Source: a virus. From it: a stretch of DNA of 25,122 nt. Made by a program: the position numbers and the translations under genes. The notes beneath the pieces were generated by a model. It was not told the DNA's origin and did not search any database. It was given only the letters and a program-made list of their open reading frames with translations. This document shows positions 1 to 25,122 of the stretch, in pieces. Numbering within the stretch: position 1 is the stretch's first letter; every line of letters starts with the position of its first letter. The stretch lies in IMG/VR virus record IMGVR_UViG_3300025674_000357, positions 1 to 25,122 of that record, one strand, 5' to 3'.

Positions 1-1
1 C

Positions 2-460
2 CGATGGATTCTGCCAGCTTTAGGCACTGACCTCGACGAAAAGTTGAAGCAAGACATTATTGATTCTACGCTTACAGGCAACTACGAGACGCTAGTTACA
101 GAGTACATCCAGCCGTGTTTGGTGCAGTTGGCTTTTGCTGAAGTTGCACCTGTTATGCGTCTGCGATTCTCAAATAATAGCGTGACGTTAATTGACAACG
201 AGCAAGGCACTAGCGCGTCGCTAAACGACATCAAGATGGTCGTAAACAAGGCTACGGAAATCGGTATGTTTTACCGTAGTCGTTTAGTAGATTACCTGTG
301 TCACAATACAGGTTTATTTCCTGAGTACAGCACGAACACAGGCGCAGACCTGCATCCAAGTAAGCACAACTATTTTGGTAATTTAAATGTCGACAGAGAA
401 AGATTCCGCAGCAAGCAACTCGAAGCAATTGCGTCAGCAATCGGCGTCAAAGACTACTAA
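2..460 (+). CDS. Neck/connector-like phage structural protein, 5' partial (DUF6712-like)
   Basis: The reading frame is open from the first bases of the window, so the gene begins upstream; 152 codons are visible before TAA at 458-460. An internal TTG at 44 is not a convincing start because the frame continues upstream without a stop. The visible N-terminus reads like the beginning of a Bacteroidota-phage connector family (a short segment ending in LGTDL, then helices, a central VAPVMRLRF segment and a C-terminal helix), which I associate with DUF6712-type head-tail connector proteins. That family call is from memory of the pattern and is tentative. It is followed 42 bases later by the lysis genes. 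The upstream neighbours that would confirm a head-tail connector role lie outside the window. Confidence 0.55.
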   Translation, partial: RWILPALGTDLDEKLKQDIIDSTLTGNYETLVTEYIQPCLVQLAFAEVAPVMRLRFSNNSVTLIDNEQGTSASLNDIKMVVNKATEIGMFYRSRLVDYLCHNTGLFPEYSTNTGADLHPSKHNYFGNLNVDRERFRSKQLEAIASAIGVKDY

Positions 461-502
461 TAAGGTCAAGAACGAGGCGAAACTAATATACTATATGCGA
501 CG

Positions 503-709
503 ATGGATTACGATTTGATAGGTGTGGTAGTGGGCGCGTTAAGCGGCATCATAGCAACATGGGTCAAGATGACCAACGAAGTCACAAAAATAAAGAGCCG
601 CTTGTATTCACTGGAAAAACAAGAAACCAAGGTGCAAGAGACGTTAGAAGTGCTGGTTAACGGCATTAACGAAATCAAAATCTTGCTGGCTAAAAAAGGC
701 ATCGAGTGA
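503..709 (+). CDS. Small membrane-anchored coiled-coil protein, probable lysis accessory
   Basis: This 68-residue protein has one N-terminal hydrophobic segment (about residues 5-22, LIGVVVGALSGIIATWV) followed by a charged, heptad-like helix (about 24-62) rich in Lys and Glu. This is the layout of small phage lysis proteins such as XhlA-like or Rz-like membrane-anchored coiled coils, although in XhlA the membrane segment is C-terminal. The stop codon overlaps the GTG start of the amidase gene (GTGA), so the two are probably translationally coupled, which supports a role in lysis. A function as holin partner, spanin-like protein or amidase anchor cannot be separated from sequence alone. An upstream ATG at 495 is in another frame, which leaves 503 as the start. 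Confidence 0.6.
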   Translation: MDYDLIGVVVGALSGIIATWVKMTNEVTKIKSRLYSLEKQETKVQETLEVLVNGINEIKILLAKKGIE

Positions 710-1125
710 GGCAAATTAACAAAGTCATACTGCACTGTTCGGACACCATTGAAGGCGCACACATAGACGTAGAAACCATACGGATGTGGCATAAGGCGCG
801 AGGGTGGAACGACATCGGGTATCACTACGTAATTTACCTTGACGGTACGATAGCTAAGGGTCGCGACTTAGACGTAGTAGGTGCGCACTGCCGAGGCAAC
901 AATAAGGACAGCATAGGCGTCTGTTACATCGGTGGTGTAAGTTCTATGCGCGAACACACAGACACAATGACTGCACAACAAGACATGGCGTTTCTAGAAC
1001 TGTGGAACGCATTAAAGTTGGTAGTCGGTGACCACATAGAATTGTATGGTCACAACGATTTTAGTAACAAGGCTTGCCCTTGCTTTAAGGTGCAAGAGAA
1101 GTATAAATTTTTAATCACTGAATGA
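706..1125 (+). CDS. N-acetylmuramoyl-L-alanine amidase (T7 lysozyme-like endolysin)
   Basis: This 139-residue endolysin should cleave the amide bond between MurNAc and L-Ala in host peptidoglycan, releasing progeny phage. It fits a single Amidase_2 domain with no added cell-wall-binding domain. The zinc ligands His10 (in LHCSDT), His116 (in YGHND) and Cys124 (in ACPCF) are visible, with catalytic-type Tyr39 and Lys122. The spacings equal those of T7 lysozyme (His17, Tyr46, His122, Lys128, Cys130: a constant offset of six at the C-terminal end and seven at the N-terminal end). The start is GTG, overlapping the preceding stop as GTGA. No signal peptide is visible, so release would need a holin, and a holin-like small gene follows directly. 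In T7 the homologue also binds the phage RNA polymerase; no such polymerase is seen here, and that role is not implied. Confidence 0.93.
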   Translation: MRQINKVILHCSDTIEGAHIDVETIRMWHKARGWNDIGYHYVIYLDGTIAKGRDLDVVGAHCRGNNKDSIGVCYIGGVSSMREHTDTMTAQQDMAFLELWNALKLVVGDHIELYGHNDFSNKACPCFKVQEKYKFLITE

Positions 1126-1289
1126 TGGAATTTTTTGTAGTAAACTGGAGCGAAATTTTAAACGCCGTGCTCATTACGGCTGGCACAATCACAGCCTTGA
1201 CCGAAACGAAGAAAGACGACAAAATCGTCAACATTCTTGGTCGCATTTTAAATGCTGTAGTGCTAGGTAAAAACCGAGATAAGAAGTAA
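1122..1289 (+). CDS. Small holin-like protein next to the endolysin
   Basis: This 55-residue ORF starts at ATG 1122 (a second ATG follows at 1125) and overlaps the amidase stop by four bases. It has one moderately hydrophobic helix (about residues 10-25, ILNAVLITAGTITAL), then the charged segment TETKKDDKIV and an amphipathic C-terminal helix. I recognise this pattern, a hydrophobic helix followed by an (L)T-x-(T)KKDDKIV-like motif, from small hypothetical proteins beside phage endolysins. A holin or holin-accessory role is therefore plausible but not shown. It is the last gene before the strong terminator at 1339-1369, so the lysis block ends here. Confidence 0.6.
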   Translation: MMEFFVVNWSEILNAVLITAGTITALTETKKDDKIVNILGRILNAVVLGKNRDKK

Positions 1290-1338
1290 ATTAGTGTAGC
1301 CTTTTTCCTAGGCTGACTTTTTTCCTCATTAGCGAAAG

Positions 1339-1369
1339 CCCCTGTCCAAACGTGGACGGGGGTTTTTTT
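1339..1369 (+). terminator. Rho-independent terminator after the lysis block
   Basis: A 10-bp stem (CCCCTGTCCA / TGGACGGGGG, one G-T wobble) with a 4-base loop AACG is followed directly by seven T residues. It lies 50 bases after the holin-like gene. A weaker 5-bp hairpin (AGCCT/AGGCT, 1298-1314) followed by a T-run lies just upstream and may act in tandem. It separates the lysis block from the early operon. Confidence 0.9.
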
Positions 1370-1536
1370 GTGCCAAAACCGTAAATCTGTTTTAAGGCCA
1401 TTTACAGCCCCATATAGCGACTTTAGGTGTTTAGTGGATACCTAGTACCTTTTTTGCGAGATATTAAAAAAGTCAACAAATTCAAGGGTTCTAGGGGTAT
1501 TTGTTAAAATTGCTTCAAGGTGTGTTAGAATGAAAC

Positions 1537-1558
1537 ATTTGTGTATATTTGCACAAAT
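1537..1558 (+). promoter_or_regulatory. Early-operon promoter with dyad over the -7 box
   Basis: The Bacteroidota -7 consensus TAnnTTTG occurs as TATATTTG at 1544-1551. It is flanked by perfect 7-bp inverted arms, ATTTGTG (1537-1543) and CACAAAT (1552-1558), so the -7 box sits exactly in the spacer of a palindrome. No convincing TTG -33 element is present at the normal distance, which hints at activation or a non-standard polymerase interaction. The expected transcript would start near 1556-1559 with a leader of under 20 bases before ATG 1575. A 20-base core is almost identical to the promoter at 16934-16953. Confidence 0.7.
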
Positions 1559-1574
1559 CATTTAAATCATTTCT

Positions 1575-1778
1575 ATGAACGTAACACCACAAATGAAGCG
1601 CATCGCGCAGGACTGGTACAACAAGGAGTTTAGCCAGTTGACGACAGAGCAGAAGTTTAACGTATTTGATGAGTCCGAGTGGATTGACAAAAACTACGAC
1701 GACGAGCAAAACCGACACTGGCACAAACTGTCTTGGGGCAGTGAGCCAACACGCGGAATTGACCCACGCAAAAAGTAA
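1575..1778 (+). CDS. Hypothetical small protein, first gene of the early operon
   Basis: This 67-residue soluble, Trp- and Asp/Glu-rich protein has no family I recognise. It begins with helical sequence (residues 1-30) and ends in a basic tail (GIDPRKK). It starts at ATG 1575, roughly 16-19 bases after the predicted transcription start, and has no Shine-Dalgarno sequence, which is normal for Bacteroidota. As the promoter-proximal gene of the replication/early operon it would be among the first phage products made, a position often taken by host-takeover or anti-defence proteins. That is inference from position only. Confidence 0.6.
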   Translation: MNVTPQMKRIAQDWYNKEFSQLTTEQKFNVFDESEWIDKNYDDEQNRHWHKLSWGSEPTRGIDPRKK

Positions 1779-1784
1779 GAGACC

Positions 1785-2099
1785 ATGAAAATCAACAACA
1801 CAAGAAATGCGGTTAAGCGTATGCTTAGTGACCACATGGCATTGCGCGATGACGACAACGCGTTGATTGCAAACGTCTGGGCTAGAGAGTTGCAACAGCA
1901 AGGCATCGAGATAAAGGAGATGCGAGCCTTTGAATTTCTAGCGTCACTGGCTACGGGACGCCTGTCATCATCAGAAAGCATCACGCGGATGCGCCGACGG
2001 TTGCAGACAGAATACCCTTCGTTACGTGGCAACACGTGGGATAAGCGTCACAAAGAACAGTTTACAGTGCAAAAAGATTTGGGTTATGGCAATGTATAG
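1785..2099 (+). CDS. Hypothetical phage protein with conserved RRRLQ...P.LRG C-terminus
   Basis: This 104-residue, mainly helical protein starts at ATG 1785, six bases after the previous stop. The C-terminal half (about residues 50-80) has the pattern SLATGRL-SSSESITRMRRRLQ-P-LRG, which I recall from small proteins in many phage early regions where an aligned 'ES/SI-R-RRKLQ-E-P-LRG' stretch recurs. No function is established that I can name; the helix pair and Arg cluster would suit DNA binding. Its stop overlaps the next gene start (ATGTATAG), suggesting coupling. Confidence 0.65.
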   Translation: MKINNTRNAVKRMLSDHMALRDDDNALIANVWARELQQQGIEIKEMRAFEFLASLATGRLSSSESITRMRRRLQTEYPSLRGNTWDKRHKEQFTVQKDLGYGNV

Positions 2100-2379
2100 T
2101 CACGAAGAAACGCAAGTTACAGGCGCGTGGGGTGCAGACGTAACGACTGTACACAACGGTCACATCTGGCAAGAGGTAAACGAAGACGACGTGTATGAAA
2201 ACACCATGCGTTATGTTGCTGCGGGTTGGAAGTCTGTAGCGTTTACGAAAGGTTCGGTTGGTCAGATGACACGCTGTTACGTGTCTGAGATGACCAAGGA
2301 CGAATTGCGCAAAAAGTTAAACGACATCGACTGGTGCTACTTTACATTAATTTTTGACTTAGAAAATGACAAATTCTGA
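2092..2379 (+). CDS. Hypothetical early protein
   Basis: This 95-residue protein is predicted to be mixed alpha/beta, with a C-terminal segment (DWCYFTLIFDLEND) that looks like a beta strand. ATG 2092 was chosen because it overlaps the upstream stop by eight bases, an arrangement repeated throughout this genome. An ATG at 2086 and a farther in-frame upstream start are possible but would increase overlap with the preceding gene. No motif is recognised. It overlaps the next gene by 14 bases. Confidence 0.55.
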   Translation: MYSHEETQVTGAWGADVTTVHNGHIWQEVNEDDVYENTMRYVAAGWKSVAFTKGSVGQMTRCYVSEMTKDELRKKLNDIDWCYFTLIFDLENDKF

Positions 2380-2578
2380 AATCTACGCTTGGTTATCGTG
2401 GCGACGAGAAATCGGCTTGCCTGAAGTATCTGAAGACGTTATTCAACGCGTGAGGAGCGAGTGCATAGCAATTCATTCGTATCCCGAACCACCCATCAAA
2501 ATTTACACGGTGAAGAAATACCTTTGGGGACTCATCACTATTTACAAACCACTTAAAATCGAGAACTATGATTTCTAA
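2366..2578 (+). CDS. Hypothetical small basic-ended protein
   Basis: This 70-residue protein contains the segment KKYLWGLITIYKPLKIENYDF at the C-terminus, similar in layout to the C-terminus of the gene product at 3238-3540 (RTFLWGLYKVEIYD): both have an xLWGLxxI/V stretch about 10-20 residues from the end. The shared short motif may reflect a common small domain or chance. It overlaps both neighbours (14 and 11 bases), supporting its reality as an operon member. No function is assigned. Confidence 0.5.
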   Translation: MTNSEIYAWLSWRREIGLPEVSEDVIQRVRSECIAIHSYPEPPIKIYTVKKYLWGLITIYKPLKIENYDF

Positions 2579-3014
2579 GATTGCATCAATTGAAAAGACA
2601 GACAACAACCCTTGGCAATGGCAGGGTAAAACTTTCCACGATTTCTGGGTAAAGCTAGAAGACGGTACGGAAGGCACGGCGTCAAGCACTTCACCCGAAG
2701 CACCACCGTACAAAGTTGGCGAAGAAGTCGAATACGACAAGCAAACAAACAACTGGGGTACAAAGTTGAAGATTAAGAAGATGAAGGCGCAGGGTCAGTC
2801 AGATGATAAACAAGCGTATTGGGCTGAGAAAGACGAACGTATTAGCCGTCAATGGGCTATTAACGCAGCGATGGAATACCTTGTCCACGCAACCACGGAA
2901 GCCAAGCAATTTAACTTGGATGAAATTAAAGTCGTAGCAAAGCAAATGCTTCACTTGCGCGATACGTTGAACGAAGCATCTGCACCACAGGTAGACGAAA
3001 CTATGCAATTCTAA
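2568..3014 (+). CDS. OB-fold-like nucleic-acid-binding protein (putative ssDNA-binding)
   Basis: This 148-residue protein has an N-terminal beta-rich region (about residues 1-70) with the order strand, aromatic-rich WQWQGKTFHDFWVKLEDG, then YKVGEEVEYD and KLKIKK, which fits a small OB-fold barrel. A flexible QGQSDDKQ linker follows, then a helical C-terminal region starting DERISRQWAINAAMEYL. I associate this layout (barrel, then an xRQxxxxAA helix) with phage replication-region proteins thought to bind single-stranded DNA. That is a structural analogy, not a database match. It sits in the replication operon upstream of the initiator and nuclease genes, where an ssDNA-binding protein would be expected. 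Confidence 0.6.
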   Translation: MISKIASIEKTDNNPWQWQGKTFHDFWVKLEDGTEGTASSTSPEAPPYKVGEEVEYDKQTNNWGTKLKIKKMKAQGQSDDKQAYWAEKDERISRQWAINAAMEYLVHATTEAKQFNLDEIKVVAKQMLHLRDTLNEASAPQVDETMQF

Positions 3015-3241
3015 TGACACTAAGAACATTTATTGAACACCACTACGGTAGCTTCCGACAGTTCAACCTGACTACGGGTTGGGGTCACAACAAGGCTAAC
3101 AAAGCGTACCGAGAGAAACCTAACGATTTTATGTTGGTGGCAAAAAAAGTGGTTGAGGATACAGGCGTATCATACGACGAATTAGTGCGAATGATTGACG
3201 CAAGAGAAAACGAAATTCACGAACTAAGCAAAATACAATGA
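3014..3241 (+). CDS. Small helical protein, possible DNA-binding
   Basis: This 75-residue protein starts with its ATG overlapping the previous TAA (TAATG) and ends overlapping the next ATG (ATGA). Its sequence is helical with a helix-turn-helix-like spacing around residues 10-48 (a basic, aromatic stretch, then PNDFMLVAKKVVEDTGVSYDEL), similar to the second half of Cro/CI-type folds. A clear recognition helix is not visible, so the DNA-binding role is only a suggestion. It lies in the replication/early operon. Confidence 0.5.
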   Translation: MTLRTFIEHHYGSFRQFNLTTGWGHNKANKAYREKPNDFMLVAKKVVEDTGVSYDELVRMIDARENEIHELSKIQ

Positions 3242-3540
3242 GAAAGTCTTGGGAAAAGGAAGAAAACGAACGACTGATTAGTCGCATAAACAAAGCTACC
3301 GACGGTCGCGGTCGCATCATGTGGCAAACTATACCTAAGTTGCGAGGCAGGTCGCAGAAAGCTATGGAAATACAATGGCATCGCGAGTTAAAGCCTAACT
3401 ATGTGTGGAACGGTAAAAAGTACGTAGCTGAAAAATTTAAGTCGTATCGCGATGTGCCGCGCAAGCGTCCAGAACAAAAACAAATAAAACAGGTGCGTAC
3501 GTTTCTGTGGGGTTTGTACAAAGTTGAGATATATGATTGA
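3238..3540 (+). CDS. Myb/SANT-like DNA-binding protein
   Basis: This 100-residue basic protein has an N-terminal region resembling a single Myb/SANT repeat: Trp5 in SWEKEENERLI, Trp29 in IMWQTIPKL, the turn-recognition segment GRSQKAMEIQW, and Trp47. The second Trp spacing (18) is typical of Myb repeats, while the first (24) is longer because of a GRGR loop. GRSxxAxxxxW is the classic recognition-helix pattern. It probably binds DNA and may regulate the phage operon or act in replication. It is coupled to its neighbours by ATGA and by an 8-base overlap. The alternative is an unrelated three-helix protein. Confidence 0.55.
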   Translation: MRKSWEKEENERLISRINKATDGRGRIMWQTIPKLRGRSQKAMEIQWHRELKPNYVWNGKKYVAEKFKSYRDVPRKRPEQKQIKQVRTFLWGLYKVEIYD

Positions 3541-3718
3541 CCACAACTACACGCACGAGTGGTTTGCTGAACGTAGCATTAGCGAACTAAGGAGGTATCG
3601 TCACTTCTTATATTTTATGTTGTTAGACGCTGTAGGCAAACGCAGGGTGCATCTTGAACGGATGCTCTTGCGTTGTCGCGCGGAACTCAACTTAAAGACT
3701 GGCGAAACGAAATATTAG
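3533..3718 (+). CDS. Hypothetical small basic helical protein
   Basis: This 61-residue protein is Arg-rich and mostly helical (ELRRYRHFLYFMLLDAVGKRRVHLERMLLRCRAEL). ATG 3533 overlaps the preceding stop by eight bases (ATGATTGA), the same arrangement as several other junctions here; a TTG at 3524 is possible but less likely. The mixture of Arg with a hydrophobic face could suit nucleic-acid or membrane-surface binding. No family is recognised. Confidence 0.5.
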   Translation: MIDHNYTHEWFAERSISELRRYRHFLYFMLLDAVGKRRVHLERMLLRCRAELNLKTGETKY

Positions 3719-3847
3719 ATGGAAAGATACGTTTACGCATACTACGACGACGAAGGCAATTGGGTCTGGACAGCAGACATCATGGAAGCCGAGAAGTTTG
3801 CGCAAACGAACATATTTGAAATCGAAGTATTGTATGAGGCAGTTTAA
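3719..3847 (+). CDS. Very small hypothetical protein (42 residues)
   Basis: A short ORF begins with ATG immediately after the previous TAG and ends 14 bases inside the next gene. The product is acidic and aromatic (MERYVYAYYDDEGNWVWTAD, then a helix MEAEKFAQTN and a C-terminal FEIEVLYEAV strand). A beta-hairpin then helix then strand is plausible. Tight spacing to both neighbours and sensible codon use support translation, but no function can be named. Confidence 0.45.
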   Translation: MERYVYAYYDDEGNWVWTADIMEAEKFAQTNIFEIEVLYEAV

Positions 3848-4451
3848 AGGACTGTGGATACCACGCGAGATACTCGAACATCCACAACTACAGCCAGTCG
3901 ATAAGATTCTGTGGGGCGACATTGATTCATTTAACTGGGGTGACCACACCTTTTTTAAATCAAATGCCGTAATCGCAGAGGAATATCAAGTGAGTGAAAG
4001 AACGATTAGTCGGAGCATAAGCCGCTTAAAGCAAAGCGGTTTAGTGACGATTAAAACTGACGGACGAAAGAGGACTATTTGTCCAGTCAGGGTAGACAAT
4101 TTGTCTAGGCAGCCTAGACAATATGGCGAGGCAGACTCGCCAAAAAGTCTACATATACTAAACAGTGTAAGTAAACAATCTAAGAAAACAGTGTATAGTA
4201 CACCCACGCAAGAAGAATGTGTTTTGTACTTTGCGCAAAAGGGATGCCCTGAGGAAATGGCTGAACAGTTTTTTGATTACTACACGGCAAACGGCTGGGT
4301 GCAAGGTCAAGGCAAAAAACGAATAAAGGATTGGCAGGCTGCCGCCCGCAATTGGATTAGGAATCAAAGTAAATTCGAAAGGAAAAATGAAGGATTTAAA
4401 GGCGACAACTTCACATTTGAATCAGCAAACGACTTTATTACTAACGGGTAA
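3834..4451 (+). CDS. Winged-helix replication initiator-like protein (phage O/DnaT-type)
   Basis: This 205-residue protein has an N-terminal winged helix-turn-helix (about residues 12-85): an N-terminal FKGLWIPREIL strand/helix, the helix pair NAVIAEEYQVSERTISRSIS, then RLKQSGLVTI and the wing. A low-complexity linker (about 86-125) follows. The C-terminal motif at about 145-176 (FFDYYTANGW, then IKDWQAAARNWI) is common to phage and plasmid replication initiators and helicase-loader partners. It most likely binds the phage origin and recruits the loader encoded next. ATG 3834 is preferred to a farther upstream TTG because the latter would be fully embedded in the small upstream gene. The DNA encoding the linker contains a dense repeat cluster (4093-4195), as in lambda O, where the origin lies within the initiator gene. 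Confidence 0.75.
   Translation: MRQFKGLWIPREILEHPQLQPVDKILWGDIDSFNWGDHTFFKSNAVIAEEYQVSERTISRSISRLKQSGLVTIKTDGRKRTICPVRVDNLSRQPRQYGEADSPKSLHILNSVSKQSKKTVYSTPTQEECVLYFAQKGCPEEMAEQFFDYYTANGWVQGQGKKRIKDWQAAARNWIRNQSKFERKNEGFKGDNFTFESANDFITNG
4093..4195 (+). repeat. Repeat cluster inside the initiator gene, candidate replication origin
   Basis: Within the linker-coding part of the initiator gene are the following. TAGACAA occurs at 4093-4099 and 4115-4121 with an inverted copy at 4101-4107. A perfect 9-bp inverted repeat, TTGTCTAGG-CAG-CCTAGACAA, spans 4101-4121. A second 7-bp inverted repeat, TGGCGAG-gcaga-CTCGCCA, spans 4124-4142. After these comes an AT-rich stretch (about 4141-4200) carrying the direct repeat AAACAGTGTA at 4160-4169 and 4186-4195. 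Iteron-like sites beside an AT-rich segment inside an initiator gene are the arrangement of lambda-type origins. Confidence 0.6.
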
Positions 4452-4986
4452 AGTCCAGAGCCTTACGCCAGAACAGGCGTGGCATAACGGCACAAACATT
4501 CAAAAGGCAGTTAGGTATCATCCAGAGATGTGTCGCGGGTGGATTATGGCGCAGGTAGGAAAACTGTGTCGCGACATGGATATGAAAAAGACACTTAGCA
4601 CGGACGAAGAACTGACGTTTACTTGCCGCGCAATTATTCAAGAGCATCCCACGTTGAAGCTAGAAGAAATTGCTGTGTGTTTTGACATGATTCGCATGGG
4701 TAAGTTTGGCAAACTGTACGAGCGATTGAAGTCGGCAGAAATACTTGACTACTTGCGTAGATATGAGGGTGAGATTCGCACCGACATAAAGGAGCGCGAC
4801 GTAAAGCAAGAAGGGTTGGACTACACGCACAGCATGATGGAAAACATTGACCCAAAACTGTTGGCTCAATTCGTGACCGACAGCAATGTAAAGATGAAGC
4901 CTGACGGCATTGGTTCGCGGTTGCGCAGGCATTTGGACAACTACGCTGAGTACGATGAATCTTTACTAGAGAAGAAAGATGATTGA
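4387..4986 (+). CDS. Putative helicase-loader-like replication protein
   Basis: This 199-residue helical protein follows the initiator gene. Its middle (about residues 75-115) reads STDEELTFTCRAIIQEH, LKLEEIAVCFDMIRMGKFGKLYERL, a pattern I recall from replication-region proteins of Bacteroidota phages (a conserved xxxGKFGKLYxRLD-like stretch). A role in loading or regulating the replicative helicase is inferred from context; no Walker A motif is present, so it is not an ATPase loader of the DnaC type. The start at ATG 4387 gives a 65-base overlap with the initiator gene, long but possible; a shorter protein starting at an alternative codon such as TTG 4417 cannot be excluded. Confidence 0.6.
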   Translation: MKDLKATTSHLNQQTTLLLTGKVQSLTPEQAWHNGTNIQKAVRYHPEMCRGWIMAQVGKLCRDMDMKKTLSTDEELTFTCRAIIQEHPTLKLEEIAVCFDMIRMGKFGKLYERLKSAEILDYLRRYEGEIRTDIKERDVKQEGLDYTHSMMENIDPKLLAQFVTDSNVKMKPDGIGSRLRRHLDNYAEYDESLLEKKDD

Positions 4987-5395
4987 GCGCAATCACAACT
5001 GGGAATACGATTTAAAAGTCGGGCAAGAGGGTGAAAATGATTACAGCAAACTGTTGCGTGAAGGCAAGCAGTTCTACACGGTAGAGTGCAAGTCCGACAG
5101 GATTGCCCATCGCACGGGTAATTTCTACATCGAATACAAAAGTCGTGGGAATGACAGTGGCTTGTCAAAAACGCGGGCAGACTACTATGCACTTATGACG
5201 GTCGACACTAATTTTCACATGGTCGTAAAAACAGACCATCTAAAGAAAGCATTGCGTTCATGGCAGATGAAATGCATCGAAAAGAAGTTGCCGCCAGAAA
5301 AGACATGGCGCAAGAAAGGCGGCGACGATAACACCAGCATTGGAATGCTTGTGCCGATAAAGGAATTAGTAGATGAAATTTTGCAAGCAATGTAG
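4979..5395 (+). CDS. PD-(D/E)XK-like nuclease
   Basis: This 138-residue protein carries a plausible PD-(D/E)XK core: an early acidic residue in EYDLKVGQEGENDYSKLL, the central VECKSDR (residues about 35-41, the E-x-K signature), then GNFYIEYKSRG and the following SGLSKTRADYYAL helix. I recognise VE(V/C)K-D-R...GN.(F/Y)IE(Y)...SG...T.ADYY as typical of small phage nucleases related to restriction-type or junction-resolving enzymes. It probably acts on recombination or replication intermediates or in host DNA degradation. The start overlaps the preceding gene by eight bases. Specificity cannot be told from sequence. Confidence 0.72.
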   Translation: MIERNHNWEYDLKVGQEGENDYSKLLREGKQFYTVECKSDRIAHRTGNFYIEYKSRGNDSGLSKTRADYYALMTVDTNFHMVVKTDHLKKALRSWQMKCIEKKLPPEKTWRKKGGDDNTSIGMLVPIKELVDEILQAM

Positions 5396-5447
5396 TTTGT
5401 AGTTACATTGCACTTCATTAGTTATGGTTTGTGTTTTCAACAGCAGG

Positions 5448-5466
5448 GGGACGTGTAGGGCGTCCC
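5448..5466 (+). terminator. Weak hairpin between nuclease and ninG genes
   Basis: A 6-bp perfect stem GGGACG/CGTCCC with a 7-base loop is followed by TTTGTTGTT. It lies in the 90-base gap between the nuclease and NinG genes. The interrupted T-tract makes it at best a partial terminator; it could instead be a processing or attenuation hairpin. No -7 box is visible between it and ATG 5486, so transcription presumably reads through. Confidence 0.4.
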
Positions 5467-5485
5467 TTTGTTGTTATATTACAGC

Positions 5486-5902
5486 ATGAGCGAACGCACA
5501 AAAGCAGTTAACGCCTTAGACGCAGCGTACTCTATTTACGTTCGCAAAAGCCACGCCGACAAAAGTGGGTATGTATCGTGTTGGACGTGTGGTAAAACAA
5601 CGTACTGGGAAAAGGAAGGTATGCAAGCAGGGCATTTTCAAACGCGAGTGAAGTACAGTACGCGATGGCACTACGAAGAAATAGATGGAAAGACCGTGAC
5701 CTTAAATTGTAAGCCACAATGCGGAGGTTGCAATATGGTTATGGGGGGCAGGAATTACGAGTTTGGTATTAAGCTAGACGAGGTATACGGGGAAGGAACT
5801 GCGCAACGACTTATATTAGAAAGTAACACGTCGCGAAAGTTCACAACGTTGGAACTGCGCGAACTGTGCAAATTCTTTAAGAAACTAACCAAGGAGTTGT
5901 GA
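5486..5902 (+). CDS. ninG: NinG-family recombination protein
   Basis: This 138-residue protein matches the pattern of phage NinG (Rap) proteins, which promote recombination by acting on branched DNA. The zinc-type cysteines are Cys32/Cys35 (SCWTCG), and Cys79/Cys82 lie in QCGGCN. Between them is the hallmark MQAGHFQTRV (His50), followed by the YEFGIKLDEVYGEGT stretch near residue 91. ATG 5486 gives the usual NinG N-terminus (AxDxAYSxYVRKxxAD). An in-frame upstream start at 5468 would add six poorly matching residues. It is the first gene after a short intergenic hairpin and overlaps the next by GTGA. Confidence 0.88.
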   Translation: MSERTKAVNALDAAYSIYVRKSHADKSGYVSCWTCGKTTYWEKEGMQAGHFQTRVKYSTRWHYEEIDGKTVTLNCKPQCGGCNMVMGGRNYEFGIKLDEVYGEGTAQRLILESNTSRKFTTLELRELCKFFKKLTKEL

Positions 5903-6423
5903 CTTGTGTAGAGGCGTTTATAAATGAGAACTACGACAAACTCAGGGAAATAGCGGTGCGGTGCGTCGGGCAAAACGGCGACGACTTGTTACAGGATATA
6001 TGCCTTGATTTAGTGCAGTGCGAAACTGACAAGTACGAGGCGATGTGCGAACGCGGCGAACTTATTTATTACGTGCAACGGTGGCTGTACCTTTGCGCCT
6101 ACAGTAAAACGACGAGGTATTATTACAAGTATCGCAAATGGAAGGAGCGTCTGACGTTTGACTACCCACTGAATGCGGTGGGCAATATGCCAGACAGCTA
6201 CGAAGAGTTAAACCATAAAGAACAACTAGCAGCCATTGAAAAGCTGTTGGAATCTTGCTATTGGTTTGACGCTGAGATATTTAGAATTTACTATCTTCAC
6301 AATCACAGCATTAATACATTGACCAATGCAACAGGAATCGGAAGAAAAACAATCCAAAGCAGTATCAAAAAAACCAAGGCGTTCATCCAAGCGCACGAAG
6401 ACGAAATCAAAGGGGCTGGGTGA
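5899..6423 (+). CDS. Sigma-70-like DNA-binding protein
   Basis: This 174-residue protein resembles small sigma factors. The N-terminal half (about residues 10-75) has an acidic GDDLLQDICLDLVQ helix like region 2 and an aromatic/basic segment (YYVQRWLYLCAYSKTTRYYYKYRKWKER). The C-terminal part (about 125-165) is region 4-like, with FDAEIFRIYYLHNHSINTLT followed by ATGIGRKTIQSSIKKTK as helix-turn-helix. It could be a phage sigma factor or a sigma-derived DNA-binding regulator switching on late promoters, of which candidates are visible at 7707 and 16940. The start is GTG 5899, overlapping the NinG stop as GTGA; no better in-frame ATG exists nearby. Similar proteins occur in Bacteroidota phages. 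Confidence 0.68.
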   Translation: MTCVEAFINENYDKLREIAVRCVGQNGDDLLQDICLDLVQCETDKYEAMCERGELIYYVQRWLYLCAYSKTTRYYYKYRKWKERLTFDYPLNAVGNMPDSYEELNHKEQLAAIEKLLESCYWFDAEIFRIYYLHNHSINTLTNATGIGRKTIQSSIKKTKAFIQAHEDEIKGAG

Positions 6424-6751
6424 TACTGTCGAGAAAATTACGGAAGCTACAGGAATCAAGAAAGTAGTCGAGGCAATTACCGATGACTGCGGTTGTCAAG
6501 AACGCAAAGACAAACTGAACAAGCTGTTCCCTTACGCTACTGAAATGACGGCTGAACAGAAATCGCAGTACGAGACAGTTATTAAGCCACAGGCAGACAA
6601 AGGCGTATTGTCCAGCGAAGCACAAAAACTGGCTAACCAGATGTACCGTGACGTATTAGGATACAAAGCACGGTTTACGCGCTGCGGGTCATGCCTAAAA
6701 GAGCGATTGGTAAAACTGCAAAAAGCATACGAAGCGTCGTGCGAATCCTAA
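6326..6751 (+). CDS. Conserved hypothetical phage protein (GLGDTVEKIT family)
   Basis: This 141-residue protein has a basic, disordered N-terminus (KKPRRSSKRTKTKSKG) and then GLGDTVEKITEATGIKKVVEAI, followed by the Cys motif DCGCQERKDKLNKLFPY and a later RCGSCLKER. I recognise GLGD-xEKITxATGI...DCGC-ER-xKLN-xFPY as recurring in Bacteroidota phages near the terminase, with no known function. Four cysteines in two CxC/CxxC-type pairs might bind a metal. ATG 6326 gives a 98-base overlap with the sigma-like gene. The conserved part starts only at the overlap end, so the true start could be later, but no in-frame ATG is available there. Confidence 0.7.
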   Translation: MQQESEEKQSKAVSKKPRRSSKRTKTKSKGLGDTVEKITEATGIKKVVEAITDDCGCQERKDKLNKLFPYATEMTAEQKSQYETVIKPQADKGVLSSEAQKLANQMYRDVLGYKARFTRCGSCLKERLVKLQKAYEASCES

Positions 6752-7098
6752 CAGCAGGAATGCTGGACGGGTATCAACGCAGAAAGGACAAAACAGTTAG
6801 CCTGCGATTTATTACCCAAGAGAAAACCAGCACAGAAATTATGCAGGTAGACGAATTAGTCGATACCTACGGTATGCTTTTCTTTAAAGCGTGTGAGACA
6901 CTGGAGCAGTCAGAAATCGAGGAATTGGACAAAATCGATTTAGACGTCTTTGACCAGCCTAAAACACAAAGCCAAAGGTTACGTAACGTCTTATATAAGT
7001 TATGGGAATCACAAGGCTCTAATGGCGATTTTAAGACATTCTACAAGCAGAAGACCGAGCAGGTGATTAGCCACTTCAAAAGTCAGATTGAACTGTAA
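6691..7098 (+). CDS. Conserved hypothetical phage protein near terminase genes
   Basis: This 135-residue protein starts at ATG 6691 and overlaps the previous gene by 61 bases. The N-terminal 25 residues are basic. The C-terminal part reads KTQSQRLRNVLYKLWESQG, then FKTFYKQKTEQVISHFKSQI, which I recall as a recurrent pattern (SQRLR-VLY-LWE...FY-xKxEQxIxHFKS) in Bacteroidota phages upstream of terminase genes. No enzymatic motif is seen. A DNA-packaging or replication accessory role is possible from position only. Confidence 0.65.
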   Translation: MPKRAIGKTAKSIRSVVRILTAGMLDGYQRRKDKTVSLRFITQEKTSTEIMQVDELVDTYGMLFFKACETLEQSEIEELDKIDLDVFDQPKTQSQRLRNVLYKLWESQGSNGDFKTFYKQKTEQVISHFKSQIEL

Positions 7099-7114
7099 CT
7101 TACAATAGAATACA

Positions 7115-7381
7115 ATGGCGAACTACATCGACGTAGATATAGAAGAAGCGGTAATTGCTTTGCAAAATTTTGAGATAGTCTATCTTAGTGGTCAGCCACG
7201 AGCAACCAGTCGTACAATTGCGTTTCACTCACGTTACGAATGTTTCCAGAATGGATTAGGAACATTTACGATTACCGACCAAGGGCGCGTCGTAGGTGAA
7301 TACAAACGACCAAAAAAATGCTTGCAGGTTGCGAATAGCAGACAATTTGCAAACGGGGGATTTTTTTTAATTGAGGAGTGA
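7115..7381 (+). CDS. Hypothetical small beta-rich protein
   Basis: This 88-residue protein is rich in short strands (ALQNFEIVYLSG, RTIAFHSRYECF, GTFTITDQGRVVGEY) and basic near the C-terminus (KRPKKC). It starts at ATG 7115, 16 bases after the previous stop, and its TGA overlaps the ATG of the small terminase gene (TGATG). No family is recognised. It could be a small DNA-associated or packaging accessory protein. Confidence 0.55.
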   Translation: MANYIDVDIEEAVIALQNFEIVYLSGQPRATSRTIAFHSRYECFQNGLGTFTITDQGRVVGEYKRPKKCLQVANSRQFANGGFFLIEE

Positions 7382-7695
7382 TGCCATTTAAAAAAGGACA
7401 AAGCGGAAACCCAAACGGGAAACCCAAGGGTGCTAAAGGCAAAGTGTCTAGCAAAGCACGTGAGTTGTTTGTGCAGGTTATGGAAGGCGAGATGGAAAAC
7501 ATCCAGAACTCGTTGGCTATCCTACGCGAGAACAGCGACGAGAAATACCTAAAGGCACTAAGCAGCATGATGCCATACTTTATGCCTAAGCAGTCAGAGA
7601 CGGAAATTAAGGTGCAAGAAGCCCCAAGCGCACCGAGTTGGTTTGATGAGGTTTTAGAAAAGACGGGAGCAGATGATACAAATTTGGTGGATTAA
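7381..7695 (+). CDS. Putative small terminase subunit (DUF5681-like N-terminus)
   Basis: This 104-residue protein begins FKKGQSGNPNGKPKGAKGK, the characteristic Gly/Asn/Lys-rich start of DUF5681-type phage proteins, which usually sit directly upstream of the large terminase. Helices follow (about residues 24-70) and then a Pro-rich C-terminal tail (APSAPSWF). It would recognise packaging-site DNA and feed it to TerL. The start ATG 7381 overlaps the previous TGA; GTG 7378, one codon earlier, is an alternative. Between it and TerL lies one unrelated gene with its own promoter and terminator, an unusual insertion. Confidence 0.7.
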   Translation: MPFKKGQSGNPNGKPKGAKGKVSSKARELFVQVMEGEMENIQNSLAILRENSDEKYLKALSSMMPYFMPKQSETEIKVQEAPSAPSWFDEVLEKTGADDTNLVD

Positions 7696-7714
7696 TACAA
7701 GTTGTATATATTTG
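7683..7714 (+). promoter_or_regulatory. Bacteroidota-type promoter for the gene at 7719 (near-leaderless)
   Basis: TTTG at 7683-7686 and TATATTTG at 7707-7714 are 20 bases apart, matching the Bacteroidota -33/-7 pattern. The ATG at 7719 lies only four bases after the -7 box, so transcription starting about 5-8 bases downstream would give an mRNA that begins at or within the start codon. The shared TTGTRTATATTTG core links this site to those at 1537 and 16934. Confidence 0.7.
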
Positions 7715-7718
7715 TGTC

Positions 7719-8036
7719 ATGAAACACACAAACACTACAAACTTTTTAAGAGACGAAAGCAACGACAACATCAAGTCAATGCTTGAACAGGACATCGCAA
7801 CGACTGCACGACAGGCTTGCGACCTTCGCCACCCAAACATTATTATTCAATCTACTGACTTGGTAGACGAACGAATGTTCGAGGCATACTTTACGGAGCG
7901 ATTGAGCGAAGACGACCACGCAGAGTTGGTGTCGCAACTGCAACACAACTTTGGAGAAGAAAACATCTTCTTTCTGGATGTAGGACTAGTTAAAAACTGC
8001 CACGTGTACAAAGTCACGCTACACGTAGCAAAGTAA
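7719..8036 (+). CDS. Hypothetical acidic protein, independently transcribed
   Basis: This 105-residue acidic protein has helices at the N-terminus (residues about 15-35) and in the middle (ERLSEDDHAELVSQLQHNF), with two C-terminal strands (NIFFLDVGLV and HVYKVTLHVAK). It is the only gene between the putative small and large terminase genes, and it has its own promoter upstream and terminator downstream. A single-gene transcription unit in this position looks like a morphon/moron-type insertion, often host-interaction or anti-defence genes. That role is inference. ATG 7719 lies at the likely transcription start. Confidence 0.6.
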   Translation: MKHTNTTNFLRDESNDNIKSMLEQDIATTARQACDLRHPNIIIQSTDLVDERMFEAYFTERLSEDDHAELVSQLQHNFGEENIFFLDVGLVKNCHVYKVTLHVAK

Positions 8037-8041
8037 GAAAG

Positions 8042-8062
8042 TAGGGCGTAAGCCCTATTTTT
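8042..8062 (+). terminator. Compact terminator between the 7719 gene and TerL
   Basis: A perfect 6-bp stem TAGGGC/GCCCTA with a 4-base GTAA loop is followed by TTTTTG. It ends only a few bases before the TerL start. The hairpin could be a terminator for the single-gene unit at 7719-8036 or, if read through, could affect TerL initiation. Confidence 0.7.
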
Positions 8063-8066
8063 GTTT

Positions 8067-9233
8067 ATGCGTCAGCCAAAGACATACTACGACCTAAAGA
8101 ACTGCAACACACGCGTAGCTGTGTTTCAGGGCGGGACGCGTAGTGGCAAGACGTTCTCGATAATTACGGTGCTGTGCGAATGGTGCTATCGCAACCAGAA
8201 CGCAGGGTACGTACTGACCATAGTGCGTAAAGCGTTTCCTTCGTTACGTGCATCGGTCATGCGTGACTTTTTGTTTATCCTAGACCGTGAAGGTTGGTAT
8301 GACGAGCGTAACCACAACAAGACCGAGAACACTTACAACCTGTTTGGCAATACGTGGGAGTTTCTCTCAATTGACCAGCCCGCTAAAATCAGAGGCGCAA
8401 AGCGGCAGTTCTGTTTTATCAACGAGGCAAATGAACTAGACTTGGAATCGTACCGACAGTTGACGCTAAGAACGTCGCACGACCTTGACGCACCGTCAGT
8501 TATCTTGGACTACAACCCGTCGGATGAGTACCACTGGATTTACGATGAGGTCATACCACGCGATGACGCGTCATTTTTTAAGTCAACCTATCTTGACAAC
8601 CCGTTTCTTAATCAGGAAACGATTAACGAGATTGAACGCTTACGAGATACTGACGAATACTACTGGACGGTCTACGGATTGGGTGAGCGCGGACAAAGCA
8701 GAGAGACTATCTTTCGCAGTGACGTTTACAGCGAACTACCAGAACGCGCTAAGTTTTTGGCGTGGGGTATTGACTGGGGTTTTGCCAATGACCCGACTGC
8801 CTTGGTCAAGGTGTACGAACATGACCACGCGCTGTACATTGAAGAGTTTATGTATAGTGGCGGACTTACCAATAGCGACATAGGTCACAAACTTCAGGAG
8901 TTGGGTATCACACGGCACGAGGAAATCATAGCTGACTCAGCCGAACCCAAGAGTATCGAGGAGATACACAGGATGAACTTTAACATCAAGCCAGCAAAGA
9001 AGGGTGCAGACTCAGTACGCATCGGAATCGATGTTATGCGCAGGTACAAGTTGTACGTCAAGGACACTAGCCTAAACGCGCAGAAAGAATTCCGCAACTA
9101 CAAATGGATGACAGACAAGAACGGACGTGTGCTAAATCAACCAAGGGACGAATGGAATCACTGCGTCGATGCTGTGCGCTATGTTTGCCTAAATAAGTTG
9201 CTACGTCGAACAGGAAAATACTTTGTATCGTGA
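8067..9233 (+). CDS. terL: Terminase large subunit
   Basis: This 388-residue packaging motor cuts concatemeric DNA and pumps it into the procapsid with ATP. The Walker A motif QGGTRSGKT lies at residues 21-29. Walker B is FCFINEA at 115-121 (Glu120 catalytic). The coupling-type segment LDYNPS is at 147-152. The RNase-H-fold nuclease acidic residues are Asp236 (GIDWG), Asp290 (IADSAEP) and Asp368 (CVDAVRY). ATG 8067 was preferred over TTG 8061, two codons earlier, which lies inside the hairpin's T-tract. The protein is at the short end for TerL but has all expected motifs. The gene overlaps the next start (GTGA). Confidence 0.95.
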   Translation: MRQPKTYYDLKNCNTRVAVFQGGTRSGKTFSIITVLCEWCYRNQNAGYVLTIVRKAFPSLRASVMRDFLFILDREGWYDERNHNKTENTYNLFGNTWEFLSIDQPAKIRGAKRQFCFINEANELDLESYRQLTLRTSHDLDAPSVILDYNPSDEYHWIYDEVIPRDDASFFKSTYLDNPFLNQETINEIERLRDTDEYYWTVYGLGERGQSRETIFRSDVYSELPERAKFLAWGIDWGFANDPTALVKVYEHDHALYIEEFMYSGGLTNSDIGHKLQELGITRHEEIIADSAEPKSIEEIHRMNFNIKPAKKGADSVRIGIDVMRRYKLYVKDTSLNAQKEFRNYKWMTDKNGRVLNQPRDEWNHCVDAVRYVCLNKLLRRTGKYFVS

Positions 9234-9847
9234 AGGTCAAAATCACCATTCCAGAAAGCTACGCGGACATTACCGTCAGTATGTACAAACGCATAATGAA
9301 ACATTGGCGGTCAGAGGTCGGCGGCACAGATGCCGTTAAACGCGTTTTAAAGGAGCTGTGCGGCACATCGGAGGATGTGATAGAGCGTATGTATGTAGAA
9401 GATTTTAATGCGCTTGTACGCGATTTAACGTGGTTGTTTGCCGAGCCTAAACTTTCCGACTTTCAATTGCAACAGCACTTCATGATGGACGGGGTGAAGT
9501 ATGGGTTTATTCCAAATATGCAAAACCTGACCGTGGGTGAGTTTGCAGACCTAGAAACGTACATGGAGGGCGGGATGTTTGAGAACCTACAAGAAGTCCT
9601 AGCCATATTGTATCGACCCGTCACCAGAGAAAAAAGCAAGCTGTACGAGATTGAGTCATACGAGCCTAGCCAGATAAAGACAGATGCGATGGGCGAATGT
9701 CCTATGGACGTAGCAATTGGTGCGGTGGTTTTTTTTTATCGTATCGAGACAGCATTAGCAAACGCTTTGCCGCTCTCTTTACCAGCGACGGCACGTCAGA
9801 CAAGATTACCCAAAAGTGGGGATGGTACGCAATCATATACCAATTAG
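9230..9847 (+). CDS. Tail assembly chaperone-like protein, zero-frame product
   Basis: This 205-residue protein begins at GTG 9230, coupled to TerL by GTGA. I recognise the central pattern (about residues 85-165: GVKYGFIPNMQNLTVGEFADLETY, AILYRPVT, YEIESYE, CPMDVAIGAVVFFY) from a conserved tail-region family of Bacteroidota phages that I suspect acts as tail assembly chaperone. The recognisable part stops at VVFFY, exactly where the DNA has nine T residues (9729-9737). The last 36 residues have low complexity (ALANALPLSLPATARQ) and look like translation of another gene's alternative frame. Conserved-looking sequence continues in the -1 frame. This is either the short form of a programmed frameshift pair or a gene broken by a homopolymer error. 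Confidence 0.7.
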   Translation: MKVKITIPESYADITVSMYKRIMKHWRSEVGGTDAVKRVLKELCGTSEDVIERMYVEDFNALVRDLTWLFAEPKLSDFQLQQHFMMDGVKYGFIPNMQNLTVGEFADLETYMEGGMFENLQEVLAILYRPVTREKSKLYEIESYEPSQIKTDAMGECPMDVAIGAVVFFYRIETALANALPLSLPATARQTRLPKSGDGTQSYTN

Positions 9848-9984
9848 CTGACGGAGACATACTGAAAATGGAACACGTCGCACGTATATTAGTAGAGGAG
9901 GCATTTACATTCATGGCGTATGAAAAAGACCTCAACTTGTCACAAAAAGTAAAAATAGATGCAGACAATAAACGACGTAAATGA
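9230..9984 (+). CDS. Tail assembly chaperone-like fusion made by -1 frameshift (long form)
   Basis: If ribosomes slip -1 on the T9 run, residue 169 is followed by an 82-residue extension encoded at 9736-9984, giving 251 residues. The extension reads DGTSDKITQKWGWYAIIYQLADGDILKMEHV, then LVEEAFTFMAYEKD, and is basic at the end. The KWGWY-IYQLA-GDILK stretch is the kind I recall from the C-terminal parts of such tail proteins. Long/short chaperone pairs (as lambda G and GT) bind the tape measure protein during tail assembly. The tape measure gene lies about 5.3 kb downstream in the same module. The frame-shift reading is inference; a sequencing indel in the T-run would give the same continuous gene. 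Confidence 0.6.
9729..9737 (+). other. T9 slippery run at the frame junction
   Basis: In the zero frame the codons are GTT TTT TTT TAT, so the heptamer T-TTT-TTT (X-XXY-YYZ form) is correctly placed for a -1 slip. The new frame then reads TTA TCG TAT. No strong pseudoknot was identified downstream by eye. The run could also promote transcriptional slippage. Confidence 0.6.
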
Positions 9985-10420
9985 CGTCTTCAAAAACATA
10001 GCAGATGCGCACCAGCAACTAAAATCGTTTTACACGCATTCCATCGACGAGGTAGACATCGATAAGATTACTATCGACGATTTTCCGCTGTTGTATGCGC
10101 AGGTGACTGACGCAAGCATTGAAGGTAGTTACACGTCATACACGTACGAGGTTTTTGTAGCGACTGTGGTGTTTGAAAACCAGCGCGATTTTGTCACGCA
10201 GATTTATACTGAAACAATGGGCATTATGCAGGACGTCATTGCAGAGTTTCATTTAGCTGCAAGTTCAGATACAAACTTTGCCCCTGCTTCGTGGTCATTG
10301 GAAATGCCTGTGACGTGCGAACCGTTTACGGCGCGATTGACTAACAGTCTTACGGGGTGGTCAGCCAACTTTACTATTAACCTGCCTAGCCCAAGCAATT
10401 TGTGCGATGCCCTCTATTAA
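9959..10420 (+). CDS. Putative tail completion/terminator protein
   Basis: This 153-residue alpha/beta protein has an N-terminal helix (NDVFKNIADAHQQLKSF), then DDFPLLYAQVTDA, strands with long polar loops (EVFVATVVFENQRD), the helix TQIYTETMGIMQDVIAEFH, and beta-rich C-terminal sequence. This order resembles the small neck/tail-terminator proteins that cap the tail tube and join it to the head (lambda gpU-like or similar). The gene lies between the chaperone-like gene and a gp10-like gene, where such proteins are encoded. It overlaps the chaperone extension by 26 bases. The family assignment is by analogy only. Confidence 0.5.
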   Translation: MQTINDVNDVFKNIADAHQQLKSFYTHSIDEVDIDKITIDDFPLLYAQVTDASIEGSYTSYTYEVFVATVVFENQRDFVTQIYTETMGIMQDVIAEFHLAASSDTNFAPASWSLEMPVTCEPFTARLTNSLTGWSANFTINLPSPSNLCDALY

Positions 10421-11006
10421 GTACCTGCTTGACTGGGGAGGGTCGTCCCATAAACTAGACTTGTATCGTACTGAACACGAGTTCAAAAAATACGGCAATG
10501 CGGTTATTAAAGAAATGCGCAAAATCCTACAAGAAGAAGGTAAGAACGCAAGCGGCAATTTGAGCAAAACCATGTCGCACCGATTTGAAGTAGGCAAGAA
10601 GCAGTTTGAATTGATTTTTGACTTAGCACCGTACTGGGATTACGTAGCGAGTGGGGTACAGGGTAAAGTCAGCAATAAGAAAGCACCGAACAGCCCTTAC
10701 AAATTTGGCACAGGTTCAGGGCCAAAAGGCAAGCTAGTGCCAGCGATTGATAAATGGACAGTAGTAAAACCTATCAAGGCGGTACGCGATAAGAAAGGCA
10801 GGTTCATTCCGCGTAAGCAATTAGTGCGAGCCATCAGTCGCAACATTTATATGCACGGTATTCAACCGACTCCGTTTGTGCGTGAACCGATGCATATATT
10901 AATGAAGAAGCACCAGAAACGAATATCCAATGCATTTGCTTCGGACGTCTGGCACTTCTACAAGAAAGAACTTCCCTTAGCATTCGAGATAGAAATTGAT
11001 TTGTAA
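10407..11006 (+). CDS. HK97 gp10-like neck/tail protein
   Basis: This 199-residue basic protein has an N-terminal helical segment, then the pattern VIKEMRKILQEEGKNASGNLSKTM-hydrophobic strand-LAPYWDYVASGVQGK, and later a Lys/Arg-rich loop and PTPFVREPMHILMKKHQKRI. The helix, then S/G-N-L-x-x-S, then hydrophobic strand, then Y-x-x-xV-x-x-G order is typical of HK97 gp10-type proteins that act in head-tail joining or tail completion. The end (PTPFVREPMxxxxxxHxxxI) also fits that family. It overlaps its neighbours by 14 bases and one base. Confidence 0.6.
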   Translation: MPSIKYLLDWGGSSHKLDLYRTEHEFKKYGNAVIKEMRKILQEEGKNASGNLSKTMSHRFEVGKKQFELIFDLAPYWDYVASGVQGKVSNKKAPNSPYKFGTGSGPKGKLVPAIDKWTVVKPIKAVRDKKGRFIPRKQLVRAISRNIYMHGIQPTPFVREPMHILMKKHQKRISNAFASDVWHFYKKELPLAFEIEIDL

Positions 11007-12280
11007 TGGCATTAGTTGTACAACAAGAACCCACGCCTACGCTATTAGGCACAGCCGACGAAATTGTCTACGTCGTTTTCGAAAACAGCGGCAACCCAAC
11101 AGAAGCAAAGTTTCGGTATATCTGCAAAGTCACTGTAGACGGTACGGTCGTAGCTAAACTGAAACAATTGCCAAACAGCACAGATTCTGGCGTGTTTGAT
11201 TTGTCTATGATTATGTCGGCATACACGGCGCAAGACCATAACGTACACGACACAGTATTGACCGCTGAGAGTACGACGGCTATGGAAAAGTACACGCTAG
11301 ATTTTTACTACGAGTACGCTACAACAGCAGATGACGACCCTGTAGAGTATCCTGACGCTGCGGAGACAAAGACGGCGTACGCAGTCAACGGCACATTTAC
11401 GCCAGTGTACAACGACTACGACAGCACCAACTACGATAACTACATTCTAAACGACGACCGTGCAAAATTTTTGTCTGTTTATGAGCCACAAAATATCCGC
11501 GCACAAGAAATGGACAAAGGCGTATTAGCGTTTATTAATGGTTCAACTTCAGCACCGTGGAATAGCCCAGCCGTTTATTTTCACATTGCGTATTACAACG
11601 GCACTACTGCATTGAATAGCGGTTACCTTACTAACACCGTCACGCAAATAGCATCGACTACGCCTAGCCAATTTCTTATGTACGCGGGATTGTTTCCTGC
11701 AAACCTAGAAGCGCAGACATCAGTAACTACGTTGCAACCAAGTGACGCAGGCAACGCAAACTGGACGCACTACACTATTCAAGTTTCCGACCAAACTACT
11801 TTAAGCGGCAACGAAACGAGCGCACAGTACAAGATTACAAAGGAGGTAGAATGCAAGTACGAAGCCATTCGATTAGCGTGGTGGAACGAATTAGGCGGCT
11901 GGGATTATTACACCTTTCACGGCAAGCACACGCACAGCGAAAAAATTGAACGCAAAACGTATCGGTCAGTAGGCGGCAACAAGTACAACGCGGACGGCGA
12001 TACCACGGATTACGTAAAGAAACCGTACGAAGGCGGGTTAAAGATTAGCGGCATTCGAACTACTAACGAATGGACGCTAAACACAGAAGGCGAAAACGAA
12101 GCATTTAACAATGTCCTAGACAGCCTGATGAACAGCCCTGAAGTATTGTGGTACAAAGACGGAGCATGGCGTGGATGCGTAGTGACCGACACGGGAATAG
12201 ACTTTAAGTCAAGCATAAACGACAAAGGCATTGTTTATACAGTAACGATTGAAGAATCGCGATACAAACCTACGATATGA
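11006..12280 (+). CDS. Phage tail protein (distal-type, uncharacterised)
   Basis: This 424-residue beta-rich protein starts on the A of the previous TAA. It has the motif FRYICKVTVDG-VAKLKQLPN, repeated polar strands and the segment EVECKYEAIRLAWWNELGGWDYYTFHGKHTHS, which I recall as 'WLN-LGGxDYxxF' from tail-region genes of Bacteroidota phages. No enzyme motif is seen. It precedes the large tail protein and tape measure, so it is probably a component of the tail tip or baseplate-equivalent, or a tail-tube cap. The assignment to tail is from context and general pattern. Confidence 0.6.
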   Translation: MALVVQQEPTPTLLGTADEIVYVVFENSGNPTEAKFRYICKVTVDGTVVAKLKQLPNSTDSGVFDLSMIMSAYTAQDHNVHDTVLTAESTTAMEKYTLDFYYEYATTADDDPVEYPDAAETKTAYAVNGTFTPVYNDYDSTNYDNYILNDDRAKFLSVYEPQNIRAQEMDKGVLAFINGSTSAPWNSPAVYFHIAYYNGTTALNSGYLTNTVTQIASTTPSQFLMYAGLFPANLEAQTSVTTLQPSDAGNANWTHYTIQVSDQTTLSGNETSAQYKITKEVECKYEAIRLAWWNELGGWDYYTFHGKHTHSEKIERKTYRSVGGNKYNADGDTTDYVKKPYEGGLKISGIRTTNEWTLNTEGENEAFNNVLDSLMNSPEVLWYKDGAWRGCVVTDTGIDFKSSINDKGIVYTVTIEESRYKPTI

Positions 12281-15117
12281 CAGAGTTACTAGTAAAAGAA
12301 CAAGGCAGCAACATCACGACAAATTTAGATTTGTCTGACCCGCGTATTGAGTTAAACTTTGAAATACAGAACAACACGAAACTGAGTGAGCGTAGCAGCC
12401 CACACAGTTTGAGCTTTAGCTTGCCGCGCACCAAGACGAACGAGAAGTTCTTTGCGCACTACTACAACGTCAACGCTACTAACGAAACGTGGTCAGCTTA
12501 TAGTGAAACGGTTTGCGAGGTGTATGACCACGGCATAATTGTGCTGGTAGGTACGCTGCAATTAAATCAGGTGACTGATGAGGTGTACAGCGTTAATGTG
12601 CTAGGAACAGTAGCTAACGCGTTTCGTGCTATTAGGGGCAAGTCTTTCAACGATTTGTTCGTTGAGCAAATTGGTACAGACCTTGACCACAGCCTTACTA
12701 GCACGAACGTAATTAACTCGTGGAGTCTTGGTAATGACATTACTAATGGGTCTGTTGGTAACGGCACGGTTGTCTACCCACTTGTTGACAACGGATGGTA
12801 TCCGTTTGGTTGGTATCTGGCTGGTGACTTTCCGTTTAGCGGACTAAACAACAACTGGGTAGTACGGCCTGAACACTTGAAGCCCTCGGTTAGAGTAATT
12901 TGGTTATTTGAGCAAATATTTAAATACGCTGGGTACACGATAAATTATCGGGAAGGACTGACATCGAAGGCTTTTACTACCGTTTATATGTTCACAGGCA
13001 CGGAACAAAAAACCGTTGCTGCGCGTCCTATGTACGGAGCAAAAAATGGTTTGGTAGACAACATAGCAATTCCAGCAAATACATTTGATGTTTCGTATCC
13101 ATTCCAGCCTACGGTAGAAACAGGCGTGTTTTTTGACCCAGACAATTTATTTCAAGGAGGCGTTTTTACTGCACCGTTTGACGGCACGTTTACCATTGTC
13201 GCTAACATTATTTTGACAACCGTTGCAACTACAGACTACTATTTTTCTGTAAACGCTTTTAGTTCAACTGAAACATTCAGCGACCAAGTATTAGTTCCAG
13301 CATCTGCAACCGCTGGCTATCTGTACACAGCGCAATTTCTATTTACTTGTACGCAATCGCAACAAGTAAATTTTGCTATAAGTGCAGAATGCGGCTCTGA
13401 CGTCGTAGTCAAACCAAGTCTATCTGGTTTGGGCGTTACGTCGCTTAGTGTACCGTTGTACGATACAGACAACCCTCAAGGCGCGGTAGTCGATATGGCT
13501 GCAAATATGCCTGATATGACGTTGGACAAATGGTTGAAGGCTATTGTTGAGAAATGGAACATCGTACTTGAATACGACAAAGACCAACCCACAATTATTT
13601 ACGCAGATACTGCGGAAAACTATTTTAAGAACGGCGACACGTACGACTGGTCGCAAAAAGTAGATTATTCGAAAAGCGTAGTGGTAAAGCCTACGACTGA
13701 GTTGCAATCGAAGCGACTCATTTTTGAAGACAAAGAAGGCAAAGACCACAGAAACGATTGGTGGCAACGCAACTGGGGTTGGGTTAAAGGACGATATATC
13801 TACGAAAACGACAACGATTTTGCGGTTGACGAAGAAACAATTGGTGGGACGTTTGTGCCGTTGCGTACGCAGCACATTCGAAAAGACAGCACGACGGAAG
13901 AAACGCTAATACCAAACGTATTGGTTTCGCGGCAATGGGTAAATTCTGAAGAAGGCGCAGAACAAATTACTAATAAACCTATTTTGGCGTATTACAACGG
14001 TTTAAAAAACATTGGTAATGGCTACGACTTCTTAGTGGACAGCACCAGCGTGACGCAGTATCCGTTGTTCAGCATTTACAGTCGCGTTCCAGTAGTTGCA
14101 GATACAGTGTGTTTAAATTGGGGTTACGATTACCCTGATGACGACACACACCCGCTTATTGACGGTGTGCCGTTTTACTTTATGTTTCGTAAGTATTGGG
14201 CAAAGTATATCGACGAGATTTACAGCGATGAAGCCCGCATGATGGAATGCAAGGTATTTTTGTCTGCGCAGGATGTACGCGACCTTAATTTTAACGACAA
14301 GGTGTACATCGATGAGTCGTATTGGCGTGTTTTGAATATTTCTAATTATGAGGTATCAGGCGAAAATGCGTGTAACGTCAGTTTGCTGAAAATTTTAGAC
14401 AAAGGCGAGTGGGATTGCACATTGAGACCTGATGAGTATTTGCCAAACGGCACAGTAACTTTTGTAAACGCACAGACTGGCGCATCTGCAACACCACAAA
14501 GAGGTTGTTGTGAGCAATTTGGATACAAATGGAATACAGGAACTAGCACCTGTCATTACAAAACTGTAAGCGGGACGATTGGCGGTAATCCATCCGAACC
14601 TGATGATGCGGCTGCGTTTCTAAAAAGTGGTGGAAACTCAGGCAATGCGTTGCCCATTCCAAACAGCAAGTCTGTAAGTTTTGATGGTATTAATGTGTCG
14701 GGTTCGCAGACTGCGTTTGCGATGGAGGCTGTAACTACAGGAACAACGTACGTTAATCTGCAAATGGTTGATGGTGGCACGGATATTCCGCTTGCCCCCA
14801 ACATGGTGTACGGCGTAGATATAGACGCTGTTGTGTATCAATACGGCGGCAGCGGTGGCACAATTGGTGACGTAGATTACCTAAAACAAACGACAGCAAT
14901 AAAATTAGTTGACGGAAGGGTTTCACAAGTGGGCAATTTTCATACGGTTTCGCATCAAAAAGACCACACCAACGTACACGGTTTACAATGGGCAACATCT
15001 GGCGGCGGTCCGACACCAGCAATTTTAAGACTACAAGTAAGCGGTCAAAATAACCACGATTTGCAATGGTTTGTAACAGTCAAGATAACGGCTTTAAGCA
15101 CCCTTAAATTCCTTTGA
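12277..15117 (+). CDS. Large tail protein (tail tip/baseplate-like)
   Basis: This 946-residue protein is the largest in the window and starts by a 4-base overlap (ATGA). The N-terminal part (about residues 1-150: a VKEQGSNITTNLDLSDPRIELNF start, then LSFSLPRTKTNEKFFAHYYNVN) matches a recurrent tail-tip type of Bacteroidota phages. The middle is beta-rich. Near the C-terminus, Cys744-Cys745 followed by FGYKWNTGTSTC (Cys759) forms a CC...GYxW...C motif, and the last 150 residues are Gly/Ser/Thr-rich strands suited to a receptor-contacting or adhesin-like end. It probably forms the tail tip hub or central fibre. The nested ORFs in other frames are overlaps without support. Confidence 0.7.
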   Translation: MTELLVKEQGSNITTNLDLSDPRIELNFEIQNNTKLSERSSPHSLSFSLPRTKTNEKFFAHYYNVNATNETWSAYSETVCEVYDHGIIVLVGTLQLNQVTDEVYSVNVLGTVANAFRAIRGKSFNDLFVEQIGTDLDHSLTSTNVINSWSLGNDITNGSVGNGTVVYPLVDNGWYPFGWYLAGDFPFSGLNNNWVVRPEHLKPSVRVIWLFEQIFKYAGYTINYREGLTSKAFTTVYMFTGTEQKTVAARPMYGAKNGLVDNIAIPANTFDVSYPFQPTVETGVFFDPDNLFQGGVFTAPFDGTFTIVANIILTTVATTDYYFSVNAFSSTETFSDQVLVPASATAGYLYTAQFLFTCTQSQQVNFAISAECGSDVVVKPSLSGLGVTSLSVPLYDTDNPQGAVVDMAANMPDMTLDKWLKAIVEKWNIVLEYDKDQPTIIYADTAENYFKNGDTYDWSQKVDYSKSVVVKPTTELQSKRLIFEDKEGKDHRNDWWQRNWGWVKGRYIYENDNDFAVDEETIGGTFVPLRTQHIRKDSTTEETLIPNVLVSRQWVNSEEGAEQITNKPILAYYNGLKNIGNGYDFLVDSTSVTQYPLFSIYSRVPVVADTVCLNWGYDYPDDDTHPLIDGVPFYFMFRKYWAKYIDEIYSDEARMMECKVFLSAQDVRDLNFNDKVYIDESYWRVLNISNYEVSGENACNVSLLKILDKGEWDCTLRPDEYLPNGTVTFVNAQTGASATPQRGCCEQFGYKWNTGTSTCHYKTVSGTIGGNPSEPDDAAAFLKSGGNSGNALPIPNSKSVSFDGINVSGSQTAFAMEAVTTGTTYVNLQMVDGGTDIPLAPNMVYGVDIDAVVYQYGGSGGTIGDVDYLKQTTAIKLVDGRVSQVGNFHTVSHQKDHTNVHGLQWATSGGGPTPAILRLQVSGQNNHDLQWFVTVKITALSTLKFL

Positions 15118-15281
15118 TGGACACATTCTTTAACAACGTAGGGCGCGGCGTTTGCGCAGCAATTAAGCTATCTAACGAACGTATATATAAAGGTAGCCCA
15201 CTGTGGTTGCAGTGGTACGGCAGGTACGACATAAACAGTAGTACGTGGTCAAAAATTAAATTAGTTCTGCGCAATGGCTAA
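15117..15281 (+). CDS. Small hypothetical protein between tail tip and tape measure
   Basis: A 54-residue ORF starts with ATG overlapping the TGA of the large tail gene (TGATG) and ends eight bases inside the tape measure gene (ATGGCTAA). Its product is basic and aromatic (NVGRGVCAAIKLSNERIYKGSPLWLQWYGRYDIN). Both junctions use overlaps typical for this genome, so translation is likely. A small tail or assembly protein is a possibility, without sequence evidence for function. Confidence 0.5.
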   Translation: MDTFFNNVGRGVCAAIKLSNERIYKGSPLWLQWYGRYDINSSTWSKIKLVLRNG

Positions 15282-16887
15282 AGAAAAAGAAATACCTATT
15301 AACACTAAAGTCAAAGTTGACGCTAAAGAGGCGGGTGACAGCATTGAAGAATTTGGTGAAAAAGTAGAAAAGCTAAAGCGCAGGTCTAGCGGCGCAGCTA
15401 AATCTGCAAGCAAAGACTGGGGTGGGTTTGCTAATTTGTTTTCTGGTCTGTTGCCACGTAACGTGCAGATGATGATTCGAAAGTTTGAGTCTACCGTGCG
15501 TCAAGTTGGTCGATTGAGCAAGGGTCTAAAATTCTTGAAAGGCGCGTTTGCTGGTCTCGGAATTGGTTTGCTCATCATTGCCCTTGAAACGCTTATCAGC
15601 CGATGGGACGATATTACGCGTTTGATTAGCGGAGTCACAAAGGAACAGGAGCGTTACAACGATGTAGTCAAGGCGGGCAGCAAGGCGGTAGAAGATTACA
15701 ACACGAAAAACGCAGAATACATTAGGACAGTCAACGATACTTCTGAAGCCACAAATGTTCGGGAGCAGGCTTTGGCAGGATTGGCTACGCAACTCCGTGA
15801 GGTGCGAGATTTAGACTTGCAAAACGCAAAGGATTTAGAGCGGTTCAACGAAGCGATTCATCGTAATACGCAGTTGGTGGATATTCAAAGCCAGCAACAA
15901 AAATTGATGAATCAAATCAATGAAATACGGAACGAAAAAGATGAAGTGTCAGTCGGTGTGCTGGATTATTTAGGCAACGCGCAACATCGTCAAAATGTAC
16001 TCGCAGAAAAGAAAGCAGAAAAGGATGCGGAAATAAATAAGTTGGTAGAGCGGTACAATGAACTAACACGCCAAAAGTTAGAAATAGAATCGCAAACCAC
16101 TGCCGAATTAGACCGACAAGCAGCGAAACAAGACCATCTGCGATTGCTTGAAGCCGCACGATTGAAGTACGGCAAGGACTGGGAGTTCCAGATGGAACAA
16201 ATGGAGGAGGCTGATGAAGAAGCATTTGAGCAGGATATGTTCCGTTTAGGTGAACAACTAAGTGCGGAGTTAAGTGCAGAGCGCGAAAAAAACGATGCTT
16301 TAAAACAGGAACGACTTGAGTTTTCAGAATGGCTCGACAATTTAAGAGCAGAAGAAGCTGCAAGAGAAGAATATTGGGCAAAGGAAACACTGCGAATAAA
16401 ACTGGAAGGTATTGATGCGGAAGCCCAAGCGCGTAACGCTGGTTTCCGTGCAGCAGAAAACATCAGCACCCAACTAGAGCGACTAAGTGAGGACGGCACA
16501 AACACACAAAAAGCCTTTGCGGTTACGAGTGTATTGTTGAGCCAAGCACAGGCGGTCTCATCTGCTATTGCAGCAGCAGTAAAAGCGGCAGCAAATACTG
16601 GGCCAGCAGCACCAGTCGTAACGCCATTATTAATTGCTCAAATGGTAGGCATTGCTTTAAGTTCGTTTGCACAGGTACGTTCTATTTTGCAACAAGCAGG
16701 CGCAAGTACGGGAGGTGCAGTTCAAGGCGGTGGTGGTAGAGGTGGTGCGACACAGGCGTTAGTCCCACAAGGCACAGGCGGACGACAGCAACAATTACCA
16801 CAGGTTAACCAGTCGTATGTAGTCCAGAGTCAGTTGCAAGGCATGATGCACCTACAGAGCGGTTTAGAAAAAAGGTTACACCTGTAG
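15274..16887 (+). CDS. Tape measure protein
   Basis: This 537-residue protein has the expected layout. The N-terminus is charged (residues 1-55), followed by a hydrophobic segment (AGLGIGLLIIALETLISRW, near residue 90-108). Long coiled-coil helices rich in Gln, Glu, Lys and Ala span about 115-400 (repeated runs such as AEKKAEKDAEINKLVERYN). The alanine-rich C-terminal segment (ALSSFAQVRSIL region, AVSSAIAAAVKAAANTGPAA) and a Gly/Gln-rich tail follow. By the usual rule of about 0.15 nm per residue, the tail would be near 80 nm. A non-contractile flexible tail is most likely because no sheath is seen. The gene ends the tail module, just before the promoter at 16918. Confidence 0.85.
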   Translation: MAKEKEIPINTKVKVDAKEAGDSIEEFGEKVEKLKRRSSGAAKSASKDWGGFANLFSGLLPRNVQMMIRKFESTVRQVGRLSKGLKFLKGAFAGLGIGLLIIALETLISRWDDITRLISGVTKEQERYNDVVKAGSKAVEDYNTKNAEYIRTVNDTSEATNVREQALAGLATQLREVRDLDLQNAKDLERFNEAIHRNTQLVDIQSQQQKLMNQINEIRNEKDEVSVGVLDYLGNAQHRQNVLAEKKAEKDAEINKLVERYNELTRQKLEIESQTTAELDRQAAKQDHLRLLEAARLKYGKDWEFQMEQMEEADEEAFEQDMFRLGEQLSAELSAEREKNDALKQERLEFSEWLDNLRAEEAAREEYWAKETLRIKLEGIDAEAQARNAGFRAAENISTQLERLSEDGTNTQKAFAVTSVLLSQAQAVSSAIAAAVKAAANTGPAAPVVTPLLIAQMVGIALSSFAQVRSILQQAGASTGGAVQGGGGRGGATQALVPQGTGGRQQQLPQVNQSYVVQSQLQGMMHLQSGLEKRLHL

Positions 16888-16917
16888 GCTAGGATATATT
16901 TTATAATAGGTACACTG

Positions 16918-16947
16918 TTGTCATTCTGTACAATTTGTGTATATTTG
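16918..16947 (+). promoter_or_regulatory. Promoter for the small-gene array and head module
   Basis: TTG at 16918-16920, 19 bases, then TATATTTG at 16940-16947 give an ideal Bacteroidota -33/-7 promoter. Inverted arms TTTGT (16934-16938) and ACAAA (16949-16953) flank the -7 box with the same 10-base spacing as the early promoter; 19 of the 20 core bases TTTGTGTATATTTGYACAAA match between the two sites, with one C/T difference. Transcription would begin near 16952-16956, which is the first base region of the repeated 17-base leader. Confidence 0.82.
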
Positions 16948-16964
16948 TACAAAACAACAGAGAT

Positions 16965-17210
16965 ATGGTTATCAGCATTAAAGGATTAACGTATAACGAG
17001 GTCACGGATTTCTTTGAAAGCTACGATGCAGGCGAAGGTGACATGGACATTTTCATTAACGACCTTGGATACGTAGATGCTGCAAGAGGTGATACGCGAC
17101 CTTTTGTCGAAATTGAAGTTAACGACCCGAGCGAGGAGGACTATTTAATCGACGTTGCAGAAAGCCTTGAGTACGAAGAACCTGATGCAGAAATTGAATT
17201 TATCGGATAA
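16965..17210 (+). CDS. Small, very acidic protein A, first gene of the leader array
   Basis: This 81-residue protein has about 24 Asp/Glu against three Lys/Arg, an estimated net charge near -21. The predicted order is strand (VISIKGL), helix (TYNEVTDFFESY), strand, then a segment rich in acidic residues ending EIEFIG. Upstream in-frame codons exist (TTG 16935), but ATG 16965 lies in the exact 17-base leader and follows the predicted transcription start, which makes it the start. No family is recognised. Extreme acidity in a small, highly expressed-looking phage protein is compatible with a nucleic-acid mimic or an ion-binding structural component. Neither is shown. Confidence 0.75.
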   Translation: MVISIKGLTYNEVTDFFESYDAGEGDMDIFINDLGYVDAARGDTRPFVEIEVNDPSEEDYLIDVAESLEYEEPDAEIEFIG

Positions 17211-17221
17211 ACAACAGAGAT

Positions 17222-17461
17222 ATGGATTACGTAAGACGATTTGAACAAGCCTTTGATGTGGAGAAAATTGCTGAGTTGTATGATAGAGGCTTTTTCTATA
17301 GGCTAACAAGTATGGCAAATTTTGCGCAAGAATTAGGCATTGATATTCGAGAAGTGACAAATGCCATTTACGACATTGAAGCCGTGTATAATATTTTGCT
17401 AGAAGTTGATTCGTATAAAGACGTTGTAATCAACCCATACGGATTTTCATACACCGACTAA
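17222..17461 (+). CDS. Small acidic protein B of the leader array
   Basis: This 79-residue protein is mostly helical in the first two thirds (MDYVRRFEQAFDVEKIAELYD, MANFAQELGIDIREV, YDIEAVYNILL) and ends with a beta-like VVINPYGFSYTD. Estimated net charge is near -8, less acidic than its neighbours. The 17-base leader overlaps the stop of gene A. The helical layout differs from genes D, E and F, so it is not obviously their paralogue. No function is recognised. Confidence 0.72.
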   Translation: MDYVRRFEQAFDVEKIAELYDRGFFYRLTSMANFAQELGIDIREVTNAIYDIEAVYNILLEVDSYKDVVINPYGFSYTD

Positions 17462-17472
17462 ACAACAGAGAT

Positions 17473-17691
17473 ATGGTAGCTAAAGACGTTGTTGGTTTAT
17501 TAAAAGAAATGTGGTACGACACGGTTGTGTTGGGCAATGAAGTAACATTAATTGATTACTATGCGTCAGACTACAATATGTTAGACATTGACGTAATCAC
17601 TGATGACCTAGATTATTATCATAGTTTGAAGGAGGGAATTGATTACGACTTGTCTTTTGACGGTGATGACCTGCTAATCATTTTTAACTAA
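17473..17691 (+). CDS. Small, very acidic protein C of the leader array
   Basis: This 72-residue protein has about 14 Asp and three Glu against three Lys. A short N-terminal helix (KDVVGLLKEMWYD) is followed by a strand pair (VVLGNEVTLIDYY), an acidic helix-like segment (DVITDDLDYYHSLKEG) and a C-terminal hairpin (YDLSFDGDDLLIIFN). The final GDD-type turn and LIIFN strand recur in general form in the product of the gene at 18172 (VDSRDIFIDFTN). It carries the repeated leader. Confidence 0.72.
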   Translation: MVAKDVVGLLKEMWYDTVVLGNEVTLIDYYASDYNMLDIDVITDDLDYYHSLKEGIDYDLSFDGDDLLIIFN

Positions 17692-17702
17692 ACAACAGAG
17701 AT

Positions 17703-17936
17703 ATGGATTACACAAAACAAGAACGCGCTGATTTACAACGTGAATTAGATTATTACGGAGTAGAGATGACTCTTATACGAGCGAACGGTGACTATTTTGT
17801 GGCTGACATTGAGGATATGCGAGGCGCATCAATCGACGAGGACGGTTTTACAGAAGTGCTAGAAGAAGTTGGCTTGCGTTTAATTGATTGGAAACAGCAC
17901 GACCGCGATTACGCAACAATTACAGCAGGCATTTAA
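17703..17936 (+). CDS. Small acidic protein D of the leader array
   Basis: This 77-residue protein has helix (KQERADLQRELDYYG), strand (VEMTLIRANGDYFVADIE), then an acidic loop (SIDEDG) and helix (FTEVLEEVG), ending in a strand-like LRLIDW segment. Estimated net charge is near -11. The helix-YYG-strand-NGD-strand order is shared with the products of genes E and F (LQTYG...EEGDAYY and MQLYG...SRGRI). This may indicate a diverged tandem family. It carries the repeated leader. Confidence 0.72.
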   Translation: MDYTKQERADLQRELDYYGVEMTLIRANGDYFVADIEDMRGASIDEDGFTEVLEEVGLRLIDWKQHDRDYATITAGI

Positions 17937-17947
17937 ACAACAGAGAT

Positions 17948-18169
17948 ATGGGGTACATATATAAAGACAGTTTAGAAGACGTAGTGGACGCTTTGCAGAC
18001 ATACGGATACGACGTATTTTCTGCGATTGAAGAAGGCGATGCGTACTACGTTATTGTCAATGGTCGAGACGTGCATTACTTGCTCGATGATTTGTTCCCC
18101 GACTTTGAATCCATTCCTACTGGGTACGTAGACGGCGACGGTGTAGAATACAAAATCACAGAGTACTAA
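17948..18169 (+). CDS. Small, very acidic protein E of the leader array
   Basis: This 73-residue protein has about 17 Asp/Glu against three Lys/Arg. It shows helix (DSLEDVVDALQTYGYDV), strand, turn EEGD, strand (AYYVIVNGRDV), then DDLFPDFESIPTGY and a C-terminal strand (GVEYKITEY). ATG 17948 is defined by the exact 17-base leader; a longer in-frame reading from 17888 would overlap gene D and lose the leader logic. It resembles D and F in its first half. Confidence 0.72.
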   Translation: MGYIYKDSLEDVVDALQTYGYDVFSAIEEGDAYYVIVNGRDVHYLLDDLFPDFESIPTGYVDGDGVEYKITEY

Positions 18170-18171
18170 AG

Positions 18172-18456
18172 ATGAGGTTCAACGATAAACAACTACGGAT
18201 GATTGAAGAAATCATCTTAGACACAATGCAATTGTACGGAATTAGTGGAAATTTAGAAATGGACAGCCGCGGGCGTATACAGTCATTTCGTGTTTTTGAC
18301 TACACGTACAAAGAAAGCGTAATCGGTCATAATGAAATTAATGAGTTTGCCGCAGATTTAGAAGAGAGCGTTCAAGATTACTTGTCGCTTGCTACTTACT
18401 ACGATGTCCACGTCATGGTTGACAGCCGTGACATTTTCATTGACTTTACGAATTAA
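18172..18456 (+). CDS. Acidic protein F, the only array gene without the leader
   Basis: This 94-residue protein has two N-terminal helices (KQLRMIEEIILDTMQLYG), strands around GNLEMDSRGRIQSFRVFDY, a central acidic helix (NEINEFAADLEESVQDY) and a C-terminal hairpin (DVHVMVDSRDIFIDFTN). Estimated net charge is near -10. It starts only two bases after the TAA of E (TAAAGATG) and lacks the 17-base repeat, so it is probably translated by coupling to E. Length and layout suggest it belongs to the same loose structural family. Confidence 0.7.
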   Translation: MRFNDKQLRMIEEIILDTMQLYGISGNLEMDSRGRIQSFRVFDYTYKESVIGHNEINEFAADLEESVQDYLSLATYYDVHVMVDSRDIFIDFTN

Positions 18457-18467
18457 ACAACAGAGAT

Positions 18468-18629
18468 ATGGATTCACGAGAAGTACGACACCTAATTAGT
18501 GAGGCGGTTCAGGCGATGGATGCCTATTTGGAAATTTACGCCCCCAATATGGACAACGCAGACTTTAGAAATTGCGAAGATTTTATACTTGCGGCTGGGG
18601 AAGCACGTCGAGCATTGAACCGTTACTAA
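18468..18629 (+). CDS. Small helical protein G of the leader array
   Basis: This 53-residue ORF begins at the ATG of leader copy six and ends at the TAA overlapping leader copy seven. The product is helical (DSREVRHLISEAVQAMDAYLEIYA, then FRNCEDFILAAGEARRALNRY) and close to neutral overall, unlike most array members. Exact leaders on both ends strongly support it as a real gene. No family is recognised. Confidence 0.7.
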   Translation: MDSREVRHLISEAVQAMDAYLEIYAPNMDNADFRNCEDFILAAGEARRALNRY

Positions 18630-18640
18630 ACAACAGAGAT

Positions 18641-19609
18641 ATGGCAGAACGCAAACTGATTGAATTACTTATTGAAGACGAGGCTGATGTAGCGGTAGAA
18701 GCTATCAGCCTTGTGAAGTTTCCTGCCATCGAGAGTAACTTCATTTTCTTCTCTAAGCAAGGCAAGAAGAAAGAGATGGTTTCGCTGGCTAGCATCGAGG
18801 ATGAAGACCAGCGTATGCTTATTGGTGCAGCGCTAATTCCTGACAAACATATCCCGCGCTACGACGAGTTTAGCGACGAAGAATACGACGTTTATTTTTC
18901 TAAGTCTACGGTCAAGTTGGCGGCTGAGATGTTTTTGAAGCAGAACCGCACAAACGACCACACGTTTGAGCATCAGGAAAACGTAGACAATGTGCACGTA
19001 GTCGAGTCGTGGCTTGTGACTAATCCAGAGATGGACAAGTCAAAGCATTACGGTTTGTCTGTTCCTGAAGGTACGTGGATGGTTCGCGTTCACGTAGCTA
19101 ACGACGATATGTGGAAATTTGTCAAAGAACAAGAAGTGCAGGGTTTTAGCATTGAGGGTTACTTTGTAGACAAACTAGAAAACATGAGTAAGCGCACGAA
19201 TCCAATGATGGACACACTTATTGAAATTAAAAACCTGCTTTTAGGCAAGCGTAAGTTGTACGCGGAAGCCAAGTTAGAAGACGGTCAGATGATTGTTACC
19301 GAGGCAGAAGAATTTGCTGCTGGCGTAGAGGTAAAGACGATTGACGAGGAAGGCAACCCAACGGACATTAAGGACGGCAAGTACACTACCGAAGGCGGTG
19401 TTGAATTAGAAGTGTTTAGCGGCGTTTTGACGGAGTATGACGGCGAGGTAAAAGAGGTAGAAGAACAAGCAGAAGAAGCTGAGAAAACAGAGATGGCTCG
19501 GCAAGTAGCATTTAAAAAGGAGGTGGTTAAACATCGCTTGGCTTTGCGCGAAATGGTCAAAAAAGAGTTTGGTAGTATTGACAATTTTAAGCGACTCGGA
19601 CATGAATAA
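18641..19609 (+). CDS. XkdF-like prohead protease (Peptidase_S78_2-type)
   Basis: This 322-residue protein shows the pattern of XkdF-type putative serine proteases that mature phage proheads. The core at about residues 60-175 includes IGAALIPDKHI, the Asp107-His108-Thr-Phe-Glu-His111 segment (NDHTFEHQ), VESWLVTNPEMDKSKHYGLSVPEGTWMVRV, and the nucleophile-type GFSIEGYF (Ser170). The C-terminal 140 residues are acidic with Lys-rich helices at the end (FKKEVVKHRLALREMVKK), a layout compatible with a scaffold-like domain. ATG 18641 is the start because the exact 17-base leader directly precedes it. An upstream in-frame start at 18572 would overlap gene G fully. Confidence 0.82.
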   Translation: MAERKLIELLIEDEADVAVEAISLVKFPAIESNFIFFSKQGKKKEMVSLASIEDEDQRMLIGAALIPDKHIPRYDEFSDEEYDVYFSKSTVKLAAEMFLKQNRTNDHTFEHQENVDNVHVVESWLVTNPEMDKSKHYGLSVPEGTWMVRVHVANDDMWKFVKEQEVQGFSIEGYFVDKLENMSKRTNPMMDTLIEIKNLLLGKRKLYAEAKLEDGQMIVTEAEEFAAGVEVKTIDEEGNPTDIKDGKYTTEGGVELEVFSGVLTEYDGEVKEVEEQAEEAEKTEMARQVAFKKEVVKHRLALREMVKKEFGSIDNFKRLGHE

Positions 19610-19880
19610 GTACGCAGAAATTGAATACTGGTACGAGCAGTGGGGAGGTGGCGGCAATGGACTTTCTGAAGCTATCAGCAACATTCGTTTAGACTTTCTC
19701 AATCAAACTGGTCACCTCAACAAGTTATTTAAGATTGCTGAAAAAGAAGCCTACGATGGTGACATTGACGGTTTAAGGGATACGCTTTCACAGGCGCATG
19801 ACACAGCAGCGTTTAGCGAGGACAAAGAATGGATTGACGCTTTGCTAGACTTTATATTTAATATTGAACAGTACGCATAA
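19602..19880 (+). CDS. Small acidic helical protein in the head module
   Basis: This 92-residue protein starts at ATG 19602, overlapping the protease stop by eight bases. An in-frame TTG at 19569 would extend the overlap without need. It is helical (AEIEYWYEQW, then SEAISNIRLDFLNQTGHLNKLFKIAEKEAYD and DKEWIDALLDFIFNIEQYA) and acidic. Helical repeats like these could mediate protein contacts. Unlike the array genes it has no 17-base leader. No family is recognised. Confidence 0.62.
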   Translation: MNKYAEIEYWYEQWGGGGNGLSEAISNIRLDFLNQTGHLNKLFKIAEKEAYDGDIDGLRDTLSQAHDTAAFSEDKEWIDALLDFIFNIEQYA

Positions 19881-20119
19881 TGGAACTAGCACTAATTGTT
19901 TATTTCAACCGACCACTTAGTCGTTATACTTCGTATAGCAAAGAAATTTTAGAATTTGTAGAACAGCATATTGACCCGCGAGTACCTGTAGAAGTAGCTA
20001 CGGTAGCAGACGCTGGTGGAACTGAGGTTGAGATTTATTTTGCGAATGCCAATATGCAGGTTATAGATGAAGTAGAATCAGCACTGTCTCGTGCAGGGTA
20101 TCTAGTAGATTACGCATAA
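19880..20119 (+). CDS. Small acidic alpha/beta protein
   Basis: This 79-residue protein begins on the last A of the previous stop (TAATG). The order is strand (ELALIVYF), helix (YSKEILEFVEQHI), strand (VPVEVATVADAGGTEVEIYFAN), helix (MQVIDEVESALSRAGY), strand, a ferredoxin-like alternation. It is acidic. No motif or family is recognised. Confidence 0.6.
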   Translation: MELALIVYFNRPLSRYTSYSKEILEFVEQHIDPRVPVEVATVADAGGTEVEIYFANANMQVIDEVESALSRAGYLVDYA

Positions 20120-20128
20120 CATTGAAAG

Positions 20129-20410
20129 ATGACATACAAAGAAGCAGTAGAAGAAGTGGCTTACGAGTTTGAAGTAGGCATGGGCTGTAAGCTTGGCGAT
20201 GTCTCTAATCGAGGCAATCAATATAAAATTGAAATCAAAGATGCGAACGGTTTTCCGCCAGCAGATTTTGAAGACATGGCGTATGACGGATTAGAATATT
20301 TGCTTGGTGAAGAAAAAACCAACAGCACATTTGTGAGTGTTGTATGGGATGTTTTGTCAGGCGAAGTACAGTCTGTAAACATTGATTTTCAATCATCCTT
20401 GCGACGCTAA
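20129..20410 (+). CDS. Small acidic alpha/beta protein
   Basis: This 93-residue protein has an N-terminal acidic helix (TYKEAVEEVAYEFEVG), a strand pair with a turn (NQYKIEIKDANG), a second helix (ADFEDMAYDGLEYLLGE) and C-terminal strands (FVSVVWDVLSGEVQSVNIDF). The helix-strand-turn-strand order resembles the leader-array genes D, E and F, although no leader is present. The gene starts nine bases after its neighbour's stop and overlaps the next gene by one base. Confidence 0.6.
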   Translation: MTYKEAVEEVAYEFEVGMGCKLGDVSNRGNQYKIEIKDANGFPPADFEDMAYDGLEYLLGEEKTNSTFVSVVWDVLSGEVQSVNIDFQSSLRR

Positions 20411-20664
20411 TGTTTGGACGACTGTACGACATCTGGATTGGCGACGAAGACGTCGAACTGCGTAACATGATTGAAGAGTTTCGTATTGACTACGGACTTG
20501 ACGAGAAATTTATGTACACGCTAGAACTCATTGAATCTTCAATAGCTGAAATGGACTATGAAGGCGCATTGACGCTTTTTCAATTTTACCAACCCAGCAA
20601 TATGTCTCGGTTGGATTACAACGTATTTGAACAACTATTATTAGACGCACAGTATGGCATTTAA
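20410..20664 (+). CDS. Small acidic helical protein
   Basis: This 84-residue protein is helical (EDVELRNMIEEFRIDYGLDEKFMYTLELIESSIAEM), with a GALTLFQFYQPSN stretch and a final helix (YNVFEQLLLDAQ). It overlaps the previous gene by one base and the following structural gene by 11 bases, so it is part of the head operon. It might be a minor head-associated or chaperone-like protein. There is no sequence-based family evidence. Confidence 0.58.
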   Translation: MFGRLYDIWIGDEDVELRNMIEEFRIDYGLDEKFMYTLELIESSIAEMDYEGALTLFQFYQPSNMSRLDYNVFEQLLLDAQYGI

Positions 20665-21490
20665 ATATTACCCAGCATTGCAGGCAACCGATGGCGACCA
20701 AACTTTGCCTATTCCAATGGCTTTGCACAATCCTAACGCGGCAGACATTACTGTAGAATTTACTCCTGAAGGTGACGGTTTAATTTACCAGCCTTTTGCA
20801 TCGAGCGCAGATGTTTTGGATGCAATTATTGAGTTGCCTACACTTCGGGCCGCGCAAGCAGCTACAGCGTATGACGCAACGACCATTCAAGGAAACGGAA
20901 GCGCAGCAGTCATAACCGTAACTACGACTGACGTAGGTAGCGACTTAGGTGCATTTTTAGGAGGTGGTTTATCGGGTGTAATTTTTGCAGGTTCAGGCAT
21001 TCCTTTGGGTGACGGAGTACAAACGTACACGCCTACAACAGACGGTTCAGGCTCAGGTTTTGAAGTAACATTTGCGGTGAGCGGAACAGCACCTGCACAA
21101 ACAGTTTCTGATTTGGTTGTTGTAAATGCAGGAACAGGATATGCGGTAGGCGATGTGTTGACATTTACTGCTGCAGACGAAGGCGAGTTTACTCGTACTC
21201 TTACAGCAGATGACATTAGCGTAGTTTTTCAACCTTCTGTAGCTACGGCTACGACTGCTGGCGATAATTACCGTGCAGGTGACATCATTCAGATTACAAT
21301 GTCCGAAGACATTACGGTTGGCGAGGTTACAACGACTTACACTTATAACGTAAGAATTCGCGTAAAGACTTCTGACCTTGCAAGCAGTAAAGTCGATTAC
21401 GTAATTGGCGCAGGCACAACAACACCTATTCGCGCATCAAAATTTAAGGTTCTTGGTACAGATGACCGAGCAGTAACAGCAATTGGATAA
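20654..21490 (+). CDS. Beta-rich structural protein, possible head decoration or fibre
   Basis: This 278-residue Thr/Ala/Gly/Val-rich protein contains the repeat-like motif NAGTGYAVGDVLTF (about residues 158-171) and a similar TTAGDNYRAGDIIQI (near 207-221), seen in beta-helical or fibre-like phage structural proteins. The first 50 residues are different (LPIPMALHNPNAADITVEF). Low charge and many strands suit a capsid decoration or head-fibre protein. It lies between the protease and scaffold-like genes. A cement or head fibre role is inference from position and composition. Confidence 0.58.
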   Translation: MAFKYYPALQATDGDQTLPIPMALHNPNAADITVEFTPEGDGLIYQPFASSADVLDAIIELPTLRAAQAATAYDATTIQGNGSAAVITVTTTDVGSDLGAFLGGGLSGVIFAGSGIPLGDGVQTYTPTTDGSGSGFEVTFAVSGTAPAQTVSDLVVVNAGTGYAVGDVLTFTAADEGEFTRTLTADDISVVFQPSVATATTAGDNYRAGDIIQITMSEDITVGEVTTTYTYNVRIRVKTSDLASSKVDYVIGAGTTTPIRASKFKVLGTDDRAVTAIG

Positions 21491-21492
21491 AT

Positions 21493-21999
21493 ATGAAACG
21501 AAAGTTTGAAGAAGAAGCGGTGGAAACTCCCGCAGAAGAAGTCCAAGAGGAATCGACCCCAGATTCACACGAACAGTTTATTAATATTTTAGTCGAAATG
21601 GGGCTTTCGGCTGAACAAGCAGAAGCAGTACACGAAATGGCTATGAAACTTGTAGAGAACGGTTCTTCTCAAGAAACAACAGAAGAAACCAAAGTAGAAG
21701 CATCTCGTCAGCGTCGCGCTGAATTCGCACGTCGTAAGCGTGGGTACGGACGACGAGGACGTAAGATGTCAGAGGAACGACGACCAGAAGGTCGCCGAGA
21801 AATGTCACGCGAAGAACGTCGTATGCGACGCCTTGCACGTGAGAACCGAATGTTGCGTCAGCAACTTTCAGAGATGGGACAGCAACCCGCATCCCAGCCG
21901 TTGCGTAACCGACCAGAAGCAAAGGCAGCACAGCCAGCTATCGAAGCGGGAGGCACGGCAAAGAGTCGGGTGTTTAATTACTTTAAAGACGTTATTTAA
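21493..21999 (+). CDS. Scaffolding-like protein upstream of the major capsid gene
   Basis: This 168-residue protein sits directly before the major capsid gene, the usual place for a scaffold. Residues 1-70 are acidic with a helix (EQFINILVEMGLSAEQAEAVHEM). Residues about 71-125 are extremely Arg-rich (runs such as RRKRGYGRRGRK and RREERRMRRLARENR). The C-terminal part (about 115-168) has coiled-coil-like helix and ends SRVFNYFKDVI. The acidic/basic split with a short C-terminal hydrophobic tail fits an internal scaffold that binds capsid protein. The very basic middle might also contact DNA, so a DNA-condensing or core protein is the alternative. Confidence 0.62.
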   Translation: MKRKFEEEAVETPAEEVQEESTPDSHEQFINILVEMGLSAEQAEAVHEMAMKLVENGSSQETTEETKVEASRQRRAEFARRKRGYGRRGRKMSEERRPEGRREMSREERRMRRLARENRMLRQQLSEMGQQPASQPLRNRPEAKAAQPAIEAGGTAKSRVFNYFKDVI

Positions 22000-22001
22000 T
22001 T

Positions 22002-23012
22002 ATGAGTTATAATCGTTTTTCGCGACGCCACCGAGCGTTTGCAAATCCAGCGGTAACCCCAAACACTACTTATGCAGGGGAAGATGCTGATTTTTACGTA
22101 GCACCAGCTATTCACGGTGCTGACACAGTAGCCAACAACTGGGTAACACAGTTGGACGGCATCCAAAACAAAGCCGTCGTTTCTGGCGCATACGTAGCCG
22201 ACGACGTTATTCAAGCAGCGGGTTGTGATTTCGCTGATGGTAACAGCGTAACTGTTGACGAGCGTGTCTTGACTTTGACTGACCTCAAAGTAAACGAGAC
22301 ACTTTGCCGTGGTTCTATCCTTCCTACATGGCAGGGCATGACTGGCGCACGTCAGTCTATGGATTGGTCTAACGACTCCTTCCGAAACTTTGTTTTTGCT
22401 ACTGTGGCAGCTAAAGTTGCTGAAGGTGTAGAAAATAACATTTGGGTCGGTGGTAACACTACTGGTTTCCTGTCTGACGACGGTGCGTTTGACTCAGCTG
22501 GTTGGGCAAACGGACGATTGCAAGGTGCTACCGAGCAAGTTATTGCTGCTATTACCAACGCAAACGCAATTGCACAGTTCAACTTGGTTTACACTAAGAT
22601 GGCTGAAACTACTCCAGCCGTTTTGACTAAGCCTGACACAGCGTTCTTTGTCTCACCAAAGACATACGCTTTGTACTGTCAGCAATTAGCTGGTTTGGGT
22701 GCAGAAAGTGCATCATTGGCTGGACAAGGTATCAACAATCAAGCAACTGCTCAAGGTTTTGTTGGCATCGGATTTATGGGTATCCCCATTCACGTTTCTG
22801 GCGGTATGCCTGACGACTGTATCGTAATGGCACAGGAGGCTAATTTGTACGTAGGTTCTAACCTGCGCACCGACTACACTAATGCTGCTATCATCCCAGC
22901 GTACCAGTACGACGGTTCTGACAACATTAAGGTTGTTATGCAGTTTGGTTTGGGTACACAGGCTGGTCGTTTGACAGAGGTTGTTGTAGGTGCATTGACA
23001 ACTATCCTGTAA
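22002..23012 (+). CDS. Major capsid protein (HK97-fold-like)
   Basis: This 336-residue protein is the best candidate for the major capsid protein. It follows the protease and scaffold-like genes. It has a disordered basic start (MSYNRFSRRHRAFANPA), a mid-region of alternating helix/strand with NNIWVGGNTTGFLSDDG, and strands near the C-terminus (FVGIGFMGIPIHVSGGMPDDCIVMAQEAN, LYVGSNLRTDYTNA), which is the general arrangement of HK97-fold proteins in Bacteroidota phages. The GIPIHVSGG-P-D segment is typical of the P-domain/A-domain end. Codons are skewed toward GGT, GCT, GTT and AAC more than in neighbouring genes, in line with high expression. Confidence 0.82.
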   Translation: MSYNRFSRRHRAFANPAVTPNTTYAGEDADFYVAPAIHGADTVANNWVTQLDGIQNKAVVSGAYVADDVIQAAGCDFADGNSVTVDERVLTLTDLKVNETLCRGSILPTWQGMTGARQSMDWSNDSFRNFVFATVAAKVAEGVENNIWVGGNTTGFLSDDGAFDSAGWANGRLQGATEQVIAAITNANAIAQFNLVYTKMAETTPAVLTKPDTAFFVSPKTYALYCQQLAGLGAESASLAGQGINNQATAQGFVGIGFMGIPIHVSGGMPDDCIVMAQEANLYVGSNLRTDYTNAAIIPAYQYDGSDNIKVVMQFGLGTQAGRLTEVVVGALTTIL

Positions 23013-23013
23013 T

Positions 23014-23613
23014 ATGCCTTTGAACTGCGGAACACTAGCAGGACGCAGCATTGAATGCGCTGACGTAGTAGGCGGTCTAAAAGCCGTGTACTTCGCAGAC
23101 AGTTTTATGGACTTGACTACTGTTGCTACAGCTACAGAATCTACAGGCGTGATTGAAGACCTTCACGCTGATGACGGTTCTGAAACTGGCACGTACCAAG
23201 TCTATAAATATGAGTTGCGTCCTGAGTTGTCGAGCATGACCATTAATATCCAAGCGGACACAAACAACGGCACTGTTTTTTACGAGCAGACGTTAAGTTT
23301 GATGTTCCACAAATTGAAGGCTGTTGACAGCAACAAAATTGTAGAACTGGCAAAAGGTCGATTGAACGCGTACGTTCTCGACAACAACGACCAAGTTTAC
23401 GTTTTGGGTGCAGAAAACGGTTTGGATATTAGCGGTGGTAACTTGACGACAGGTACGAGTTTCGGTGATATGAACGGTTTCCAACTAGATTTTAGTGGAC
23501 GCGAATTGTATCCTGTATGGTTTTTGCCAGAGCCGTCTGACCCTACGGCCACTGCCTTCCCGTTTGACAACGCGAATACGATGGTCACTGGTGTCACAAT
23601 TGACATTGACTAA
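23014..23613 (+). CDS. Putative major tail tube/structural protein
   Basis: This 199-residue protein begins with a CGTLAGRSIECADVVGGLKAVYFADF-like segment, followed by strands, a helix (YEQTLSLMFHKLKAV) and LDISGGNLTTGTSFGDMNGFQLDFSGRELYPVWFL. The start (xxxxIECxDxVGGLKAVYF) and the GTxFGDxxGxxLxF stretch recur in Bacteroidota phage structural proteins, probably tail tube. The gene directly follows the capsid gene and ends the head operon before a strong terminator. A head-associated role remains possible. Confidence 0.58.
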   Translation: MPLNCGTLAGRSIECADVVGGLKAVYFADSFMDLTTVATATESTGVIEDLHADDGSETGTYQVYKYELRPELSSMTINIQADTNNGTVFYEQTLSLMFHKLKAVDSNKIVELAKGRLNAYVLDNNDQVYVLGAENGLDISGGNLTTGTSFGDMNGFQLDFSGRELYPVWFLPEPSDPTATAFPFDNANTMVTGVTIDID

Positions 23614-23632
23614 GATTAATATGCAATAAAGG

Positions 23633-23663
23633 AAAGGGGACGGTTTACGCTGTCCCCTTTTTT
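23633..23663 (+). terminator. Strong terminator after the head operon
   Basis: AAAGGGGACGG, a 6-base loop TTTACG, and CTGTCCCCTTT form an 11-bp stem with one G-T wobble. It is followed by TTT and then ATTTT. It lies 19 bases after the tail-tube-like gene stop and 12 bases before the phosphoesterase start, so it separates the head operon from the last two genes. Confidence 0.88.
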
Positions 23664-23675
23664 ATTTTAGTAAGT

Positions 23676-24392
23676 ATGAGTTACCGTCCACGACTGCAAC
23701 CTAAATACAAGAAGGCGTTAAAACATTTGCGTCAAAATCACAGGCGCATTTTAGTCATTGGCGACTTGCATTGTCCATTTGAGCATCCTAAGTATTTTGA
23801 CCACTGCGTAGAGACGTATGAAAACTACGCGTGTAACCAAGTTATTTTTATTGGCGACCTAATCGATTCTCATGCTTCTAGCCGCCATGAAACCGACCCA
23901 GACGGGGTTAGCCCTAGGACGGAGTTAGATATGGCAATAGACAGCCTTAAAAGGTGGAATGCAGCTTTTCCTGTGGCTGATGTAGTCATAGGTAATCACG
24001 ACAGGATAGTTTTACGCAAAGCGTTTAGCAGTGCCATACCGAAAGTTTGGATAAAAAGTTTTAACGAGGTGCTAGGCACAAATTGGAACTGGACACATCG
24101 CATCGAATACGACGGTGTACAGTTTATTCACGGTGAGGGAGCAACAGCCAAAACACGAGCAAAAAACGATATGCAAAGCACGGTACAGGGTCACCGACAC
24201 ACTGAGATGGAAGTCGTGCATTTGACAGGAAAAGACCGTATTTTTGGTATGCAGACGGGATGTGGAATTGATGAAACATCCTATGCTATGGCGTATGCAA
24301 AAAACTACAAAAAACCTGCGCTGGGCGTCGGTGTAGTAATTGATGGAAAGATTGCTTTTAACGTGCCTTTGCAGAAAGACTTATATAAATAA
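23676..24392 (+). CDS. Calcineurin-like metallophosphoesterase
   Basis: This 238-residue protein has all core motifs of the family: Asp30-Leu-His32 (GDLHCPFEH), Asp61 (GDLIDS), Asn107-His108-Asp109 (GNHD), His152 (IHGEG) and His173-x-His175 (QGHRHTE). It probably hydrolyses phosphodiesters or phosphomonoesters with two metal ions. The natural substrate cannot be told from sequence. Phage enzymes of this kind have been implicated in DNA or nucleotide processing and in removing phosphate-type modifications. It starts just past a terminator, without a visible -7 box, so its transcription depends on read-through or an atypical promoter. It is followed three bases later by the tail-fibre-like gene. 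Confidence 0.88.
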   Translation: MSYRPRLQPKYKKALKHLRQNHRRILVIGDLHCPFEHPKYFDHCVETYENYACNQVIFIGDLIDSHASSRHETDPDGVSPRTELDMAIDSLKRWNAAFPVADVVIGNHDRIVLRKAFSSAIPKVWIKSFNEVLGTNWNWTHRIEYDGVQFIHGEGATAKTRAKNDMQSTVQGHRHTEMEVVHLTGKDRIFGMQTGCGIDETSYAMAYAKNYKKPALGVGVVIDGKIAFNVPLQKDLYK

Positions 24393-24395
24393 GGG

Positions 24396-25122
24396 ATGAT
24401 TCAACTAGCCAATTTTGAGGAACGCGAGTTCTATGTAATGCTGGGTAAAATTGTGACGTCTGTAGATGTCACTTTTACCTTTCAAATGACCGAAGAGGAG
24501 TTTACTACTACTCTTACACCAGTTTCTAGTACCCTACGCGCTAGTAAATTTGCGTTTACAGCTACTACGTATCCTGAAGGTCAGTACATTGTCAAGTTTG
24601 TAGAGACAGGTCAAACCGAAGTTTTAGCTACGGTTGCTGGATTTGTTTCTGGCAATCCGATTTTTGCCACAAGTCAATACAACACTTACAACGATGACGG
24701 CACATCTACTACGTACGTGCCTAGCGACGACCAAGGACTTGTTCCAAGCGTAAGTCAAAAGTTAAGAGTCAGCACATTAGATTTAGGCACTGACGTTTCA
24801 TACGTGCGGTATCTAAAGGTCACGAATGGCACGTTGACTGATAACGGCGACAATTCTGTTACGCTAAACACGGGCGGCGCGGAAACGCTTGGCGACTTAG
24901 ACGATGTTAACGTAGACAACCCTTTGGGGGGTCAAAGTATTATGTGGGATAACGGCTTAGAAGAATGGGTAAAAGACAGCCGTACAACTGCTCTCTTCGC
25001 TGAGTTTAAACAAGGCTTAGTGACAACGGTCAAAAACGGAGCAGGCACGGAGAGCGAGTTAAAATTAGAACAAACAAAGGCAACCGTACAGACAGGCATT
25101 ACAAAAGTCGTGTTGACAGAAA
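24396..25122 (+). CDS. Tail-fibre-like protein, 3' partial
   Basis: An open frame runs from ATG 24396 to the window end (242 full codons). The N-terminal 110 residues are beta-rich (FYVMLGKIVTSVDVTFTFQ, FVSGNPIF), suited to attaching to the tail or neck. Residues 165-191 include LGDLDDVNVDNPLGGQSIMWD-type sequence, the LxDLxDVxxxxPxxGQxLxWD-type module common near the start of phage tail fibres and spikes. Later repeats (TKATVQTG) suggest a triple-beta shaft. It probably contributes to receptor binding. The stop lies outside the window. Confidence 0.75.
   Translation, partial: MIQLANFEEREFYVMLGKIVTSVDVTFTFQMTEEEFTTTLTPVSSTLRASKFAFTATTYPEGQYIVKFVETGQTEVLATVAGFVSGNPIFATSQYNTYNDDGTSTTYVPSDDQGLVPSVSQKLRVSTLDLGTDVSYVRYLKVTNGTLTDNGDNSVTLNTGGAETLGDLDDVNVDNPLGGQSIMWDNGLEEWVKDSRTTALFAEFKQGLVTTVKNGAGTESELKLEQTKATVQTGITKVVLTE

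Follow-up and report, generated by a model that had tools for sequence, protein, structure and literature searches.

A gene probably read in two frames at a run of nine T's

The window, the whole stretch of viral DNA that we analyzed, corresponds to a viral record 25,122 bases long. In it, the gene for the terminase large subunit (8061 to 9233, + strand; Pfam Terminase_3, E = 2.4e-21) ends in a stop codon that overlaps the start of the gene studied here. The zero frame of this gene opens with a GTG at 9230 and closes with a stop at 9847. The resulting ORF (9230 to 9847, + strand; phrog_32199, 1.4e-11) encodes a putative short form of 205 aa, consisting of an N domain and a tail of 36 residues after FF. 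The candidate slip site is a run of nine T's at 9729 to 9737 (+ strand), where the zero-frame codons are GCG GTG GTT TTT TTT TAT CGT, and an in-phase T_TTT_TTT heptamer occupies 9730 to 9736 (+ strand) within it. The -1 frame stays open until 9984, and its extension from 9736 to 9984 (+ strand) encodes a conserved C domain of 82 aa (KWGWYAIIYQLADGD...) followed by a stop. A long form produced by a -1 shift would have 169 + 82 = 251 aa, and the stretch from 9737 to 9847 (+ strand), 3' of the slip site, would be decoded in both the zero and the -1 frame. The next gene (9959 to 10420, + strand; 153 aa) overlaps the end of the -1 ORF and was found in 76 of 82 clusters of relatives, defined below.

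The initial annotation had placed a T9 run at V-F-F, called its heptamer correctly phased, and followed conserved sequence (KWGWY...) onward in the -1 frame to 9984; the DNA bears out all three observations. No other A/T run in the window reaches nine. Next in length among its T runs is a T8 at 7361 to 7368 (+ strand), which lies near the end of the gene at 7115 to 7381 in the context GGA TTT TTT TTA ATT GAG GAG TGA.

AlphaFold2 modeled the short form with a pLDDT of 88 and the C domain with a moderate pLDDT of 78. The zero-frame continuation had been described as low-complexity sequence, a description that the analysis does not support, since it begins as a conserved predicted helix: in the model it forms the end of one helix (residues 159 to 183), and in aligned relatives its first residues are kept as FFxxIE or FFxxLG. 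Across the 82 clusters the zero-frame stop falls 16 to 63 residues past FF (median 31), and the C domain is conserved in relatives well past that stop.

Conservation of the frame switch

We collected relatives from IMG/VR with several queries. The N part matched 8 loci (65 to 99% identity), the C part matched 28 loci (39 to 100% identity), the C part of Nonlabens phage P12024L matched 12 loci, and alignment queries added more. These included an N-domain query cut before FF, which carries no information on the run or on the frame of the C part and from which we took the best 80 of 298 matches, and two further alignment searches, each with the best 80 of 273. We then ran profile HMMs for N and C over all 346 loci. 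Every one of the 341 N+C pairs had C in the -1 frame, a count that is redundant because the loci overlap; the three N matches that lacked C were each cut by the end of a contig. The nonredundant set comprised 175 distinct sequences, which formed 82 clusters at 90% identity, 49 at 70%, 20 at 50%, and 12 at 40%.

In all 175 distinct N+C pairs from the fetched loci, the C part lies in the -1 frame at the same protein position, behind a run of nine T's (134 sequences), ten (38), or eleven (3). Runs of seven or eight T's were absent from this site in the 175 sequences, and the frame-blind N-domain scan gave no exception to the -1 switch among the best 80 of its 298 matches. The DNA stretch GTGGTTTTTTTTTATCGTATCGAGA is identical in relatives of at least 65% identity. 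The comparison with related phages therefore lends strong support to the -1 switch at the T9 proposed in the initial annotation, and it shows that the relatives have kept the switch, where it happens, which way it goes, and a run of at least nine T's. In comparative sequence terms, the arrangement is that expected of a tail assembly chaperone (TAC) pair, in which one start gives two products through a putative shift of frame close to where the short form ends.

Two scans of bacterial and archaeal genome contigs returned no relative and therefore no prophage or host link. In the phage collection, the split family is represented by two isolates only, Nonlabens phages P12024L and P12024S. Genes 40 and 41 of P12024L lie at 12001 to 12695 of its locus (L010), and the similarity to the C domain starts 81 nt before the start of gene 41, behind a T9.

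Distant homologues with a single ORF

Five distant isolates carry N and the part that follows it in one ORF. These are Flavobacterium phage FPSV-F7 (293 aa; T run of 5 at the matching place), laban6-1 (301 aa; 6), Cellulophaga phage Ingeline_1 (301 aa; 6), Polaribacter phage Leef_1 (259 aa; 0), and Microcystis phage Mea-Yong924-1 (274 aa; 6). Homology of the N part was found by hhalign for Leef_1 (E = 1.2e-7), a protein of Flavobacterium phage 6H (5.8e-6), and the Microcystis phage (1.3e-5). The comparison of the C part took in the Microcystis phage, Ingeline_1, and Leef_1; homology was detected for the Microcystis phage (E = 4e-4) and was weak for Ingeline_1 and Leef_1 (P = 0.05 to 0.07). In addition, seven BFVD proteins of 234 to 267 aa were matched by both the N and the C models, of which A0A516L611 alone had E < 0.001 in both searches. 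The single-ORF homologues and these BFVD proteins, like the conservation of the C domain, speak for a genuine long form. A single in-frame gene in relatives, which the initial annotation had named as evidence against a frame shift, thus occurs in distant relatives only, and all relatives found with a KWGWY-type second domain keep the split.

We also considered gp10 of phage 6H as an independent frameshift and rejected it: its -1 continuation stops at once, and its sister FPSV-F7 has one ORF of 293 aa. The 6H gene (10352 to 10927 of locus L349, - strand) ends early, and the remainder lies unannotated downstream in 6H. BLASTP of the window's 153-aa gene against 6H gp09 gave no match.

The T run appears to be kept as a unit

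The run occurs in two arrangements, xTT TTT TTT T[ACG]x in 102 sequences and NNT TTT TTT TTG/TTT in 73, so that the two phases swap one T for another in 175 of 175. In the first arrangement, T8 and T10 forms are absent among the 175. We mapped these states on a tree of the 82 clusters, built with the junction residues excluded. The arrangement changes four times on the tree, with two of the changes forced by starred branches, and four changes in the phase trade-off are too few for a sign test. In simulations with the two flanking positions evolving independently, a perfect trade-off appeared in 0 of 5000, whereas runs that never fell below nine T's appeared in 393 of 5000 (7.9%), or in 4 of 408 when both sites had to vary. 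The trade-off is suggestive evidence that the T run is kept as a unit.

On the same tree, no change occurred at the third positions of the left codon and both Phe codons or at the first base of the next codon; for comparison, the third positions of 12 other conserved residues change 14 to 37 times. At second bases we counted 8 changes in the left codon and 9 in the right codon, with the run staying at nine or more throughout. Phe codons elsewhere in the N part are TTC in 104 of 464 cases. Some T's of the run are forced by the dual-frame coding itself. Apart from this site, two T9 runs occur in the 447 kb of the 83 loci standing for clusters.

The silent-site test is a stronger argument than the trade-off. 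It used the 97 of 175 sequences (39 of 82 clusters) in which the codon following the Phe pair has A or G at its second base. Here the last T of the second Phe codon could become C without altering the residues encoded in either frame, leaving U_UUU_UUC, a good slippery site for ribosomes; this C was seen in 0 of 97. Within the same 39 clusters, seven other conserved columns ending in T or C show 6 to 11 changes each, with the caveat that, of five other, partly conserved Phe columns, one (20 rows) never changes and another changes just twice.

Gene context and a putative role in tail assembly

The terminase gene lies directly upstream of the split gene in 67 of the 74 clusters with at least 600 nt of upstream sequence, and the window's 199-aa gene was matched in 68 of 82 clusters. 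The split gene is not directly upstream of the tape-measure gene: a tape-measure-like gene (15274 to 16887, + strand; phrog_24676, tail length tape measure protein, 1.3e-7) lies 5.3 kb and four genes downstream. The homologue in Ingeline_1 is placed between the adaptor gene and the tape-measure gene, with two genes separating it from the latter.

TAC_7 was matched by 4 of 82 clusters with a best E of 0.0081, which is not significant; phrog_166, labeled "tail protein," was matched by 12 of 82 (best 1e-5); and a match in BFVD that is named as a chaperone had E = 0.038. Comparison by hhalign with P2 E and Mu gp41 (P = 0.11 to 0.12) detected no sequence relation. Fold searches of the PDB with the short form gave no usable match, which does not imply a new fold; the C model was searched in BFVD only.

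Overall, the best reading of the function, plausible from the sequence context, is that of a putative tail-assembly chaperone pair. The label "tail chaperone-like" given earlier keeps its plausibility from the tail gene block, the short/long pair, the Ingeline_1 homologue, and the weak profile matches, but it lacks a significant TAC match. By analogy with G/GT, short copies together with fewer long ones would assist in assembling the tail tube and the tape-measure protein.

The gene order from 8061 to 23613 of the window is unusual, with the terminase gene followed at once by the split gene, then the tape-measure-like gene (from 15274) and, not until 22002, a capsid-like gene (weak profile matches). 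In addition, the 16-mer AAACAACAGAGATATG occurs in seven exact copies between 16952 and 18643 (+ strand), starting at 16952, 17209, 17460, 17690, 17935, 18455, and 18628, where zero copies are expected by chance. The last three bases of each copy are the ATG start codon of a gene, the genes forming a series in which most are small, and no Shine-Dalgarno-like box was found upstream of these starts. The 16-mer occurs one to eight times in 15 of 355 fetched loci, reaching eight in two of them (L035 and L038). It is perhaps a shared leader for translation without Shine-Dalgarno.

Polymerase slippage, ribosomal frameshifting, and other explanations

We propose that a single start gives two proteins. 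Straight reading would produce the 205-aa short form, and a move of the frame by -1 at the T9 would produce the 251-aa long form, adding a second conserved domain that is predicted to be helical. RNA polymerase would slip on the T run, part of the transcripts would gain one extra U, and these transcripts would be read directly into the second domain.

Polymerase slippage requires an unbroken run. According to PMC6260861, RNA polymerase of E. coli slips on runs from T7 up, at 5 to 10% on T7/T8 and rising with length, and PMC1088944 reports that selection against slippage is visible at nine A/T in many bacterial genomes. One sign of slippage, conservation of an A/T homopolymer no shorter than eight or nine, is present here as T9 to T11 in 175 of 175 sequences. 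A direction of shift that varies among orthologues, another sign, is absent, with -1 in all 175. Under the GeneTack rule of Antonov et al. 2013 (PMC3711429), as stated there, constant direction is a ribosomal sign and mixed direction a transcriptional one; dual coding of the overlap could also cause a constant direction.

The main competitor is a classical -1 programmed ribosomal frameshift, in which the two tRNA-Phe in the P and A sites would shift at once on U_UUU_UUU, as in lambda G/GT, whether or not polymerase slippage also contributes. We regard this explanation as possible but rather unlikely. Besides the constant direction, which the GeneTack rule counts toward the ribosome (PMC3711429), it can draw on the in-phase T_TTT_TTT, a heptamer of the X_XXY_YYZ type, present in all members, given that a T9 contains the heptamer in any phase. 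The tail-gene precedents described in PMC5009743 are ribosomal, and U_UUU_UUU is listed among the shifty heptamers in E. coli (PMC4066793). However, seven T's would suffice for a ribosomal site, yet the run always has at least nine, and the whole family holds no alternative heptamer. The doubly silent U_UUU_UUC is absent from all 97 informative sequences, even though, in the E. coli -1 shifting data of PMC4066793, U_UU.C ranks over U_UU.U among tetramers and IS elements use U_UU.U_UU.C, so that a ribosomal site should tolerate the silent C. Finally, a stimulatory structure downstream is common in such frameshifting but not required, and in calculations on pseudoknot-free folds we detected no signal of downstream RNA structure relative to control windows (mean z of -0.06 and -0.41): the mean z was -0.24 over 60 nt and -0.43 over 40 nt.

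Because U_UUU_UUC was never seen and no downstream structure was detected, the data point to RNA polymerase slippage, which we infer from the sequences to be the most likely main mechanism. The initial annotation had mentioned it as an aside; with the silent-site test and what is reported in PMC4066793 and PMC1088944, it is now the better supported candidate mechanism. There is about an even chance that the fuller claim is right, namely, that a clade of tailed phages (with flavobacterial hosts where known) sets the short/long ratio of a tail-assembly pair not on the ribosome but through slippage of RNA polymerase, for which at least nine T's in a row would be obligatory. If so, the ratio would depend on which polymerase transcribes the phage genes. 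Our literature search turned up no phage tail gene for which polymerase slippage had been reported; subscription papers were thinly covered, so this absence is unproven.

Three further explanations were each tested and rejected. The second domain might be a gene in its own right, translated from its own start codon in the way that gene 41 of P12024L was deposited, and some members do have a start codon in the -1 frame (an ATG at 9697 in the window). We consider this very improbable: a -1 frame ATG before KWGWY is present in only 16 of 82 clusters, and any ATG, GTG, or TTG in 47 of 82, P12024L is already similar from 81 nt ahead of the start annotated there, and conservation of the T run would be needless. 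Long homopolymers mutate readily, and the run might gain or lose bases at replication and so toggle the long form on and off. Such phase variation is hardly credible here, as an in-frame ON state was found in 0 of 175 distinct sequences, and the T10 and T11 forms arise by substitution, leaving the frame difference unchanged. Homopolymers are also error-prone on some platforms, but a sequencing or assembly error has practically no chance of explaining the split, because all 175 distinct sequences, from many metagenomes and the isolate P12024L, keep the -1 frame behind T9 to T11.

Comparison with known systems

Among the closest counterparts known are genes 40 and 41 of Nonlabens phages P12024L and P12024S (phrog_32199 and phrog_38404), which have homologous N and C parts and a T9 and lie directly after the terminase gene. 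They differ in sequence, with about 27% identity, and they were deposited as two hypothetical genes without a frameshift. The frame switch at the T run explains why annotation treats such genes as a pair of hypothetical proteins with no relation to each other. The single-ORF homologues from Duneviridae, Helgolandviridae, and a Microcystis phage (phrog_25418) have an N domain that is related by hhalign (E = 1e-5 to 1e-7), and in the Microcystis phage the C part is also similar (E = 4e-4). In contrast to the split family, these homologues have one continuous ORF with a T run of at most six at the site.

The split gene resembles lambda G/GT and P2 E/E+E', which use -1 ribosomal frameshifting, in its short/long pair, its -1 direction, its shared N part with an added C domain, and its position in a tail gene block. 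In sequence, we could detect no relation between it and P2 E or Mu gp41. It also differs from lambda G/GT and P2 in that the T run of its family is unbroken and at least nine long and in that the window's tape-measure gene is not adjacent.

Programmed transcriptional slippage on A/T runs has been described for Thermus dnaX (A9), Shigella mxiE, Citrobacter tssM (A11), and IS elements, and these systems, as presented in PMC1088944 and PMC4256274, share with the split gene a homopolymer of at least nine, no structure signal, and two length variants. Compared with them, the split gene belongs to a phage structural block, and the direction of its putative shift never varies in the family. Ribosomal recoding has one of its standard examples in the frameshifting of tail chaperones; the run of at least nine T's that is always unbroken, and the doubly silent C that is never seen, suggest that RNA polymerase can solve the same ratio problem.

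Follow-up and report, generated by a model that had tools for sequence, protein, structure and literature searches.

The DNA described here raises the question why one short sequence should stand, without a single mismatch, in front of a whole series of small phage genes. The window, i.e. the complete stretch of 25,122 nucleotides that was analysed, belongs to a small tailed phage of the Bacteroidota type and is a 25-kb genome fragment. It encodes a terminase (8061-9233), an amidase, a DnaD-like replication protein, a NinG/Rap-like endonuclease and a sigma-like factor.

The repeat array of the window

Exact copies of AAACAACAGAGATATGG were detected at seven positions (starts 16952, 17209, 17460, 17690, 17935, 18455 and 18628, all on the plus strand), in an array located between a structural gene and the gene of a prohead protease (Table 1). 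No other copy occurs in the window, even if three mismatches are allowed, and shuffled sequence contained 0.16 copies on average and one at most. An earlier note, which was based on the letters of this DNA, had reported seven mismatch-free copies, each on a start codon, and this was confirmed, as every copy is terminated by the ATG of an ORF. The same applies to the overlap of all copies but the first with the preceding stop codon (TAA in copies 2-7) and to the irregular spacings between 173 and 520 (257, 251, 230, 245, 520 and 173). The largest gap is filled by a cassette of two genes, the second of which has no leader. The length of 17 bases given in the note also held, but its frame has to be corrected: the true unit is shifted by one base (TAAACAACAGAGATATG), and the final G of the noted repeat does not belong to it, since the base after the ATG varies in other arrays (A 0.44, G 0.39).

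A putative promoter precedes the first copy and is presumably of the -33/-7 type of Bacteroidota (TTG-N19-TATATTTG). A similar TATATTTG is located a few bases 5' of the first copies in six further array loci (L009, L010, L012, L013, L029 and L073), and this promoter is missing from some arrays with the D1 linker (see below).

Table 1. Features of the array region and of the recombination gene in the window.
Feature	Position	Strand	Evidence and remarks
NinG/Rap-like DNA-junction endonuclease	5468..5902	+	phrog_5034, E 4.7e-19; only recombination gene found
Structural gene, 537 aa, weakly tape-measure-like, backbone	15274..16887	+	phrog_24676, E 1.3e-7; upstream of most arrays
Putative array promoter, TTG(16918)-N19-TATATTTG(16940-16947)	16918..16947	+	sequence; few bases 5' of copy 1
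Linker copy 1, AAAACAACAGAGATATG	16951..16967	+	sequence; no upstream stop, promoter-proximal
Cassette C3, 81 aa, acidic	16965..17210	+	ferredoxin-like fold predicted; family in 11 D1 array loci
Linker copy 2, TAAACAACAGAGATATG	17208..17224	+	sequence
Cassette C8, 79 aa	17222..17461	+	
Linker copy 3	17459..17475	+	sequence
Cassette C90, 72 aa	17473..17691	+	singleton
Linker copy 4	17689..17705	+	sequence
Cassette C10, 77 aa	17703..17936	+	98% DNA identity to cassette of L022/L045/L054, both neighbours different
Linker copy 5	17934..17950	+	sequence
Two-gene cassette C28	17948..18456	+	17948-18169 (73 aa); 18172-18456 (94 aa, without own linker)
Linker copy 6	18454..18470	+	sequence
Cassette C21, 53 aa	18468..18629	+	100% DNA identity in L012 and L050, both neighbours different
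Linker copy 7	18627..18643	+	sequence; at prohead protease start
Prohead maturation protease (Peptidase_S78_2 / XkdF), 322 aa, backbone, closing the array	18641..19609	+	Pfam E 7.2e-17; PHROG head maturation protease

The linker and its cassettes in other phages

Viral contigs were scanned for the exact pattern, which yielded 50 and 66 stretches, many of them with several copies; these were curated to 48 array loci with 281 cassette starts. In these loci, from a group of small, apparently aquatic bacterial viruses, TAA-ACAACAGAGAT-ATG recurs as a linker that joins the stop codon of one gene to the start codon of the next; the genes are small, very acidic ORFans, and most arrays adjoin a prohead-protease gene. 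The leader is therefore kept in its position before start codons in the relatives, and the absence or displacement there that the earlier note had named as evidence against its reading was not observed. In 185 unique contexts, the block between the T of TAA and the G of ATG, both included, carried 1.4-2.0 bits at each position, and the positions flanking this block carried less than 0.45 bits. The linker starts on TAA in 235 of 267 cases, and, where a further linker comes after an array cassette, the gap between stop codon and linker is zero in 200 cases. Promoter activity of the internal linkers was ruled out because the conserved block stops at the ATG. An element of the hosts was also considered and rejected; among 84,980 prokaryote genomes, 33 single matches were detected, which is about the chance level for a 17-mer in 257 Gb, as well as one array contig (L105), which is a mis-binned phage.

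The ORFs between the linkers mostly encode 43-112 amino acids, occasionally about 270, and fall into about 85-90 families, whose order changes from phage to phage; C3 alone has eight different families as its right-hand neighbour. The proteins have a median pI of 4.05 and a charge of -11. Profile searches revealed that most families are unrelated and that a few pairs share weak similarity, the E-values of such remote links being rough. The genes between the copies had been regarded as diverged from a common ancestor, which is incorrect in most cases. Hardly anything was obtained for 85 representatives with PADLOC, Pfam and PHROGs: DUF3846 is the one convincing Pfam match, and four representatives correspond to PHROGs of unknown function. 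The ferredoxin-like model of C3 had no specific match in PDB and BFVD (best E 0.02 and 0.04, respectively), the predicted structure of C2 was poor (pLDDT 54), and a search of cultured phages with two small cassettes and one larger cassette as queries gave no match. The cassette proteins may be accessory factors, acting in host takeover or counter-defence, under diversifying selection.

Cassettes are reassorted at the linker

Cassettes with DNA identities of 93-100% are flanked by unrelated neighbours in different phages. At the junctions of shared cassettes (means of 44 left and 27 right ones), identity rises from about 0.26-0.29 at some distance outside to 0.95-0.96 within the linker and 0.97-0.98 within the cassette. 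In addition, homology blocks have 142 ends inside arrays, and 129 of these lie no more than 5 nt from a linker edge, a proximity for which about 4-5% would be expected by chance (an 11-nt window per unit of about 245 nt). As judged by these alignments, the cassettes have precise boundaries at the linker and are reassorted there, which strongly supports a role of the linker as crossover homology. The earlier note was right in that conservation and copying concern the leader and not the genes. Of the two causes it had offered in passing, selection or conversion, copying by conversion comes nearer to the truth than its main proposal of a translation element: homology blocks begin and end at linker edges.

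Whole arrays have been replaced between backbones which are 94-98% identical, e.g. window versus L012 or L016 versus L039. The arrays of the window and L012 have only C21 and C28 in common, in reversed order (the first gene of C28 shows 99% DNA identity in L012 and L050, where its cassette has other neighbours), and the right-hand block of backbone identity restarts at 18627, which is the first base of linker 7. A single event was captured in a different group, whose sister array has the linker ACTAATAAAAAGAATATG: around this array, 1.6 kb of L161 and L186 match completely (1595 matches, 0 mismatches) apart from one 242-bp indel, which corresponds to one cassette plus one linker and represents, according to the alignment, one gain or loss. 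L012 and L050 had been considered as a further one-cassette insertion, which was rejected; their C12 copies are only 70% alike, which points to the replacement of a whole block from one linker to another. The array records are metagenomic throughout, many of them being fragments, and single-sample chimaeras could occur. Identical cassette orders recur in independent assemblies (L016/L053/L105, of which L105 was separately assembled, and L022/L045/L046/L054), which argues against misassembly.

Tracing of C3 homologues led to arrays with other linkers, and three linker dialects are distinguished here: D1, as in the window, D2 (TAAAACAACTTAAAGATG) and D3 (TAAACCACAACGATATG). No locus has arrays of more than one among these three. 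D2 phages possess a second array with a different linker (TAATAAAAAGAAT), usually downstream of the protease, which implies that two linkers function together in the same host. Homologous cassettes across dialects reach 77% protein identity, whereas cassettes with at least 90% DNA identity are shared only within a dialect. Among 34 dereplicated genome clusters (single-linkage dereplication, which is coarse), 25 of 222 pairs within a dialect share such a cassette, compared with 0 of 339 pairs between dialects, and none of 5000 label permutations was as low as 0 between-dialect pairs. If only backbone pairs below 35% identity are counted, the numbers are 12 of 60 and 0 of 112, respectively. D1 phages share 98% identical cassettes on backbones with identities down to 25-30%, and no sharing was observed between D1 and D3, the linkers of which differ at 3 of 17 positions. 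Protein searches for C4 and C6, which are blind to the linker, returned only contigs with D1 arrays; hence, the finding of loci by their linker does not explain the dialect effect. In these records, the sharing of cassettes is limited by dialect.

It is possible, and we put this forward tentatively, that the linkers serve as addresses in a dedicated, integrase-free network of gene exchange. Phages of the same dialect, however distant, might then draw on one pool of accessory genes from which other dialects are excluded, even those of close relatives or of the other array in the same genome, and a recombinase might possibly read the linker. The dialect could also be confounded with host or habitat. 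If so, the phages of one host clade would share cassettes and, by coincidence, the linker, and D3, which forms one clade on both the protease tree and the structural-protein tree, agrees with such a separation. This seems rather unlikely, as D1 is not one clade on these trees (at least three and two forced changes, respectively) and the D2 rows are nested next to D1; moreover, D1 phages share nearly identical cassettes across very divergent backbones, and two linkers coexist in one genome.

Proposed cassette exchange and related systems

Most probably, the locus is an array for cassette exchange without an integrase, and its linker would provide both crossover homology and the context for translation start. 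Each unit would consist of a promoterless small gene and TAA-ACAACAGAGAT-ATG, with TAA as its own stop codon and ATG as the start codon of the next gene. In the window, the array would be transcribed from the single promoter at its head and would end on the structural gene of the prohead protease. During co-infection, crossovers in identical 17-base linkers would lead to insertion, deletion or replacement of one or several cassettes. As stop and start codon both lie within the linker, any crossover in it would preserve reading frame and stop-start spacing, and selection would tolerate nearly all products. Cassettes might therefore circulate in a pool common to phages of very divergent backbones, given the same dialect.

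The crossovers may be due to ordinary homologous recombination by the host RecA and the phage NinG/Rap protein, not to a dedicated site-specific enzyme. NinG/Rap is encoded in 23 of 25 array-phage records, which is consistent with homologous recombination at the linker, and deletion of rap in phage lambda lowers RecA-dependent phage exchange 300-500-fold (PMC3945230). The annealing proteins ERF, RecT and Rad52 were not detected in the array-phage records. The nearest isolated relatives according to the protease (38% identity), the Nonlabens phages P12024S and P12024L (Inhavirus), likewise have a Bacteroidota host but differ in that they encode the recombination proteins ERF and YqaJ; they have no linker array at the equivalent place. 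A stretch of 17 identical bases is, however, short by the standards of RecA-type recombination; this and the failure to detect an annealing protein count against such a route and leave RecA and NinG/Rap as candidate enzymes. The extremely precise boundaries at a site of only 17 bp, and a dialect specificity in which as few as three differences between D1 and D3 go along with the lack of observed sharing, might point instead to a dedicated, not yet recognised site-specific recombinase and, thus, to a true phage integron-like system. We consider this unlikely: Pfam tyrosine or serine recombinases were absent from 25-26 array-phage records, PF00589 (the integron-type tyrosine recombinase) being absent from 26 records and present in 14 of 14 controls, the site is not palindromic, and the changes fall inside the arrays and not at one entry site.

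It is plausible that the linker also acts as a context for translation start or for stop-start re-initiation. Whether it is kept solely for this purpose, with reassortment as a by-product of random recombination and selection for intact genes, is a different matter. Its exact position on the start codons, the fixed stop-start spacing of 11-12 nt and the close resemblance in placement to the start-associated repeat of mycobacteriophages (see below) would fit. Other genes of the window, including a capsid-like gene, start without the linker, as does the second gene of C28, so that the phage-wide initiation element favoured in the earlier note is not supported as the main explanation, and the recombination signal dominates. 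The complementarity to 16S rRNA, which had been suggested as a check, was no better than in shuffles. With the generally known sequence of the 16S 3' tail, the anti-SD duplex amounts to -2.9 kcal/mol for D1 (26% of shuffles as good), -0.1 for D2 and -2.0 for D3, in comparison to -18.6 for a strong SD. At starts of Flavobacterium, A at -3, -6, -12 and -13 promotes initiation, and A is favoured at -3 (PMC6847099). The A residues of the linker at -13, -12, -11 and -6 match positive positions in Flavobacterium johnsoniae (PMC6847099), but it has G at -3 and is therefore not supported as an optimal leader. Furthermore, homologous cassettes are found behind different linkers, both in other dialects and in the second array of a single genome, and cassette sharing tracks the identity of the linker, which a pure translation role does not predict. 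An exclusive role in translation is thus quite improbable. Tandem duplication of one gene with its leader and subsequent divergence, the origin implied in the earlier note, is hardly conceivable despite the few weakly similar family pairs and the small, acidic nature of all proteins, as few of the many families show significant mutual similarity and, from phage to phage, families reappear in a changed order.

Among known systems, the promoter-early-stem-loop elements (PeSL) of T4-type phages are reported to mediate modular gene shuffling (Arbiol et al. 2010; Comeau et al. 2014, both as cited in PMC4503421). According to this citing source, they are alike in that a conserved short intergenic motif lies at the junctions of shuffled small accessory genes in related phages. 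They differ in that PeSL combines an early promoter with a stem-loop terminator, whereas only stop codon, 11-nt linker and start codon are present here, in a dense array whose only promoter precedes copy 1 and whose exchange is restricted by dialect. In Cluster K mycobacteriophages, the start-associated sequences (SAS; Pope et al. 2011, PMC3203893) are 13-bp, non-palindromic repeats in one orientation just before the ATG. Like the linker, they precede genes of different families, and the upstream stop codon is sometimes located inside the SAS. Unlike the linker, which has no SD, they follow the consensus GGGATAGGAGCCC with AGGAG 3-7 nt from the start. They are described from the non-structural half of the genome, mostly with genes more than 50 bp apart, whereas the array presented here is contiguous, lies in the structural region and has zero-length gaps; the passages considered describe no cassette exchange for SAS, which was observed here at the repeat. 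Integron gene-cassette arrays have also been reported in phages (PMC9892861). Common features are a promoter at the head, promoterless single-gene cassettes of mostly ORFans, a changing order and one recombination sequence per cassette; here, there is no integrase and no single entry site, and the shared 17-bp sequence doubles as stop-start linker. A folded or palindromic site like attC was not found, as the 17-nt unit is non-palindromic and no conservation extends beyond it. The array thus functions like the PeSL shuffling of T4 with an SAS-like placement, integrons being only analogous, and is a variant of motif-mediated modular shuffling in phages. No earlier description of such linker arrays was found in the open-licence literature searched, and within it neither the dialect-gated exchange nor the stop-start linker has, to our knowledge, been described before.

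How phages exchange gene modules precisely is an old question. Here, the junctions are resolved to a few bases and a single event is captured; since compatibility can be read from a 17-base linker, the role of short boundary homologies becomes directly testable. The arrays also provide a ready collection of small, very acidic phage proteins in about 90 families, almost all without known relatives. If the cassettes do encode counter-defence or takeover factors, the array would be a rapidly re-stocked arsenal.

Linkers and starts of the D2 arrays

In phages with the linker dialect D2, including those of the array loci L166, L169, L172 and L187, one genome carries two cassette arrays. The second array is usually positioned 3' of the protease gene, and its linker, (C)TAATAAAAAGAAT-ATG, is not the D2 linker that the first array uses. 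Immediately 5' of the first linker of D2 arrays (L172, L181, L178, L185), TATAGAATAGTA or TATAGATTAATA is conserved, which is possibly a phage-specific promoter. The majority of the leaders of locus L033 read TAAACCACAGAGATATG, an intermediate between the dialects D1 and D3.

A sigma-factor-like protein is also encoded in the window (see table) and might direct transcription of the late genes or of the array. One of the nearest isolated relatives found, Nonlabens phage P12024S, has a sigma-70 region 2 protein.

Features of the window
Feature	Position	Remark
Sigma-factor-like protein	5899-6423	adjoins the NinG/Rap (DNA-junction endonuclease) gene
Two-gene cassette (C28)	17948-18456	second gene preceded by TAAAG-ATG, without linker

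Unusual cassettes

In comparison to the two-gene cassette of the window, its counterpart in locus L012 has a 99% identical first gene but a different second gene. In family C5 (L032, L034, L038, L060, L070), the gene that moves as a cassette within the arrays encodes a serine/threonine-rich, decoration-like protein of 268-273 amino acids.

Contig ends and genome size

The array-phage contig G007 (3300025652_000250, 34274 bases) has about 5 kb repeated at its two ends, which implies that the genomes of these phages measure about 29 kb.

Other contigs terminate within or adjoining a linker copy (L018/L031 on contig 3300022200_000018, L021, L040, L191 and L189), as if the assembly graph branched at that point. 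These termini suggest that alternative cassettes behind the same linker coexist in a single sample.
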